Shown here in pieces: positions 1 through 64,000 of a stretch of DNA of 64,000 bases (the stretch's first letter is position 1; every line of letters starts with the position of its first letter). Origin of the DNA: Planctomycetota bacterium (GTDB lineage: Bacteria; Planctomycetota; UBA1135; GCA-002686595); contig DUCM01000018.1 of the NCBI GenBank assembly GCA_012959785.1, forward strand, positions 62,001 to 126,000, given 5' to 3'. The notes under the pieces are model-generated. The model had not been told where the DNA came from. It made no database searches and was given only the letters and a program-made list of their open reading frames with translations. The position numbers were made by a program, and so were the translations under genes.

Positions 1-1
1 G

Positions 2-442
2 CCGACCCTGATGCGCATCACAGATCACATCAACCTCCAGGGCCGTCCGCCCTTGAACCGCGGCGAAGCCAGTCAAGCTTGCCCCTACGACAGCGAATTG
101 GGCGAACTCATGGACCGCTCTGCCCAAAAGGTTGGCGTTGAGTTGCAGAGGGGCATCTACATGGGACTCTTTGGCCCGACCTACGAGACTCCAGCTGAGG
201 TGCGCATGGCTAGCTGGGCTGGCGCTTCCGCCGTGGGCATGAGCACCGTGGCTGAAGCCACCGTGGCCCGCAGCGCCGGCATGCGCGTGGCCGCGGTCAG
301 CGCCATCACGAACCCCGCCGCCGGTATTTCCAAGACCCCTCTGAACCACGCCGAAGTTGTTGAGGCAGGCCGCGCTCTCGCCTCGCGCTTCTGCATCCTG
401 CTCGAAGCCTTTGTGGAAACTGCAGTCGAGCCCAACCCATGA
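2..442 (+). CDS. Purine nucleoside phosphorylase, C-terminal part (5' end outside window)
   Basis: This is the C-terminal part of a trimeric purine nucleoside phosphorylase, which splits purine (deoxy)nucleosides with phosphate into the base and (deoxy)ribose-1-phosphate. The reading frame is open to the window edge, so the first ATG at position 11 is internal. Family signatures are readable in order: ITDHIN, then GPTYETPAEVR for the base/phosphate pocket, then VGMSTVAE, then SAITNPAAG. The gene overlaps the next one by ATGA, so the two are translationally coupled. An MTA phosphorylase of the same fold cannot be fully excluded because the N-terminal half is missing, but the C-terminal motifs favour PNP. 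Confidence 0.9.
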   Translation, partial: PTLMRITDHINLQGRPPLNRGEASQACPYDSELGELMDRSAQKVGVELQRGIYMGLFGPTYETPAEVRMASWAGASAVGMSTVAEATVARSAGMRVAAVSAITNPAAGISKTPLNHAEVVEAGRALASRFCILLEAFVETAVEPNP

Positions 443-1203
443 CGCGCTTCGAGCGAGCCTTTATTACCGGCGCATCGAGTGGTATCGGCCGCGCGATCGC
501 CCTCAAGTTGGCCGGGCGCGGAACCTTGGTGGTGGTCACTGCGCGCCGGCGCGAGCTGCTCGACGAACTCGTGGCTGAGATCGAAGGCGCGGGGGGCAGG
601 GCTCTCGCCGCCGAACTCGATGTGCGCGATACCGATTGGGTCAGAAGAGAGATGGAGCGCCTCGACGGCGAGGTGGGTGGTTTTGATCTCGTCCTGGCCA
701 ACGCTGGTGTGGGTCGCGCCGTGCATGCCACACGACTCGACTGGGATGCCGTCAGCGATGTTGTCGATGTGAATTTTCGCGGCGCATTGGCAACCCTGGT
801 GGCGGGCAAAGGCCTCATGCTGCCCCGTGGCCGCGGCACCCTGGCCGCCGTATCGAGTCTTGCGGGAACCCGAGGAATGGCCACAAGCGGAGCCTATTCG
901 GCGTCCAAGGCCGGTTTGCAGGCGTTCCTGGAAACCCTCGAGATCGACCTCGGCCAGAGCGGTTTGAAGGTGGTGGACATCCAGCCCGGATTTGTGCGCA
1001 CACCCATGACCGACAACCAGAAATTCCCCATGCCTTTCTTGGTCGAGGTCGACACCGCCGCCGAGCATTGCCTCCGCGGCCTCGAAGCGGGAAAATCGGT
1101 GATCAGTTTCCCCTGGCAGCTCGCTTGGCCCACCAGAACCCTGGGCCGCTACTTGCCACGCACGCTCTGGCGCCTGCTCTCGCGCATGAGCACTCCGTCC
1201 TAG
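439..1203 (+). CDS. Short-chain dehydrogenase/reductase
   Basis: This is a classical SDR of 254 residues, an NAD(P)-dependent oxidoreductase of unknown substrate. The Rossmann glycine motif TGASSGIG is at residues 10-17, NAG at 88-90, the conserved Asn at 112, and the catalytic Ser (139/140), Tyr153 and Lys157 (YSASK) are all present. Thr10 and the basic residues after the second strand (TARRR) suggest NADP(H) preference, which is inference. The basic, Leu/Trp-rich C-terminus (LGRYLPRTLWRLLSRM) could associate with the membrane, as in SDR members acting on lipids. The start codon overlaps the PNP stop (ATGA). Confidence 0.88.
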   Translation: MTRFERAFITGASSGIGRAIALKLAGRGTLVVVTARRRELLDELVAEIEGAGGRALAAELDVRDTDWVRREMERLDGEVGGFDLVLANAGVGRAVHATRLDWDAVSDVVDVNFRGALATLVAGKGLMLPRGRGTLAAVSSLAGTRGMATSGAYSASKAGLQAFLETLEIDLGQSGLKVVDIQPGFVRTPMTDNQKFPMPFLVEVDTAAEHCLRGLEAGKSVISFPWQLAWPTRTLGRYLPRTLWRLLSRMSTPS

Positions 1204-1212
1204 CCCGCAGGC

Positions 1213-1584
1213 CTAACCCTTTGGCACCTCAAGGATCTCGATGTCGTAGCCATCGGGATCGTGGACGAAGAGGTACTTGGTTGGGGCTTCGGGGCGGCTT
1301 TGGCGGAACCACCAACCTTGGCTTTCGATTTCCTCAAGGACCGGCGCAAGGTCGTCGACCACCACCGCGAGGTGGCCGAATTGATTGCCTAGCTCGTAGT
1401 CGCGGCCGTCGTGGTTGTAGGTCAGCTCGATAAAATAGGTTTCGCTCTCGTCGGTCAGGAAAACCAAGGTGGCCTCGTCACCGATGGCGTGGCGGCGCGC
1501 CTCCTTGAGTCCCAGAAAGCCGGTGTAGAAGGCCAGGGACTCGTCGAGGTCCTTGACGCGAATCATCGTGTGGTAGAGCTTCAT
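1213..1584 (-). CDS. Glyoxalase I-like VOC-fold enzyme
   Basis: This small vicinal-oxygen-chelate protein of 123 residues has the pattern of lactoylglutathione lyase, which converts the methylglyoxal-thiol hemithioacetal to S-lactoyl-thiol. The four metal ligands expected for glyoxalase I are visible: His5, Glu53 (YFIELTYN), His71 (FGHLAVVVDD) and Glu116 (YDIEILE). The ATG at 1584 was chosen because it gives the canonical N-terminus (LYHTMIRVKDLDES) and overlaps the upstream stop as ATGA. It is the last gene of the minus-strand addB-addA-peptidase operon. A different VOC substrate is possible, but the ligand set favours GloA. Confidence 0.85.
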   Translation of the reverse strand: MKLYHTMIRVKDLDESLAFYTGFLGLKEARRHAIGDEATLVFLTDESETYFIELTYNHDGRDYELGNQFGHLAVVVDDLAPVLEEIESQGWWFRQSRPEAPTKYLFVHDPDGYDIEILEVPKG

Positions 1585-2729
1585 GGATTCTCTTGTGGGG
1601 AGTCGTGGGCGCCCCGCCAGGCCAGCGCGCCCAGGGCCCAGTAGGGGAACATCAAGCGCGGCCAGAGGGCCGGAAAGAAGGCAAAATGTATCAGCGTGGC
1701 GAGCAAGGCGACGAAGGCCAAACCTGTACCGCCAGCGCGCCATTTCCCTCGCCGCCAACCAATCACAGCCGCCGCCAGGGTGCTGACGAGGAAGATCAGG
1801 GGTGCGCTGGATTTGAACTTGGGCAGGGAGCGCAAGCTCTGGTCCAGCCAGATCACTGGGTCAAAGGGCGGCGTCTCCGTGGCCGGCAGGGACATGTAAT
1901 CGACGAAGGTGTGCTGAAAGACTGTCCAGGGCCCGTAGGCCTCGCGGCCCACTGTGCAGCCGAGGATCAGGACAAAATAGGCCCCAGCGCTAGTGACGAG
2001 GGCGCGCCTCGAGATGCGCGGCGCTGCCGCCGCCCCGGGAAGGGCACACCAAGCCACAAGCGCTGCGATCAAGACGATGTGATCGGTGCGCGCCGTCAAA
2101 CTCAAGCCGAGTAACACCAATCCCAGACGAGTGCGCCGTGTTTCGAGCAGGAAGAAGGCGCCCCACAGGATCAACGCCGCCGCCAGGGCATCGGCCGTGG
2201 CCAGGGTGTGCTCTCCAAAGAAAAAACCAAGGGCTACCAGGAGCAGCAGGTTGCCGAGCACCCATTCCCAGCTTCCATGACCGCGCCGCGCGAGCCACCG
2301 GGCACAGGCTGCGAGAAGCAGTAGCCCGGAGAGCCAGGAGACATAGAAAGCACCGTCGATGGGCGAGCAGCCCAGGCCACCCAGGGCGGCAATCAGCCCG
2401 ATGTAGAGCACGCGCCCACGATAGAAGGGGAGTTGCGCAGCGAAGGCCTCTGGGTCAACGGCGAGTCGCACGCGGTAAGCGTTCTTTGTGCGCAAAAGCT
2501 CGGCATCTTCAGCCGAAACACGGCCATCCAGTTCTTGATAGACCCCAGCATGCACGGCTTCCGGTGTTGCGCCGCGAAGTTCCATGGCGCACGCGCTGTA
2601 GCCCAAGAGATCCCACTCGACCTTGCGCTCGTCCAGCCAGAAGAAGGCCAGAAGAAGGAACACGAAACCGTAGAGGAGACCCGCGGTCCGCCTTTCTTTC
2701 GATAGAGAAATCACAAAGCGGCGACTCAC
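1581..2729 (-). CDS. Polytopic membrane protein, glycosyltransferase-39-like
   Basis: This is an integral membrane protein of about 382 residues with around nine hydrophobic segments. The pattern of an N-terminal transmembrane helix, a charged extracytoplasmic loop with acidic residues (DERKVEWDLLGY) and then many helices resembles the GT-C fold of lipid-linked sugar transferases and related uncharacterised proteins. No catalytic motif is diagnostic, so substrate and activity are unknown. The GTG at 2729 was chosen because it overlaps the TGA of the upstream peptidase gene (GTGA), which indicates translational coupling. An open extension further upstream would overlap the peptidase gene heavily. 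Confidence 0.6.
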   Translation of the reverse strand: MSRRFVISLSKERRTAGLLYGFVFLLLAFFWLDERKVEWDLLGYSACAMELRGATPEAVHAGVYQELDGRVSAEDAELLRTKNAYRVRLAVDPEAFAAQLPFYRGRVLYIGLIAALGGLGCSPIDGAFYVSWLSGLLLLAACARWLARRGHGSWEWVLGNLLLLVALGFFFGEHTLATADALAAALILWGAFFLLETRRTRLGLVLLGLSLTARTDHIVLIAALVAWCALPGAAAAPRISRRALVTSAGAYFVLILGCTVGREAYGPWTVFQHTFVDYMSLPATETPPFDPVIWLDQSLRSLPKFKSSAPLIFLVSTLAAAVIGWRRGKWRAGGTGLAFVALLATLIHFAFFPALWPRLMFPYWALGALAWRGAHDSPQENP

Positions 2730-5614
2730 CAAACGATGGGCTGCCGGGAGCCGAGGCCTGGCCCGAAGATCAGCGCGTTGGAAAAAAGCCGCGCACTTCC
2801 CTGGTGATAGCCACGGAAGCAAGGCGAGCTGGCGAAGAGGATGATCTGTCCGTCCCCCAAACTCTCACGGGTTAGATAGGCGCTGTTAGCGATGCGCAAG
2901 CGCGCTTCGGGCCACAAGAGCCCGCCCAAGCGCAAGCGGCCTGATGATGTGAAACGCACGGGGGTTTGCACCGGGAACTTGGAGAGCAGAGCGGCCGAGG
3001 AACTGAAGGAGATGGGCAACAGGTCACCAGTGCCCGTGGTCAGCCAACTCTCATCGTCGACTTCGGCCAGCAGATTCGTGCCCGAAGGCGAAAAGCGCCG
3101 CCGCCAGCGGTCGAGGTCTTCGGAATCTTCAGCATCTTCAGGAGCAACCGTTTCCACAGGCTCGCTTTGCGTTGCTGCGCCGACCCCTTCTTTGGGGCCG
3201 TTCCAAACCAGATCCTCATCAATGGCGATGCGCCGCGCCGCTCGCTCGCGCTCGAGTTCCAGCGCAAACTCGTCGAGTTTTTCGAGGGCGTGACGGCGCA
3301 AGCTGACCTGGCTGAGACTGACTCGCCCCGAGGTCAAAAGGGCTGCGGACTCGGCCACTCCGATCAAGCTGCCGCCGGCCGAGACCCAGGCGCGCAACTC
3401 ATCAGCCACTTCCTCGATCATGCCCTGCAAGCCTCCGGGGGGCAGCACCAGGACATTGTAACGGCGCAGATCCGCGTCCCCGATGGACTGGGCGTCGAGG
3501 ATGGAAAAGGGCACACCAAGTTCCACATCGAGGTGGTGCCAGATGTGACCGTAACCCGTGGAGGAGACCGGCGAGTTGGCTAGCAAGGCGATGCGCGGCC
3601 GGGCGAGCAGGTGAAAGTGCCCGCCGCCGAGGTCAGGGCCTGTGCCGGGGGCGCGGCCCGAAAGGACTCGCGTGGCCTCAGCACCGGCCCTGACTGCGGC
3701 CTTTTCCACCAGCGCCTCCAGGTCCGCTGCGCTGCCTTCGTTTTCGTGGCGCCGGATCAGCAAGGAGCCCCGCGACCAGCGCCGCGGGCCGTTTTCAGAA
3801 CCGCCATCGGAAAAAGCGCGATCAGCGAAGTGCAAGACCAGCCCTAGCTCCATGGCCTGGGCCGCGAAGGCCACGGCGCTGTCGTCCTCGCCATCCACGA
3901 TCCAACCGTAGACCGGATAACCCTCTGGAGCAGGCCCCACCATGCCGGTGCCGACGACCAGGGGCGCCACCGGTTTGAGTTGCAGCCCCGCAGGTTTTCC
4001 CCAATAGGCCGTGAGGTCCAGGGCGTGGGGCAGGGACCAGGCGGTGCTGTCGTACATCTTCGAAGCGTCACGCCGCTCGAGTTCTTCCCGCTCGCGTTCG
4101 AGGGTCTCGCGATCGATGCGTTGGTCGAAGTCGAAGAACGCTCGCACCAATTGCCGCGCGGGTTGGCGCGCTGGAATCACCCACGAATCGGCGGGCAGCA
4201 CAAGGCTCTCGAAAACTTCGCCGTGAGAGCCTGTGACCCCGGCCAGTTGGACGGGCTCGGTGGCCCGCGCGTACTCGATGTCTTGGCCTGCGAGGATTCT
4301 CTGCAAACGCAGTAGGCGGCTTTGGTTGCCGTCCGTGCGCAGCACAAGCACCTGGTCGTTGCCCGGCGTGTCGGCGGCGACATTCTTGGTGCTGTTGGCG
4401 AGGTAGCTGCGCAGGATTTTGGGCCCATGGTCTTGCAGCGAGCGCAGATTCGACCAACTGGCGCTGAGTTGGTGATGCACTGCTTCGCGGTAGGAGAGAA
4501 TCACTCCCGAAGCGCGCCGCAGGGGAAAGCCATCGGTGCGCGCCTGTTCGTAGAGGATGCCGATGGCGCCCACCAGGGCTCCCCAGGCATCGGAATAGAA
4601 GGGAGCCCAACCATCGGCCCACTCGCGGGTGTAGTAGCCCCAGCCGTGTTCATCAAAGGCCTGAGCGGCTTCGTCCGCGAAGAGGCTTTGCCAATAGATA
4701 TGCTCCTCGCCAAAGGCCGGATTGAGAGGCTCTGCCTGGGGGTAAAACAGAAAAGTGTCGAGGCCGCTCATCTCGTGGGCGTCGACGAAGAGTTGCGGGT
4801 GCCATTCGAGCACGGCCTGCCAACGCGCCCGGGTTTCGGGCTGGGTGCCCGCCATCCAATCGCGATTCATGTCGAACAGGTAGTGGTTGCCGCGCCCGAA
4901 AGGCCAACGCCCTCGATGCATCGAGGCGTAATCGAGGCTGGGGGTGTAACCGGCGGATTGTTCGACCATACCTATGATGCGCTCGCGCCCGTCGGGGTTG
5001 AGGCAGGGGTCGATCACGATCACCAGGTCATCGAGCAGCGCCGCCACCTCCTCGTCGCGACAAGCCGCCAGGTGATAACCCAAAAAAAGCGCCGCGTCGC
5101 TGCCCGAAAGCTCGTCGCCGTGGATCGAGTAGCCCATCCAGGCCACCGGAGGCAGGCTGGCGACGAGCCGTTCGAGTTCTTCAGGGGCAGTGCCGCGAGG
5201 GTCGGCCAGTTGCGCATGACCGGCCTTGATTTCATCCAGCCGCCTGTGGTTCTCGGCCGAGGTGGCCACGAGATAGACCAGGGGTCGGCCTTCGTGACTG
5301 AGGCCGAACTGCGTCAGCGTCAAGCGATCGGAAGTCCGCGCAAACGTTTCAAAGGCGGCCACGATTTCAGCGGGGTGCGAAAGCCGCGTGCCGGGTGCTT
5401 GCCCCAAGAGTTCTTGTAGAGTCGGCACTCCCGGGTCGTAGTCGGCGCCGGGAAAAAAGGGCGCGTCGTAGGCAAACTGAAGGGAGTCTCCAAAACGGAT
5501 CGAGATGGCCTCATCGTCGGTGAGAGCTCCGGGGCTGGCCGCCAAGGCGGACCCGAGGGAGCAGGAGCAGATGAGAGGCAGCAGGAGGCTGCCGAAGAGG
5601 GACGCAGTTTTCAT
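2726..5614 (-). CDS. Secreted M14-family zinc carboxypeptidase-like protein
   Basis: This large exported peptidase of 962 residues starts at an ATG giving a signal peptide (residues 1-27). The M14 zinc site is visible as HGDE (His165, Glu168) and a third ligand His280 in VDAHEMSG. NPDGRER supplies the substrate-binding arginine region, and a candidate catalytic Glu lies in LYEQAR. The C-terminal half carries a glutamine-amidotransferase-like segment (RYNVLVLPPGG), a domain order common in large bacterial M14 proteins. It probably trims peptides or cell-wall material outside the cytoplasm. It lies in a minus-strand operon 57 bases downstream of addA. The exact substrate cannot be told. Confidence 0.88.
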   Translation of the reverse strand: MKTASLFGSLLLPLICSCSLGSALAASPGALTDDEAISIRFGDSLQFAYDAPFFPGADYDPGVPTLQELLGQAPGTRLSHPAEIVAAFETFARTSDRLTLTQFGLSHEGRPLVYLVATSAENHRRLDEIKAGHAQLADPRGTAPEELERLVASLPPVAWMGYSIHGDELSGSDAALFLGYHLAACRDEEVAALLDDLVIVIDPCLNPDGRERIIGMVEQSAGYTPSLDYASMHRGRWPFGRGNHYLFDMNRDWMAGTQPETRARWQAVLEWHPQLFVDAHEMSGLDTFLFYPQAEPLNPAFGEEHIYWQSLFADEAAQAFDEHGWGYYTREWADGWAPFYSDAWGALVGAIGILYEQARTDGFPLRRASGVILSYREAVHHQLSASWSNLRSLQDHGPKILRSYLANSTKNVAADTPGNDQVLVLRTDGNQSRLLRLQRILAGQDIEYARATEPVQLAGVTGSHGEVFESLVLPADSWVIPARQPARQLVRAFFDFDQRIDRETLEREREELERRDASKMYDSTAWSLPHALDLTAYWGKPAGLQLKPVAPLVVGTGMVGPAPEGYPVYGWIVDGEDDSAVAFAAQAMELGLVLHFADRAFSDGGSENGPRRWSRGSLLIRRHENEGSAADLEALVEKAAVRAGAEATRVLSGRAPGTGPDLGGGHFHLLARPRIALLANSPVSSTGYGHIWHHLDVELGVPFSILDAQSIGDADLRRYNVLVLPPGGLQGMIEEVADELRAWVSAGGSLIGVAESAALLTSGRVSLSQVSLRRHALEKLDEFALELERERAARRIAIDEDLVWNGPKEGVGAATQSEPVETVAPEDAEDSEDLDRWRRRFSPSGTNLLAEVDDESWLTTGTGDLLPISFSSSAALLSKFPVQTPVRFTSSGRLRLGGLLWPEARLRIANSAYLTRESLGDGQIILFASSPCFRGYHQGSARLFSNALIFGPGLGSRQPIVW

Positions 5615-5671
5615 GCCCGCAGGGTATCCAATCCTCCCGCCGGGTCTGCACTGCCCTCCAGCCAATCGCCC

Positions 5672-8600
5672 TCAGACCAGATCGACCACGCGCCCAGGCG
5701 AGAGGAACAAGAGCCGCAGGCGCACTTTTTCTGGTGTCAACCCGGTTTGCTCCGCCACCACCCGCGCGTAGGCCTCAAGTTGCGGGCGATAGTGTTCAGC
5801 CCGGGCCTCTAGTTCGCCGGCTTCTACCGCGTCCGACTTGAAGTCGATCACCTCGGCCCAGACCACGCGACCGTTCTCGGTGGCGAGCACCAAGCGGTCG
5901 ATGGAACCGTTCCAAACCTGTTCCGGGCCGCCGGAGTCCTCTTTGAGCAGGACTGTAAAGCCGTACTCCTGGTGCACCACCGTTTTGCTCGCGGGCGGCG
6001 CCCCCGAGGCTTCCCGCGAGAGGGCTTTTCGGATCTCGTCGCAGGCCAGGGCACCCTCGACGATGGCCGTGGCCGAACGCAAGATGTCTTGCTTGGCGCC
6101 GAGGCGCGCAAGATCCGCTGGCGCAAACTCAAAGTCCTCGATCCACTCGCAGCCATCAAAGGCAGCGTGGGCCAAGGTGCCTACTTCGGCGCCGGTGTTT
6201 GATTTCAAGAGCGCACCCGCGCTCTGCAAGGCACCGCCCTCCTCGGCCGAGGCCCTGCGCCGCGCCAGACTGCGCAGGCCTGTGGTGGGGGCCAGCCCCA
6301 GAGAGACCTCCGCCGCGGGGACCGCATCAGAGCCGCGATCAGCGTACTCCGCCCAGTTTTTTTCGCCCGACTTGGTGGCGCGCCAGATGACGCCATCGGG
6401 GTCGTTCGCGATCAATTCATCTTGCGGCAGGCTGCCCCGCAACACCGAGGCCAGAGAGGCCGTGAGCTTGCTTTGGTCCTTGTCGGCATCGATACCCGGC
6501 ACCACCAGTTCGAGGCGGTAGCGTGCCCGCGTCATGGCCACATACAACCCGCACAAGCTGTCTTTTATGGCCTTCTCGGTGCCCGCATCGTAGAGGCTCT
6601 TCAGTTGGGTTGAGGTGCCCAAGAGTTCCTGACCGGGCGAGAAGGTCACCAAGTCGATGCGTCCTGCTGGATCGGGACGGCGGGCGAGGTGGCGGTCGCG
6701 TGTGCCCACCATCTTGGCATTGAGTTCGGGCAGGACCACGCAATCGAATTCGAGACCCTTGGCTGCGTGCACGGTCATGACCCTCACTCGGCTACCGCCG
6801 GGGGCCTCCACTCTTTCGATACGCAGATGATCCACAAAGTCGCTTGCTCGCAGGGAGATCCGCGCTTCGAAACGGTGGGCCTGTTCGGAGAGTTGCGCCA
6901 TGCGCGCCTTGTCCCAAGCGGGCCAGGAGGGGTCAGCTTGAACTTCGAGGTTGAGGTTTTCCGCCAGCGCGCCGAGGCCCTGGGCCATGAGATCGCTGCG
7001 CACGCGCCGCGCCAGAGCGCGCATGTCGGCCCGCTCTTCTGAAGGGTCGCTCTTGGGCGCGAGCCCGAGATAGCCGGCGAAGGGTGAGGAGGCGACATGG
7101 AATGCCGCCGCTTCGTCGCCGGGGTGATCGGCAAGGTGCAGGAGCGAGACGAACAAAAGAACCGCCGCAGAATCGGTCAGGGTGTTGCCACCCTCGCCAC
7201 TGGCGTCGATTTTTTCTGCACGCAAGGAACTGATCAAGAGCGGGATGTGCTTGTTGACCCGCGTCAGGACGCCGATTTCCACTTCGCAGCCCTTGGCTTC
7301 GGCGAGCAGGGCCTTGACCCGTTGAACCGTGCAGCGCACCAGAGCGCTAACTTCATCTTTCTTGGTGTCGCCCATATCGGTCACCTCGATCACCTGCACG
7401 GCGCCCGGCAAATCCTTGACGGCTGTGTGTTCATGCATGCTCTCTGACCACGCATCGGCGGCCAGGCGCTCGGGAGAAGTCGGATCCGAACCCAGGGCGA
7501 GGTTCTTTTCCAGCCCACCAAAGACTCGGTTGACCAAATCGAGGACCACCTGGCTTGAACGAAACGAGAGGTGCATGGCTTCGGCCTCGAGCCCGGGCAG
7601 CCTCGTCTCCAGGCTGTTCAGTAGGCGCGGTTCAGCCTGACGAAAGCCGTAGATGGACTGTTTGCCATCGCCCACGCAGAAGAACGAGCGGGGACCGCCA
7701 GCGCTCGTGATCTCGCTCGCCAGGGGTTCGAGGATGCGCCATTGGATGGGCGATGTGTCCTGAAACTCGTCGAGTAAGATGTGATCGAGCTTGCTATCGA
7801 GGCGAAACCACAAATCGGCCTGGCGCTCAGCAAACAACTGCGCGCGCTCAGTCGACGGATCCAGGGCCACGGGGATATCCTCGAAGCGGTAGTGGCCCGA
7901 CTCATACTTACGCAAGCTCAGACAGGCGCTGAAACGGTCGAGGAGTTGTCGCGCGGCCAAGTTGCGCGCCACCAAATTGGAGAGAAACTTGAAACTCGCC
8001 TGGGCCATGATGGGCGCCAGAATCTCAAGCAGGTCCAGAGGCATTTCGGCGCCGAAATAGGTGCGATTTTCGCTGTGATAGGCCGCGCCTAGACCCTTGG
8101 AGAGCACCGCCTTCCAGTCTTCCAACGACACATTAAGCAGCAGCTTGTCCCTTGCCTTGGCCCACCTCTGGTTCTCTGTGCCCTTCTTGGTCAAGGGCAT
8201 GATGGCGCCGCGCAAACCCTCCAAGGCGTCAAGAACAGCCTGTTTTTCCACTTCTGGCCCCACGGCGATTTGATTCCAGGCCTCGGGGTCGGAGTCCTGG
8301 ACGAGGGGCAGCATTTCGGCGGCCAATTTCAATAAGGCCGCCTGCACACCGCGCGGCGCACCGCCGCTGTGCAACTGGTGCAGCAGCGCCGACAGGTCCT
8401 CGGGGTCGCCTTGCTCCAGCACATCTCCTATGGCCAGGGCTTGCAGGGCCTTGGCTTCGCGCTCGTCGCAAATTGTCCAATGCGGCGGCAGGTCGAGGTC
8501 GTGGCTGAACAAGTTCACGAGACGATTGAGGAACGAGTCGATGGTGCGCACTTCCAGGGTGCCCAGGGCGCGGGTCAAGCGGCCGAGCAGTCTCTTGCAG

Positions 8601-8854
8601 GTTGCAGCGTCAAGTTCTGGTTTTTCGAGATCCCGACGCAGCTCGGCCAATCCCTCTTCGCTGTCGGTTGCGCCAACCAGGCGCTCGAGCAGCCGGTCGA
8701 GGATTTCGCCGGCGGCCTTGCGGGTGAAGGTTGTGGCCAGGACAGTCTCCGGCTGAACTTCAGCGAAGAGGAGAGTCAGGAATTGGTTGGTCAACCGGTG
8801 CGTCTTGCCGGTGCCAGCCGAGGCTTTCAGTAGTTGATGGCCAAAGGTCTTCAC
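5672..8854 (-). CDS. addA: AddA-like UvrD-family helicase-nuclease
   Basis: This is the helicase-nuclease subunit of an AddAB/RecBCD-type double-strand-break resection enzyme (1060 residues). Walker A (SAGTGKT, residues 12-18), motif Ia (TTFTRKAA) and the DEFQDTSP Walker B box near 358-365 mark a superfamily-1A helicase. Near residue 1000 the motif EVIDFKSD followed by YRPQLEAYA is a PD-(D/E)XK nuclease site, so the subunit appears nucleolytically competent. The start is GTG at 8854, overlapping the addB stop (GTGA), so the two subunits are coupled. The size is slightly below typical AddA (about 1200 residues). Confidence 0.9.
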   Translation of the reverse strand: MKTFGHQLLKASAGTGKTHRLTNQFLTLLFAEVQPETVLATTFTRKAAGEILDRLLERLVGATDSEEGLAELRRDLEKPELDAATCKRLLGRLTRALGTLEVRTIDSFLNRLVNLFSHDLDLPPHWTICDEREAKALQALAIGDVLEQGDPEDLSALLHQLHSGGAPRGVQAALLKLAAEMLPLVQDSDPEAWNQIAVGPEVEKQAVLDALEGLRGAIMPLTKKGTENQRWAKARDKLLLNVSLEDWKAVLSKGLGAAYHSENRTYFGAEMPLDLLEILAPIMAQASFKFLSNLVARNLAARQLLDRFSACLSLRKYESGHYRFEDIPVALDPSTERAQLFAERQADLWFRLDSKLDHILLDEFQDTSPIQWRILEPLASEITSAGGPRSFFCVGDGKQSIYGFRQAEPRLLNSLETRLPGLEAEAMHLSFRSSQVVLDLVNRVFGGLEKNLALGSDPTSPERLAADAWSESMHEHTAVKDLPGAVQVIEVTDMGDTKKDEVSALVRCTVQRVKALLAEAKGCEVEIGVLTRVNKHIPLLISSLRAEKIDASGEGGNTLTDSAAVLLFVSLLHLADHPGDEAAAFHVASSPFAGYLGLAPKSDPSEERADMRALARRVRSDLMAQGLGALAENLNLEVQADPSWPAWDKARMAQLSEQAHRFEARISLRASDFVDHLRIERVEAPGGSRVRVMTVHAAKGLEFDCVVLPELNAKMVGTRDRHLARRPDPAGRIDLVTFSPGQELLGTSTQLKSLYDAGTEKAIKDSLCGLYVAMTRARYRLELVVPGIDADKDQSKLTASLASVLRGSLPQDELIANDPDGVIWRATKSGEKNWAEYADRGSDAVPAAEVSLGLAPTTGLRSLARRRASAEEGGALQSAGALLKSNTGAEVGTLAHAAFDGCEWIEDFEFAPADLARLGAKQDILRSATAIVEGALACDEIRKALSREASGAPPASKTVVHQEYGFTVLLKEDSGGPEQVWNGSIDRLVLATENGRVVWAEVIDFKSDAVEAGELEARAEHYRPQLEAYARVVAEQTGLTPEKVRLRLLFLSPGRVVDLV

Positions 8855-11670
8855 TGGTCCCCCTCCTCAAACTCATCAAGGTCCACGCCCGCCAACAAGC
8901 CTTTCCCGGCGATGGCGGCAAAGATGGGGTCGTAAGTTGGGAAGGAGCCCACCTCGAAAAAGTCGCCCTGGCGAATCTTGCGAACGATCTGGCGCGCCAC
9001 TTCCGTGGCATCTTCCATGATCTCGCTTGTCGTGCGGCCCTCGCCCTTGGGCTGGCACCAACTCTTCACGGGTCGAAAGCCGATGTTTTCGACCGCGCGC
9101 CCAAGGCCTATGTAGCCGAGTTGCTTTGGAACCGTCGTGCCCGTGATCTCCTGGGACAGGTGGGCATAGAGGGGTAGCTGCAAGTCCTTCCACTCGCCGC
9201 TCTTCGCCCGATGGGCTCCCAAGGGATCTGCTACATTCTCTCCGGTCTTGTAGTCCCAGATGGCCCACTCGCCGCTGGACTCGTTCTGGTCGATGCGATC
9301 AATCGAGCCCCGCAGCTCGATTGCTTCTTCATCGACCAACAACTCGATGCCACCGCTTTCCGGTCTCCACTCGACATGGCGGATGCGCCAGCCCTCGGCG
9401 CGCTTTTGAGCCTGCTGGCGCGCGAATTTGGAGAGGCGCCAGGCGAGTTGGCTCAACTGCAAACGCACAGCCGGCAGCGCACCCTTGCCATAGATTTCGA
9501 AGCCCAACTCATCGAGCAGACCCAGCAGCGCGTGCTCAATTTTTTTCTCATCCCGCTCGTCGCAGAACTTGGGATTTTGGCCAAAGCGTTCCAGGACGTG
9601 GTGGGCCAGGTTGCCGAAGTTCGAGGAACTCATTTCCCGCGCCCGGTCGTCGAGACTCTCGAGTCCCAGAACATGGATGAGGTAGTAGTTGTATGGCGAG
9701 TTCAAGAAGGTCTTGAAGGCCGAGACCGAGATCTTGGTGGGGACATCACGCTTGCCGCCCACGGCGAGCTTGGCTTCAGCGGCCAATCTGGAGTCGACCC
9801 GTTGCGGACCTCCCGTGCCGCCTGCTAGAAACTGACGCACCCGCGGCGCAACTTCGTCGGGGGGGCAGTGAAACACCAGACGGCTGGGCATCAGGGGGTC
9901 GCCGGAGAGGCTCCTGCGGCCGCTGATGAAGACGACCTCTTCGCGCGAGCGCAAGAGCAACTCGGTGGCGTACAGGTCCCGCGCCAATCGCTGTTCTTCG
10001 TCCGCCAGTCCTATTTCCCGACGCAGGCTATTGGGTAAATAAGTGTCGCCGCGGGTTGCTTCGGGTACCCGACCCTCGCTAAAACCCAGCACCACCAAAG
10101 CTGGCGCATCGTCGAGGGGTAGTTCTAGCCAACCAAGTATCTCGATAGTCGGTTCGCCGGGTTGAGCGGCGTGGGGCGGCACGCTATTGCCTTTGTTCGC
10201 CAAGTTGGCGAGCAGCAGCCCGAGGGCGTCGGCTACTGATCCTTTGCGCGCCAGGTTGGAGGGAATTTCCTCCAGGCTCGTGAGCGCTTGGCCCACGCAG
10301 CGCAGGCCGGCGATCGTCAACCTGTCAGCTTGCTTGTGCCCATCCAGTTCCGCTTGGCCGTAGATGCCTGTCAGAAAATCGCGCACCAGGGGAGCCGTGG
10401 CCTTGGGCGTGCCTGTCTGGTTTCCCATGAGGCCCCGCGTGAGGTCTTGGACGGCTTGCCAGAGGCGCTCCAACTTTGCCTGTAGTTCCAGGTCGCGGGC
10501 TTCAGTTCCTGCCGCCATCCAGGTGCCGTCGGCGTGCCAGGGCAAGTGGGCTCCGTGGTACTCGTCGCAGATCTCGATCACTTCCAATCCGCCAGTGGCT
10601 TGGGTCAGGGCAGCATTGAAGTCGGGATGCCGCACCAGGGCAGAGAAGTCTCGGAAACCTGCCGAGCACAGGAATTTGTGCAAGGCTCCGAGCAGGCGTG
10701 CCACGGCGGTTTGCTCCATGGGAATGCCGGTTACATCCCGCGCGCGTACACCCGATTCGGCAAGTCTACTCTTGAGGAAGGGCGAAACTTCGGGGTCGGC
10801 GAGTCCGCAGGTGATTTGTTCGGCGCTGTAGGCGCCTTTCCAATCGGAAATGCAGCTAGCCACAGCTTGTGCCTGTTCGGTGGGGTTCTTGACAACCCGC
10901 CAATGTTCGCGGCCCAGGGAGAGATCACGCTCGGCCCACTCAGAAGCGATCAAGCAGCCCGCGCTTGAAAATCCAGCGCTCTCGCTTTCGGGGGCGAAGA
11001 CCAAGGCTGTGGTGGGAGCAGTGCAGATCTCCAGCGCGCGGGCGAGGAGTTGGTTCATCTCCGTCACACCCACCAGGACTACGGCTCGCGGCGTGCGCGT
11101 CAAGCCGGCTTCGATGGCTTGGAGCCTGGCGCGGTGGGGGTCGTGTAGGCCGGCTTCGTCCAGCAGGGCCTGCATGCGTTGCTCCACCAATTCGAGGGTC
11201 TGCCAGCGGCGGCGTTCACCGGTCAGCTCTTCCAGCGGCGTGCTCTTCGCTAACTCGGCAAAGCTCAGGCCCTCGGCGGCGATTTCGCCGAACAGCCCGC
11301 GCACTTCGTCGGCCAGGGCGGCCCAGTTGCCCTCGCTGCTCGCGCCGGGTTCTTTCGCCACGAGCTTTTTCAGTTCGTGGGAGGGCAACTCACGCAGTGC
11401 CTTTTCCCAGGCCAGGGTGCGCACCAGGCGCTCGGCGGCGCAGCCTTCGACGGCGAGCAACTGGTCGCTCAAGCTGCCACTGGTGAGCATATGCGGCGGG
11501 CGCAGACCCTTGCCCGCCGTGCGAGCCAGGGCTTCGAGCAGAACACGCCCCGAATGGGCGCCGGGCAGCGCCACCAGCACTCCATCGAGATTGTCCTCGA
11601 ACTGCTCGACCAACCAGTTGGCGGCCTTTTCAAGCAGCCGTCCCTCCCATCCCAAGAAGACGCGCTTCAT
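8851..11670 (-). CDS. addB: AddB-like exonuclease subunit
   Basis: This 939-residue protein is the partner of the adjacent AddA. A degenerate helicase-like N-terminal half (LPGAHSGR in place of a Walker A) is followed by a C-terminal RecB-type nuclease: SVSAFKTFLNSPYNYYL near residue 650, then GSIDRID and IWDYKTG near 790-805, then LQLPLYA. The Cys that usually precedes PF in this family is Ser here (NSPY), and no Cys cluster is seen at the C-terminus, so the AddB iron-sulfur cluster appears to be absent. The ATG at 11670 was chosen because the sequence becomes AddB-like there. It is divergent from the rpiB-like gene. Confidence 0.82.
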   Translation of the reverse strand: MKRVFLGWEGRLLEKAANWLVEQFEDNLDGVLVALPGAHSGRVLLEALARTAGKGLRPPHMLTSGSLSDQLLAVEGCAAERLVRTLAWEKALRELPSHELKKLVAKEPGASSEGNWAALADEVRGLFGEIAAEGLSFAELAKSTPLEELTGERRRWQTLELVEQRMQALLDEAGLHDPHRARLQAIEAGLTRTPRAVVLVGVTEMNQLLARALEICTAPTTALVFAPESESAGFSSAGCLIASEWAERDLSLGREHWRVVKNPTEQAQAVASCISDWKGAYSAEQITCGLADPEVSPFLKSRLAESGVRARDVTGIPMEQTAVARLLGALHKFLCSAGFRDFSALVRHPDFNAALTQATGGLEVIEICDEYHGAHLPWHADGTWMAAGTEARDLELQAKLERLWQAVQDLTRGLMGNQTGTPKATAPLVRDFLTGIYGQAELDGHKQADRLTIAGLRCVGQALTSLEEIPSNLARKGSVADALGLLLANLANKGNSVPPHAAQPGEPTIEILGWLELPLDDAPALVVLGFSEGRVPEATRGDTYLPNSLRREIGLADEEQRLARDLYATELLLRSREEVVFISGRRSLSGDPLMPSRLVFHCPPDEVAPRVRQFLAGGTGGPQRVDSRLAAEAKLAVGGKRDVPTKISVSAFKTFLNSPYNYYLIHVLGLESLDDRAREMSSSNFGNLAHHVLERFGQNPKFCDERDEKKIEHALLGLLDELGFEIYGKGALPAVRLQLSQLAWRLSKFARQQAQKRAEGWRIRHVEWRPESGGIELLVDEEAIELRGSIDRIDQNESSGEWAIWDYKTGENVADPLGAHRAKSGEWKDLQLPLYAHLSQEITGTTVPKQLGYIGLGRAVENIGFRPVKSWCQPKGEGRTTSEIMEDATEVARQIVRKIRQGDFFEVGSFPTYDPIFAAIAGKGLLAGVDLDEFEEGDQ

Positions 11671-11751
11671 CTCTACCTCCACCTTACGAGCCTCGGCGAT
11701 CCCACACAGTTTATCCCCTCGGGGGGCAGAGCCGCTAGACTCTTGCCAGAC
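11671..11751. promoter_or_regulatory. Divergent intergenic region, addB / rpiB-like
   Basis: This 81-base gap separates the divergent addB (minus) and rpiB-like (plus) genes and must carry both 5' regions unless promoters lie inside the genes. A purine-rich stretch before the addB ATG (reading GGTGGAGGTAGAG on the minus strand) is a plausible ribosome binding site. No clear -35/-10 pair was recognised. Confidence 0.4.
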
Positions 11752-12630
11752 ATGCCCGTGCCCCAAAACCCCGTTTCCAAAACCAACCCTCCCGACTCTG
11801 ACTTCGCGCACTTGCGCAGCCTCGTGCGGCGCGTGGTGGCGCGGGCCATGCGCGAGCCCGCCCTGGGCGACAAGCGCCGCCATGCGGGCGGCGTGCTCGT
11901 GGAGTTCGAGGCGTCGAGTTCGGCGGGACGGGATCAGCAGCGCCCCCAGGCGGCGCCCGAGCCCTTCCAACGCGGTTTGCAGTGGATTGCCATCGAGGAC
12001 CTCGATGGCGTCGCCAACGGCGCCGAGTTTGAGGTGCCCGCTGGCGCGCGTCTGACAGCTCTGGCCCAGGACGAGATCTTGCGCCGCGGCATATCCTTGC
12101 GTGAGAAGAGCGGTTGCTCCTCGGGTGCCCGTCGCTTGCGGGTGGCCTTGGGCGCTGACCACGGCGGTTACACCACCAAGGAAAAAATCAAGGCTTGGCT
12201 GGAGGCCCTCGGTCACGAGGCCTTGGACTTCGGCACCCACGACGAGTCCGCGGCGGACTACCCTGACTTCGCCAGCCAGGTGGGTGAAGCGGTGGCCGAC
12301 GGCCAGGCCGACTTTGGTGTTTGCGTCGACGGCGCTGGTATTGGCTCGGCCATGGCCGCCAACAAGGTGCCTGGTGTGCGCGCCGCCGCGTGCTACGACG
12401 AGCGCACGGCCCGGAACGCCCGCGAGCACAATTACGCCAATGTCCTCTCGCTTGGCGGCCCGATGCTGGGTGAAAAGGCTTGCCATGCGATCCTATTGGC
12501 CTTTTTGAAGACTCCCGAGGGTGCGCCGCGCCACGGACGACGGGTGCAGAAGATCATGGAGATCGAAGCCCGCGGCACCGGCCGCGCGCGCCCGGTTACG
12601 AAGGTTCTGCCCTCCCCAGGGGAGACCTGA
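11752..12630 (+). CDS. RpiB/LacAB-fold isomerase fused to an N-terminal microcompartment-type extension
   Basis: Residues 127-292 form a ribose-5-phosphate isomerase B-like domain: GADHGG (135-139), [20 protein letters not shown], and [13 protein letters not shown]. The first about 120 residues are not part of normal RpiB. Residues 18-35 can form an amphipathic helix like an encapsulation peptide. Residues 93-115 ([21 protein letters not shown]) resemble the VP-G-x-ITPLARD-A-x-x-x-G-I element found in several microcompartment enzymes. The catalytic Cys expected in the CGTGIG loop is Asp193 here (VDGAGIG), so chemistry may differ. The gene is 47 bases upstream of deoC, in an operon. Microcompartment targeting is inference. 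Confidence 0.82.
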
Positions 12631-12677
12631 GGCACTTGACGGATCGCCCGTGGGGCGGTCCCAAACAACTCATCAGC

Positions 12678-13553
12678 ATGTATAGCCAACAGAGCGGAAT
12701 CGACGACCAGCGCCTCGAAGCGATCTTGATGGAGATCGCCCAGCAACTCATCGCCGGTGGCTTGCAGGAAGCCGATCTCGACGCCCTCGGCTGCACTTCG
12801 ATTCGCATCGAGGTTTGCCCCGAGAGTGTCCAGAGCGTGCTCGACGCCGGCGCTTGCCGGGTGGCCGTGCAGAGCGCCAACGCCGCCCAACTCGGGACCC
12901 TCGGCGCCACCATCGACCACACCCTGCTCAAGGCCGACGCCACCGCCGCGGCTGTGGACACGCTTTGCGCCGAAGCGCTCCAGTACCAATTCGCCAGCGT
13001 TTGCGTCAACGGCACCTGGGTCAAACGCTGCGCCGAGATCCTCGCTGGTTCGGGCGTCATGACTTGCACGGTGGTGGGCTTTCCCCTGGGGGCCAGCGCT
13101 CCCGAGGTCAAGGCCTACGAAGCCCGGCGCGCCATCGAGGACGGCGCTTGCGAGGTGGACATGGTGATCAATGTGGGCGCTCTGAAGTCCGGCGACGACG
13201 ATTTTGTACGCCGCGACATCGGCGCCTCGGCCGAGGTCTGCCACAAGACCGGCGCGCGCCTGAAAGTCATCCTCGAAACCTGTCTCCTGAACGATGAGGA
13301 GAAGGTTCGCGCTTGCCGCCTGGCTCGCGAGGCGGGGGCAGACTTCGTCAAGACTTCCACCGGCTTCTCCAGCGGCGGCGCGACCCTCGAGGACATCGCC
13401 CTCATGCGCCGCACCGTGGGGCCCGGCATGGGCATCAAGGCCTCGGGTGGCGTGCGCGACACCGAAGGTGCCGAAGCCATGTTGGCCGCTGGCGCCACCC
13501 GCATCGGAGCCTCGGCCTCGATCGCCATCGTGGGGGGCACAAGCACGCCCTGA
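12678..13553 (+). CDS. deoC: Deoxyribose-phosphate aldolase with N-terminal extension
   Basis: DeoC cleaves 2-deoxyribose-5-phosphate to acetaldehyde and glyceraldehyde-3-phosphate. The Schiff-base lysine is Lys225 ([12 protein letters not shown]), with the supporting Asp161 ([15 protein letters not shown]) and Lys254 ([10 protein letters not shown]) in place. The aldolase core starts near residue 75 ([11 protein letters not shown]). The preceding about 70 residues are extra and include a helix ([18 protein letters not shown]) resembling an encapsulation peptide. The ATG at 12678 gives 291 residues against 220-260 for ordinary DeoC. Pairing with the extended RpiB matches what is known of sugar-phosphate-utilising microcompartment loci, but no shell gene is seen here. 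Confidence 0.92.
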
Positions 13554-13631
13554 GACCCCGAAGGAAGCCCCTGGTTATATACGGATAGGTATACTACGCC
13601 CAGGTATGGCTGCCGGGGGGGCCATTCCCGA

Positions 13632-13652
13632 GGCCGGGCTAGAGCTCCGGCC
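13632..13652. terminator. Candidate bidirectional terminator hairpin between convergent genes
   Basis: GGCCGG (13632-13637) and CCGGCC (13647-13652) form a short GC-rich stem with a nine-base loop in the gap between deoC and the convergent minus-strand gene. No T-run follows on either strand, so support is weak. Confidence 0.25.
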
Positions 13653-13658
13653 GAACCT

Positions 13659-14174
13659 CTAGGGCAGGGTTTCCATCCCACGCAGTCGGCTGGCGATGTG
13701 CAGTTCGTAGGGCAGGGGCTGGCCCTCGGCGGGGGCGAATACGATTTCCTGGTGCGAGTCCGGTGCGAGTTCTTGGGCCATGTCGCAGGTGCGCAAAACA
13801 TCCATGACGCGACTCTCGAGGCGTCGGTCGGCGGGTATTTGCAGCACGATCTCCACCGCGCCGCCCTCCACCTGGGCGCGGGAGATCGTCGGTCGCTCGC
13901 AGGCGCCCACCACCCTCATGCGCATGGCCTGGCTTTCCACGGTCAGGGGGCAGCGGCCCACCAAACCCCACAAACGCACGCTATCGTGGGCTCTAAAGCG
14001 GATTTCCTCGACCTGGCAGCCCGGCGAGGAGAGGTCTGGACGGGGTAGACAGAGCAGAAAATGAGGCACCAGACGCTGCTCTTCGAGGCGTCCGCGCCAA
14101 TAGTTTGGGTCGAGCAACAAGGGGTGCAGGTCGCTCGGAAAATCTCGGGGAGAAGGTTGGGGCACGAGGCGCAA
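13659..14174 (-). CDS. Hypothetical protein
   Basis: This 171-residue reading frame is convergent with deoC and has ordinary composition for a soluble protein, with Arg, Leu, Val and Glu throughout, and no signal peptide or membrane segment. I do not recognise its family. The start is uncertain: TTG at 14174 or GTG at 14165, both without a strong ribosome binding site. A stretch with Asp, Pro, Asn, Tyr and Trp (LLLDPNYWRGRLEEQRL) and a later β-rich part (GGAVEIVLQIPADRRLESRVMD) are visible. It is listed because it fills an otherwise empty stretch with a protein-like sequence. Confidence 0.45.
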   Translation of the reverse strand: MRLVPQPSPRDFPSDLHPLLLDPNYWRGRLEEQRLVPHFLLCLPRPDLSSPGCQVEEIRFRAHDSVRLWGLVGRCPLTVESQAMRMRVVGACERPTISRAQVEGGAVEIVLQIPADRRLESRVMDVLRTCDMAQELAPDSHQEIVFAPAEGQPLPYELHIASRLRGMETLP

Positions 14175-14553
14175 GCCAGAACCAGGGCCGAACCGAACGG
14201 AGTCCTTTCAAAAAAAGCGGGGCATCATTCCCTCAGGACGCCGTAAGAGCCCTTTCGACGGCCCTCGACCGGGGGTCTAGACCCCCCCCGGCTGCCCGTC
14301 CCAGATCTGTAACAGCCCCCGATTCGCGCCCCGCTCCACGACTTGGGCCATCCCCGATGGCGGCCCGGGGGGGTCTTCGCCTATCATGCTCCCGATTCCC
14401 CCCGCCGTGCCTTCTTTCGAGGAGCCCGGGCCCCCTTTTTGCAGCCGCCTCCCAAGCGGCCACGAAGATCTCTGGCGCCCCGCGCCTACCCCCCCATGGC
14501 GCCCCGCGCCTGCCCAGGATTGTCAAGGCGAACCCTTGCAAGGAGAACTCAGG
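14175..14553 (+). promoter_or_regulatory. Leader region of the amidohydrolase operon, with palindrome and direct repeat
   Basis: This 379-base stretch holds no convincing gene and should contain the promoter of the ten-gene operon. A perfect 16-base palindrome GGGGGTCTAGACCCCC lies at 14271-14286. A 15-base direct repeat TGGCGCCCCGCGCCT occurs at 14473-14487 and 14497-14511, 24 bases apart. AGGAGA at 14541-14546, seven bases before the ATG, is a good ribosome binding site. Either repeat could be an operator, but no known regulator site was recognised. Confidence 0.4.
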
Positions 14554-16011
14554 ATGAGACCGTCGCCGTCCCCTTTGGCCCCCCTCGGGCTGACTTGTTG
14601 TTTGAGCTTCGTGGCCCTGTCACCGGCCCTGGCCGCAGCCGATGAAGAGGCCCAAGAGGACACCTCTTCGGTCTTCGTGATCCGCGCCGCGCAGGTCGTG
14701 GTACGGCCTGGAGAAGTGCTCGAAAACACCGCGATCCTCGTGCGCGATGGACGCATCGTGCGCATCGCTGCCGACCTCGAGACGCCCGACGGCGCCGTCG
14801 AGGTGCAAGGCGAAGTTGTTTGTGCGGGCTTCATCGACCCTTGGAGTGCCCTCGGTCTCGATGGAAGCGTGCTCGACGATCGCTCCAGCGACGCCGCCAC
14901 CCGCACGGCCGATGGCGTCGACCTCTTCAGCAATGACCATCTGCGTGCAGAGGCCCTGCGCGCGGGCGTGACCCTCGCTCGCCTGCAAGGCGGCTACCGC
15001 GCCGCCGTGGGCGGGTTGGGCGCCTTTGTGCGTCTGGACCCAGCCCTCGACTCAGCTTCTGAGGCCATTGTCGACGACAGCGCCGGCCTCGCCATGAGCT
15101 TGGGGCTTTCGCTCCCCGGTAGCATGCGCTTCAGCCGCGGCTCCGATGGATCCTTGCGCATGCTGAGCGGCGACCGCGCCGTGGATGTCTTCGACCGCGT
15201 CGAAGCCGTGGACCGCGTGGCGGCCGCCATCGAAACGGGCCGCCAGTACCGTGAGCGCGAGGTCGAGTACCGCTACGAACTCGAAGAGTGGCAAAAGGCC
15301 ATCGACGAGAAGACCCTCAAGCTCGAAAAGGACTTCAAGAAGGCCAAGAAGAGTCGCAAGAAGGACCAGGACAAGGCGGAGGACAAGGGCAAGGAGTTCA
15401 AGGAGAAGAAATACAAGGAGGACAAGCGCCCCCGCGCTCCCAAATTCAACGCCGAGCGCGCCGAGCTGGCGCGAGTGGCCGCGGGCGAGACCCCGCTGGT
15501 GGTGGAAGTTCACCGCGCCTCCGAGATCCGCAACCTACTCGAAGCCACCAAGGGCTTCACCCGCTTGCGCCTGGTGATTGCTGGTGCCAGCGAATCCTTG
15601 AGCGTGGCCGCAGAACTCGCCGAGCGCTCGGTGCCCGTGATCGTCTGGCCTTCCCTGAGCGGCACCAGTCGACCCGATGAGTTGAGCGCCAGCGACCTGT
15701 CCCTGGCCGGCAACCTGGCGGCGGAGGGCGTGACCGTCTTGCTCGGCAGTGGGGGGCGGGACGCTGCAGCCGCCCGCGACCTGCCCTTGCTCGCGGCTCT
15801 CGCCGTGGGCCACGGCCTCGACCCCGAGTTGGCCTTCAAGGCTCTGACCTCCCTCTCCGCGGAGACCTTCGACTTGGCGGACCGCCTCGGCAGCGTCGAA
15901 ATAGGCAAGGACGCCGACCTGTTGGTTCTCGACGCCATGCCCTTCCATCCCGGCGCAAGCGTGCGCTATGTCTTCAGCGGCGGTCGCCTCGCCATCACCC
16001 CGGAGAACTGA
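14554..16011 (+). CDS. Secreted amidohydrolase-like protein, no metal site, Lys-rich insert (array member 1)
   Basis: This 485-residue protein has a signal peptide (residues 1-29) and the outline of the amidohydrolase superfamily: an N-terminal β-sandwich half (VFVIRAAQVVV, ILVRDGRIVRI), a barrel and the C-terminal signature DRLGSVEIGKDADLLVLD. The β1 metal motif HxH is replaced: GFIDPWSAL at residues 92-100. It therefore probably cannot bind the usual zinc pair and is likely non-catalytic or altered. Residues about 262-299 are a long polybasic, coiled-coil-like insert rich in KK and EK pairs. The start has a clear AGGAGA ribosome binding site. It is the first gene of the array, three bases before member 2. 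Confidence 0.8.
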   Translation: MRPSPSPLAPLGLTCCLSFVALSPALAAADEEAQEDTSSVFVIRAAQVVVRPGEVLENTAILVRDGRIVRIAADLETPDGAVEVQGEVVCAGFIDPWSALGLDGSVLDDRSSDAATRTADGVDLFSNDHLRAEALRAGVTLARLQGGYRAAVGGLGAFVRLDPALDSASEAIVDDSAGLAMSLGLSLPGSMRFSRGSDGSLRMLSGDRAVDVFDRVEAVDRVAAAIETGRQYREREVEYRYELEEWQKAIDEKTLKLEKDFKKAKKSRKKDQDKAEDKGKEFKEKKYKEDKRPRAPKFNAERAELARVAAGETPLVVEVHRASEIRNLLEATKGFTRLRLVIAGASESLSVAAELAERSVPVIVWPSLSGTSRPDELSASDLSLAGNLAAEGVTVLLGSGGRDAAAARDLPLLAALAVGHGLDPELAFKALTSLSAETFDLADRLGSVEIGKDADLLVLDAMPFHPGASVRYVFSGGRLAITPEN

Positions 16012-16014
16012 TCC

Positions 16015-17148
16015 ATGCTGACTCTTCTATTGACTGCGGCCAGCCTGGCTCTGGGCGGCGAGAGCCCTCCGCCGGTTGTGCCGCCCGAGACCCTGGGTAG
16101 CCCCAAGACGGTCTTTGCCGGAACCGTGACCGCTTTCAAGGCCAGCCGTCTCTACCTCGGCGACGGCCGGATCCTCGAACCCGGCGTGCTGATCGTCAAT
16201 GACGGCATCATCACCCGCGTGGGTGGTGACCTCGAAATCCCTTCCGGCGCGGCCCTGATCGAACACGAGGGTTGCATCACACCGGGGCTTATCGCCTTGC
16301 ACTCTACCGACGGAGTCGGTGCCGAGCTCAGCGACACGACTCGCGTGGCCTTGCCCGATGCCGACGCGAGCCACGCCTTCCAGCCCCTCGACCATGACTT
16401 CGCCCGGGCGCGGGCAGCGGGTATCACTGCCCTGGTCCTCGCCCCCAGCATCACCTCCCTCGTGGGCGGCCAATCCACCGTGGTTAAGACCCACGGCGGC
16501 ACCATCGTCAAGCGCGGCGCCCACCTCGCCTTGGGCCTCTCCAGCGACGCGTTGAACTCGGGCCGCTTTCCCACCAGCTACGATGGCGCCCTGGGCGAAC
16601 TCAAGCGACTGTTCTCCGATCCAGAAGGTCCCATCGCCCGCGCCGTGGCTGGCAACCTGCCGGTCCTGATGGCGGTGAACACCCGCGCCGAAACGCGGCG
16701 CGCTCTACGCTTTGCCGCTGAATTTCAACTCAAGGGTGCCCTCTACGGGTCGACCTGGGCCGAAGACCTCAGCTTGGAGATCGGGGAGTCCGGCTTGGCT
16801 GTCATCTGCGATCCCTTCGATGTAGGTGATTCGGCACGCAGCGTGCGCGCGGTGCTGGCTCTCGCCAAGGCTGGCGTACCCTTCGGCTTTGGACTCGACG
16901 CCCCGGGCAGGCATCCCGACTGCCTGCGCTTTGGTGCCGCCCTTTGCGTGCGCGCAGGACTGGACCCGCAGGTAGCGCGTCGCGCCCTGACTTCTGACGC
17001 GGCGAGCATCGCCGGTGTCGCGGGACGCATCGGCCGTCTGGCCCGCGGCCTCGATGCTGACCTGGTGCTTTGGAGTGCCGACCCGATTCAACTCACGAGT
17101 TCCGTGGAAGCCGTCTACATCGACGGCCAGCGAGTTACCCAGCACTGA
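16015..17148 (+). CDS. Secreted amidohydrolase-like protein, degenerate site (array member 2)
   Basis: This 377-residue exported protein (signal peptide about 1-14) has the amidohydrolase β-sandwich (LYLGDGRILEPGVLIVNDGII) and the C-terminal GRIGRLARGLDADLVLWS signature. The metal motif reads GLIALHSTDG (91-100), with only one His where HxH is expected, and no later ordered set of two His and one Asp is evident. A family element, LVGGQSTVVKTHGG, aligns with the Lys-containing strand of the intact members. It overlaps member 3 by one base (TGATG), so translation is coupled. The substrate and any activity are unknown. Confidence 0.78.
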   Translation: MLTLLLTAASLALGGESPPPVVPPETLGSPKTVFAGTVTAFKASRLYLGDGRILEPGVLIVNDGIITRVGGDLEIPSGAALIEHEGCITPGLIALHSTDGVGAELSDTTRVALPDADASHAFQPLDHDFARARAAGITALVLAPSITSLVGGQSTVVKTHGGTIVKRGAHLALGLSSDALNSGRFPTSYDGALGELKRLFSDPEGPIARAVAGNLPVLMAVNTRAETRRALRFAAEFQLKGALYGSTWAEDLSLEIGESGLAVICDPFDVGDSARSVRAVLALAKAGVPFGFGLDAPGRHPDCLRFGAALCVRAGLDPQVARRALTSDAASIAGVAGRIGRLARGLDADLVLWSADPIQLTSSVEAVYIDGQRVTQH

Positions 17149-18347
17149 TGATGACCCTCTCATTTTTGATCCTGCCCCTGCTTTCTTCGGTGGCCACAGC
17201 GGCCCCCGTGGCGGCGGACCTTTCCGTCCATGCCAAGGTCGTCTACACCGCCACTGGCGAACGGGTTGAAAACGCCCGCGTCTCCATTTCGGACGGCAAA
17301 ATCGTGGCCATTACTCCGGGTGTTGATGCCCGCGATGGCGAGACCAGCGTCCTGGCCATCACGCCGGGCATGATCGACCTCAGCGCCCACGCGACCATGG
17401 GCTCGCGTTCGGTGGAGGAAACCACTGAGATCCGCCCGGGCTTTCGTGTGGCGAACACCCTCGATGTCTTCAGCAAGTCCTGGGAGCGGCACCTCTACAG
17501 CGGCGTGACCACGGTCATGGTCCACCCTTACGACAACAACTGCATCGGCGGCTTGTCGGTGGTGCTCAAAACCGGCGGAGCCGAGAACATTGCGGCACGC
17601 ACGATCAAGGCCGATGCAGCCCTGCGCGGTGCCCTTGGCGACCAACCTTCGCAGCGCAACCACCCGGCCTTTGGCCGGCCCACCGACTTCTACTCGCGGC
17701 GACCTACCACCCGCATGGGTGTCGAGTGGGAATGGCGCAAGGCCATGTACGACGCGCTCTACGCCGAAGGCCAAATAGACAGCGACACGGCGATCCTACG
17801 CCGCGCCCTCAGCGGCGAACTGACCATCTTCGCGCAAGCCTGGGCCACCCAGGACATTCGCACCATCTGCTACCTCAAGGAAGAGATGGCCCGAGAAGGC
17901 CATCCCAACATGCGCATCATCGTGGACGCCGCAGCCGAGGCCTGGCGTGAGCCGGGGCTCTTGGTGCGCACCAAGACCGGCGTGATCCTGCCACCCTACG
18001 AACACGAAGGACGCACTGAAGACAACGCCTTCTTCGCCCTTTCTAGCGCCAAGCAACTGGTCGACCTGGGCGTGGCCGTGGCCCTTTCCAGTCACACCGC
18101 AGCGGGCCCCGGCGCCACCTTGGGGTCCCAAGCGGGATTTGCCCAGCGCGGCGGCTTGAGTTTCGCAGAAGCCCTGGCGGCGGTTACCACGACACCCGCG
18201 CGAATGGCCGGTGTCGAGAATCGCGTGGGCACCATCGAAGCGGGCAAGGACGCCGACCTCGCCCTTTGGAACGGCACCCCTTTTGAACTGACATCAAGAG
18301 TCGTGGGCGTTGTCCTCGACGGAAAGATGGTTCTGGACCCGCGCTGA
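17148..18347 (+). CDS. Secreted amidohydrolase-like protein, degenerate site (array member 3)
   Basis: This 399-residue protein has a signal peptide (MMTLSFLILPLLSSVATAA). β1 reads PGMIDLSAHATMG (73-85), so the first metal His is Ser and the pair is displaced. The strands that carry His in active relatives read IFAQAWATQD and MRIIVDAAAEAW, and the β8 strand reads VALSSHTAAG with no Asp, so the barrel looks non-catalytic. The C-terminal VGTIEAGKDADLALWNGTP is standard for the superfamily. The start ATG overlaps the previous stop. A 79-base gap follows, the largest within the array, so a second promoter there is possible. Confidence 0.78.
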   Translation: MMTLSFLILPLLSSVATAAPVAADLSVHAKVVYTATGERVENARVSISDGKIVAITPGVDARDGETSVLAITPGMIDLSAHATMGSRSVEETTEIRPGFRVANTLDVFSKSWERHLYSGVTTVMVHPYDNNCIGGLSVVLKTGGAENIAARTIKADAALRGALGDQPSQRNHPAFGRPTDFYSRRPTTRMGVEWEWRKAMYDALYAEGQIDSDTAILRRALSGELTIFAQAWATQDIRTICYLKEEMAREGHPNMRIIVDAAAEAWREPGLLVRTKTGVILPPYEHEGRTEDNAFFALSSAKQLVDLGVAVALSSHTAAGPGATLGSQAGFAQRGGLSFAEALAAVTTTPARMAGVENRVGTIEAGKDADLALWNGTPFELTSRVVGVVLDGKMVLDPR

Positions 18348-18426
18348 GGGGCGCGCTCCCTCAACCTGAACACAGCACAACGAACACAAGCGACAAGACC
18401 CTTTCTCGACTTCGCACCTAACACCC

Positions 18427-19947
18427 ATGAACCAGCAACTCTTCCCCACGCTTTTCGGCGCCCTGGTGGCCCTCTCCCTGGCCTCAGCGGCTTCTGCCCA
18501 GGCAGGCGACAGCAACATCGTGATCAAGGCCGGCAAGGTCATCACCAACGCTGGCGAAACCATTGAAAACGGCACGATCGTGATCCAAAACGGTCGCATC
18601 ACCGCCGTTGGCCAGGGCATCGAGTACCCCTGGAACGCCGAGGTCAAGGAGTACCCCGGCTCGGTGGCTTTCCCCGGCTTTGTCGAGGCCCACAGCTCCC
18701 GAGGTATGGACCGCGCCAACGAGAACATCGATGTGGCCGCCTTCTTGAATGTGAAGGACTCCATAGACCCGGTGAGCTTTTACTTCGAAGACGCCCTGCG
18801 CGCCGGCGTCACCACGATCAATGTGCAACAGGGTGACGAGTGTGTCGTTGGCGGCATGGGTTACATCGTCAAGCCCACGGGCATGACCGTGGAAGAAATG
18901 ACCGTGCGGCCCAACTCCGGCCTAGCCATGTCGGCCACACCCAAACGCGGCAAGTCCCGTGCTACCCAGGCTCAATCCTTGCGCGAGGTCTTCAGTGGCC
19001 TGCAACGCTATCTCGAGGACACCGTGGGCGATAAACGCCAGGGCCTCGATCACGCCACCCGTGAAGCCCTGTACCAGGGCCGCGAAGCCGACGAGGAAAC
19101 AGCCAAGGGGCGTTCCATGGCCGGCAGCACCTGGAAAGTCGACGGACTCGAGCTGATTCCGCGCTGGGAGATCGACGAGAAGCAGGCACCGCTTTTGAAG
19201 ATCGTCGAGGGCAATCAGCGCATGTTTGTTTTCTGCGATTCGGCCCAGGCCGTTGCTTTGGCCCTTGAGGTTGCCACGGACAATGGTTTTTTGCACCGCA
19301 CGAGTTTGGTGCTCGAAGGCACTTCGTGGAAGGCCGCAGACATGATCGCCCAACGAGGAGTGCCGGTCATCCTGAGCGAGAGCCTGATGTACCGCGAGCG
19401 CGATCCCGTGAGCGGCGAGATGATCGAGACCTTTGTGCCCAAGGTCTTCCAGGACAAGGGTGTGCGGTTTGCTTTGCGCGGCGGCAGCACGGCCAGCAAA
19501 GGGCTCTGGTATCAAGCAGCCCTCTGCGTGGGTTATGGACTCACCCGCGACCAGGCCCTCGCCGCCACCACCACGACATCCGCCGATCTGATCGGCTTGG
19601 GCGACCGCATCGGTAGCCTCGAAGTGGGCAAGGACGGCAATGTGGTCATTTTCTCCGGCGATCCCTTGAGCGTGAAGTCCTTCGTGGAGTTCGTCGTGAT
19701 CGAGGGTGAACTCGTCTACGACCGCAGCAACGACACCCGCGTGCTGCACCTCGACACTGGGGCTCAGCCGGAAAACACCGCACCCCACGATCCCAACGCC
19801 GACTTCAAGCCCCATGGCAAGGCGGAAGTGCCGGACGATGATGGGTCCGATACCGACGCTGGCGAGAATGAAGAAGAGCATGAAGAAGACGAAGAGTCGG
19901 ATGCCGACGACAAACACGACGACGACAAGGAGAACGAGGACAAGTAA
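18427..19947 (+). CDS. Secreted amidohydrolase-like protein with polyacidic tail (array member 4)
   Basis: This 506-residue protein has a signal peptide (about 1-26, ending ASAQA). The β1 motif is GFVEAHSSRG (84-93), lacking the second His, and the strands corresponding to the metal His residues read MFVFCDSAQAV and TSLVLEGTSW. It ends with about 45 residues dominated by Asp and Glu (DDDGSDTDAGENEEEHEEDE onward). The C-terminal barrel signature DRIGSLEVGKDGNVVIFSGDP is intact, so the protein should fold like an amidohydrolase while probably lacking metal chemistry. The acidic tail may bind cations or a basic partner (inference). Confidence 0.78.
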   Translation: MNQQLFPTLFGALVALSLASAASAQAGDSNIVIKAGKVITNAGETIENGTIVIQNGRITAVGQGIEYPWNAEVKEYPGSVAFPGFVEAHSSRGMDRANENIDVAAFLNVKDSIDPVSFYFEDALRAGVTTINVQQGDECVVGGMGYIVKPTGMTVEEMTVRPNSGLAMSATPKRGKSRATQAQSLREVFSGLQRYLEDTVGDKRQGLDHATREALYQGREADEETAKGRSMAGSTWKVDGLELIPRWEIDEKQAPLLKIVEGNQRMFVFCDSAQAVALALEVATDNGFLHRTSLVLEGTSWKAADMIAQRGVPVILSESLMYRERDPVSGEMIETFVPKVFQDKGVRFALRGGSTASKGLWYQAALCVGYGLTRDQALAATTTTSADLIGLGDRIGSLEVGKDGNVVIFSGDPLSVKSFVEFVVIEGELVYDRSNDTRVLHLDTGAQPENTAPHDPNADFKPHGKAEVPDDDGSDTDAGENEEEHEEDEESDADDKHDDDKENEDK

Positions 19948-19949
19948 CC

Positions 19950-22790
19950 ATGCTCTGCACCCTGCTTTTCTCTCTCGGCGCGGGACTGGCGCCTTCTGAC
20001 GCCGACCTCGTCGCCGTTCAGGCCGGCACCATCCATGCGGTGGACGCCGGACGCATCATCACCGGTGGCGGCACAGTCATCCTGAAGAACGGCAAGATCC
20101 TGGCCGTGGGCCAGGCTCTCGAAATCCCCGCCGGCGCGCGGATCGTGGACTACGGTCCCGACGCGGTCATCGTGCCGGGCTTCGTGGCGGCGGACAGTTC
20201 CTTCGGCGGGCGTAGTGCCTCGGAGCGCACGGCTTCGCCAACTTTGGCCGCCATTGACGAGTTCGATCTCTGGGGTAACTACGCCTCGACCCTCAAGGGT
20301 GGCGTAACCAGCGTCTACATTTCCCCTGCATCGAGCCGCTTGATAGCGGGTCAGGGTGCAGTGGTGAAACTCGGTGGCGAACCGGGCGTGGGACGCATCC
20401 TCGCCAGCGCGGCTTCGATCGAGGGTTCGATCTCCGCCGACGCGCGTCGCACACCCGGCTACTGGGAACCGCCGATTCCGGCCACGGTGGATGTGGGTAT
20501 GGGCGTTGAAGCGCCCCAACTGCCGCGCACCACCATGGGCGCCATGATCGCCCTCGGTGAACTCCTCGAGCTCGCCGCGGAGCCCGTCCCCAGCGAAGAG
20601 TACGGCCCCTACACCGGCGACTCCTTGGCCGAATTGATCGGTGCTGGCGTTCCCTGGCGCATGCGTGCCGAGACCGCCAACGAGATCAGTGCCATGATCG
20701 GGTTCGCGGGCAACCACGACCTGCCGCTGGTGCTGCGCGGCGCGAGTGCCGGCGGACCTCTGGCCGTTTCCATCGCCGACTCCGGCGCGGCTGTCATCGT
20801 CTACTCCGTGCCGCGACCGAACTCGTCTCTGCGCGATGCTGGCAAGGGCCGTGACGACACCTGGCCCGATATGGAATTGGCCGCCAAGCTGGCTGCCGCG
20901 GGAGTTCGCGTGGCCATCGCGCCACCCGCGAATTCCACCACCAGTGCTCTGCGCTTCCATGCCTCCCTCGCCCGCTCCAACGGACTTGGCGCCGCCGGGG
21001 CCCTGGCTTCGGTGACCCTCGACGCGGCTCGGATTCTGGGCGTCGACGACCGCGTCGGCAGCCTCACCGCTGGCAAGGACGGCGACCTGGTGGTGCTCAA
21101 CGGAGCCCCCATGGACGCCACCTCCAGCGTACTGGCCACCTGGGTGGATGGCGAGGTGGTTTGGAAGGCGAGCGAGAGAGGCGCCGTGGTGCTTGAGGTC
21201 GACGAACTCTTCATCGGCGACGGACAGGTGCTCGAGCCCGGGCAATTGCTCATGGACGGCGGCAAGATCGTCGAGGTCGGCCGCCGCGTTTCCCACCCCA
21301 AGGGTTGCACCGTGGTGCGCGGCGCCGCGGCCATGCCAGGCATGATCGACACCTACGGCCATTTGGGACTCGAAGGTTCGACCAAGACTCCGCGCGGCAA
21401 CTACAAGTACAAGCGCATGATCGAAGCCGGCGACTTTGCCGACCGGCGCGTGGCCCAGGCGGGCGTGACCTGTGTGGTCATGACGCCCCGCGGCGCGGGC
21501 GGCTCTGGCGTGCCGGCGGTGGCTTACAAGCCCGCCGGTGTAGACCTAGACACGATGATTGTGGCTGACCCCGCGATCATGCACCTCGTCTGGTCGAACT
21601 CCGACCGTCTCAAGGCCGGTGCCGGCGTCGTCTCGGTGCTCGAAAAGGCCAGCGAGTACAAGAAGGGATGGGACGAGTACGAGGCCGCCATCCTTGATTG
21701 GGTCGCGCCTCCTCTTGAGCCTGAAGAAGAGGCAAAAGAAGACGAGGACGAGGAAGAAGACGAAGACACCGACGAGAACAAGGACGACGACGACAAGAAG
21801 AAAAAGAAGAAGAAGAAAAAGCGCAAGAAGAAGGGTGAGGACGATGACCCACCCTTCCCCGTCACCGGCATTTGGCTCGACCAAGTCGAGACCCTTGAGG
21901 GGGGAGCCTCGCGCCTGCGTTTCCAGTTGCTCGAGACCGACGGCGCCATTGAAGGCTTCTTGCGTTGCGACGAGCTCTCTGCTCAGTTGATTGAGCTCAA
22001 GGGTGAGCGCGTGAAAAAAGAAGTCACCTTGAAGGGCCTTGGCCTCCGAGGTGCCGTGGTCTTTAGCGCCAAGACCAAGGAGAAAAAGCTCACAGGAACC
22101 GTGGTTCTCGCTGACCTGACCCTCGAATTCACCGCAGAACGCACTTCGATCGAGTACCCCCTCGCCGCCCGCAGCGAGCGCCGCAAGCCCGATGCGGAAG
22201 AGAAGCAAAAGGACCCCAAGGGCAAGCCCAAGATGCCGCAGCGAAAGGACGAACTCGAGCCCTTCAAGGCGGCCATGGAAGGCCGCGCCTCGGTGGTGGT
22301 TCGCGTGGAGCGCGACGATGAGATTCTCGCTTGCGTTCAGGCCTTTGAAGACCACGGCATCAAACCGATCCTCTTTGGCGCCAACGATGCCTGGAAAGTC
22401 AGTGAGAAAATCGTCGGCCGTGTGGCTGGCGTCCTGCTCGATCACCGCGTGATCTATTCGGATTCACACATGGGTACGGCCCAGCGCAACCGCTACGCCG
22501 AACTCGCGGGCGCCGGCCTCGCGGTGGCCTTTCATTCTTCGGCCGAGGAGGGCGCTGCTGATCTCGCTCTGATCGCCGCTTACGCCGTGAGCCAGGGCAT
22601 GAGCCCCGAGGGGGCCTTGCACGCCCTGACCCTTGGCGCCGCGCGTATGTTTCACATCGACGATCGCGTGGGCAGCCTGCGAGCCGGCCTCGATGCGGAT
22701 GTGCTCTTGCTCAAGAGCGCTCGGATCGACTCGCTCGTGGGTGTCGAACGCGTCTGGGTCAACGGCCGCGAAGTGCGCTTGCATCCCTGA
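19950..22790 (+). CDS. Secreted double amidohydrolase-like protein with Lys/Asp-rich insert (array member 5)
   Basis: This 946-residue protein contains two amidohydrolase-like modules. The first (to about residue 405) has GFVAADSSFG at 77-86 and the second has GMIDTYGHLG near 463-472. Neither has HxH. Each module ends in a DRVGSL-x-AGxDxD signature. Between about 588 and 630 a run of Glu/Asp is followed by a near-pure Lys stretch encoded by AAG/AAA repeats. After it comes a β-rich segment (VTGIWLDQ to LEFTAERTS) resembling the accessory domain of the 51849-53777 protein. It is probably exported (signal peptide about 1-18). A two-base gap separates it from member 4. Confidence 0.78.
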   Translation: MLCTLLFSLGAGLAPSDADLVAVQAGTIHAVDAGRIITGGGTVILKNGKILAVGQALEIPAGARIVDYGPDAVIVPGFVAADSSFGGRSASERTASPTLAAIDEFDLWGNYASTLKGGVTSVYISPASSRLIAGQGAVVKLGGEPGVGRILASAASIEGSISADARRTPGYWEPPIPATVDVGMGVEAPQLPRTTMGAMIALGELLELAAEPVPSEEYGPYTGDSLAELIGAGVPWRMRAETANEISAMIGFAGNHDLPLVLRGASAGGPLAVSIADSGAAVIVYSVPRPNSSLRDAGKGRDDTWPDMELAAKLAAAGVRVAIAPPANSTTSALRFHASLARSNGLGAAGALASVTLDAARILGVDDRVGSLTAGKDGDLVVLNGAPMDATSSVLATWVDGEVVWKASERGAVVLEVDELFIGDGQVLEPGQLLMDGGKIVEVGRRVSHPKGCTVVRGAAAMPGMIDTYGHLGLEGSTKTPRGNYKYKRMIEAGDFADRRVAQAGVTCVVMTPRGAGGSGVPAVAYKPAGVDLDTMIVADPAIMHLVWSNSDRLKAGAGVVSVLEKASEYKKGWDEYEAAILDWVAPPLEPEEEAKEDEDEEEDEDTDENKDDDDKKKKKKKKKRKKKGEDDDPPFPVTGIWLDQVETLEGGASRLRFQLLETDGAIEGFLRCDELSAQLIELKGERVKKEVTLKGLGLRGAVVFSAKTKEKKLTGTVVLADLTLEFTAERTSIEYPLAARSERRKPDAEEKQKDPKGKPKMPQRKDELEPFKAAMEGRASVVVRVERDDEILACVQAFEDHGIKPILFGANDAWKVSEKIVGRVAGVLLDHRVIYSDSHMGTAQRNRYAELAGAGLAVAFHSSAEEGAADLALIAAYAVSQGMSPEGALHALTLGAARMFHIDDRVGSLRAGLDADVLLLKSARIDSLVGVERVWVNGREVRLHP

Positions 22791-22794
22791 CACC

Positions 22795-24165
22795 ATGGCA
22801 CACACCTCCAACATGCGAAGAACTGGATCGGCTCTGATTGCCCTCTCCCTGACGCTCGTCCTGCCCCTTTGGGCGGGTGGAGCGGAATCAAAGCTCACCT
22901 CAGCGGCGTCCGCCGCATCCCCAGCGAGCGCCGCACCCGCGCCTCTCTTGCAACCCGGCGAACAAGGCGGCCGCGGTCTTGCCATTCGAGCCGCGAAGGT
23001 GCTCAGCGTGCCTCTCAAGGGCAGGCAATTCCTCGACAACGCCGTGGTGCTCATCAAGGACGGCAAGATCGAAGCCCTCGGTCCCGCGAACTCGACGCCC
23101 ATCCCTGCGGGATATGAAGTGCTAGATGTCGGTGACAACTGGCTGATGCCCGGCATGATTGACCTGCACAGCCACATTGCGGGCACCTTCGACATCAACG
23201 ACACGGTCTACCTCACGAACCCCGGTTGCCGCGCATCTGTTGCGGTGCGGCCAGGGAACTCAAGGCTCAAGATGGGGCTTGCGGGCGGCGTCACCACGAT
23301 CCTGTTCATCCCTGGCTCGGGCTCCAACATCGGCGGCCAGGGCGTTCTCTACAAGACCGGCGCCGCTGACTACGAGGCCGGCCTCGTGCGCGATCCAGGC
23401 TCGATGAAGCTAGCCCAGGCGGGCAACCCCGAACGCTATCTGTTCCGCGTGGGCCGCTCGTTTATGAACTGGAACACGCGCAATACCTTGCAGCGCGGCG
23501 TGGCCTACGCCAAACGCTGGGAGGCCTTTGAAAACGGGGAGGCTGCGCAGCCCCAGCGGGATATCCAGTTCGAGGTGGTGCGTTTGCTCTACAACAAGGA
23601 GACTCAGATATCGACCCACACCCAGATCTACCAGGTTGTGAACATGACCTTGACCATGGTGGCCAAGGAGCTCGGGCTGCCAGTCTACATCGACCACGGC
23701 ACCTTCGACGGCTGGCGCGCTGGCGCACGGGCCAAGGAACTCGGCGTCAGCGCCATTATCGGGCCCCGTGCTATCGATCCGCCCTCCAGTCGTAACTTTC
23801 GCTTTTCCGGTTCGCTCTCCGCGAGGATTCAGGGTTGCGCCGCGGGCTATCAGGAAGCGGGACTGGAGATGGTCGGCTTCAACACCGATGCGCCGGTGAT
23901 TCCCCAGGAAACCTTGCAACTGCAAGCGGGCATGGGTGGGCGCTATGGCTTTCGTTGCGACGAGTTGCAGGCCGTGCGCGGCCTCACCATCGTGCCCGCA
24001 GTGACGGCCGGCCTCGGCCACCGCTTGGGCAGTATCGAGCCCGGCAAAGATGCCGACTTGCTGGTGGTCACCGGAGACCCGGCCGACCCGCGCACTTCGG
24101 TGGAGGCGGTTTACACCGATGGCGAAAAGGTCTACGACCCAAGAGTGGAGCGGCGTCGCTGGTAA
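22795..24165 (+). CDS. Secreted metal-dependent amidohydrolase, intact site (array member 6)
   Basis: This 456-residue exported protein (signal peptide about 1-30, after an NMRR n-region) has a complete amidohydrolase metal site by eye: His125 and His127 (MIDLHSH), a candidate bridging Lys187 (VLYKTG), His275 (ISTHTQ), His301 (YIDHGTF) and Asp365 (FNTDAPVI). It resembles secreted imidazolonepropionase-like or dipeptidase-like hydrolases, but the bond cleaved cannot be told. Its closest visible relative is the next gene, with shared STHTQ-YYQVV, DHG-FD-WR and FNTDAPVIP motifs, so the two probably arose by duplication. The ATG at 22795 is four bases after member 5 and gives a proper signal peptide. 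Confidence 0.85.
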   Translation: MAHTSNMRRTGSALIALSLTLVLPLWAGGAESKLTSAASAASPASAAPAPLLQPGEQGGRGLAIRAAKVLSVPLKGRQFLDNAVVLIKDGKIEALGPANSTPIPAGYEVLDVGDNWLMPGMIDLHSHIAGTFDINDTVYLTNPGCRASVAVRPGNSRLKMGLAGGVTTILFIPGSGSNIGGQGVLYKTGAADYEAGLVRDPGSMKLAQAGNPERYLFRVGRSFMNWNTRNTLQRGVAYAKRWEAFENGEAAQPQRDIQFEVVRLLYNKETQISTHTQIYQVVNMTLTMVAKELGLPVYIDHGTFDGWRAGARAKELGVSAIIGPRAIDPPSSRNFRFSGSLSARIQGCAAGYQEAGLEMVGFNTDAPVIPQETLQLQAGMGGRYGFRCDELQAVRGLTIVPAVTAGLGHRLGSIEPGKDADLLVVTGDPADPRTSVEAVYTDGEKVYDPRVERRRW

Positions 24166-25470
24166 ATGACTCTTCTCTGCCCGAGCAACGCACAGCGCGC
24201 TTCAGTTTCCAAGGTGGGGACTGGGGCGGCTTGGGCTTGTGCCCTGGCGCTCCTCGGTTCATCGGCTCTTGCGACGAGCGCGACCCCTGAGGGCCTCGCC
24301 ATCCTGGCGGCCAAGGCTCTGGTCTGCGACCTCGCAGGCTCAGGTCCCGTTGAGTGCGCCGTGGTGCTCGTGAAGGATGGCCTTATCGAATCCGTGGGCG
24401 TGCAGGGCGAGCTGGAGATTCCCGCCGGCTACGCTGTTCACGACGGCGGTCCGCTTTGGATTATGCCAGGCATGATCGACCTGCACAGCCATGTGGGTGG
24501 ACTGCGCGGATACAACGACATGGTCTTCCAGGTCAATCCGGGTCTGCGGGTCAGCGCCACGGTGGCGGCCGGCAACGCGCGGCTCTCGCGTCCCATAGCG
24601 GCGGGCATCACCACCATCCTGTACATCCCGGGTTCAGGCACGAACATTGGCGGTCAGGGCATCTTGATGAAAACCCACGAAGGCACCTTCGAGGAGGTCG
24701 TGGTGCGCAACCCCGGTTCCCTCAAGGTTGCCCAGGGCGACAACCCCAAGCGTTGGGGTTATGGCATGCAGCGGGGCCTGATGAACCATCACATCCGCTA
24801 CACCATGCGCCAGGGCAAAGCCTACGCCATGCGCTGGGCGGCTTATGACGAGGGCCGGGGGCCGCTCCCCGAGCGCCACATCAACCTCGATGTCTTCCGC
24901 GATCTGTACGCCAAGAAGATCGCCATCTCGACCCACACCCAGTACTACCAGGTGGTGCTCGCAACCTTGCGCATCCTGCGCCGCGAGACAGGCTTTCCGG
25001 TTTTCATCGACCACGGCTCCTTCGATTCCTGGCGACTGGGCCCCATGGCCCAAGAGTTGGGCGTGGCGGCGATTCTTGGCCCGCGCCAGGTGGTCTACCA
25101 CCGCACCTATCGCAACAACACTGACGGCGCGGTGCAGGGCAGCGCCTGGGGTTTTCAGAAGACTGGCGCCTTGATGATCGGCTTCAACACCGACGCGCCG
25201 GTGATTCCCGAAGAGGAGCTGCCCCTGCAATCGGCCATGGGTGTGCGCTATGGCTTTGACAATTCCCGCATGGGTGCCGTGCGCGGTTTGACCATCGTGC
25301 CCGCCGTGGTGGCGGGCATCGGGGACGAGCTTGGCAGCATAGAGATTGGCAAGCTGGCCGATTTGGTTCTCGTTAGCGGCGACCCTTCCGATCCCCGCTG
25401 TCGGGTGGACCGGGTCTGGATCGCGGGTCGGCTTGAGTACGACGCCACTGAGGGAGGCCAGAGATGGTAA
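24166..25470 (+). CDS. Secreted metal-dependent amidohydrolase, intact site (array member 7)
   Basis: This 434-residue protein is closely similar to array member 6 along its length. Metal-site residues are His107 and His109 (MIDLHSH), a Lys in ILMKTHEG, His257 (ISTHTQYY), His283 (FIDHGSFDSW) and Asp343 (FNTDAPVIP). A hydrophobic N-terminal stretch (GAAWACALALLGSSALATSA) acts as signal peptide. The start ATG directly follows the TAA of member 6 (TAAATG). The last codons overlap the start of member 8 by seven bases, so the three intact enzymes are translated as a tightly coupled set. Reaction unknown; a peptide- or cyclic-amide-type substrate is a guess. Confidence 0.85.
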   Translation: MTLLCPSNAQRASVSKVGTGAAWACALALLGSSALATSATPEGLAILAAKALVCDLAGSGPVECAVVLVKDGLIESVGVQGELEIPAGYAVHDGGPLWIMPGMIDLHSHVGGLRGYNDMVFQVNPGLRVSATVAAGNARLSRPIAAGITTILYIPGSGTNIGGQGILMKTHEGTFEEVVVRNPGSLKVAQGDNPKRWGYGMQRGLMNHHIRYTMRQGKAYAMRWAAYDEGRGPLPERHINLDVFRDLYAKKIAISTHTQYYQVVLATLRILRRETGFPVFIDHGSFDSWRLGPMAQELGVAAILGPRQVVYHRTYRNNTDGAVQGSAWGFQKTGALMIGFNTDAPVIPEEELPLQSAMGVRYGFDNSRMGAVRGLTIVPAVVAGIGDELGSIEIGKLADLVLVSGDPSDPRCRVDRVWIAGRLEYDATEGGQRW

Positions 25471-26666
25471 AGCGCCCCTTCGGATTCGTCGCCGTGCTCT
25501 TACTCGCCGGAATCACCAGCGCGGACCGGCTTGCCATTCGCTGTGGCAAGCTTTTGACCATGAATGCCGAGGACGAGATCTTCTCGCCGGGCATGGTCTG
25601 CATCGAAGACGGCCAGATCACCTATGTGGGCCCGCCCCGCGATCAATCGGCCTCGACGGATGTGATCGATGCGCCGAACACCTGGCTTGCTCCGGGCCTG
25701 GTGGACCTGCACACCCACATTCACAGCGGCGGTTTTGGCGGCATCAATGACATGGTGCGCTCGGTGAATCCCGAACTGCGCTCGTCGGCCGCCGTGCGGC
25801 CTGACAACCGCAAGATGCAGGTGGCTTGCTCCGGCGGTGTCACCACCCTCTTCGGCATCCCCGGCAGCGGCACGAACATGAGCGGATTCGGCGTGCTCTA
25901 TAAAACCAAACGCGACTGGCGCTTCGAGAGCACGGTCTTTGCCAATCCCGGCGGCCTCAAGATCGCCCAGGATTCCAACCCCGAGCGCCGCGCTGGCAGT
26001 TTTGCCTTTGGAAACAACCGCGCATCGATGGGTTGGACCCTCGAAAACATCTGTGCGCGCGCCCTGGGCGCCGAGCGCCAGGGCCGCAGCGATCCAGCTT
26101 TGCACGATTTACAACGCGTCTTGACCCGCGAACTACCGGTGCTGATCCACACCGCGGGTAGTTCCGGCGTGGCCAACACGGCGCGCATGTGGCACAACAA
26201 GTACAAGACCCGTTGCGTCATTAGCCATGGATCGTTCAACGGCTGGAAAGTCGCTGCCGCCATCGCCGAGTGGGGCGTGCCCGTGAACCACGGCCCTCGC
26301 ACCATGGATTTCAGGCGCAGCCGCAATGGCCGCATCAACGGAGGCGCGGCGGAATATGTCAAGGCGGGCGTGCGTAACTTTTCATTGAACACCGACTCCA
26401 GCGTCATGCCCCAGGAAGAGTTTTTCCTGCAAGGAGCCATGAGTGCGCGGCTCGGAGCGGGCTCCTATGAGATGCTGCAAGCCTTGACTATCCATCCCGC
26501 ACGGGTCTTTGGCATCGACGACCGGGTGGGCAGCCTGGAAGTTGGCAAGGACGCAGATGTGGTGATGCACAGCGGCGACCCCCTCGATCCCCGCACGCGC
26601 GTGGAGCGCGTTTGGATCGAAGGTGCCACCGAATACGACCGAGCCATTGACAAACAGAGATTCTGA
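25464..26666 (+). CDS. Secreted metal-dependent amidohydrolase, intact site (array member 8)
   Basis: This 400-residue protein starts with a hydrophobic segment (FGFVAVLLLAGITSA) acting as signal peptide. The metal site is His83 and His85 (VDLHTHIH), Lys in VLYKTKRDW, His229 (LIHTAGSS), His255 (ISHGSFNGW) and Asp311 (LNTDSSVMP). It shares the PGSGTN-GxGVLYKT element with members 6 and 7 but differs around the β5 His (no STHTQ), so it is a diverged duplicate probably with a different substrate. The start codon lies inside the end of member 7. Together members 6-8 are the only members of this array with the full His/His/His/His/Asp set. Confidence 0.85.
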   Translation: MVKRPFGFVAVLLLAGITSADRLAIRCGKLLTMNAEDEIFSPGMVCIEDGQITYVGPPRDQSASTDVIDAPNTWLAPGLVDLHTHIHSGGFGGINDMVRSVNPELRSSAAVRPDNRKMQVACSGGVTTLFGIPGSGTNMSGFGVLYKTKRDWRFESTVFANPGGLKIAQDSNPERRAGSFAFGNNRASMGWTLENICARALGAERQGRSDPALHDLQRVLTRELPVLIHTAGSSGVANTARMWHNKYKTRCVISHGSFNGWKVAAAIAEWGVPVNHGPRTMDFRRSRNGRINGGAAEYVKAGVRNFSLNTDSSVMPQEEFFLQGAMSARLGAGSYEMLQALTIHPARVFGIDDRVGSLEVGKDADVVMHSGDPLDPRTRVERVWIEGATEYDRAIDKQRF

Positions 26667-26681
26667 ACCGAGACCCAAGAA

Positions 26682-27923
26682 ATGATGATCCTCAACACTC
26701 TTCTTCTGGCTACGAGCCCGCTCCTGGCGGCGCAACCGGCTGTGCCGGGCGGCGGCACCCTGGCCATCAAGGTTGGCCGCGCCGAAACCGTGTCCGATGG
26801 CACCGTGCTACACGCCGTGATTCTAATCGAGGACGGCCGGATCGCCGTGGTGGGCGAGGACCTGCCCATCGAACGGGGTATTCCCGTGGTGGATCTGGGC
26901 CCCGACTCGGTGGTGATCCCCGGGCTAGTCAACGCCTATTCGCGCCAGGGCATGGACAGTCGCGGCAGCAACAAGTCGAACCCCGGCCTGCGCGCTTCTG
27001 GCGAGCTGTACCCCGCCTTTCGTGACTACAAGAAACTGCTCGAGGCAGGGGTTTGCACACTGGGCCTCTATCCCGCCGGCAATGGTATTCCTGGCCGCGC
27101 CGTGGCGGTGCGCACCCAGGGCTCGACACCCGCGGAGATGATCCTGGCGGACGATGTCTACCTAAAAATTCTCCTGCGCTCATCGGCGAGTTCCAAGAGC
27201 ATGATCACCAAGGGCTTCGAGGAGGCTGACGAGTACGCGAAGAAGGAAGCCAAGGCCCGCGAGAAGTGGGAGAAGGCCAAGGAGAAGGCGGACAAGAAGA
27301 ACAAGAAGAAGAAAAAGGACGAGCAGGAAGATCCCGGGCCCGGTCCTTTCGTCGCCCCCCAGAAAGACCCCAAAGCCGCCGCCTTCCAGGAGTTGCGCGA
27401 CCGCGAGCTCTCGGCCCTGATCTCGATCCGCTCGGCGGGGGATTTCCTGCACCTCTTCGATGCCATCGGCGAGGAGCAATTTGACTTCGCCTTACGCGTG
27501 CCCCTCAGCCGCGAGACCAACCTGTTCCTGGTCAAGCGCGAACTCAAGGAGCTTGGCTGCGCGATCATCATGGAGCCCAGGTTGAGCCTGCATCCCGCCA
27601 CTCAGCGCCAGCGCAACCTGCCCCACGAGATGGTCAAGGCCGGCATGCAACTTGTCTTGATTCCCTCTTCCGACAGCCTCGATAGCCACCAAAAGTGGTT
27701 GAACGACACAGGCGTCCTGGTTGGCGCTGGTCTGCCCAGCCACGATGCCCTGCGCGCCATGACCCTCGCGCCCGCCAAGGTCTTGGGCCTCGCTGAACGC
27801 CTGGGTTCGATCTCTGCCGGCAAGGACGCCAACATGCTGTTCTTCACAGGAGATCCCTTTGAACCGTCGAACAAAGTCAAGACCGTCATGCTCGAGGGCA
27901 AAATCGTCTTCGGAGAGTTGTAA
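26682..27923 (+). CDS. Secreted amidohydrolase-like protein, no metal site, Lys-rich insert (array member 9)
   Basis: This 413-residue protein has a short signal peptide (about 1-17). The β1 motif reads GLVNAYSRQG (81-90) with no His, and no β5/β6 His pair is evident. Residues about 186-216 form a strongly basic stretch (KAREKWEKAKEKADKKNKKK followed by KKDEQED), matching the position and style of the insert in array member 1. The C-terminal part ends with ERLGSISAGKDANMLFFTGDP. Two in-frame ATGs (26682, 26685) are equivalent. It is probably non-catalytic and may serve in binding or scaffolding (inference). Confidence 0.78.
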   Translation: MMILNTLLLATSPLLAAQPAVPGGGTLAIKVGRAETVSDGTVLHAVILIEDGRIAVVGEDLPIERGIPVVDLGPDSVVIPGLVNAYSRQGMDSRGSNKSNPGLRASGELYPAFRDYKKLLEAGVCTLGLYPAGNGIPGRAVAVRTQGSTPAEMILADDVYLKILLRSSASSKSMITKGFEEADEYAKKEAKAREKWEKAKEKADKKNKKKKKDEQEDPGPGPFVAPQKDPKAAAFQELRDRELSALISIRSAGDFLHLFDAIGEEQFDFALRVPLSRETNLFLVKRELKELGCAIIMEPRLSLHPATQRQRNLPHEMVKAGMQLVLIPSSDSLDSHQKWLNDTGVLVGAGLPSHDALRAMTLAPAKVLGLAERLGSISAGKDANMLFFTGDPFEPSNKVKTVMLEGKIVFGEL

Positions 27924-27927
27924 TCCC

Positions 27928-29406
27928 ATGAGACTACTGATGAATACACGCAACCTGGGCCTCACTTGCCTGCTGCTCTGGCCCTTCATGGCGCTTGGCG
28001 CCGCGGCTCCCCTTGGGCTTGCCCTTGGCGATGACGACGAAAAGGGCAAGGAAGAAGAAGAAGAGAAAGAGTCCGAGCCCATTCCCGAAGAGGACAAGGA
28101 CGCTTACTTCGCCCTCCTCAACGCCGACATCTACACCGGCACCGGGACCCTCTTGCGCGGTGCCGGCTTGCTCAGCAAGAACGGCAAGATCGTCGAGATC
28201 GGCTACGAGATTCTTATCCCCGGCCGCGACTATTACGCCGACATCGAGGAAGACGAGCGCGACTTTCGGGTCGAGATCCTCGACGCTGGGGGCATGCGCG
28301 TCTACCCCGGCCTGGTGGCTATCAGTTCTTCGGGCTTGACCGGCGCCAGTGGCGATTTCAGGGATTCCATCGACCCCTTTTCGAGCAATATGATCCTGGG
28401 CCTCGCCGCGGGCATCACCAGCACCGGCCAGGGCCGAGCGGCGGTCAAGCTCAAGCGTTACATCAGCCAGGACCCGCCTCTGGCCTACGACTTTGACGGC
28501 GTTGTGCTGAGCAGCAAGACCTACGCTTCCATGAGCTGGTCAAGTAGCTCGGCCAAGCGTACGCTGCGCGAGAAATTCACCCGCGCCGCCGAGTACCTGC
28601 GCGAGTACCACCAGTGGCAAATCGATGTCAAGAAGGACAAGGAGCTCAAGGAGCCCAAGAAGAGCGGCGTCGACGGGTCCACCCTTGAGGTACTCAAGGG
28701 CGAGTTGCTGCCGCGCTTCCGCGCCGACGAACGCCTGGATCTTCTAGGTATCGCGCGTTTCGCCCAGGAGTTTGGCTTCCGTCCGGTGATCGACGGATGC
28801 CGCGAGGGCTGGACCGTGGCCGACGAACTCGGTCGCGCTGGAGCCATGGCGATTTTGACCGCCCGCGATCGACGCGACAAAGGCGAGGAACTCCGGCGCG
28901 AGGGCGGTTCGAGCATCGAGAACGCCACCCTTCTATCCGCGGCTGGCGTGCAGGTGGCCATCGTGCCCTCGTCCAAAGGCATCAGCCTGAGCGGTATCGT
29001 AGGCCGCGACATCATGCACCTGACGGTGGAAGTCGATTTCGCCATCCGCGGCGGCCTCTCCGAACGCCTGGCCCTCGATTCCATCACCCGTGTTCCGGCG
29101 CGCATGATGGGTATCTCCCATCGCGTGGGCACCCTCGAGGTGGGCAAGGACTGCGACCTGATCGTCACCGATGGCGACCTTTTGCACTACGAGACCTTCG
29201 TGCAGTATGCCGTTGTCGATGGCGACCTTGTGTACGACAAGCAGGACGAGCTCTACTACGCTCACATCCGACCCCGGCCCGAATCCTCCCTGGCCCCCGA
29301 GGAGACCCTCGACGCAGGCGAGAACGAAGGGTCGCAGGACGAGGATGAAGACGACGGCGACGGCGACGGCGACGAGGACGAGGAGAAAGAGGACGACGAG
29401 GAGTAG
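27928..29406 (+). CDS. Secreted amidohydrolase-like protein with acidic termini (array member 10)
   Basis: This 492-residue protein has a signal peptide (about 1-33) followed by an acidic stretch (GDDDEKGKEEEEEKESEP). β1 reads YPGLVAISSSGLTG near residue 125, with no metal ligand. A charged segment (YHQWQIDVKKDKELKEPKK) occupies the place of the Lys-rich insert of members 1 and 9. The amidohydrolase closing signature HRVGTLEVGKDCDLIVTDGD is present, followed by a C-terminal tail from about residue 461 that is almost entirely Asp and Glu. It is the last gene of the array, followed by a hairpin at 29410-29437. Confidence 0.78.
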   Translation: MRLLMNTRNLGLTCLLLWPFMALGAAAPLGLALGDDDEKGKEEEEEKESEPIPEEDKDAYFALLNADIYTGTGTLLRGAGLLSKNGKIVEIGYEILIPGRDYYADIEEDERDFRVEILDAGGMRVYPGLVAISSSGLTGASGDFRDSIDPFSSNMILGLAAGITSTGQGRAAVKLKRYISQDPPLAYDFDGVVLSSKTYASMSWSSSSAKRTLREKFTRAAEYLREYHQWQIDVKKDKELKEPKKSGVDGSTLEVLKGELLPRFRADERLDLLGIARFAQEFGFRPVIDGCREGWTVADELGRAGAMAILTARDRRDKGEELRREGGSSIENATLLSAAGVQVAIVPSSKGISLSGIVGRDIMHLTVEVDFAIRGGLSERLALDSITRVPARMMGISHRVGTLEVGKDCDLIVTDGDLLHYETFVQYAVVDGDLVYDKQDELYYAHIRPRPESSLAPEETLDAGENEGSQDEDEDDGDGDGDEDEEKEDDEE

Positions 29407-29409
29407 AGA

Positions 29410-29437
29410 AGCCCCACTCCAATGGGCATTTGGGGCT
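29410..29437 (+). terminator. Candidate terminator of the amidohydrolase operon
   Basis: AGCCCCA (29410-29416) pairs perfectly with TGGGGCT (29431-29437), four bases after the stop of the last array gene. No T-run follows, so it may be a weak or Rho-assisted terminator, or an mRNA-stabilising hairpin. Confidence 0.45.
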
Positions 29438-29538
29438 GCACGGACTCCTGGTGGCGTAGCTCTCGCTTTCCAGATGCGGATTGGGCCTGATTAGCCACCT
29501 TCTGCTAGCATGAGGTCGGCCTCGGTGGACGCATTGCA

Positions 29539-30663
29539 GTGGACGCACTGCGCGCCGAGTGCGCTGCCCCCTCGAACCTCACGCGAAGAAGCCCCTTGAG
29601 TCTAAGCGACTTCCTGCGAACAATCACGCCGGGTCGAAAGGACCTGCGCAATCTCTCTGAAGATGAAGCCTTCGGAGCCTTCGATTGCATTCTAAGTGGA
29701 GCGGAGAGTGAAATCACCGTGGCGAGTTTCTTCGTGGCCCTGCGCGCGAAAGGCCTGACCGTGGATGAGTTGAAGGGCTTTGCCCGTTGCGCCCGGTCCC
29801 GGGCCACTTTGCCATGCGAAAGCATGCCGGGCTTGGTGTGCATCTGTTCGCCCAACGATGGCACCCAGGATTCTCCGCCCCTCGATGTGGCCGCCGGTAT
29901 GATCGCCGCCGCCGCCGGTGCGCGGGTGTTGATCTCCTCGGACCGCTGTGTTCCGCCCCTGCGCGGGTTGACCGCCGCCAGCGTCCTCGAACACCTTGGC
30001 GCTTCCATGACCTGGGATGCCGCCGAGGCGGAAGACTGGGTGCAGACGACACGCTTTGCGGCCATCGCCGTGACCGGCATGTTGCCGGCCTTCCTGGGAC
30101 TGCGACGGGTGCGCGAAGACATCACCATGCGCACGCCGCTATCCACGGTGGAAAAACTGATCTGCCCCGAGAGCGCCGCGGTGCTTATTGGCGCTCAAAA
30201 CGGACCGGTGCTGGGCATGGCGGTCGAGGTCATGCAAGGCCTGGGACATACCCGCGCCCTCGCCATCCAGGGCATCGAAGGTGGCGTGGTGCCTTCCTTG
30301 CGTAAGCGCACCCGAGGCATCGAGTTGAACGGTGAGTTCCTGGTATCCCTGGTGGTAGAGCCCGAAGACTTTGGTCTCGCGTGGGACACCGACCCCGAGT
30401 TGCCGCTCTTCAGTTTCGCGCCCCCAGGTCGCGGCCCCGGCGACAACCCGGCCCTCGTCAAGGCCGCCGGCGAGATAGTCAACCTGGTCCTCTCTGGCGA
30501 GAACGGTCCCGCGCGTAACGCTTCCATCTTGGCCGCGGCCTTGACCCTGAAAGCCGCCGGGCGTTGCATGACCCTTGCCGAAGGCATCGACTCGGCCATC
30601 GAGGCCCTGGATTCTGGCGCCGCCCGCGAAACCCTCGAACGGGTGCGCGAACAATCAGCCTGA
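29539..30663 (+). CDS. TrpD2-like (anthranilate phosphoribosyltransferase-fold) protein
   Basis: This 374-residue protein matches the glycosyltransferase family 3 fold: FFVALRAKGLTVDELKGF in the helical N-domain, AAGMIAAAAGARVLIS, SVLEHLGA, then RTPLSTVEKLICPESAAVLIGA and the closing LGHTRALAIQGIEGG. The PRPP loop GTGGDG-TFN of true TrpD is replaced by SPNDGTQDSPP, and KHGNRSVSS by SSDRCVPPL. It is therefore not expected to make phosphoribosyl-anthranilate. It is better placed with TrpD2/YbiB-type relatives, some of which bind nucleic acid. The start is GTG at 29539 or TTG at 29596; the second has a purine-rich GAAGAAG upstream. It may be co-transcribed with the MOSC gene. Confidence 0.72.
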   Translation: MDALRAECAAPSNLTRRSPLSLSDFLRTITPGRKDLRNLSEDEAFGAFDCILSGAESEITVASFFVALRAKGLTVDELKGFARCARSRATLPCESMPGLVCICSPNDGTQDSPPLDVAAGMIAAAAGARVLISSDRCVPPLRGLTAASVLEHLGASMTWDAAEAEDWVQTTRFAAIAVTGMLPAFLGLRRVREDITMRTPLSTVEKLICPESAAVLIGAQNGPVLGMAVEVMQGLGHTRALAIQGIEGGVVPSLRKRTRGIELNGEFLVSLVVEPEDFGLAWDTDPELPLFSFAPPGRGPGDNPALVKAAGEIVNLVLSGENGPARNASILAAALTLKAAGRCMTLAEGIDSAIEALDSGAARETLERVREQSA

Positions 30664-30693
30664 GCCGGACCTCCAGCCTCCAGCACCAGCCTC

Positions 30694-31248
30694 TTGGATT
30701 TCAGCTTCCGCTACGACATTTGGTATCTGAGCTTGACCGCATCGCCTCGCGATGTGGGTTTCTTGCGGGGCATTGTGATTCGGCCCGACGACCTCGGCGA
30801 AGGCGGGCGCAAGATTCTGAAAAAGGCTCGGTTGACCAGTGAAGCTGGCTTGCTGGGGGACCGTTGGGCGGGCCACGAGAAATCCCTTGGCCGCGATCAG
30901 GTCAGCTTGATCAATGTGCATGTGCTCGAGTCCTTGGCGGGCAAGGATCCGGGGAACAAGGCACGCTCCGGCGACAACCTGCAAGTCGACCTCGATCTCT
31001 CCGAGGCCAATCTGCCCCCGGGTACGCGCATCAGCGTCGGCAGTTGCGTGCTCGAAGTCAGCGAACAGGCGCACACCCCTTGTCTGTCCTTTCATCGGCG
31101 TTTTGGCAAGAGTTCCGTCCGCAAGGTGCTGCGAGCCAACAAGCGCGGCCTTCGCGGCCGCGGCGTGTTGTGCATGGTGGTCCAAGCCGGTGAAATCGCC
31201 CTGGGTGACGAGATGCGGGTGCTGCGGGACGCGCCCGCGGACAACTAA
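30694..31248 (+). CDS. MOSC-domain protein
   Basis: This 184-residue protein is a stand-alone MOSC domain, the fold of the C-terminal part of molybdenum cofactor sulfurase and YiiM-like proteins. The conserved Cys is Cys130 in QAHTPCLSFHRRFG, with the typical GDRWAGH, LIN-VH-LESL, GDNLQVDLDLSEANLPPG and RGRGVLCMVVQAGEIALGDE elements around it. The start appears to be TTG at 30694. MOSC proteins handle sulfur or molybdenum cofactor chemistry. A molybdopterin oxidoreductase lies 3 kb downstream, but a functional link is only inference. It follows the TrpD2-like gene by 30 bases. Confidence 0.82.
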   Translation: MDFSFRYDIWYLSLTASPRDVGFLRGIVIRPDDLGEGGRKILKKARLTSEAGLLGDRWAGHEKSLGRDQVSLINVHVLESLAGKDPGNKARSGDNLQVDLDLSEANLPPGTRISVGSCVLEVSEQAHTPCLSFHRRFGKSSVRKVLRANKRGLRGRGVLCMVVQAGEIALGDEMRVLRDAPADN

Positions 31249-31258
31249 ATTTCTTGCC

Positions 31259-32371
31259 TCAGCCGTCGCGCTTCGATCCACAGCCCGCGCAGAAGGCCGC
31301 GTCGGGGGAGAGCGGGTTGCCGCACTTTGAACAGAAGCTTGCTTTGGCCGCGGCTTCTTCGGTGGCTTTCAATTCCTTTCCGCAGCTAGAGCAAAATGCT
31401 CCCGCGGCCACATTGGCCATGCAATGTCCGCAGACAATGCCCGCCGCAGCGGGAGCGAGAATCTCGCCTCCGCGGTGGTCTTGTACGAGCATCTGGGCCA
31501 TGCCAAAGCCAACACCCAGGCCCGCGCCGCCGAGCAGTCCGCCAGCCCCGCCGCCCTCGCCGCCGCCCTTCGCCATGCCCTCTCCGGCGCCCATCATGGC
31601 CCGACCCGCGGCGAATTTCTGGTATTCACCCACGCCGCCCACGGTGCGCAGATAGGCCGCGTCGGTGTAGAGGCGTTTCAGGTTCTCGGCGTCCTCTTCG
31701 TCGATGCCCACCACAAAGTTGCCGAGACGCACGATTTCGAGGCCATAGCCGTCCACATGTTTGCTGAGTCCGCGCAGGACATCGCTTTCGATTTCCTCGG
31801 TATAGGCGCCACTGGTGACATCGAGCAGGGGCCATTTGTTTTTGACGAGAAGCTCGGCCACGCGGTCGCGGATGACCTTGAGTACCTGTTCCTTTAGCCA
31901 CGAGCGCACATGGTGCGAGTCGGCGCGGCCCATGCCCACCAGACCCACGATCAGTTTCTCGGCGTCGGTGACGCGGAATGAGAACTCGCCATGCACCAGG
32001 GTCTCGGCCGGCACGCCGCTCTTGGGGTCTTCCACATGGCCGATTCGTCCACCGAACTTGACTCCCGTGAACTCGCGGGTGGAGACGAAGAAGACCTCGG
32101 AAATGAAGACATTGCCCCCGGTAAAACTGTCCACGAGGTTGGAGAGGAAGGGCAGGTTGGACGAGTCCAGGGTGTAGCGACCGGCATTCAAGATCTCGAC
32201 GATCTTGCCGTCGCGGAAGAAAACGGCCTGTTCGTCGGCCTCCACCGTGAGCTGCGACTTCATCGGCACGGTGGGGTCGGGGTGCTTCCAGACGACCTGC
32301 GATTTCGCAGCGTCCGGTCGCGCCACCATCATCTCGCCCACTCCGCGCTGGAACCAATCGATCATGCCCAT
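31259..32371 (-). CDS. SPFH-domain protein with C-terminal double zinc ribbons
   Basis: This 370-residue protein has an N-terminal SPFH/band-7 region of the YdjI/virion-core type (MIDWFQRGVGEMMVARPDA, QVVWKHPDPTVPMKSQLTV, then KEQVLKVIRDRVAELLVK). A Gly/Met-rich linker (GEGMAKGGGEGGGAGGLLGG) follows. Two zinc-ribbon pairs close the protein: CGHC with CSSCG, and CSKCG with CAGCG. Such proteins assemble as oligomers at membranes or bind misfolded or client proteins; the exact role is unknown. The start at 32371 is supported by GGAGGAG just upstream on the minus strand. It is convergent with the MOSC gene and divergent from the redox operon. Confidence 0.85.
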   Translation of the reverse strand: MGMIDWFQRGVGEMMVARPDAAKSQVVWKHPDPTVPMKSQLTVEADEQAVFFRDGKIVEILNAGRYTLDSSNLPFLSNLVDSFTGGNVFISEVFFVSTREFTGVKFGGRIGHVEDPKSGVPAETLVHGEFSFRVTDAEKLIVGLVGMGRADSHHVRSWLKEQVLKVIRDRVAELLVKNKWPLLDVTSGAYTEEIESDVLRGLSKHVDGYGLEIVRLGNFVVGIDEEDAENLKRLYTDAAYLRTVGGVGEYQKFAAGRAMMGAGEGMAKGGGEGGGAGGLLGGAGLGVGFGMAQMLVQDHRGGEILAPAAAGIVCGHCMANVAAGAFCSSCGKELKATEEAAAKASFCSKCGNPLSPDAAFCAGCGSKRDG

Positions 32372-32718
32372 GTCAGTGCTCCTCCAGAAAAAAAAGAAGT
32401 TAGCCCTCAGCCCACCCCCGGTAGCGGCGTCCGGGTTGTGGGGCCAGGGGGGGTGCGGCCCCGGAGAGGGGTTACGCACAGGATAGCGGGCTATTCAAGA
32501 CTGCGCCACAGAAGGCCCAATCCTTGGGGCTCTGGCGCCGCGAGTCCACCCTATCAGCAGGCTTATCAGGGGGCTATCAGGAGGGCGGCGGCTCCGGCTA
32601 TCTCGCCAAATTATCTGCCCAAACGATGCTCCACGAGAATTGACGCGGGAGCGCAACTCATAGAGGATTCCCCCTTCCCCCTTCCCCCTTTCCCCAAAGC
32701 CCTCCCCAGGAACATTTC
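32372..32718. promoter_or_regulatory. Divergent intergenic region with a TATCAG tandem repeat
   Basis: This 347-base gap separates divergent SPFH (minus) and redox-operon (plus) genes and holds no gene. Three TATCAG units start at 32552, 32564 and 32575, about one helical turn apart. Pyrimidine-rich CCCCTTCC repeats lie just before the GTG of the plus-strand gene. The spacing of the TATCAG units is compatible with a regulator binding on one DNA face, which is inference. Confidence 0.35.
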
Positions 32719-34266
32719 GTGCAGCTCGGATTCGTCATCGATCAGTCACGGTGCATCGGCTGTCACGCCTGCACCGTGGCGTGCAAGTCAGAGAACCAGG
32801 TCCCCCTCGGGGACTTTCGGACATGGGTCAAGTACACCGAAGAGGGCGAGTTCCCCGAGGTGCGCCGCAGTTTCTCCGTCCTGCGTTGCAACCAGTGCTC
32901 CGAGCCTCCCTGTGTGACGATTTGTCCGGTCACAGCCCTCGACAAACACGCGAACGGCATCGTCGAAGTCGATCCCGCCCTCTGCATCGGCTGCAAGAGC
33001 TGTATGCACGCATGTCCCTACGACGCGCTCTACATCAACCAGAACACGGGCCTGGCCGAAAAGTGTCATTTCTGCGCGCACCGCGTGGCCCGTGGCCTCG
33101 CGCCCGCTTGTGCCGTGGTTTGTCCGACCGAGGCAATTATCCCCGGCGACTTCGACCAGGCCACCAGCCGCGTGTCGCAGATGGCCCGAGACTTCGACCT
33201 CTCGGCGCGCAAGCCCGAAGCCAAGACACAGCCCAATGTGTTCTACAAGGATGTCACCACGGCCAACATCGACCCCGGCCTCTCGAACAAGGCCGGCGGC
33301 TTTCTGTGGTCGAACGCCCAGACCGGCCCGCAAATGGCGGCCCAAACTTTTGAGGCCCGCGACCGCGAGATGTCTGGCGAACCGGCTCTGGCGCGCACCA
33401 CCTACGATGTGCCCAGGAAGGAATTGTGGGGCTCGAAGATCACGGGCTACCTGTTCTTCAAATCCATCGCCGCCGGTCTCCTGCCCGTGGCGCTCATGCT
33501 GCATTGGACCGCCGGCGCAAGCCTGCCGGGACTTGGGGAAGCCGCGGTCTCCCTGGGTTTCTTGCTTGTGACTCTCCTCCTGCTCGTCTTTGACCTCAAG
33601 CGACCCGAGCGCTTCCTCCTGATCCTCCTGCGACCCAACTGGGACTCTTGGTTGGCCCGCGGCTCGTACTTGATCCTCGCCTACAACCTCGCCCTGGTGC
33701 TCTGGATGGCCGACGCGTTTATGGGTTGGGACTTGCGTGGCCATGTCTTGGCCGGGAGTCTCGTGGGTTTGGGAGGATTGACGGCTTGCTACACCGCCTG
33801 GCTGTTCGGCCAGGCCCGGGGCCGGGTGCTTTGGATGAAGCGCCACTTCGCCCTGCACCTTCTGGTGCAGAGCGCCCTGGCCGGTTCCGCCGCTTTGGCG
33901 CTCTTCGCCTGGAGTCCCTGGGGCGCGGGCCTCGCCGGTTCCTCCGAGGCCCTCGGGGCTTCGGCGCTCGGGGAGTTCATGTTGGCGTGTTGCGGCCTGC
34001 ACCTCATCTTGACCCTGCTCGAAGACCGTTGCGCTCCTCGCGGCCGCGAAAAGGAATACGCTCGCGCCGCGCGCCTCGTGACGCACGGCCCGTGGATGGT
34101 TCGCCATTGGGTGGGCGGCGTCTTGTTCGGAACTCTGGCGCCCATCGTGTTGCTCGTGAGCCCCGTGGACGGGGCCATGCAGATCGCGGCGCTCTTGATG
34201 CTCGTCGGTCTATGGATCATCGAGGATGTTTTTATTCGCGCCGGCCAGGCGCTCCCTATCTCATGA
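32719..34266 (+). CDS. Ferredoxin (4 x [4Fe-4S]) fused to NrfD-like membrane subunit
   Basis: This 515-residue protein joins two subunits of a DMSO-reductase-family complex. Residues 1-160 are a DmsB/PsrB-like electron-transfer domain: Cys12, 15, 18 and 22 start the first of four cysteine clusters (later CNQCSEPPCVTICP, CIGCKSCMHACP, CHFCAHR with CAVVCP). From about residue 235 there are about eight transmembrane helices with the NrfD marker DLKRPERFLLILLRPNWDSWL. NrfD subunits exchange electrons with quinones. The start is GTG at 32719 with AGGAAC upstream. The catalytic subunit follows with an ATGA overlap. Whether the complex reduces or oxidises its substrate cannot be told. Confidence 0.88.
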   Translation: MQLGFVIDQSRCIGCHACTVACKSENQVPLGDFRTWVKYTEEGEFPEVRRSFSVLRCNQCSEPPCVTICPVTALDKHANGIVEVDPALCIGCKSCMHACPYDALYINQNTGLAEKCHFCAHRVARGLAPACAVVCPTEAIIPGDFDQATSRVSQMARDFDLSARKPEAKTQPNVFYKDVTTANIDPGLSNKAGGFLWSNAQTGPQMAAQTFEARDREMSGEPALARTTYDVPRKELWGSKITGYLFFKSIAAGLLPVALMLHWTAGASLPGLGEAAVSLGFLLVTLLLLVFDLKRPERFLLILLRPNWDSWLARGSYLILAYNLALVLWMADAFMGWDLRGHVLAGSLVGLGGLTACYTAWLFGQARGRVLWMKRHFALHLLVQSALAGSAALALFAWSPWGAGLAGSSEALGASALGEFMLACCGLHLILTLLEDRCAPRGREKEYARAARLVTHGPWMVRHWVGGVLFGTLAPIVLLVSPVDGAMQIAALLMLVGLWIIEDVFIRAGQALPIS

Positions 34267-36998
34267 CTCAGCTTCCGAATCCGTCCGCGTTCTTTCCGTC
34301 CCGCAAGGCTCCTTGGGAACTTGGCTGCGGCCCGCCGCCCGAGGAATGGGGCGACTGGACCGAGCTTGACGCTGATGCCTGGCCCACGGTGGCCGAAAAG
34401 CACTACCGCTGCATCCCCACCATCTGCTTCAACTGCGAGAGCGGCTGTGGCTTGCTTGCTTTCGTGGACAAGGCCTCGGGCTCTGTCGAGAAGTTCGAAG
34501 GCAACCCTGTGCACCCCGGCAGCCGTGGGCGCACCTGCGCCAAGGGCCCGGCAACGATCAACCAGATAAAAGACGGCGAGCGCATCCTGAGACCGCTCAA
34601 GCGCGTGGGCCCACGGGGCGCGGGAGAGTTCGAAGAGGTTACCTGGGAAGCGGTCTTGGACGAATTGGGCGGCCGTATCGCCAAGGCCTTCGACGAGGAG
34701 CGTCAGGACGAGGTGGTCTATCATGTGGGCCGGCCCGGGGACGATCACTTTGTCACGCGCATGCTCACGGCCTGGGGCATTGACGGCCACAACAGTCACA
34801 CCAATGTGTGTTCGGCGGGCGCTCGCTTGGGCTACACCCTCTGGCAACACGCCGACCGACCCGCGCCCGACCACGAGCACGCCGATTTTATCCTGCTCCT
34901 GAGCGCGCACTTCGAGACCGGCCACTATTTCAACCCCCACGCCCAACGCATCATGGATGCGCGCCAGCGCGGTGCGCGGGTGGCGGTGGTGGACACGCGC
35001 CTTTCGAATACCACGACTCACGCCGACCTGTGGATCAGCCCCTGGCCTGGGACCGAGAGCGCGCTGTTGTTGGGCGTGGCCCGCGAACTCTTGTCGTCAG
35101 GTCGCTTCAACGCCGATTTTGTTCGGCGCTGGACCAACTGGCAGGAGTACCTCGACCGTCACGACCCGGGCGGGCCGGGGACCTTCGAGCGCTTCATCGA
35201 ATTGACCCGCGAGCTCTACGCCGAATACACGCCCGAGTTCGTGGCCACCGAGTGCCGCATCTCCCAAGAATTCGTGGGCCAACTCGCCGACGACATCGCC
35301 GCCGCGGGCACTGCTTTCGCGAGTCACCTCTGGCGCAACACCGCAGCGGGCCACGAGGGCGGTTGGCAAGTGGCGCGTTCCTTGATGTTCCTGCATGTGC
35401 TCACCGGCAGCGTGGGCACCAAGGGCGGCCTCGACCCTGGTTCCTGGAACAAGTTTGTGCCCAAGCCGCCCCTCTCGCCGCCACCCATCACGCGCTGGAA
35501 TGAACGCCAGTGGCCGCGGGAATGGCCGCTCAGTCATTACGAGATGAGTTTCATCCTGCCGCACCTCCTGCGCGACCAGGACACGAAACTCGATGTGTAC
35601 TTTACCCGGGTCTACAACCCGGTCTGGACCAACCCCGACGGTTGCGCCTGGATCGAGATGCTTGAGGACGAGTCGCGGGTGGCCTGTCATGTGGCCTTGA
35701 CGCCGATCTGGAGCGAGACGGCGCAGTGGGCGGACTTCGTCCTGCCCATGGGGCTCGGTCCCGAGCGCCATGACTTGATGAGCCAGGAAACCCATTCGGC
35801 CACCTGGATCGGCTTTCGCCAACCGGTGCTGCGCGAGTACGCGCGGCAGAGCGGCAGCGACCCTCAAACAACCCTGGGCCACAACCCTGGCGAGGTCTGG
35901 GAAGAGGCCGAGTTCTGGATCGCCTTGACCGCCCGCATCGACCCCACGGGTTCGCGGGGCATGCTCAAGTATTTCGAATCGAAGACTCGTGCCGGCCAAC
36001 CGATGACCATGGACGAGTACTGGTCTGACATTTTCGACAACTCCGTGCCCGGTCTGCCCGCCGCCGCCGAGGCACGGGGAATTGCGCCCCTCGAATACAT
36101 GCGTCGCTTTGGTGCCTTCGAGGTGCCCTACGCGGGCAAGGAACGCTACGAGGACGATCGGGCTCCAAGCGAGCCCGGAATCGACCTTGAGGACGGCCAG
36201 CGCAAGGCGGGCTTTGCCACGCCTTCCAAGAAACTCGAGTTCTATTCTTCGACGCTTGACGACTGGGGCTTTGGCGAGCACGCCGTGCCGGGCTACATCC
36301 GCTCGCAGGTTCACTGGCGCGAGATGGATTTCGAGGCCGGTGACCGCGCACTCCTGCCGACCTTTCGTCTGCCGACCCTGATCCACACCCGTTCCTCGAA
36401 CGCCAAGTGGTTGCAGGAAATCTCCCACACCAACCCGCTCTGGGTTCACCCCGAGGATGCCGAGGCTCTGGGCCTCGAAAACGGCGAGCTGGCGCGTGTG
36501 GCGACTCAGATCGGGTATTTCGTGCCGCGCGTGTGGATCACCGAGGGCATTCACCCCGGCGTGGTCGCGTGTTCGCACCATGTGGGCCGTTGGCGTTTGC
36601 ACAACACCGTGGGAGGCACGGCCTCGTCGAGTTCCTTGGTCAACCTCGAACGCGAAGGCTCACGCTTTCTCTTTCGCCAAAAAACCGGCGCCGGCGCTCT
36701 GCCTCCAACCGACAGCGACCGTGTGTGGTGGAACGAGATCGGCGTCAACCAGAACCTCACTTTCGCCGTCCAGCCCGATCCCTTGAGCGGCATGCACTGC
36801 TGGCATCAGAAGGTGCGCATTCAGCCCGCCGCCCCAGGCGATCGCTACGGCGATGTTTCCGTGGACACCCAGAAATCCTGGTCGGTCTACAAGCTCTGGA
36901 AAAAAAAGACCCACCCAGCCCCGGGGCCCGGCGGCCTACGGCGTCCGCTCTGGTTGCAGCGCCCGCTCCAGCCCACTCCCGAGACTTATCTTTTCTAG
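34263..36998 (+). CDS. Molybdopterin-dependent oxidoreductase catalytic subunit
   Basis: This 911-residue protein belongs to the Mo-bisMGD (DMSO reductase) family. An N-terminal [4Fe-4S] motif is given by Cys55, Cys58, Cys62 and Cys92. Cys183 ([10 protein letters not shown]) is at the position of the possible molybdenum ligand. The C-terminal cofactor-binding part includes [42 protein letters not shown] and HHVGRWR. No twin-arginine signal is seen, so the subunit probably stays on the cytoplasmic side or is carried by a partner. The membrane/ferredoxin fusion upstream overlaps by four bases, making a two-gene complex. Polysulfide-, arsenate- or tetrathionate-type activity is possible; the substrate is not assignable. 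Confidence 0.85.
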
Positions 36999-37015
36999 CC
37001 ACGAACCTTGAGACC

Positions 37016-37510
<495 letters not shown>

Positions 37511-38013
37511 TGCCTGGCGCCGAGGCGGCGCGGCATCTGCACCCCAAGCGGATCGCAAATCCCGAAGCGGGGGCTCTTGTAGGGAAGCGGGCTGGAGCCT
37601 TGGCAGGGCTCCTTGAGGGGCCAAGAGGACCTTCGGGGGCGACAGTTCTCAGCACCCGTGGAATGATCCCGCGCTTGTCCAAGGCCGTGCTAGGGTTGAA
37701 TTAGGGACCTCGGTCTCTAGCTTCGCCAACCCGTTGTCCTTGGGCCCCGCCCAAGCAGGCAACCCTTCCAAGGGACATCTCGCCACGCTCTACCCTCGTC
37801 TGTCGCTGCTTTCCGTGTGGCTCCTGGCCACTTTGCTGCCCGTTTCCCTCTTGGCCCAGGGCCAAGACAACTGCGTGGCGGCACAGCCCATTAGCGGCAC
37901 GGGGCTTTTTGCCTTTAACAATTCAGCGGCCCGCATCCCGAGCGGAGCTAAGACCCCCACCCGCCCTGCGAGCCGCAGCGGAGGCCGACCATCAGCATGC
38001 AATTCCACATTCA
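37511..38013. other. Intergenic stretch with a candidate gene fragment
   Basis: There is no complete gene here. A six-base stem GGAGCC/GGCTCC at 37594-37612, about 85 bases after the SEC-C gene, is a weak terminator candidate. Further on lies a truncated signal-peptide-bearing fragment (listed separately). The rest shows no recognisable element. Confidence 0.5.
37782..37948 (+). pseudogene. Fragment of a secreted protein gene (N-terminus only)
   Basis: The plus strand reads a signal peptide (LSLLSVWLLATLLPVSLLA) followed by QGQDNCVAAQPISGTGLFAF and NNSAA, after which the frame becomes low-complexity and soon ends. The QDNC-AA-PISGTG-FAF-NSAA pattern is typical of the mature N-terminus of large secreted proteins in environmental bacteria. 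No ATG start is present, only TTG or GTG, and the body of the protein is missing. The simplest reading is a deletion remnant. A small intact secreted peptide cannot be excluded. Confidence 0.35.
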
Positions 38014-38037
38014 AAGGATCCCCGCGAGGGGATCTTT
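38014..38037 (-). terminator. Bidirectional intrinsic terminator, downstream of proS
   Basis: AAAGGATCCCC, loop GCGA, GGGGATCTTT forms a stem of about ten pairs with one bulged base. It is flanked by A-rich and T-rich sides, so it can act on either strand. It lies about 80 bases beyond the proS stop on the minus strand. Confidence 0.6.
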
Positions 38038-38116
38038 AGAGCTGGAGGGGGAGTTCAACGAGTTCTTGCGCAGCCACCGAGCCGTGCGAGTGCCTGCTTG
38101 GGTTTTCTTTGGGGAG

Positions 38117-39589
38117 CTAGTAGTTCTTCGCGAAGAGGACCCGGCGCTCGCTGGGTTGGCCGGTTTTGATGCACTTGCCGGGTTCCGGGGCGGGGCCATG
38201 GCCTTCTAGGGGCAGGCAGCGGATTGTGGCGCGGGTCTCCTGTTTGATGGCGAGTTCGGTTTCGGCCGTGCCATCCCAGTGGGCGTAAACGAAACCGGAG
38301 CGGTCGTCCTCGAAGGCGGCGCTGAACTCTTCCCAGGTGTCCAGCGAGGTGCTGCCTGCGGCGCGTAGGTCCAGGGCGCGTTGGTAGAGAAAGTCCTGGA
38401 ACTCGTCGAGCAGTTTGCCCACGGAGAGGCCGAGGTCGGCCATGGGAAGGGTCAGTTTCTTGGGGCGGCCGCGCTCGTCTGCTGCGGCGATACGCAGTTT
38501 GCACATGACGGATTGGGACTGGAGATCGCGCGGGCCGATTTCGATGCGCAGCGGAACGCCCTTGCGCTCCCACTCGTAGTACTTCGCGCCGGGCTTCATC
38601 TCGTCGCGGTCGTCGAGTTCGACGGCCAGGCCGTCGTCCCGCAGTTCGGCGGCGATTCGGCAGGCAGCCTCCATGACTGCCGCGCGCTCTTCGGCTTTTT
38701 TGAAGATGGGCACGATGACCACTTGGATTGGCGCGAGGCGCGGCGGTAGGACGAGACCGTCGTCGTCGGAATGGGTCATGATCAGGGCGCCCACCAGGCG
38801 GGTGGATACGCCCCAGGAGGTTTGCCAGACGAAGTCACGCTTGCCTTCTGTGTCTTGGAACTGCACATCGAAGGCCTTGCCGAAGTTCTGGCCGAGGTCG
38901 TGGCTGGTGCCCGATTGGAGGGCCTTGCCGTCCTGCATGTAGGCTTCGATGCAGACGGTTTCGATGGCGCCAGCGAATCGTTCGGTCTCGGTCTTGACGC
39001 CACAGATGACCGGCATGGCCATGATTTCGCGGGCGAAGTCGGCGTAGACCTGGAGCATGCGGTAGACCTCCTCGCGCGCTTCGGCGTGGGTCGCGTGGGC
39101 GGTGTGGCCTTCCTGCCAGAGGAACTCGGTGGTGCGCAGGAAGATGCGCGTACGCAGTTCCCAACGCATGACATTGGCCCATTGGTTGATGAGCATGGGC
39201 AGGTCGCGGTGCGAGCTGATCCACTTCGAGAAGAAGTGGCCGATGATTGTCTCCGAGGTCGGGCGGATGCAGTACTGCTCCTCGAGGGGCTTGCCGCCGG
39301 CGTGTGTAACGATGGCGAGTTCGGGGGCAAAGCCGTCCACATGATCGGCTTCCTTCTCGATGAAGCTCATGGGGATCAGGAGCGGGAAGCAGGCGTTCTT
39401 GTGGCCGGTCTCCTTGAAGCGCCGGTCGAGGTCGGCCTGCATTTTCTCCCAGATGGCAAAGCCGTGGGGGCGGATCACCATGCAGCCCTTGACGACTCCG
39501 GCCTGTTCGGCGAGCTCGGCCTGGGCGATGACATCTTGGTACCACCTTGAGTAGTCTTCGCTCTTGGGGGTGATCTTGGCAACGGCCAT
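38117..39589 (-). CDS. proS: Prolyl-tRNA synthetase (archaeal/eukaryotic-type, no editing domain)
   Basis: This 490-residue enzyme charges tRNA-Pro. It is the ProS type 3 architecture: a class II catalytic core without the INS editing insertion, an anticodon-binding domain (APIQVVIVPIFKK) and a C-terminal zinc-binding domain with cysteines in CLPLEG and GKCIKTG, ending in a conserved Tyr (FAKNY). Motif 2 reads FLRTTEFLWQEGHTAH, with REEV shortly after. The length matches the family norm. It is divergent from the rhodanese-fusion gene and appears monocistronic, followed by a good bidirectional terminator. Confidence 0.95.
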   Translation of the reverse strand: MAVAKITPKSEDYSRWYQDVIAQAELAEQAGVVKGCMVIRPHGFAIWEKMQADLDRRFKETGHKNACFPLLIPMSFIEKEADHVDGFAPELAIVTHAGGKPLEEQYCIRPTSETIIGHFFSKWISSHRDLPMLINQWANVMRWELRTRIFLRTTEFLWQEGHTAHATHAEAREEVYRMLQVYADFAREIMAMPVICGVKTETERFAGAIETVCIEAYMQDGKALQSGTSHDLGQNFGKAFDVQFQDTEGKRDFVWQTSWGVSTRLVGALIMTHSDDDGLVLPPRLAPIQVVIVPIFKKAEERAAVMEAACRIAAELRDDGLAVELDDRDEMKPGAKYYEWERKGVPLRIEIGPRDLQSQSVMCKLRIAAADERGRPKKLTLPMADLGLSVGKLLDEFQDFLYQRALDLRAAGSTSLDTWEEFSAAFEDDRSGFVYAHWDGTAETELAIKQETRATIRCLPLEGHGPAPEPGKCIKTGQPSERRVLFAKNY

Positions 39590-39777
39590 GGGGGAGCAGG
39601 GGCAGGGAGGGGGTTATTGGGAACGGGAGCGGGGGACGAGGGTAGTGGAGGGGGCCGCTCGGGGCCAGAGAGAGGGGTTCCGCCTCGGGTTGTTTCCGTC
39701 CTGTGCCCTTCCAGGGATTGGCCGGGCACGGTAGATTTGGGAGCCCCCAAGTCCACCCTCTCACAGGGCAGCCCGCC

Positions 39778-40347
39778 ATGACCCAGACCGACCCCGCCGA
39801 AATCCACATCGACATGACCATGAGGGAGATCCTCGAGATCATTCCCTCTGCGCAGCGAGCCCTTTTCCAGCGCTACCATGTGGGCGGCTGCTCCTCTTGT
39901 GGGTTCCAGAGCGAGGACAGCCTCAGGAAGGTCTGCCGCGACCGCAACCTGCTCGACCCCGCCGAGGTGCTCGATACCCTCAAGCGAGCCCACGAGGTGG
40001 ATCAGAAGATGCAAGTGCAGGCCGCCGAGGTTCAGGGTTGGCTCGACACAGGCGAGGACTTTTCCTTCATCGATGTTCGCCCGCCGAACGAAATTGCATT
40101 GGCTTCCATCACGGCCACTGAGGCCCTCGATTTCGCCAACCAGGAGCGTTACATGGCTTTGCCCAAGGATCGCCGTTTCGTCTTTGTTTGTCGTGATGGC
40201 GCCCGTTCCTTGGATGTGGCTTCGTACTTCATCGGCCACGGTTTCACGCGTGTTTCTTCCCTTCGCGATGGTCTGAATGGTTGGCGTGCCGAGGTGGATG
40301 CCAGCTTGCCGAACTACACCTTGGCTGACGACGAGTTATCCAGTTGA
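39778..40347 (+). CDS. DUF1858-like/rhodanese fusion protein
   Basis: This 189-residue cytoplasmic protein combines an N-terminal DUF1858/ScdA-N-like domain (MREILEIIPSAQRALFQRYH, then GGCSSCGF with Cys38 and Cys41) and a C-terminal rhodanese domain (FIDVRPPNEI, then catalytic Cys138 in FVFVCRDGARS). Rhodaneses carry persulfide sulfur, and the CxxC element may bind metal or take part in the transfer. The ATG at 39778 was chosen because conserved sequence begins there. The gene is divergent from proS and followed by a hairpin-rich region. Confidence 0.85.
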   Translation: MTQTDPAEIHIDMTMREILEIIPSAQRALFQRYHVGGCSSCGFQSEDSLRKVCRDRNLLDPAEVLDTLKRAHEVDQKMQVQAAEVQGWLDTGEDFSFIDVRPPNEIALASITATEALDFANQERYMALPKDRRFVFVCRDGARSLDVASYFIGHGFTRVSSLRDGLNGWRAEVDASLPNYTLADDELSS

Positions 40348-40932
40348 CTCGCGGCCGGTGCTCCTCCCAGGGCTGGGAAGAGCCCTGGTCTGAGGCGCGA
40401 TTTGCCAGCTATCTTGGCATGGACCAGAGTCTTGCCATGGACAGTTGGCGAAGGGTGGTGCTACAGTTCCGTTTAGTTCGGTCGTCCACCTGCCCGTGGC
40501 GCCCGAATCCGAGCGAATTCCAACGCCCGGACCCCGGGTAACTCTCGGGGCGCTCCAGCCGTCCACCCCTGCCAAGGACGCTGGAGCCGCTGGGTGAAGT
40601 ACCTGCCACTGACCCCAGCAGCGTCCGACGCCTGCGTCGGACGCTACCTGCGCGGAGTCGTCTCCTCTGGAGACGACTCCCATTTTTTTGGCCGATCTTT
40701 TGGCCGATCCGTACCAGGTACTCCGCCGCTGTTGAATCGTACCAGGTACTCCGCCGCTAGGTATTCCGCCGCCAATTCGTACCAGGCAGCTCGTTACCCC
40801 TCCGGGGCCAATCCGTCCCTTGTCCCGTTGAACTTCATTGAACCGTACCTGGTACTTCGCCGCTGCCCACCAGCCGACTGATTCGTACCAGGCAACTCGT
40901 TACCCCACCAGGGCCCACCCGTCTCTTGTTCC
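40348..40932 (+). repeat. REP-like cluster of palindromes upstream of a RAYT transposase
   Basis: This 585-base gene-free stretch is packed with inverted repeats. CCAGGGCT/AGCCCTGG is at 40367-40388, an imperfect CTCCAGC-GTCC hairpin at 40553-40586, and GCGTCCGACGC-CT-GCGTCGGACGC at 40621-40644. Palindromic GTACCAGGTACTCCGCC units start at 40711 and 40739, with a variant (GTACCTGGTAC) at 40845. A second family, ATTCGTACCAGGCA-CTCGTTACCCC, occurs at 40775-40800 and 40881-40906. Such units are the expected substrates of the adjacent RAYT enzyme. Confidence 0.75.
40654..40689 (+). terminator. Strong intrinsic terminator
   Basis: GGAGTCGTCTCC, loop TCT, GGAGACGACTCC makes a perfect 12-pair stem at 40654-40680, followed by CATTTTTTT. 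It would stop plus-strand transcription coming from the rhodanese-fusion gene before the transposase. Confidence 0.85.
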
Positions 40933-41937
40933 ATGGCACGACGACCCAGAGAAGACAGTTCCGGCGCCTGGCACCATGTCATGAACCGTGGTGTGGCCCG
41001 GCGGCCACTTTTTGAAGATCGCGACGATACGCGTTTCTTCCTTTCACGCCTCGCTAAAGAGGTGCGCCACGGCCGGCTAGAGGTGCACGCCTTCTGCCTG
41101 ATGACCAACCACTACCACATTCTCGTGCGCAGCCCGATTGGCGAACTCGCGGAAGCCATGTGCCGTGTTCAGTACGATCACTCGCGCAGGTTCAATCGCA
41201 AGCGCGATCGCGACGGTACGCTGATTCGAGGCCGCTATTTCTCGAAACCGGTTCACTCCTTGACCTACCGGAGAATCCTCGTCAGCTACATTGACGGCAA
41301 TCCAGTCAAGGCCCGCATGGTGAAGGACAGCCACCGATACGCCCTCGGAAGCGCGCGGCACTATGTGAATTCCAAAGGGCCGATCTGGTTGAGCCGGGAC
41401 TGGATAGAGAGCGAGGCCATGCGCATCGCTGACACGAAATGCTTTTCAGCGAGCGCGTACCTGCGAGCCTTCGGCAACGGTTCTTCCCGCGAGGCCGACG
41501 AACTTGTTGCTGCTCGAATCGCATCTACTGCCGTTGAGGATCCTCTGGACGATCTCATTGCGGCTTCGCCGAAGAGTGTTCGGTCCTGGATGCAGAGCCG
41601 GGCACGGCTTGCAGATGGCCATCAGATCGGCCTGCCGGTTTGCGGTAAAGCGGTTCTGAAGAGAGCGCTGACAGCTCAGCGCATGCGTCCCTGGATTGTC
41701 AAGGACGGGCGCCATTCGCGATGTGGCTTTGAGCTTGCCACCTCGGGGCTGTTGCGCGATCTATGCGGCCTTGGGTGGAAGGACATCGCCCTGGCGCAAA
41801 ACCGCACCATTGCCACGGTTCGCAGGAACGGAGACCACCATTGGCGACTGGTCAGCCGCGACCTGGGCTATGCATCACGAGTTGCAACCATTGTTCGGTT
41901 CGCCATGGAAAATTTCCTTCCGCGAGGGACAGGATGA
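40933..41937 (+). CDS. REP-associated tyrosine transposase (RAYT, IS200-like Y1 family)
   Basis: This 334-residue HUH-superfamily nuclease has the Y1 transposase signatures: an N-terminal WHHVMNRG, the metal-binding HUH pair His60 and His62 (TNHYHILV), and the catalytic Tyr81 (VQYDHSRRFN), followed by RGRYFSKPV and YIDGNPVKARMV. The C-terminal part has a helix-turn-helix-like segment (LGWKDIALAQNRTIATVRRN). RAYTs act on REP palindromes rather than moving as simple IS elements. Matching palindromic repeats flank this gene on both sides in opposite orientation. It is a single chromosomal copy in the window. Confidence 0.9.
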   Translation: MARRPREDSSGAWHHVMNRGVARRPLFEDRDDTRFFLSRLAKEVRHGRLEVHAFCLMTNHYHILVRSPIGELAEAMCRVQYDHSRRFNRKRDRDGTLIRGRYFSKPVHSLTYRRILVSYIDGNPVKARMVKDSHRYALGSARHYVNSKGPIWLSRDWIESEAMRIADTKCFSASAYLRAFGNGSSREADELVAARIASTAVEDPLDDLIAASPKSVRSWMQSRARLADGHQIGLPVCGKAVLKRALTAQRMRPWIVKDGRHSRCGFELATSGLLRDLCGLGWKDIALAQNRTIATVRRNGDHHWRLVSRDLGYASRVATIVRFAMENFLPRGTG

Positions 41938-42043
41938 AGAATGTAACTGGAGCGAAGAGGTTGGCGAGCAGTGATCGAGTACCGGGTGCTCTGCAGGTGG
42001 ATCGTGCTTCTGAGTTGTTGTTTGCGCGCCAGGAGGGGCTGCT

Positions 42044-42283
42044 ATGACAGTCAACCGTGTGATGGGGATTTCGCTGGCCCGCCGTACGCTTCGCCGTTGC
42101 TCGCCGCTGACTCGACCGGTGGACCAGTTCCTGGGGGATTGCGTGGTGTTGGTTGAGCGCGGTGGGCGAGTCGTGCTGCTCTATCTTCTGGACGGTGAGG
42201 AAGAGAGCGTCGAGGTGCTCGTCCTCGATGTGAAGGACCCCAGAACCCAGCCGGCGAGGTTGGCCGGCGCTGAGGCGGCCTGA
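42044..42283 (+). CDS. Small hypothetical protein downstream of the RAYT gene
   Basis: This 79-residue frame begins at an ATG preceded by AGGAGGGG eight to nine bases upstream, a good ribosome binding site. The sequence has a β-rich middle (CVVLVERGGRVVLLYLLDG, then EEESVEVLVLDV). It lies inside the region bounded by the inverted REP-like repeats, about 100 bases after the RAYT gene, so it may be a passenger of the element. I do not recognise a family and it may be spurious. Confidence 0.35.
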   Translation: MTVNRVMGISLARRTLRRCSPLTRPVDQFLGDCVVLVERGGRVVLLYLLDGEEESVEVLVLDVKDPRTQPARLAGAEAA

Positions 42284-42396
42284 GCCAGCGCGGGTATTGG
42301 CAAAGGATCTTGCGTCGCGGATGCGGAGAGGGGATTTCTGGTCGGTGGTGACGAGGTACGGGGGGGGGCTCGGTGGTCTTGATCGGGCCCACCCAG

Positions 42397-42445
42397 TGGC
42401 GGAGTACCTGGTACGCTTAGGCAGCGGCAGAGTACCTGGTACGCT
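42397..42445 (+). repeat. REP-like palindromes in inverted orientation, right flank of the RAYT gene
   Basis: Two units, GGCGGAGTACCTGGTAC and GGCAGAGTACCTGGTAC, start at 42399 and 42427. They are reverse complements of the left-flank units near 40711 and 40739. The last one ends one base before the mutS stop codon (42446-42448). Confidence 0.8.
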
Positions 42446-45100
42446 TCAGTGAATTAGGGCGCGGAGGCGGGCTAGTTCTTGGAGGGCGGCGAGGGGGGTG
42501 AGAGTGTTGGGGTCGAGGGCGCGGAGGGCGGATTCTAGGGGGGAATCGGGAGAGGGGAAGAGGGAGAGTTGGGCGACGGGGGTGGGGGCGAGGCTGCGAG
42601 GGCCTAGATTCTCGGCGTCGCGCTCGATGTTCTGCAAGATGGAACGGGCACGCTCAAGCAGCGTGGCGGGGACTCCGGCCAGACGGGCAACATGGATGCC
42701 GTAGGAGCGGTCCGTGCCACCGGCCACGATCTTGTGCAAGAAGACGATACGGTCCTCCCACTCGCGCACGGCGACACTCTTGTTAGACACCCCAGTGAGA
42801 CAACCGGAGAGGTTGGTGAGCTGGTGGTAGTGAGTGGCGAAAAGAGAACGGGCACCGGTGACCTCATGCAGGTGCTCGACGATGGCCCAAGCCAGGGCCA
42901 AACCGTCAAAAGTACTCGTGCCGCGACCGACTTCGTCAAGGACCACAAGGGAACGGTCCGTGGCGTTGTTGAGAATGCCGGCAATCTCAATCATCTCGAC
43001 CATGAATGTCGAAGCTCCACGCCCGATGTCATCGGCGGAACCGATGCGAGTGAAAATGCGGTCCACCACTCCAATGCGCGCCGATGAAGCAGGGACGAAA
43101 GATCCAATCTGGGCCATGAGACAGATCAAGGCCGTCTGACGAATGTAAGTCGACTTGCCGGACATGTTCGGGCCCGTGATGATCGTGATGCGCTGCTCGC
43201 CGTGGTCGAGCAAGGTGTCGTTGGGCACGAAGGACTCACCCGAGGGCATGGTCTCCAGAACCGGATGGCGGCCGTCCTTGATGTCGATAACCGCAGAGTC
43301 GTCAACCTGGGGCGCGACATAATGGTTCTCGGCGGCGGCCTGAGCCAAGGCACAGAGCACATCGATGCAGGCGATGGCGCGGGCCGTGTCAAGGATGCGC
43401 CGGACCTCGGCAGCAACAGAGTCGCGCAACTCGCAGAACATGGCGTACTCCATGTCCATCGAACGCTCCTCAGCCTTGAGCACACTGGTCTCGAACTCCT
43501 TCAGCTCGGTCGTGATGTAACGCTCGGCCGTCTTGATCGTCTGCTTGCGGATGTAGTTCTCGGGCACCTTCTGCACCTGACCGCGGGGGATCTCGATGAA
43601 GTAACCGAAAACCGAGTTGTAGCCGATCTTGAGACCCGTGATGCCCGTACGCTCGGCCTCCTCGGCCTGGAAACGGGCCATCCAACTCTTGCCGTCACCG
43701 GCGATGCGGTGCAATTCGTCAAGCTCATCAGATACACCAGCGCGCACCAGTCCGCCCTCGCGCAAACCAATCGGCGGTGCTTCGCAAAGAGTCGTGCGGA
43801 TCTCCTCGACCACATCGTCAAGGGGGTCGATGTCCTCTTGCAATTGGGCCAGCAGGGACGAGTAGCAGTCCTTCAGCTTTTCTGCCAAGGGGCGCGCAGG
43901 CTCAAGAGAATTGGCCAGGTGCACGAGATCGCGGGCGTTGCCGCGGCCAGTGGATAGGCGCGCCACAAGTCGTTCAATGTCGCGCACCTCACCCAGAAGA
44001 GTTTGCACATCCTCGCGCAGGAAGGGCCCGCCCTCGAACTCGGCCACAGCCTGTTGGCGCTCGTTGATCTTGGCCGTCGAGCGCAGAGGTGCCAACACCC
44101 ATTGGCGTAATAGACGCCCCCCCATGGGTGTAGAGGACTTGTCCAGGGTTTCGAGCAAGGTGCCTTCGGTGCGGCCCTCGCGTTGGGTCTGGACCAGTTC
44201 GAGACAGGCGCGGGTGGCGCGGTCGAGGACCAGGAAGTCGGAACTTTGCACGCAGTCGATGGAGAGCACATGCTCGCAGGCACCGCGTTGAGTCTCCTCA
44301 AGGTACTCGATCAAAGCGCCCGCAGCGGAGACCGCCAGACTGCTATCGAGAGTGACCGCGTCCTCCAGACCAAAACCCTCAAGGGAGGCGACCTTGAAAT
44401 GCTTCTTGAGGGCGCGTGCGGCGGCGTCGTACTCAAAGCGCCAGGCTTCGCGGTCCGAAAGCCGCGTACCGAAGACGCGTTGCAACTCGGCGGCGAGTTC
44501 GGGCTCCTCAGTCACAAGCGCGGGACACCACAGAACCTCCGCTGGCGAGATGCGCGCCAACTCGTCGTTCAGGTTTCGCGTCTCAAGACTGGTGACATGG
44601 AAGCGGCCTGTGGAGATGTCAACCCAGGCCACGGCAGCGGCGGCTTCACGCACCCAGATGCTGGCCAGGAAGTTGTTGGCGCGCGCGTCGAGGGCGTTTT
44701 CCTCGGTCAAGGTGCCCGGCGTCACCACGCGCACGATGCCGCGATCCACGATGCCCTTCTTGGCGCGCGGGTCGCTGAGCTGTTCGCAGATGGCGACCTT
44801 GTGGCCGCGCTGCACCAGACGCAAGAGGTAGCCCTCGGCTGCCTTGATCGGCACGCCAGCCATGGGGATCGCGCCGTCGCCTTTCGAGCGCGCGGTCAGG
44901 GCGATGCCCAGTTCCTTCGAGGCCAGCTCGGCATCCTCCTCGAACAGCTCGTAGAAATCCCCCATGCGAAAAAAGAGCACGGCGTCGGGCTGCTCCTGCT
45001 TGGCCCGCCGGAACTGTTCCATCATGGGCGAGGGTTTGCGGGGGCGCTTGGAGGCAGCCCGGGAGGGCTTGCCAGCGACGATGACGGTCTTCTTGGCCAT
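42446..45100 (-). CDS. mutS: DNA mismatch repair protein MutS
   Basis: This 884-residue protein recognises mismatches and starts methyl-independent or MutL-dependent repair. The mismatch-binding N-domain is intact with the Phe-x-Glu motif region (AVLFFRMGDFYELFEEDA). The C-terminal ABC-type ATPase carries Walker A (TGPNMSGKSTYIRQ near residues 635-648), the DEVGRGTSTFDG box and FATHYHQL. The ATG at 45100 was chosen; an ATG 24 bases further upstream is possible. Its stop codon directly abuts a REP-like palindrome. It is divergent from a small lipoprotein gene. Confidence 0.96.
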   Translation of the reverse strand: MAKKTVIVAGKPSRAASKRPRKPSPMMEQFRRAKQEQPDAVLFFRMGDFYELFEEDAELASKELGIALTARSKGDGAIPMAGVPIKAAEGYLLRLVQRGHKVAICEQLSDPRAKKGIVDRGIVRVVTPGTLTEENALDARANNFLASIWVREAAAAVAWVDISTGRFHVTSLETRNLNDELARISPAEVLWCPALVTEEPELAAELQRVFGTRLSDREAWRFEYDAAARALKKHFKVASLEGFGLEDAVTLDSSLAVSAAGALIEYLEETQRGACEHVLSIDCVQSSDFLVLDRATRACLELVQTQREGRTEGTLLETLDKSSTPMGGRLLRQWVLAPLRSTAKINERQQAVAEFEGGPFLREDVQTLLGEVRDIERLVARLSTGRGNARDLVHLANSLEPARPLAEKLKDCYSSLLAQLQEDIDPLDDVVEEIRTTLCEAPPIGLREGGLVRAGVSDELDELHRIAGDGKSWMARFQAEEAERTGITGLKIGYNSVFGYFIEIPRGQVQKVPENYIRKQTIKTAERYITTELKEFETSVLKAEERSMDMEYAMFCELRDSVAAEVRRILDTARAIACIDVLCALAQAAAENHYVAPQVDDSAVIDIKDGRHPVLETMPSGESFVPNDTLLDHGEQRITIITGPNMSGKSTYIRQTALICLMAQIGSFVPASSARIGVVDRIFTRIGSADDIGRGASTFMVEMIEIAGILNNATDRSLVVLDEVGRGTSTFDGLALAWAIVEHLHEVTGARSLFATHYHQLTNLSGCLTGVSNKSVAVREWEDRIVFLHKIVAGGTDRSYGIHVARLAGVPATLLERARSILQNIERDAENLGPRSLAPTPVAQLSLFPSPDSPLESALRALDPNTLTPLAALQELARLRALIH

Positions 45101-45180
45101 GAGAACGGTTAGAATAACGCCCATCGCTGCCAGCTCCCAATCGAGCCCGCCGCCAGCCTCAGAATCCCTGTTTGCCTGCC

Positions 45181-45603
45181 ATGCAAAAGACCCAAGAGAT
45201 CCCCGCCCTGTGTGCCCTGGTGCTCGCTTTCGCCGCCTGCCAGGGAGCCGAGAAGGCCAGCGAAGATCCGGCCCAACCCGTGCTGCGCCCAGGCGCGGCA
45301 GTGGGGGAGATCTCGAGCGAGGTCAGCGCCGTGGAGCTCAAGCTGGAACAGATCATCCAGCGCAGCGCCAGGAAACACGGCCTCTGGGTGGTGGACCTGA
45401 AACTGCAGAACCGCTCGCCAGAGCCCTTGAGCTTCGCCTTCTGCGTGGAGTGGATCGACGCGGAAGGCAACCTGGTGCCCGACCGCGATGCGCGCTGGAC
45501 CCATCTGGTGCTCACCGCCGAGGCCTCGGCGGACATCAGCTTGCAGGCTCCCAGCCCGCGGGCCGAGTCCTGGCGCCTGCGTGCCAGCGAAGCAGTCGAG
45601 TAG
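45181..45603 (+). CDS. Small lipoprotein, DUF1425/YcfL-like
   Basis: This 140-residue protein has a lipoprotein signal peptide with lipobox LAFAAC and lipidation Cys20. The mature part is a β-sandwich-like domain (LWVVDLKLQNRSPEPLSFAF, then CVEWIDAEGNLV, then LVLTAEASADISLQAPSP) resembling the YcfL/DUF1425 family, which sits at the envelope near penicillin-binding-protein activators. Function here is unknown. It is divergent from mutS. The ATG at 45181 is favoured over a TTG nine bases upstream. Confidence 0.72.
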   Translation: MQKTQEIPALCALVLAFAACQGAEKASEDPAQPVLRPGAAVGEISSEVSAVELKLEQIIQRSARKHGLWVVDLKLQNRSPEPLSFAFCVEWIDAEGNLVPDRDARWTHLVLTAEASADISLQAPSPRAESWRLRASEAVE

Positions 45604-45613
45604 GGGCTCGGAC

Positions 45614-45652
45614 AAAAAAAGAACCGCCCCGGACCGGGGGGGTCCGCGGCGG
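45614..45652 (-). terminator. Intrinsic terminator for leftward transcription
   Basis: CCGCCCCGGACC, loop GGGGG, GGTCCGCGGCGG forms a stem of 12 positions with one mismatch. A seven-A run at 45614-45620 becomes a T-run on the minus strand, so the element stops transcripts coming from the gene-free region to the right. It lies 10 bases after the lipoprotein stop. Confidence 0.65.
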
Positions 45653-45935
45653 AACGATCTACTCCTTACTACCAGCACTGTCAGCACTATTAGCACCGTC
45701 AGCGCAGCTGCTGCGGAGTGCGAGTGAAGGTGCCCGGCCCGTTTTCTTGGCCACGCACCCGAGGGGATGCACTCCAAGCGAAAACTACCCCAGAGATGGG
45801 CTCGGGGCGCGGCAGAGCTCCACAAATGTGGCCAACCTCCCCCGAAGAGGGCACAGAAGGTGCCTGGAAGGTGCATGCAAGGCCCCCCAGAGCCTACATG
45901 GGCCGGCCAGCTGCAACGCTGGGCCCCAAAACGGG

Positions 45936-46280
45936 AACGGAGCCGCCTCAGTCCTTGTGGACCACGACGACTCACGCATTTCCCAATTGCTGTTTGTAGC
46001 CTCTCGGGAGGGCCATGGACCAGACCGTCCCACCCCCCAATAATCAAAGCTACGAATGCAATATACTACAAGCAGGGGCTGCGCGGATGCGAGGGCCTGG
46101 GAAAATCGCACAAAGCTGCAACTGGTGCCTGGAGGAGGCCAGGAGAGGGGGGTCCCCGGCGTGCTCCACAGGGCCTCAGCAACAAGGCCTCATGAAACAA
46201 GCAACGGAGCCGCCAAGGACCACAAGGTCCATGACGGCTCACGTCTTTCCCAGCCAATTATTGTCGTGTCGCTCCGGGAG
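45936..46280 (+). repeat. Diverged direct repeat with conserved hairpins
   Basis: Cores at 45936-46010 and 46203-46280 both begin AACGGAGCCGCC, contain a short hairpin (GTCC-TTGT-GGAC in copy 1, GGACC-ACAA-GGTCC in copy 2), continue with CTCACG and TTTCCCA, and end in CGGGAG. The hairpin arms differ in sequence but keep pairing. Weaker similarity extends about 75 bases upstream of each core from GGTGCCTGGA. Confidence 0.55.
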
Positions 46281-46669
46281 TGAGGAGCTGCTCGCTGCTG
46301 GCCCCGGCGCTCCCGTTGATGAACGCCACTTGAAGAAGGATATGATAAAAGGATCAGGAAGTCCTATAATAAAGGCTGGGTATTTTGGCACGGACCAGTA
46401 CGAAGGCAAGAAGCGGGGTTTCTGGGGCATCAGAGGTGGCCGCAAGCTGTTTTTTCCCGGAACCATGGCCTGGGTTTTTCGCGCACAAGGACTCGCGGCA
46501 CCCTCCAGGGGTTGGCGAGGGCTCAGCGCAAAAAATTGCCCAGTAGTTGGCCCGGATCGCGTTCGGTTCGCGGGCCTCCTGGCGCTCTCTGTGGGGAAGG
46601 GAAGCCGTTCGCGCTGGGTTCCATCTGGGTGTCACACTGCGCGAGCGCTCGGGAACCCTCTCTCCATGG

Positions 46670-46698
46670 TTCGGGCTCGCTGCTACAGCGAGCCCGAA
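46670..46698. repeat. Perfect 13-pair hairpin
   Basis: TTCGGGCTCGCTG, loop CTA, CAGCGAGCCCGAA. It lies in the gene-free region 214 bases before the strong terminator. A weak T-rich stretch (TCTCGTTG) follows, so it could be a terminator or part of an RNA fold. Confidence 0.6.
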
Positions 46699-46911
46699 TC
46701 TCGTTGGGGGCGGCTCATGCGAGGCTCATACAAGAGTGAGGGGGCAAGTGAGGGGCGTACCACGGCCCGCTGGGCCAGAAAACACGGGCCAAGGACCGCT
46801 ATCTGGAGTTTCTTGCCCGCGAGCCGTTCGGTGGGCTCCTCCCTCCCGCTTGGGTACATACCTCTGAAGAAGGGGATGCAGCCACGAACTGCACTGGGGA
46901 CAAACTTTTCG

Positions 46912-46954
46912 GCCACCGGCCCGCTCGACCCGCTCGAGCGGGCCGGTGGCTTTT
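46912..46954 (+). terminator. Strong intrinsic terminator with 17-pair perfect stem
   Basis: GCCACCGGCCCGCTCGA, loop CCCGC, TCGAGCGGGCCGGTGGC (46912-46950) followed by TTTTCC. It is the best stem in the region, yet no rightward protein gene ends nearby, which implies a rightward transcript without a recognised gene. Confidence 0.8.
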
Positions 46955-47125
46955 CCTGAAGGAACCGCCGCAAGACACCCGCCTGACAGAAGTGCCGGCT
47001 CCCCCCCCCTTTTTTTCTTGGAGGCCCCCAGCCACTCCAGGACAGTCCCGGGGACGGGTTTGAGCCGATTCTTCCGGGCTGGCCGGGGTACCAGGCTATC
47101 ACATGGCCGGGATCGGGCCGATAGC

Positions 47126-48112
47126 ATGGGCTCCATGGCCCTTTACCTCATCACCGGCGGAGCCGGATTCATCGGCTCGCATCTCGCCTCGGCAGTCCTC
47201 GGCCGCGGAGATCGCGTGCGCGTACTCGACGACCTCTCCTCGGGGCGACTCGCGAACCTTGAAGGCTGGCAGCGCGGCGCCATCGGGAGTGGCGCACCCC
47301 TCGAATTCTTGCAGGGCGACATCAGCGACCCACAAGCCTGCGCTGTCGCCTGCGAGGGAGTTCACGGGATCTTCCACGAGGCCGCCCAGGTCTCTGTGCC
47401 GCGCAGCATCGAGGATCCCATCGCCAGCTATGCAGTGAACGCCACGGGCACCCTACGCGTTCTCGAAGCAGCCCGCGCAGCGGGCGTCGAGCGCCTGGTT
47501 TTCGCCGCTTCCTCGGCGGCCTACGGCGACAGCCCGAGCCTGCCCAAGGTCGAGACCATGACCGCCAATCCCCTCAGTCCCTACGCCGCGGGCAAGTTGG
47601 CGGCGGAGAGCATGCTGGCCGTTTGGGCGCGCTGCTACGGGCTCAAGACAGTCTGCCTGCGCTACTTCAATGTTTTCGGTCCGCGGCAGGTGGACGACAG
47701 CCCCTACACCGGCGTGATTGCGATCTTTGTGCGCGCCCTGCTCGATGGCCGGCGACCAACGATTTTTGGCGATGGGGAACAGACTCGCGATCTGACCTTC
47801 ATCGACAATGTGGTCGAGGTCAACCTGCGCGCCATGACCGCCGAGGGACTCGATCCGGGCGTTGTGATCAATGTCGGCGGCGGCCAACGCATCTCGATCA
47901 ACGAACTCTACCGTGCCATTGCCGAGGGCCTGGGCAGCGACCTCGAACCCGAATACGCCGCGCCGCGCGCTGGCGATGTGCTCCACAGCTTGGCCTCCAT
48001 CGAGCGCGCCGGCGAACTCCTCAACTGGTCACCCCAGGTGGATTGGCGCAGCGGCTTGCAGAAGACCCTCAACTGGTACCGAGCGCGGCACACCGAAGGA
48101 GCCTCTTCGTGA
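47126..48112 (+). CDS. NAD-dependent NDP-sugar epimerase (GalE/WbpP-like)
   Basis: This 328-residue extended SDR acts on nucleotide sugars. The NAD-binding GGAGFIGSHL is at residues 11-20, the Ser of AASSAAYG and the Tyr153/Lys157 pair (SPYAAGK) complete the active site, and RYFNVFGPRQ and GDGEQTRDLTFIDNV are typical of UDP-glucose/UDP-GlcNAc 4-epimerases. It supplies activated sugars for surface polysaccharide. Starts at 47126 or 47135 are both possible. No glycosyltransferase is adjacent, so the exact sugar is open. Confidence 0.88.
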   Translation: MGSMALYLITGGAGFIGSHLASAVLGRGDRVRVLDDLSSGRLANLEGWQRGAIGSGAPLEFLQGDISDPQACAVACEGVHGIFHEAAQVSVPRSIEDPIASYAVNATGTLRVLEAARAAGVERLVFAASSAAYGDSPSLPKVETMTANPLSPYAAGKLAAESMLAVWARCYGLKTVCLRYFNVFGPRQVDDSPYTGVIAIFVRALLDGRRPTIFGDGEQTRDLTFIDNVVEVNLRAMTAEGLDPGVVINVGGGQRISINELYRAIAEGLGSDLEPEYAAPRAGDVLHSLASIERAGELLNWSPQVDWRSGLQKTLNWYRARHTEGASS

Positions 48113-48256
48113 CCCCAAGCGCCTCCGTATTGCCCGCAAAGACCGCCGGCGCTACTCTTTTTAGCCCCAACGCTGGCCCTGCCGATTCCCCGCTGGAACC
48201 GACCCCGAACAACTGACTCCGAGCCAATCACTCCGAACCTCCCTTTGGGAACAGCA

Positions 48257-49909
48257 ATGAACCTCACCCAAGAACTTCAAGACCTGCTTGGCCTGACCGG
48301 CATCGAGTACAAAGCCAACCTCTCCAAGCAGAATCTCTTCCATGAGGCCATCGCCAACGACCGCGGACGCACTCGCGCAGGCGGCCCCGATGATGACCAG
48401 AAGGCCTTTGCCACCAAGCTCGGTGTCGACGGACCGCTGGTCTATTACACCGACCCTACCTGCACCGGGCGACCGGTGAAGGACACCTACGCTGTGGCCT
48501 GGCCTGACATCGAGGAGACCGTGTGGTGGAAGAACGATTTCAAGAAGTTCGACCCTGATAAATTCGCAGCGCTCCTCGGCCGCGTGACAGCACACCTGAA
48601 CGAGCGCGGCGGCCACCTGTATGTCAAGGATGTCTACTGCGGCTACGACCCGAGCTACGCTGTGCCGTACCGCTTCGTGGGCGAATACGCAACTCACGCC
48701 ATGTTCGCCCACAACATGTTCCCCAAGGACATCGCCGGCGTGGAAGATGAAGACGGCAAGCGCTGGACGATGCTGAATGTGCCTTCGTTTCATTGCGATC
48801 CCGAGCGTGATGGCACCTTTTCGAAGCGCGTGGCCATCGCCGATTACAAGCGGCGCGTCGCCCTCGTGGTGGGCCGCGCCGACTACTGTGGCGTGGTCAA
48901 GAAGACCATGTTCACCGTGATGAACTACCAGTTGCCGGATTTGGGCCACATGTCCATGCACTGCTCGGCTAATGTGGGTGAGCGCGGCGACGGGGCGATC
49001 CTATTCGGGCTTTCGGGCACAGGCAAAACCACGCTATCGGCGGATCCCGACCGCAAACTGATCGGCGACGACGAACACGCCTGGACCGAAAACGGCGTCT
49101 CAAACCTCGAAGACGGCTGCTACGCCAAACTGATCGACCTCGACAAAGAGGCCGAACCGGTGATCGCCGCGGCCCTTTCCATGGCTGGCACAATCATCGA
49201 GAATGTGCCGCCCCTGCACGGCCGCGATATGGGCGACCTGCATCCCGACGAGCTCGATCTCTCCGACAGCTCAATCACCGAGAACACGCGCTTTTCCTAC
49301 CCGCTCTCCTGCAACCCGAATGTTGCCGAGGGCGCCCGAGGACCCGCGCCCGAGACCATCGTCTTGCTCACCGCCGACGCCTTTGGCGTGCTGCCGCCGG
49401 TATCAATTCTCGAGTCGCGGGAAGTCATGTACCACTTCGTGATGGGCTTCACCTCCAAGTTGGCAGGCACCGAAGTCGGCATCACCGAACCCAAGGCGGC
49501 CTTCAGCGCCTGCTTTGGCGCGCCCTTCATGGCCCACTTTCCTTCGGTCTACGCCCGCCGCCTGGCCGAGAAGATGGAATCCAACGAGACCCGCTGCATC
49601 CTGCTCAACACCGGTTGGGGCGGTGGTCCCTACGGTACCGGCAAGCGCATCTCGATCCACGACACGCGGGCGCTCTTGAACGCTGCTCTCGCGGGCGAGC
49701 TGCATACCGGCGACTACGACGTGCACCCGATCTTCAACCTCAAAATGCCCAAGGCCTGCCCGGGCGTGGATGCGCGGATTCTAAACCCGCGCAATACCTG
49801 GAGCGACACCGAGGCGTACGACCAAGCCGCCGAGAAGCTGCTGGGGATGTTCCGCGTGCACTTCGCTGAACAGAACTTCGCCGACCTCGGCATCGAGCCG
49901 GTGATGTAG
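48257..49909 (+). CDS. pckA: Phosphoenolpyruvate carboxykinase (ATP)
   Basis: This 550-residue enzyme converts oxaloacetate and ATP to PEP, CO2 and ADP in gluconeogenesis. The kinase-1a loop GLSGTGKTTLS is near residues 250-260, followed by the metal-binding GDDEHAW. MHCSANVGERGD, ENTRFSYPL and NTGWGGGPYGTGKRISI are family signatures of the ATP-dependent enzyme. The length is normal. ATG at 48257 is preferred over an upstream TTG. It is 144 bases after the epimerase gene and may have its own promoter. Confidence 0.95.
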   Translation: MNLTQELQDLLGLTGIEYKANLSKQNLFHEAIANDRGRTRAGGPDDDQKAFATKLGVDGPLVYYTDPTCTGRPVKDTYAVAWPDIEETVWWKNDFKKFDPDKFAALLGRVTAHLNERGGHLYVKDVYCGYDPSYAVPYRFVGEYATHAMFAHNMFPKDIAGVEDEDGKRWTMLNVPSFHCDPERDGTFSKRVAIADYKRRVALVVGRADYCGVVKKTMFTVMNYQLPDLGHMSMHCSANVGERGDGAILFGLSGTGKTTLSADPDRKLIGDDEHAWTENGVSNLEDGCYAKLIDLDKEAEPVIAAALSMAGTIIENVPPLHGRDMGDLHPDELDLSDSSITENTRFSYPLSCNPNVAEGARGPAPETIVLLTADAFGVLPPVSILESREVMYHFVMGFTSKLAGTEVGITEPKAAFSACFGAPFMAHFPSVYARRLAEKMESNETRCILLNTGWGGGPYGTGKRISIHDTRALLNAALAGELHTGDYDVHPIFNLKMPKACPGVDARILNPRNTWSDTEAYDQAAEKLLGMFRVHFAEQNFADLGIEPVM

Positions 49910-49944
49910 ACCGGTAACTCCGGAGCCGAGGGCTCTGGAGGCTT

Positions 49945-50325
49945 CTACTGGATCACATCCATGGACCCCGCCGGACCCGGAGGCGGGGCGTTTGGGTTCT
50001 TCTTGAGTTCTTCCTTCCAGGAAATCATGCGCGCCTTGGCGGCTTCCTGCTCGGCCTCGTCGATCATGTTCTTGCGCTGGTAGAACATGGATAGGCTGGT
50101 GTGGGCGAAGGCGTCGTTGGGATCGAGCTCGACGATGCGCAAGCCCGTGGCGATAGCCTCGTCGAGCAGCCCGGCGTGCATTTGAGCCATGGCCAAACCG
50201 TGCAGCCCATCGCACCAGTCGGGAGTTTCCTTCAAGGTGGCGCGGTAAGCCTCGATAGACTCGGGGAACTTGTTCTGGCCGAACAACTCCAGAGCCTGCT
50301 TGTAGTGCTCGAGACGATCGGGCAT
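49945..50325 (-). CDS. Small TPR protein
   Basis: This 126-residue cytoplasmic protein has two to three tetratricopeptide repeats (HYKQALELFGQNKFPESIEA, GLHGLAMAQMHAGLLDEAIA, AFAHTSLSMFYQRKNMIDEA) and a Pro-rich tail. TPR proteins bind partner proteins. It follows the MIP18-family gene by four bases on the minus strand, so a helper role for iron-sulfur maturation is possible but inferred only from position. It is convergent with pckA. Confidence 0.8.
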   Translation of the reverse strand: MPDRLEHYKQALELFGQNKFPESIEAYRATLKETPDWCDGLHGLAMAQMHAGLLDEAIATGLRIVELDPNDAFAHTSLSMFYQRKNMIDEAEQEAAKARMISWKEELKKNPNAPPPGPAGSMDVIQ

Positions 50326-50329
50326 GGAT

Positions 50330-50635
50330 CTACTCGTCTTCGAGGCCGAGAATTTTGCGGCCCTCGTCTGAGATCAATTGTGGAGTCCACTCGGGATCCC
50401 AGACCAAATTGATCTGCGTTTCCTCCACATGCTCGATGGTGTTGACTCGACGCTTGATCATCTCGGGGATGTTCTGGGCCTCGGGGCAGGACTGACTGGT
50501 CAGGGTCATGTCGATCAACACTGTGGTGCCGTCGACCTTGACCTCATAGATCAGGCCGAGGTCGACGATGTTGACCGGGATCTCAGGGTCAAAGACCTGA
50601 CGCAATTGGCTGTAGACTTCTTCGGTGGTCGCCAT
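50330..50635 (-). CDS. MIP18/SufT/PaaD-family (DUF59) protein
   Basis: This 101-residue protein belongs to the MIP18 family that helps deliver or insert iron-sulfur clusters. Characteristic are VYSQLRQVFDPEIPVNIVDL, GLIYEV, the reactive Cys in MTLTSQSCPEA, and NLVWDPEWTPQLISDEGR at the C-terminus. The start ATG at 50635 gives the normal family length; the open frame further upstream is not supported. It is co-transcribed with the TPR gene. It is divergent from a radical SAM gene, itself an iron-sulfur protein. Confidence 0.88.
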   Translation of the reverse strand: MATTEEVYSQLRQVFDPEIPVNIVDLGLIYEVKVDGTTVLIDMTLTSQSCPEAQNIPEMIKRRVNTIEHVEETQINLVWDPEWTPQLISDEGRKILGLEDE

Positions 50636-50832
50636 GGGAAAAGTTAGGGGCGGCTCGGAGTAGGGGAATCGAATAGGGTAGGTGAGGGCCATGCGGGCTC
50701 TCGCCGAAGCGGGCTAGAGTCTATCACTTGCGCCGATTGCGAGTCCCCAGGAGGTTCAGCCTCCTCGAGAGAAGAAGCCAAGGCAGCCCCCAAACAGAAC
50801 CACCCCAACGAAGACACCGCAAGAAAGACACC

Positions 50833-51711
50833 GTGATCCGCTACGAAGGAGACATCTATCGGCCGCCCTCCGAGGCGCACAGCCTGATCCTTCAGGCCAC
50901 CCTGGGCTGTAGCTACAACCGCTGCACATTCTGCGCCATGTACCGCCAGAAGCGATTCTCCCAGCGCAGCCTGACGGACCTCGTCAGCGAGATTGGTTGG
51001 GCTGCTGAGAACTTGCCGGGGGTGCGCAAGGTTTTCCTGGCCGACGGCGACGCCCTGATCGCGAAGGCCTCGTTCCTCGCCAAGCTGCTCGACGAGATCA
51101 CCCTGAAGTTACCCGGGCTGGCGCGCGTGAGTTGTTACGCATCACCCCAGGCTCTGATGGTACGCAGCGTGGAGGAGATGAGTCTCCTGCGCGAAAAGGG
51201 CCTCACTCTGTACTACTTGGGGATCGAGAGCGGCCACGACGGCGTTCTCGCCGAACTCGAGAAGGGCGTCGACGGCGAGGAGATGATTGCGGCCGCGAAC
51301 AAGGCCACGGAGGCCGGGGTCAAGCTCTCGACCATGATCCTCCTGGGCGCAGGTGGCCGCGAGTTGTCGTGCGAACATGCCCGCGAGTCGGCTCGTGTGG
51401 TGAATGCGATCCAACCGCGCTTCCTCTCGACCCTGGTCATGACTCCCGTACAGGGCACACCGCTCTTTGAGTCCGCCGCTCGCGGTGAGGTTGAGGAGCT
51501 TGCACCCGAGGAGTTGGCCTTTGAATTGCACGAGTTCCTCGACAGCCTGGAACTCACAAGCACGGTCTTCCGCTCCAACCACGCCAGCAACTACTTGGCG
51601 CTTGCGGGTAATTTGCCCCGGGACAAGGAAGCCCTCCTCTCTGAGTTGCGCGCCGCCCTGCGCGATCCTGCCCGGGCACCCTTCCGGCCCAAGTGGTCGC
51701 GGGGCCTGTAG
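50833..51711 (+). CDS. Radical SAM protein
   Basis: This 292-residue protein has the radical-SAM cluster motif GCSYNRCTFC (Cys26, Cys31, Cys34), here with four residues between the first two cysteines. It continues with the ADGDALI, LGIESGHD and TMILLGAGGREL elements of the TIM-barrel. It belongs to the Elp3/YhcC-like uncharacterised set. The substrate is unknown. The start is GTG at 50833, since the conserved sequence (IRYEGDIYRPP) begins there. The adjacent divergent MIP18-family gene may serve its cluster. Confidence 0.85.
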   Translation: MIRYEGDIYRPPSEAHSLILQATLGCSYNRCTFCAMYRQKRFSQRSLTDLVSEIGWAAENLPGVRKVFLADGDALIAKASFLAKLLDEITLKLPGLARVSCYASPQALMVRSVEEMSLLREKGLTLYYLGIESGHDGVLAELEKGVDGEEMIAAANKATEAGVKLSTMILLGAGGRELSCEHARESARVVNAIQPRFLSTLVMTPVQGTPLFESAARGEVEELAPEELAFELHEFLDSLELTSTVFRSNHASNYLALAGNLPRDKEALLSELRAALRDPARAPFRPKWSRGL

Positions 51712-51848
51712 CCTCGCCGCTGCCCTTGCTCAATACGCATCGGAGTGCCCCCCCTCGCGTTGGAGGAGATTGTCCTCCGCTTTTCGTTCCGCGACCGCAA
51801 GCTATGGGGCCCGCTTTTCTCTTTCGACCCTTTCCGATCCCACAATCC

Positions 51849-53777
51849 ATGACATTCAGTTCCTCCCCGGTCGCTCTTCTCGTCGTGGCGTTCTGCTTCG
51901 CAGCACCCCTCGGCGCACAGAATGTTCGCGACCCCCAGCCCACAGCCATTGTCGATGTGAGGCTCTCCAGCGACCCTGATGCGGCGCGGGTGGGAATCGT
52001 TCTTCGAGATGGGCGCATCGAACGCATCCTCGCGGAAGGCGAAGAGCCGCCGCCGGGCGTCTTGGTGATCGAGGGCGATGGGGCTCTGGCCCTGCCGGCT
52101 TTTATCGACGCCTACGCCACCAGCGGCTTCGAAGTTGGCGAGCGCGAGGCGGCGCCGGACATGGACACCGAGGTTGACGCCAATGTGCACATCGACATGC
52201 GACGGGCGAATCGCAAGGGATTGCGACCGAGCTTTCGCGTCGTGGACGCCCTCTCCATCGAAGAGGGCACAAGAGAGGGCTATCGCAACCAAGGTTTTGC
52301 CGCCCTGCACTCCTGCCCCGCGGGCGAGATCTTGGGCGGTTTGAGCGCCGTGATGACCCTGCGCGAAGCCAGTCTGCGGGAATGCATCGTGGCCGCGGAG
52401 GTCTTTGCCACAGCAGAATTCCGCGCGAGCGGCCGGGGCTATCCGCGCACCCTCATGGGCTATCACGCGCAACTGCGGCAGTTTTTTCTCGATGCCCGTT
52501 GGCAGGAACAGCGACTTGCACGCTACGCCTCCGGCGAGGCCGATCGGCGGCCGCCCTTCGATCCAGAACTCGAAGCCGCGGGGGAACTCCTGCGCGGCGA
52601 AAGGCGCCTCCTGTGCCGCGCGAACTCTGTCCGTGACATCCGCCGCTGGCTCAAGTTGGCCGAAGAGCACGGTCTGCGCATTGCCATCGCCGGCGGCGCG
52701 GAGGCCTGGAAGGTGGCGGCAGAACTGGCGCAAGCCCAGGTGCCGGTACTGCTCGAATTGGACTGGGGCAAGGAGGTCGAGGATCCCGACGCCGAAGAAG
52801 AGAGCGAGGCCGAGGACGCTCCTGATGGCGAAGAGACGGGTGCAGGCCCGGAGCAGGACGCTGAAGCGGAACCCGAGGCGGAGATAGGCACGGAGCCCAC
52901 GCCCGATGTCGCCCCCGAGCCCACGCAAGAGCCTGAACAAGAACAAGAGAAAGAACGCGAGGCCGCGCCAACCGACGAGCAGCCAGCTCCCGAGGAAGAG
53001 TCATCGGCAGAGCCAGAAAATGCCCTTGAGTACACCGAACCCATCGGCGTCCTGCGCGAGCGCCGGCGTTTGTGGGAACTCAAGCGTGACTGCGCCCTGC
53101 GTCTGGAAGAAGCGGGGGTGGTTTTCGCCTTCGGCTCGAGTGACTCTTCCTCAGCCGAGCTTATCAAGGGAGTTCGCGCCCTGGTGCAAGCGGGCCTCGA
53201 TGAGTCCATAGCCATCCGCGCCCTGACCCAAACGCCCGCGGCCCTATTGGGGCTGGAGCAACACCTCGGAGAACTGGCCCCCGGCTTTGACGCCGACATT
53301 GCCCTCTGGACTCTTTCGCCATTCAAGAAGAAGGCCCATCTCGACTGGCTCTTCATCGACGGTGCCGCTCACGAGTACAAGCGTGAAGACCAGGAGAACG
53401 GCGAGCCCGCGGAGGGCGTGGACCTCACGGGCGGTTGGAGTTTTTCCTACGAAGGTCAGGACGGCCCGCCTGCGACCATGGAACTCGTCATGGATGAGTC
53501 TGGTGCCGTGACCGGAACGCTCTCGTTCACCACGCCCGATGGAACTCCTGTGAGCAGTGCGGTGGAAGGCAACGTGAGAGGGGCCGATTTCAGCTTGCAT
53601 GTGGACCTCGATATCTCGGGCTGGTCCGCAAAGCTGAGCATTGAGGGCCAGGTCGACGGCGACGAGATATCGGGCGACGCCACCTGGAAATACTCCGGCG
53701 GCGAGGACTCCGAGGCCTTCGACGGCAAGCGCTTGCCCGAAGACGACAAGCCCGAAGACAACAAGAGCGTGCGCTGA
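51849..53777 (+). CDS. Secreted amidohydrolase-like protein with acidic insert and C-terminal β domain
   Basis: This 642-residue exported protein (signal peptide about 1-23) resembles the array at 14.5-29.4 kb. β1 reads LPAFIDAYATSG near residue 80, without HxH, so it is probably non-catalytic. Residues about 307-396 are a Glu/Pro-rich insert. A normal end of the amidohydrolase module (LGELAPGFDADIALW) is followed by about 110 residues of β-rich accessory domain (GGWSFSYEGQDGPPATMELV, MDESGAVTGTLSF) resembling a segment of array member 5. It overlaps the next gene by one base (TGATG). Confidence 0.78.
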   Translation: MTFSSSPVALLVVAFCFAAPLGAQNVRDPQPTAIVDVRLSSDPDAARVGIVLRDGRIERILAEGEEPPPGVLVIEGDGALALPAFIDAYATSGFEVGEREAAPDMDTEVDANVHIDMRRANRKGLRPSFRVVDALSIEEGTREGYRNQGFAALHSCPAGEILGGLSAVMTLREASLRECIVAAEVFATAEFRASGRGYPRTLMGYHAQLRQFFLDARWQEQRLARYASGEADRRPPFDPELEAAGELLRGERRLLCRANSVRDIRRWLKLAEEHGLRIAIAGGAEAWKVAAELAQAQVPVLLELDWGKEVEDPDAEEESEAEDAPDGEETGAGPEQDAEAEPEAEIGTEPTPDVAPEPTQEPEQEQEKEREAAPTDEQPAPEEESSAEPENALEYTEPIGVLRERRRLWELKRDCALRLEEAGVVFAFGSSDSSSAELIKGVRALVQAGLDESIAIRALTQTPAALLGLEQHLGELAPGFDADIALWTLSPFKKKAHLDWLFIDGAAHEYKREDQENGEPAEGVDLTGGWSFSYEGQDGPPATMELVMDESGAVTGTLSFTTPDGTPVSSAVEGNVRGADFSLHVDLDISGWSAKLSIEGQVDGDEISGDATWKYSGGEDSEAFDGKRLPEDDKPEDNKSVR

Positions 53778-56398
53778 TGCACACACCCCAAGCAAACACT
53801 CGACCCATGCTGCAACGAGTCGCAAGGACCGCTGGCCTGTGCCTTTCTCTCGCCCTCCTTGTCGGAGCGCCGCTGCTCGCGGCACGAACCCACGAGCATC
53901 CCTTTGAGACCGATGCCGAGCGCGTTCCCACCCTGCGCACAGGCGGCTCCTGCGTCATCCGCGGAGCCACAATCCATTCGGCGGTGGGCCCGGCCGTCTT
54001 GGGCGATGTGCTCGTGATCGAGGGCAAGATCAGCGCCATCGGTGAGGTCGAGGCTCCTGAGGGCCTGGTGGAGATCGACGGGCTGGGCAAACACCTCGCA
54101 CCCGGCGTGGTGGATTGCCACTCGCACATGGCCATCGAGCGCGGCATCAACGAAGGCAGCGTTTCGATCACGGCCGAGGTGGATATTTCCGACTCGGTCA
54201 ACCCCGACGACCTGACTATCTACCGCGCCCTGGCTGGCGGTGTGACCACCGTGCGGTTGTTGCACGGCTCGGCCAATCCAATCGGCGGTCGCCACGAAGT
54301 GCTCAAGTTGAAGTGGAAGCGCAGCGCCGACGAGTTGCGCTTTCCCGGCGCACCCGAGGGCATCAAGTTCGCCCTGGGCGAGAATGTCAAGCGCCCTGGC
54401 GCCTCCGGGCGCGGGCGCTTTCCTGCCACGCGCATGGGCACCGCGGCTGTCTACGAGCGCGCCTTTACGAGAGCCCAGGAGTACGCCGCCGAGTGGAGCG
54501 CCCACGAGGCGGCCCTGGTGGCTGGCGAAAACCCTCTGGCACCGCGGCGTGACCTGCGGCTCGAGTCTCTGGCTGGGATTTTGTCCGGCGACATCATCGT
54601 GCATTGCCATTGCTATCGCGCCGACGGCATTCTGATGATCCTCGATGTGGCCCGGCGTTTTGGGTTCACCGTGGGCACTCTGCAACATGTGCTAGAGGGC
54701 TACAAGGTGGCCCATGAGATGGCAGCAGCGGGCACTGGAGGTTCGACCTTTGGCGACTGGTGGTCGTACAAGATCGAGGCCTACGACGCGATCCCCCAGA
54801 ACGCGTACATGCTCGATCGCGCCGGCGTGCTCTCGTCGGTGAACTCCGATTCCGACGAGATGGTGCGACGGCTGTACGGCGAGGCCGCCAAGAGTGTGCG
54901 CTACGCAAACATGGACCCCGTGCGCGCCTTGGCCCTGGTGACGATCAATCCGGCGCTGCAACTCGGCATCGGTGACCGCGTGGGTTCGATCGAAGTCGGC
55001 AAGGACGCGGACCTGACCCTCCTGACCCGTGCACCCCTGTCATCCCTCGGGCGCGTGGAGTGGACCATGGTGGACGGCGAAATCGAATTCGAACGCCGCG
55101 ATAGTTTTGGTTTCGACGCCGAACCCTTGAGCGGAAGTGAGGTGAGCGCAGAGCCCTTCGAGGAGCTCCACTGGGACGCCGAGGGCGGTCCCATGATTGC
55201 CATCCAGGGTGCCACGATTCACACAGTCTCGGGCCCAACGATCCAGAACGGCACGATCCTGTTCCAGGGCGGCCGCATCCTGCGCGTGGACAGCAACCCG
55301 GAATTGCCCCTCACGGCGCGGGTCATCCCGGCCGAGGGCCTGCACATCTGGCCCGGCGTGATTGCCCTCAACACGGCCCTGGGACTGCGGGAGATCGCCG
55401 CCATCGACATGACTGTCGACACCCGCGAGATCGGCGGCAATCAGCCCGACCTGGCGGTCTTGAAGTCCATCAACGCCGAGTCGGCGCACATCGGCGTGAC
55501 CCGCTACAACGGCATCACCCGTGCCCAGGTCGCGCCCCAAGGCGGGGGACCGATCATGGGCCAATCAGCGGTGATCGACCTCGATGGAGACAACTGGCGC
55601 GAGCTCGCCACCATCGAGCTCGACATGTTGCACATCTCATTTCCGCGCACTTCGAACACGGCCAAGAAGAAGGAGATGCCCGAGGAGGCCGAGGAGCTCT
55701 CCCTGTGGTTCGAGAAGGCGCGTAGCTACGGCCAGCTAGAGGTCTCCGCTCGCGAGGGTGGTTTGCAGCCCCGGGATTTTGATGCGCGCCTGGCGGCCCT
55801 TGCGCCCTATGCCCTGGGAGAAAAGCGCGTCGCCCTGCATGCGAACAACGCCCAGACGATTCTCTTCGCTTTGCAGTTTGCCAAGGAAGAGGGCCTGGAC
55901 GCCGTGCTGTTTGGTGTGCGCGAGGGTTGGAAGGTGGCCGATGCCATCACCGCCTCGGGAGTCGCGGTTGTGGTGGGGCCTGTCCTGGCGTTGCCCTTGT
56001 CGGAGTTCGACCCCTATGACGCGAGCTTTGCCAACGCGGCGGTACTCTTTGCGGCCGGTGTGCAGCTTGCGATTCAGACCGATGACCAGGAGAACCCGCG
56101 CAATGTGGCCTTTCACGCGGCCATGGCCAGCTCCTTCGGCTTGCCCCACTCCGAAGCGGTGCGCGCCATCACCCTGGGCGCAGCCGAGGTCCTGGGCCTC
56201 GACGACCGCCTGGGTAGTCTGGAGCCCGGCAAGATCGCCGACCTGGTCGTGACCGACGGCGATTTGCTGGAGATCACCAGTCGGGTCGAATACCTCTTCA
56301 TCGACGGCGTGCAGAGCTCGCTCACGAACCGGCAGACGGAATTTTTCAGAAAGTACTCCAAGCGGCTCAAACGACAGGAAGAGGCTGCCGGACGCTAA
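53777..56398 (+). CDS. Secreted double amidohydrolase, N-terminal module intact
   Basis: This 873-residue exported protein (signal peptide about 12-36) contains two amidohydrolase modules. The first has a full metal site by eye: His115 and His117 (VDCHSHM), a Lys in EVLKLKWKR, His276/His278 (VHCHCY), His304 (LQHVLEG) and Asp358 (NSDSDE). The second module (from about residue 470) has GVIALNTALG in place of the metal motif and is probably non-catalytic. Both keep the DR-GSLE-GKxADL signature. It is coupled to the upstream degenerate paralogue. Substrate unknown. Confidence 0.84.
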   Translation: MHTPQANTRPMLQRVARTAGLCLSLALLVGAPLLAARTHEHPFETDAERVPTLRTGGSCVIRGATIHSAVGPAVLGDVLVIEGKISAIGEVEAPEGLVEIDGLGKHLAPGVVDCHSHMAIERGINEGSVSITAEVDISDSVNPDDLTIYRALAGGVTTVRLLHGSANPIGGRHEVLKLKWKRSADELRFPGAPEGIKFALGENVKRPGASGRGRFPATRMGTAAVYERAFTRAQEYAAEWSAHEAALVAGENPLAPRRDLRLESLAGILSGDIIVHCHCYRADGILMILDVARRFGFTVGTLQHVLEGYKVAHEMAAAGTGGSTFGDWWSYKIEAYDAIPQNAYMLDRAGVLSSVNSDSDEMVRRLYGEAAKSVRYANMDPVRALALVTINPALQLGIGDRVGSIEVGKDADLTLLTRAPLSSLGRVEWTMVDGEIEFERRDSFGFDAEPLSGSEVSAEPFEELHWDAEGGPMIAIQGATIHTVSGPTIQNGTILFQGGRILRVDSNPELPLTARVIPAEGLHIWPGVIALNTALGLREIAAIDMTVDTREIGGNQPDLAVLKSINAESAHIGVTRYNGITRAQVAPQGGGPIMGQSAVIDLDGDNWRELATIELDMLHISFPRTSNTAKKKEMPEEAEELSLWFEKARSYGQLEVSAREGGLQPRDFDARLAALAPYALGEKRVALHANNAQTILFALQFAKEEGLDAVLFGVREGWKVADAITASGVAVVVGPVLALPLSEFDPYDASFANAAVLFAAGVQLAIQTDDQENPRNVAFHAAMASSFGLPHSEAVRAITLGAAEVLGLDDRLGSLEPGKIADLVVTDGDLLEITSRVEYLFIDGVQSSLTNRQTEFFRKYSKRLKRQEEAAGR

Positions 56399-56617
56399 CC
56401 GGGGATCGCTTGACCAACGCACATTGGTCCGCTCGACTACGGGTATGGGGGTCGCGCACATTGTGACCCATAGGACATAGGATGGAGGGCAGCCCTGGAA
56501 CTCCAGCCCGAGCAAGTCGCCCGACCAAGCAAGCCTGCGAGCAAGCGGCGCGCAAAAAAAAGGGCTCGCCAGCCGCGGCACGCCCCATACGGGGCCTTTC
56601 AAGCCATACAGACAAAC

Positions 56618-57445
56618 ATGAAGATCGCCAACATCATGACCGAAGACATCGTCTCGGTCGGGTCCCAATGTTCCCTCGATGAAGCCATCGGCCTGTTCGA
56701 ATCCAGCCAGCTCCGCCACCTGCCCGTGGTGGACTCGGGACGCCTGGCGGGGATGCTCTCGGATCGTGACATCGCACTGACCACGGGCTGGATTTTGGCC
56801 GCCTATCAGCAGGATGATGAGGGCACGGGACCAAACACGGTGGACCAGATCATGCGCACAGATGTGAAGACTCTCGGCCCCGAGGCCTCGATTTCCGATG
56901 CCTCAGCGGTCATCCTCGACAACCGAGTGGGAGCTGTTCCGGTGATGCAGTCCGGGGAGATCATCGGGATCCTCACCACCACCGATCTCTTGCGTGCCTC
57001 CCACGGAGCCGACTCGGATGCCGACTGGTGCGTACCCGACGGCATGCTGGTGGGTGCGTCGATGACGACTGAGGTCTGCACGGCGAACCCCGAGATGATG
57101 ATGGAGGACGCCATCGACCTCTGCCAGGAGCACTCCATGCGGCACCTGCCGATTCTGGAGCAGGGCGCCCTGGTGGGCATGATCTCCGACCGCGACCTGC
57201 GCTTTGGCTTGGGGCAGGAGATCGTCTCCGACATTCGAGCCCAGGAAGAGGGCCGCATGGAGATCCCGCGCACGCAGGTTTCGGCCCTGATGAGCGCCGA
57301 TGTAATCACCATCGGTGCCGACAGGACCCTGGAACACGCGGCCGAGACCATGCTGGAGCACGGTTTCAGCGCCCTGCCGGTGGTGCGCAAGGGCGAATTG
57401 GTGGGGATCCTCACCAACACGGACATCCTGCGCAGCTGCAGTTGA
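56618..57445 (+). CDS. Four-CBS-domain protein
   Basis: This 275-residue protein is made of four CBS domains: about 1-58 (IANIMTEDIVSVG to LSDRDIALTTGW), 75-130, 145-200 and 220-275. The pairs probably form two Bateman modules that bind adenosine nucleotides. There is no attached enzyme or channel domain, so it is likely a stand-alone energy-sensing or regulatory subunit. A similar protein follows 248 bases downstream, indicating tandem duplication. A short GCCCC-ATAC-GGGGC hairpin lies at 56582-56595, upstream of the start. Confidence 0.88.
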   Translation: MKIANIMTEDIVSVGSQCSLDEAIGLFESSQLRHLPVVDSGRLAGMLSDRDIALTTGWILAAYQQDDEGTGPNTVDQIMRTDVKTLGPEASISDASAVILDNRVGAVPVMQSGEIIGILTTTDLLRASHGADSDADWCVPDGMLVGASMTTEVCTANPEMMMEDAIDLCQEHSMRHLPILEQGALVGMISDRDLRFGLGQEIVSDIRAQEEGRMEIPRTQVSALMSADVITIGADRTLEHAAETMLEHGFSALPVVRKGELVGILTNTDILRSCS

Positions 57446-57693
57446 GGCAGGCCGGGGCAAACCCTCACCCTGATCGGGGCTGCCCCGAGGCGGAGACTGT
57501 CGCAAGGGGGGGGGCAACCCGCCTGCAAGGCCAGGCGAGTATGGCCAGCCTGGTAAAGAAATTGCAATCAGGGGCAGCGGACGCCACTTCGCCCCTGGCG
57601 AGATCTGCGTTTGGGGCTAAGGTGGATGGCCGAAAACACTGCCGCTATCCCCTCTTTCGACCCTCCGGAGTCCCCGTTCTCCGGGCCAATGCC

Positions 57694-58494
57694 ATGCAAG
57701 TCGCTCAAATCATGGCCACCGATGTGGCCACTCTTTCTCCCGATGACACCCTCGACCGAGCGCTCGAGCTTTTCGAGGGTGGCGAGCTCGGACACCTCGT
57801 TGTGCTCTGGCGGGGGGGCCTTTTCGGCCTGCTCTCCGAGCGCGAAGTGGCCCGTGCCACGGGCTGGAAGACTGCCCAGGAACGCCGGAACCTGGGCATT
57901 GACAGCCCCCTTCTTGTGCGCGAACTCGTACGCGAGCGAGCGGTGACCCTAACCCCCGAGCACCCGGTCGAGGCCGCCGCATCGATGATGGTGGGCAAGC
58001 GCGTGGGGGCTATCCCGATTCTTCAGGGCAGCCTCTTTGTGGGCCTCGTCACCACCCGCGATCTGCTGGCCGCTTTTCGAAAGCGCAACCCCGCCGCCGA
58101 GTGGGGTGTGGCCGAGGACTCTAAGGTCTCAGACTACATGCGCGCCACAGTTACTGCACGCCCGGAGCAGCCCGCCACCGAGGCAGCCAGCCTGTGCTTG
58201 CAGGAGTCCCAGCGCTTCTTGCCCGTGACCTCCCAAGAGAAGGTCGTGGGGATCGTCTCCGAGCACGACCTGCGCCGCGCTTTCGAGGGCCAGGAACCCG
58301 AGCCCGTCTCGGGGGTGATGGCGACCAACTTGGTCACGATCAGTCCCGAGGAAGGTCTGGCGAAGGCCGCGGACTCGATGCTCAAACACGATGTGGGAGC
58401 CTTGCCAGTTGTGCGCGAGAACTCCTTTGTGGGCCTTCTCACCGAGGATGACATCATTCAGCATTGCACCTCGCGGCCCAGAGCCCAGGGGTAG
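57694..58494 (+). CDS. Four-CBS-domain protein (tandem paralogue)
   Basis: This 266-residue protein has the same four-CBS layout and similar spacing to the previous gene (start VAQIMATDVATLSPDDTLDR; LSEREVARATGW parallels LSDRDIALTTGW). The two are diverged tandem duplicates and may form a heteromer. The ATG at 57694 was chosen because it matches the start of the paralogue; an in-frame ATG at 57542 would add about 50 residues without CBS character. A GAGCC/GGCTC hairpin with TTT at 58524-58541 may be the terminator. Confidence 0.85.
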   Translation: MQVAQIMATDVATLSPDDTLDRALELFEGGELGHLVVLWRGGLFGLLSEREVARATGWKTAQERRNLGIDSPLLVRELVRERAVTLTPEHPVEAAASMMVGKRVGAIPILQGSLFVGLVTTRDLLAAFRKRNPAAEWGVAEDSKVSDYMRATVTARPEQPATEAASLCLQESQRFLPVTSQEKVVGIVSEHDLRRAFEGQEPEPVSGVMATNLVTISPEEGLAKAADSMLKHDVGALPVVRENSFVGLLTEDDIIQHCTSRPRAQG

Positions 58495-58523
58495 CGCGGG
58501 TGAGATCCCGGGCGAGACAGGCC

Positions 58524-58541
58524 GAGCCACATCGGCTCTTT
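58524..58541 (+). terminator. Weak terminator candidate after the CBS genes
   Basis: GAGCC, loop ACATC, GGCTC followed by TTT, 30 bases after the stop of the second CBS gene. The stem is short. Confidence 0.35.
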
Positions 58542-58610
58542 GCACGTGGCCGGGCTAGTCACCGGATCTTCCGAACTGCTTGACGGCCTCGATGTGTTAT
58601 CCCAGGACCC

Positions 58611-58928
58611 ATGAAGAAGCAAATCGAAGTCGATTGCCCGTGCTGCGAGTCGCGCCTCTCGATCGATGTCCTGACCCAGCGAGTGACTCGGGCCATAGCG
58701 CGCGCCGAATTGGACGAACTCGGCCAGCCCAAACAAGACGGAAAGCGTTGGGAGCGCGCCGCCGAACGCGTGGCGGATCGGGTGGAAAGTGCGCCGGACA
58801 AGCTCGATTCAGCCCTTGATGCCGAGCGCAACAAGTCCTCGCGCTACGACGAGCTGTTCGACGATGCTTGCAAAAAAGCTCGCAAGAAGGTCCAGGACCG
58901 AGAAGACGAGGGCGACTTTCCGGACTAA
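58611..58928 (+). CDS. Small protein with N-terminal CxC-C zinc-like motif
   Basis: This 105-residue protein begins with KKQIEVDCPCCESRLSIDVL, where CPCC could form part of a zinc or redox site, though no second cysteine pair follows. The remainder is charged and helical (AERVADRVESAPDKLDSALD). I do not recognise a family with certainty. It lies 92 bases before the LOG-family gene on the same strand and could be co-transcribed. The ATG at 58611 is clear. Confidence 0.6.
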   Translation: MKKQIEVDCPCCESRLSIDVLTQRVTRAIARAELDELGQPKQDGKRWERAAERVADRVESAPDKLDSALDAERNKSSRYDELFDDACKKARKKVQDREDEGDFPD

Positions 58929-59020
58929 GCGCGAGAACAGCAACGAAACCGATCACGGCTTGCCGCATGGGGGACCGAGCTTGCTATAAGTTTGCCCCCC
59001 AACTTTTTCACCCCCTTACC

Positions 59021-59821
59021 ATGACGGACAGCCGCTACCAAGCCATCAAGGCTTACAAGAACGAAAAATTCATGAACAGCACCGATGCGCGGGCTCTGCG
59101 CATCCTGGCCGAGTACCTCGAACCGGCTTCTCGCTTTCGCGAATTTCATGTGCGCGACACGATTGTGTTCTTCGGTTCGGCGCGAATTCCATCGCGGGAG
59201 ATCGCCGAGGGACTTCTGCGCGAGGCGGAGGCTGGCAAGGGCGATCTCACTGTGGAGCTGGCCCAAAAGAAGCTCCACATGTCTCGCTACTACGAGGCCA
59301 CCCGCGAGCTGACTCGACGCCTGACCGAATGGTCCAAGAGCCTCGAGGGCACCGAACGCCGCTTTGTCGCCTGTTCGGGCGGCGGCCCGGGAATCATGGA
59401 AGCCGCCAACCGCGGCGCGAGCGAGGCCAAGGGAGAGAACATCGGCCTGAACATCTCCTTGCCCTTCGAGCAGAACGACAACCCCTACATCACTCACCGC
59501 CTATCGTTTGAGTTCCACTACTTCTTTATGCGCAAGTTCTGGTTCAGCTACCTCGCCAAGGCCCTGGTGGTGATGCCGGGTGGCTTTGGAACCCTTGATG
59601 AGTTCATGGAGGTCGTTACCCTCGTTCAGACCCTGAAGATCAAGAAGCGCCTGCCGATCGTGCTGTTCGGAACGGAGTACTGGGATCGTGTGATCGACTT
59701 TGAACCCATGATCGAGTTCGGAACCATCAGTCCCGAGGATGTGGATTTGTTCTACCGCACAGATTCCGTGGATGACGCCTACAGCTACCTCGTCCGAGAA
59801 CTCACGGAGCACTTTCTCTAG
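59021..59821 (+). CDS. LOG-family protein (nucleotide 5'-monophosphate phosphoribohydrolase-like)
   Basis: This 266-residue protein has the lysine-decarboxylase-like Rossmann fold of LOG enzymes, with CSGGGPGIMEAANRGA and the catalytic PGGFGTLDE. Characterised members remove ribose-5-phosphate from cytokinin nucleotides or from AMP. An N-terminal extension of about 60 residues precedes the conserved IVFFGSARI. The ATG at 59021 was chosen from the conserved N-terminus. In vivo substrate is not predictable. Confidence 0.88.
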   Translation: MTDSRYQAIKAYKNEKFMNSTDARALRILAEYLEPASRFREFHVRDTIVFFGSARIPSREIAEGLLREAEAGKGDLTVELAQKKLHMSRYYEATRELTRRLTEWSKSLEGTERRFVACSGGGPGIMEAANRGASEAKGENIGLNISLPFEQNDNPYITHRLSFEFHYFFMRKFWFSYLAKALVVMPGGFGTLDEFMEVVTLVQTLKIKKRLPIVLFGTEYWDRVIDFEPMIEFGTISPEDVDLFYRTDSVDDAYSYLVRELTEHFL

Positions 59822-60139
59822 GCTCCTCATGAAGCACCCAGCCGGGCACTCTCTGGGGCTCTCCTCGGGGCAATCAGGGCTCGCTCTAGCGGGCAGAATC
59901 CTTGTCTGTTGCAACCAAATCCCAGAGCGACTCGAGAGGGCAGCCCTCGGCCTGGATGGCAGTCCAAACGGCGATTGAGGACCAAGTTGGAAAAAATTTC
60001 CTCCTGTTTTTGACTCTGGACGGCCCTTCACTGCGGAGCACACCCCGGACTGACTCAAGCCCTCGGGCCGCAGACGCCGATCTTTACCTCCGAGCCCCTC
60101 TTCAAGCCCGCCACGGAGCCAAAGACAGCCCTGACCCCC
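59822..60139. other. Gene-free stretch upstream of the GGDEF-like gene
   Basis: These 318 bases lie between the LOG and GGDEF-like genes. No protein gene, clear terminator or repeat was recognised. The promoter of the GGDEF-like/MamK-like pair is expected here. Confidence 0.4.
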
Positions 60140-61123
60140 ATGCCCCAAATTCCCATCGCTAACTTCACCGGCAACATCGACAGCCTGTTCTCCCAAGAGG
60201 AGCTCCAGCGCTTGATGCAGTCGGAGTGCGAGCGCGCAACCCGTTACGGATATCCCGTCACGGCCATCATGGTTGCCGTCGACCGCATCGATCAGCTTGG
60301 CGACCTTTACGGCACCGAGTCTCGAGACGCCATCATGGGCGAAGTGAGTGCCCTCCTGCGCAAGAGCACCCGCGAGAGCGACTACCTTGGCTGCATGGTG
60401 GGAAACCATTTCTTCGCGATCTTCCCCCACACGCCTGGTAGTGATGGGTTGCCCCTGGCGGAGCGCCTCCTGGAAGGGGCGACGAATCTCCTGTTTGACA
60501 GTGGAGCGGCCAATGTCCTGGTGACCCTTTCCCTGGGGCTCTCATTTCGCACCGCCGATGAGAGCGTTGATATGCTCGAACTCCAGACCGAAGTGAATTC
60601 GGCCATGGGCCTCGCCAGTGCATCTGGCGGCAATCGCGTCGTTCGCTATGCGGCCAGCTTGGGAAGCAAGGGCAATGCAGCCTTGGATGCAGCGCCTGAC
60701 CTGGAGGAGCTTGGTGAGAACCTTGGCCTCTTGCTGAACCAGAAGGTCGCCGGGATTTTTGAGTCCATGGGCCAGGAACCGCCCGACTTTGGCGGCAACG
60801 AGCACGAAGTCCTCGCCCTCGCCGTAGAGAAGATGGAGGCCTCGCACTCGAAAATGCGCCAGGACCATGCCGACCGTGTGGAGCAGCTCGAGCGCCGACT
60901 GGCCAAGATGTCCGAGTCCCTCGAGATCACCGAAGAAGAGCTGCAGCGCGTGCTGGCCACAAGGAATGTGGATTCCGGCATCGCTTCGATCTACCGTACG
61001 GTCCAGGGCCTTTCCGATGTTGAAGGCAACTTGGCGCTCAAGAAGGAAATGATGGCTGCGATCTTCGAAGCCAACCTGGAACTCAAGAACAAGGCGCCCC
61101 AACAAGGGGAGCAACCCTCCTAG
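60140..61123 (+). CDS. Degenerate GGDEF-domain protein with C-terminal coiled coil
   Basis: This 327-residue cytoplasmic protein has the fold outline of a diguanylate cyclase domain over residues about 20-165 (VTAIMVAVDRIDQLGDLYG, then SDYLGCMVGNHFFAIF, then VTLSLGLSF). The signature GGDEF is GNHFF at 88-92, so cyclic-di-GMP synthesis is unlikely. Residues about 230-315 form a long helical, coiled-coil-prone region (KMRQDHADRVEQLERRLAKM). It is 35 bases upstream of the MamK-like actin gene. Together they may form a filament and adaptor pair (inference). Confidence 0.72.
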   Translation: MPQIPIANFTGNIDSLFSQEELQRLMQSECERATRYGYPVTAIMVAVDRIDQLGDLYGTESRDAIMGEVSALLRKSTRESDYLGCMVGNHFFAIFPHTPGSDGLPLAERLLEGATNLLFDSGAANVLVTLSLGLSFRTADESVDMLELQTEVNSAMGLASASGGNRVVRYAASLGSKGNAALDAAPDLEELGENLGLLLNQKVAGIFESMGQEPPDFGGNEHEVLALAVEKMEASHSKMRQDHADRVEQLERRLAKMSESLEITEEELQRVLATRNVDSGIASIYRTVQGLSDVEGNLALKKEMMAAIFEANLELKNKAPQQGEQPS

Positions 61124-61158
61124 CCCGGCCTATTCGCCCTACAGAGGAGACGAGCCAC

Positions 61159-62220
61159 ATGCCCGCAAAATCCCAAAGCTCGGATGACAGAAAGACCGAT
61201 GGCGGAGTGCTGTATGTTGGCATCGATTTGGGCACATCCCGCACTTCGATCGCCGCCAGCAATGGCGTGCGTGCGACCTTTCCGTCCTTCGTGGGCTACC
61301 CCAAGGATGTCATCAGTCGCAAGCTGCTGAAGGTGGACAAGCTGTTCGGCGAAGAGGCGATCTCAAAGCGTCTCTCGGTCGACCTCTACCGACCGCTAGA
61401 ACACGGTGTGCTGAAATGCGGCCAGGGCAACGACAAGGACGCCAACCAACGCGCTGCCCAGGACCTCCTAACCGAAGCCGTGCGGCGAGCAAATCCGAGC
61501 CCAGGCGAGCTCGTGTACGCTGTGATCGGCGCGCCAGCGCAGGCCAGCATCAAGAGCAAGAACACCATCCTCGAGGTGGCCCGCGAGTCGGTGGACTCGG
61601 TCATGCTGTGCTCCGAGCCCTTCGCCGTGGCCTACGGCCAGGACCTGCTCGCGGATGTGCTAGTGATCGACATCGGTGCGGGAACCGTCGACCTGTGCCG
61701 CATGCACGGCACAATGCCCGAAGAGAGCGATCAGTTGACCCTCGAGACAGCCGGCGATTTCGTGGACAGCGAATTCGAGCGCCTGATCCAGGCCAGTCAT
61801 CCCGAAGCCCAGTTCACCATCAACATGGTGCGCGGCATCAAGGAAAAGCACTCGACCGTGGCCGAGACCATTGCGCCTATCGAGGTGCAGTTGCCCGTGC
61901 AAGGCAAGCCCACGGCGTTTGACTTGACCCGCGAACTCAAGGAGGCCTGCCAGGCCATCGTGCCGCCCATCGTCGAAGGCCTCGGTCGTTTGATCGCCAC
62001 CTTCGATCCCGAATTTCAAGAACGCTTGAAGGGTCGCGTGTTGCTCGCTGGCGGTGGCAGCCAGATCAAGGCCCTCGACATCGCGATCGAAGCCGAAATG
62101 CGCCGCACCCTCGGTGGTGGGCGCGTTACGCGCATCGAAGAGCCGATGTACGGTGGAGCCAACGGGGCGCTGAAGATCGCCCACGACATGCCCGAGGAGT
62201 ACTGGGAGAACCTGAAGTAG
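61159..62220 (+). CDS. MamK-like bacterial actin
   Basis: This 353-residue actin-superfamily ATPase has phosphate-1 GIDLGTSRTS (21-30), phosphate-2 VIDIGAGTVDLC (about 168-178) and the adenosine motif LLAGGGSQI. It resembles the magnetosome filament protein MamK by eye in many family-specific segments: FVGYPKDVIS, DLYRPLEHGVL, VIGAPAQASIKSKN, SEPFAVAYGQD, TLETAGDFVD and MPEEYWENLK at the C-terminus. MamK polymerises and positions organelles. No magnetosome gene is in the window. GAGGAGA before the ATG is a good ribosome binding site. It is downstream of the degenerate GGDEF gene. Confidence 0.88.
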   Translation: MPAKSQSSDDRKTDGGVLYVGIDLGTSRTSIAASNGVRATFPSFVGYPKDVISRKLLKVDKLFGEEAISKRLSVDLYRPLEHGVLKCGQGNDKDANQRAAQDLLTEAVRRANPSPGELVYAVIGAPAQASIKSKNTILEVARESVDSVMLCSEPFAVAYGQDLLADVLVIDIGAGTVDLCRMHGTMPEESDQLTLETAGDFVDSEFERLIQASHPEAQFTINMVRGIKEKHSTVAETIAPIEVQLPVQGKPTAFDLTRELKEACQAIVPPIVEGLGRLIATFDPEFQERLKGRVLLAGGGSQIKALDIAIEAEMRRTLGGGRVTRIEEPMYGGANGALKIAHDMPEEYWENLK

Positions 62221-62294
62221 GCTTCTGCGTGCTGGGAATCACACGCCAAGGCGCGTCCGCCCGAAACGGCTAGCGCGCCGCATTCGTGGGTGCT

Positions 62295-62825
62295 TCAGTC
62301 GCCGCCCACATAGCCCAGGCCCGAGAGACCGGCCAGGGCGTCCTCGGCTCCCAAGCTGGCGGCCTTGTCGCCCACGATCTTGATCATGGTGGGCCACTTT
62401 TCGTCCTCAGGAAAGGCCGCAGCTCCCGCTTGCAAGATGGCCACGGCCGAGCCGATGGTCGCCTTGGCGGCATCGCTGTCGGCTTTCGTCTGAGCAGAGG
62501 CCGCTGTCACCAAATCGCTGACGAGCATGCGGTAGTCCCCCGGTTGCAGGCTTGTGCTCGAGCCGAGGGCCAGGAAGTCGGCCTGGGCTCCCATCGGATC
62601 GAGGAAACAGCGCGCGCGCAGTTGGCCGAGCTTGGCTTCGAGGTAGCGCTGGTCCGTGGGTTGTAGGGCTTTGAGAGCTGTGTCGAATTCCGCCAGAGCG
62701 GCTGCTGCTTGGCCCTTGTTGAGGGCCGTGTAGCCAGCGTCCACGGCGGCGTCCGGGTCGGAGGAGGGACCGCAGGCGGGGAGGGCGAGAAGCAGGCCAA
62801 GGAGCAGGTTCAAGGGCAGTCGCAT
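62295..62825 (-). CDS. Lipoprotein with TPR-like helices
   Basis: This 176-residue protein has a lipoprotein signal peptide with lipobox LALPAC and lipidation Cys18. The mature part is helical with a TPR-like start (AAVDAGYTALNKGQAAAALA, then EFDTALKAL). It ends in LSGLGYVGGD, which resembles the LGYL end of the ribbon-helix-helix protein nearby, probably by chance. Function unknown. It is convergent with the MamK-like gene. Confidence 0.72.
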   Translation of the reverse strand: MRLPLNLLLGLLLALPACGPSSDPDAAVDAGYTALNKGQAAAALAEFDTALKALQPTDQRYLEAKLGQLRARCFLDPMGAQADFLALGSSTSLQPGDYRMLVSDLVTAASAQTKADSDAAKATIGSAVAILQAGAAAFPEDEKWPTMIKIVGDKAASLGAEDALAGLSGLGYVGGD

Positions 62826-62939
62826 GGAAATCGGAGGCAGGGGAGAGACAGGGGGAGAGGAGGGTACTTGGGGCCGAGTCTACCCCTTTCCTTGGCCTGG
62901 CAGGCCCCTCCGACCGGCAAGCAGGCCCCCCGACTCGTT

Positions 62940-62960
62940 CTCGGGATAACCCGAGTTTTT
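62940..62960 (+). terminator. Intrinsic terminator (possible attenuator)
   Basis: CTCGGG, loop ATAA, CCCGAG followed by TTTTT. It reads rightwards although no plus-strand gene ends within 700 bases, so it may attenuate a leader transcript toward RHH-sat or stop readthrough from the MamK-like gene. Confidence 0.7.
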
Positions 62961-62987
62961 GGCCAGCCAAGGCGGTTTTCTCTAAAG

Positions 62988-63040
62988 GACACCCCTATGG
63001 CACTCCGATTAGGCTACAATCAGAGTGTTATAGGGGTGTC
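62988..63040 (+). promoter_or_regulatory. Long interrupted hairpin/dyad upstream of RHH-sat
   Basis: GACACCCCTAT (62988-62998) pairs perfectly with ATAGGGGTGTC (63030-63040). Inside, CACTC (63001-63005) pairs with GAGTG (63023-63027) and GATT (63007-63010) with AATC (63018-63021), leaving a 7-base loop. The GG/TT interior positions can wobble-pair in RNA. It could be a regulator-binding dyad or an RNA structure. Confidence 0.65.
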
Positions 63041-63118
63041 GTGGGAGCCTTCCCGGGCACCCTTCACCGCTTCCCCCCTCCCAGACACCTTCCCCCTCCC
63101 ACACACAGAGAGACCGCC

Positions 63119-63334
63119 GTGCGAGAGAGCAAAGTCACCGTCAAGATCCCCCGACCGCTGTATCGCAAGATCCAGCAAGTGGTCGAGGGCTCAGGTTTCA
63201 ACTCCCCGACAGACTTCGTCGTCTATGTCCTGCGCGATCTGATGGGCGAGGCGGAAGTGACCCAAGCCAGCGAGTTCAACCAAGACGAACTCGACGACAT
63301 CAAGCGCAAGCTCAAAAACCTCGGCTACCTGTAG
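63119..63334 (+). CDS. Small ribbon-helix-helix-like protein
   Basis: This 71-residue protein begins with a basic strand and helices like a CopG/ParD-type DNA-binding fold (KVTVKIPRPLYRKIQQVVEG, then SPTDFVVYVLRDLMGE), with the β strand KVTVKIP in the place of the DNA-reading strand. The C-terminal end is acidic then basic (QDELDDIKRKLKNLGYL). The start is GTG at 63119. It is 18 bases upstream of sat and no toxin gene is present, so it may be an accessory or regulator of the sulfate genes (inference). Confidence 0.68.
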   Translation: MRESKVTVKIPRPLYRKIQQVVEGSGFNSPTDFVVYVLRDLMGEAEVTQASEFNQDELDDIKRKLKNLGYL

Positions 63335-63352
63335 CCCAACCTGCAAGACCCA

Positions 63353-64000
63353 ATGACTGCCACCACCGCATTCACATCACCCATCCACGGCGGCCTGTCC
63401 GCTCCCGTCAACTGCATCGCAACGGAATCCGGTGCCGATTGGGCCAGCCTGCCCAAGATCGATGTCAACGAGACCGATCTCACCACACTGCACCGCATCG
63501 CTGACGGAACTCTCAGTCCGCTCACCGGCCCCATGAACCAGGCCGATTATGAGACCACCCTCGAGCGCGCCGCCATCGAACGCGACGGCAAACTGTGGGC
63601 CTGGGGTATCCCGACCATTCTGCCCGTGACCGACGCCGAAGCCAGCGCCGCCAGCGTTGGCGAGCGCGTGGGGCTGTACTCCGACGGCAAACTCGTCGGC
63701 GTCTTGAGCGTGACCTCGATCTACGACTGGGACAAGGCGCAGTTCATTAAAGGCGTCTATGGCACCGAGCGCACGGACCACCCCGGCGCCGACCTCTGGC
63801 TGGGCGACGAGCGCACAAAGATCCTCGGTGGCGAGATCGAGCTGTTGGCTTTTGAAGACAAACGCAGCTTCGCTGGCCGTGTCATGGACCCCAGCCAGAC
63901 CCGCGCCCTCGTCGAGGAAAACGGCTACGAGCAGTCGATCGCCTTTCAGACCCGCAACCCGCTGCACCGCGCCCACGAGTACGCTTTGGTCTACGGCGCC
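63353..64000 (+). CDS. sat: Sulfate adenylyltransferase, N-terminal part (3' end outside window)
   Basis: This is the first 216 residues of the Sat-type (archaeal/fungal-like) sulfate adenylyltransferase that makes adenylyl sulfate from ATP and sulfate. The N-terminal domain has LHRIADGTLSPLTGPM and DKAQFIKGVYGTERTDHPG, and the catalytic motif QTRNPLHRAHEY lies near residue 198. The gene runs out of the window open. Whether it serves assimilation or dissimilation is not decidable here. It forms an operon with the small RHH protein. Confidence 0.92.
   Translation, partial: MTATTAFTSPIHGGLSAPVNCIATESGADWASLPKIDVNETDLTTLHRIADGTLSPLTGPMNQADYETTLERAAIERDGKLWAWGIPTILPVTDAEASAASVGERVGLYSDGKLVGVLSVTSIYDWDKAQFIKGVYGTERTDHPGADLWLGDERTKILGGEIELLAFEDKRSFAGRVMDPSQTRALVEENGYEQSIAFQTRNPLHRAHEYALVYGA

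Follow-up and report, generated by a model that had tools for sequence, protein, structure and literature searches.

Arrangement of the array and state of its metal sites

We identified ten plus-strand genes that form one block at positions 14554-29406 of the window, the 64,000-nucleotide stretch of planctomycete DNA analysed here. By their ORF coordinates all are arranged head-to-tail with intergenic gaps of -7 to +22 bases, the exception being the 79 bases between g3 and g4. Each of the ten proteins scores above the cut-off for the Pfam family Amidohydro_1 (PF01979), and the 946-aa product of g5 contains two such stretches, giving the ten tandem genes and eleven modules that an earlier note on this DNA had described. 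The genome (3.67 Mb) contains 23 PF01979 stretches in total, and because 11 of the 23 sit in the array the clustering is far beyond chance. The metal ligands were read against an alignment with PDB 3OOQ and comprise an HxH pair on beta1, a lysine on beta4, histidines on beta5 and beta6, and an aspartate on beta8 (HHKHHD in this order). The genes are listed here with the residues that inactive modules carry in these six columns; the second histidine column was read from sequence, and all start codons are inferred.

g1, 14554..16011, + strand: amidohydrolase fold, putatively exported, without the metal site (DPWSA) and with a K/E-rich insert (residues ~230-295); columns W-A-A-E-G-G
g2, 16015..17148, + strand: inactive (ALHST), its class having lost ligands latest and most gradually; columns H-T-A-A-G-D
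g3, 17148..18347, + strand: inactive (DLSAH); columns S-H-R-Q-A-H
g4, 18427..19947, + strand: inactive (EAHSS), best-conserved inactive class, acidic C-terminal tail; columns H-S-A-F-L-G
g5, 19950..22790, + strand: fused inactive pair of g5a (AADSS; columns D-S-E-R-G-P) and g5b (DTYGH; columns Y-H-H-R-G-S)
g6, 22813..24165, + strand: active class, full HHKHHD ligand set (DLHSH)
g7, 24166..25470, + strand: active class, full ligand set (DLHSH), 52% identity to g6
g8, 25464..26666, + strand: active class, full ligand set (DLHTH), about 37-38% identity to g6 and g7
g9, 26682..27923, + strand: inactive (NAYSR), with a K-rich insert; g4 is its sister class; columns Y-R-K-S-R-S
g10, 27928..29406, + strand: inactive (AISSS), acidic stretches at N- and C-terminus; columns S-S-S-R-G-S

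The earlier claim that HxH is lost in seven of the ten proteins also held, and can be refined. The pair is missing from eight modules in these seven proteins and present in g6, g7 and g8, and one histidine remains in g2 and g4 (the first) and in g3 and g5b (the second). In the 3OOQ alignment the beta4 lysine, the beta5 and beta6 histidines and the beta8 aspartate are mostly gone in the eight inactive modules and complete in g6-g8. Across distant classes the ligand columns rest on automatic alignment.

The fold expected of these proteins, a TIM barrel plus a composite beta-sandwich built from strands of both termini, was confirmed by the ten Pfam matches and by models of g4 and g5. Both models have 3OOQ as their top PDB match: g4 (pLDDT 88, pTM 0.83) with a target TM of 0.83, and g5 (pLDDT 87, pTM 0.68), which consists of two barrels, with a target TM of 0.81. 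The g5 model contains a disordered acidic/lysine run at residues 593-633, and g5b carries an all-beta insert of ~95 residues (~640-733, positions 21860-22150) with a G-W start. A segment resembling this insert is also seen at the C-terminus of x1, a gene outside the array described below. For the majority of the ten proteins, g6-g8 among them, the best named NCBIfam match is to COG1228-type prolidases and arginine carboxypeptidases. No named enzyme family, Xaa-Pro dipeptidase (NF051886) included, is matched above its curated cut-off; the best array protein reaches 80.3 bits against 500 bits.

Each array gene encodes an N-terminal hydrophobic stretch, and in the 76 distinct arrays described below a simple hydropathy test is passed by 61-97% of the members of each class. 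Sec export of the products is likely and the N-termini are consistent with it. The claim in the earlier note that all products are exported is supported by N-terminal hydropathy only, and export remains inferred. In the same 76 arrays, K/R-rich inserts occur in 71% of g1 and 63% of g9 members, acidic tails occur in 42% of g10 and 29% of g4 members, and neither is ever found in active genes. Opposite charges as assembly signals are suggestive but not universal among the inactive classes, and this idea was set aside.

Distribution, age and selection

Relatives of g5 were identified in all 80 related genomes sampled. The array sample comprised forty arrays, then 80 loci from a scan of GTDB contigs, and then further Planctomycetota families. 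The contig scan used a narrow g4 alignment, the wide g4 alignment having no usable stretch; with g5 alone as the query it returned no matches. The 80 scanned loci are nearly all from Planctomycetota and include those on the complete chromosomes of the cultured strains Pla86 and Pla163, some from Phycisphaerae MAGs, and one from an Armatimonadetes MAG. Once near-identical copies were removed 76 distinct arrays were left, and further full arrays were found later.

The order g1-g2-g3-g4-g5a+g5b-[1-4 active genes]-g9-g10 is found by profile-based calling in 101 of 101 loci with both ends, and no class is missing from any of them. The earlier note had proposed, as the test of a system, that intact and degenerate members should keep one order in related genomes, and this test was passed, with each class also monophyletic (see below). 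The ordered arrays span more than 20 Planctomycetota families and one Armatimonadetes MAG, and a second Armatimonadetes genome (L214) has g1-g4 at a contig end. The number of active copies ranges from one (23 of the 76 arrays) through two (24) and three (16) to four (13), and is never zero; G522, a complete genome of 3.84 Mb on one contig, carries every class of the array and a single active gene. Of 392 Planctomycetota genomes sampled, 99 from 24 families carry the system as judged by a g10 profile at E <= 1e-75; generic relatives begin near 1e-62 with this profile. The array is missing from many Planctomycetota families in this search and is not universal. These figures cover a sample of Planctomycetota and Armatimonadota, and other phyla were not searched systematically. 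The sole interruption seen is in L222, where g9 and g10 are separated by about 3 kb of other sequence.

A divergent ORF (13659-14174, minus strand) without a Pfam match lies directly upstream of the array and is kept at 46 array loci of the same family. Downstream of g10 is a glycosyltransferase family 3 gene (TrpD2-like, 29539-30663), a neighbour at 38 same-family loci; in other families LpxA-like and peroxiredoxin-like genes flank the array instead. We found no conserved non-amidohydrolase partner gene. Since neighbours are kept only within a family, the flanking genes give no functional clue. The ATCase catalytic gene is absent among the conserved neighbours and scanned flanking genes. A promoter scan was uninformative, with 1 site where 2.0 were expected.

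Each of the nine classes (active, g1, g2, g3, g4, g5a, g5b, g9 and g10) forms one clade in a tree built with 186 modules of 20 arrays. The class label changes eight times over this tree, the minimum possible, compared with a mean of 132.9 for shuffled labels. Sister relationships link g4 with g9 (support 100) and g5a with g10 (support 96). Because every class has a single origin in the tree, the duplications are older than the divergence of the sampled families. For seven of the nine classes, L144, the Armatimonadetes array, falls with Phycisphaerae MAGs, a placement that could reflect lateral transfer of the whole block or contamination of the MAG. Values of dN/dS are 0.03-0.13 in all classes (NG86, close pairs) and as low in the inactive classes as in the active one. 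The array does not meet the test for a decaying pseudogene cluster, which looked for broken frames or relaxed selection. Stop codons and random degeneration were among the checks proposed in the earlier note, and decay is excluded because the frames are intact and dN/dS is low.

Modules of the active class have all six ligands in 33 of 33 cases in a first alignment and in 176 of 177 over all arrays, the lone exception being cut at its N-terminus. Over all arrays g1, g3, g5a, g9 and g10 keep 0-2 of the six ligands, and g4 mostly keeps two, one histidine and the lysine being retained in most arrays. In g2 the count spans 0-6, and in g5b 0-4, with g5b at 4 of 6 in three arrays. The complete site in g2 of L067 is the sole one among the inactive classes, and g2 of L182 has 5 of 6. 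Sites in g2, and partly in g5b, were thus lost late and repeatedly while the genes were retained and an active gene was always left. This pattern fits a hetero-oligomer with redundant active sites.

No replacement or alternative metal site was found in any inactive class when conserved polar residues were inspected in the class alignments, and alternative ligands in all members, a further check of the earlier note, were not seen. Of the 20 polar residues invariant in active modules, an inactive class retains only 2-4, and its own invariant polar residues are very few (H and T in g9; T, T and D in g2). Conservation at the former catalytic positions falls to background, and fixed polar residues at these sites are scarce or absent. 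Overall conservation is 0.50-0.58 in the inactive classes versus 0.59 in the active class, and most Gly/Pro positions are retained. Selection in the inactive classes acts on the fold and not on the catalytic site.

Fusions and simpler relatives

Fusions of adjoining modules occur in several families. The g5a-g5b fusion is present in every array, and one genus has g1-g2-g3 fused in three of its genomes (L180, L210, L211). Other natural fusions join g1-g2 (L179, L183, L203), g3-g4 (L198), g4-g5 (L173) and g9-g10 (L182).

Relatives outside the array mostly consist of an active module beside, or fused to, one or more inactive ones. The window contains a second locus of this kind:

x1, 51849..53777, + strand: separate inactive module outside the array, start codon inferred
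x2, 53777..56398, + strand: one protein in which an active module (HHKHHD) precedes an inactive one with 2 of 6 ligands

By sequence, x1/x2 is the simple triad version of the active-plus-inactive design. Similar inactive-active-inactive triads are found in L207, L215 and L216, and in a single frame in L208. Active-inactive pairs are found in L202, L204, L206 and L213, and are fused in L186 and L205. The inactive modules of these simpler relatives keep 0-2 of the six ligands. A triad also occurs on a Hymenobacter plasmid (L217, NZ_CP095062, Bacteroidota), where the active member has 5 of 6 ligands by automatic alignment. An Acetoanaerobium record encodes a complete active protein, and stand-alone active relatives exist (3OOQ, L218). 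Judged by sequence comparison only, the array is likely an elaboration of this widespread design.

Proposed function, alternatives and known systems

The array is likely an ancient operon encoding an exported, metal-dependent amidohydrolase, a hetero-oligomer in which non-catalytic subunits accompany the active ones; its export, assembly, size, stoichiometry, catalysis and substrate are all inferred. One to four genes (here g6, g7 and g8) would supply subunits with the complete HxH/Lys/His/His/Asp site. The eight non-catalytic modules in g1, g2, g3, g4, g5a-g5b, g9 and g10 would keep the fold as fixed structural or regulatory partners, probably packing on each other and on the active subunits via the surfaces used for self-association in the superfamily. 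The array probably originated by duplication within an oligomer whose redundant catalytic sites were later lost, always sparing one or more. The putative substrate is amide-type, perhaps a peptide, N-acyl amino acid or cyclic amide. This class is inferred by analogy with distant relatives, the prolidase and arginine carboxypeptidase structures.

The fold, motif state, fixed order, single class origins, purifying selection, fusions, and pairing of active with inactive modules in simpler relatives are established, and co-conservation of active and inactive paralogues under selection, as a hetero-oligomer requires, is met. The fusions and co-linearity indicate linked function, not contact. There are no interaction, expression, activity or complex-model data, and physical association and a single transcript are inferred. 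With one to four active copies per array, the gene counts imply no fixed stoichiometry. The multi-protein extracytoplasmic machine suggested in the earlier note is still an inference, though the fusions and the active/inactive pairs in relatives make it the best reading. A bolder version, to which we give clearly less than even weight, is a new class of bacterial extracytoplasmic machine, pseudo-symmetric and made of 9-12 amidohydrolase-fold modules. In it, distinct, ancient and dead paralogues, each with fixed neighbours, would hold eight positions and active enzymes a few.

Several other explanations share part of this evidence. The inactive modules could be separate exported binding proteins that bind related substrates or products and pass them to the active enzymes from outside any enzyme complex. 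They have the same fold without catalytic ligands and all appear exported, and co-transcription and co-inheritance would be equally expected. However, inactive modules are found fused with one another and, among the simpler relatives, with active modules. Additionally, conservation in the old pocket is no higher than background and fixed polar residues in it are few or absent, which would be odd for eight dedicated binding pockets, and we regard this explanation as unlikely. There is still less reason to view the inactive modules as enzymes with another mechanism or metal site and the array as independent hydrolases. The complete g2 site in L067, 5 of 6 ligands in g2 of L182, the His and Lys of g4 in most arrays and 4 of 6 in three g5b modules favor this view. 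However, no inactive class has a shared replacement ligand set or more than very few invariant polar residues, and neither the fixed order nor the fusions would be expected.

Recent tandem duplication under neutral decay would account for paralogues in tandem and for the loss of many catalytic residues. It is all but excluded, as the classes predate the divergence of the sampled families, frames are intact, dN/dS is 0.03-0.13 and no class is missing in arrays with both ends. Constructive neutral evolution alone remains possible. In this framework (PMC7982386) a ratchet would have made inactive parts of the assembly obligatory with no gain over a homo-oligomer. The gradual, repeated site loss in g2 and g5b with at least one active gene always left is as a ratchet predicts, and stand-alone active relatives exist (3OOQ; L218). 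However, the class-specific inserts and motifs and the fixed set of eight are left unexplained. The ratchet concerns origin and is compatible with the hetero-oligomer as the explanation of present function.

Pseudoenzymes usually occur singly or in twos. Here eight dead paralogues of one fold persist in fixed order in more than 20 families, alongside one to four live ones. The simpler relatives with one active and one or more inactive modules represent stepping stones toward the array, which lets one test how homo-oligomers turn into obligate hetero-oligomers and why dead subunits persist.

We found no published account of the array in the literature searched; a 2026 preprint on secreted metal-dependent amidohydrolases covers other proteins. 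The closest solved relative in sequence and fold is 3OOQ, an uncharacterised Thermotoga maritima amidohydrolase (E 8.9e-39 to g7 and 1.8e-32 to g4) with the same ligand set as g6-g8. However, it is a single active protein of unknown function, and its record shows no inactive partner. COG1228-type prolidases and arginine carboxypeptidases (3N2C, 3MTW, NF051886) have the fold in common with the array proteins, but they are mostly single-gene enzymes, and the array proteins score at most about 80 versus 500 bits. The collapsin response mediator proteins (dihydropyrimidinase-related proteins) are amidohydrolase-superfamily pseudoenzymes, and they match g4 weakly in sequence. However, these are eukaryotic cytoskeletal proteins without an operon of active partners.

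The closest functional parallel is the Pseudomonas ATCase, in which an inactive pseudo-dihydroorotase (pDHO) is required for assembly and activity (PMC7053772). There too a catalytically dead amidohydrolase-superfamily subunit is needed by its partner. However, pDHO is one dead cytoplasmic subunit with an unrelated partner enzyme, whereas the array has eight dead modules together with active relatives of the same fold, all apparently exported. The 20S proteasome and ClpP/ClpR combine active and inactive paralogues within one assembly, though their fold and function are unrelated to those of the array. Were the bolder, pseudo-symmetric reading correct, the array would follow a logic comparable to that of the eukaryotic CCT and the proteasome, having evolved separately.
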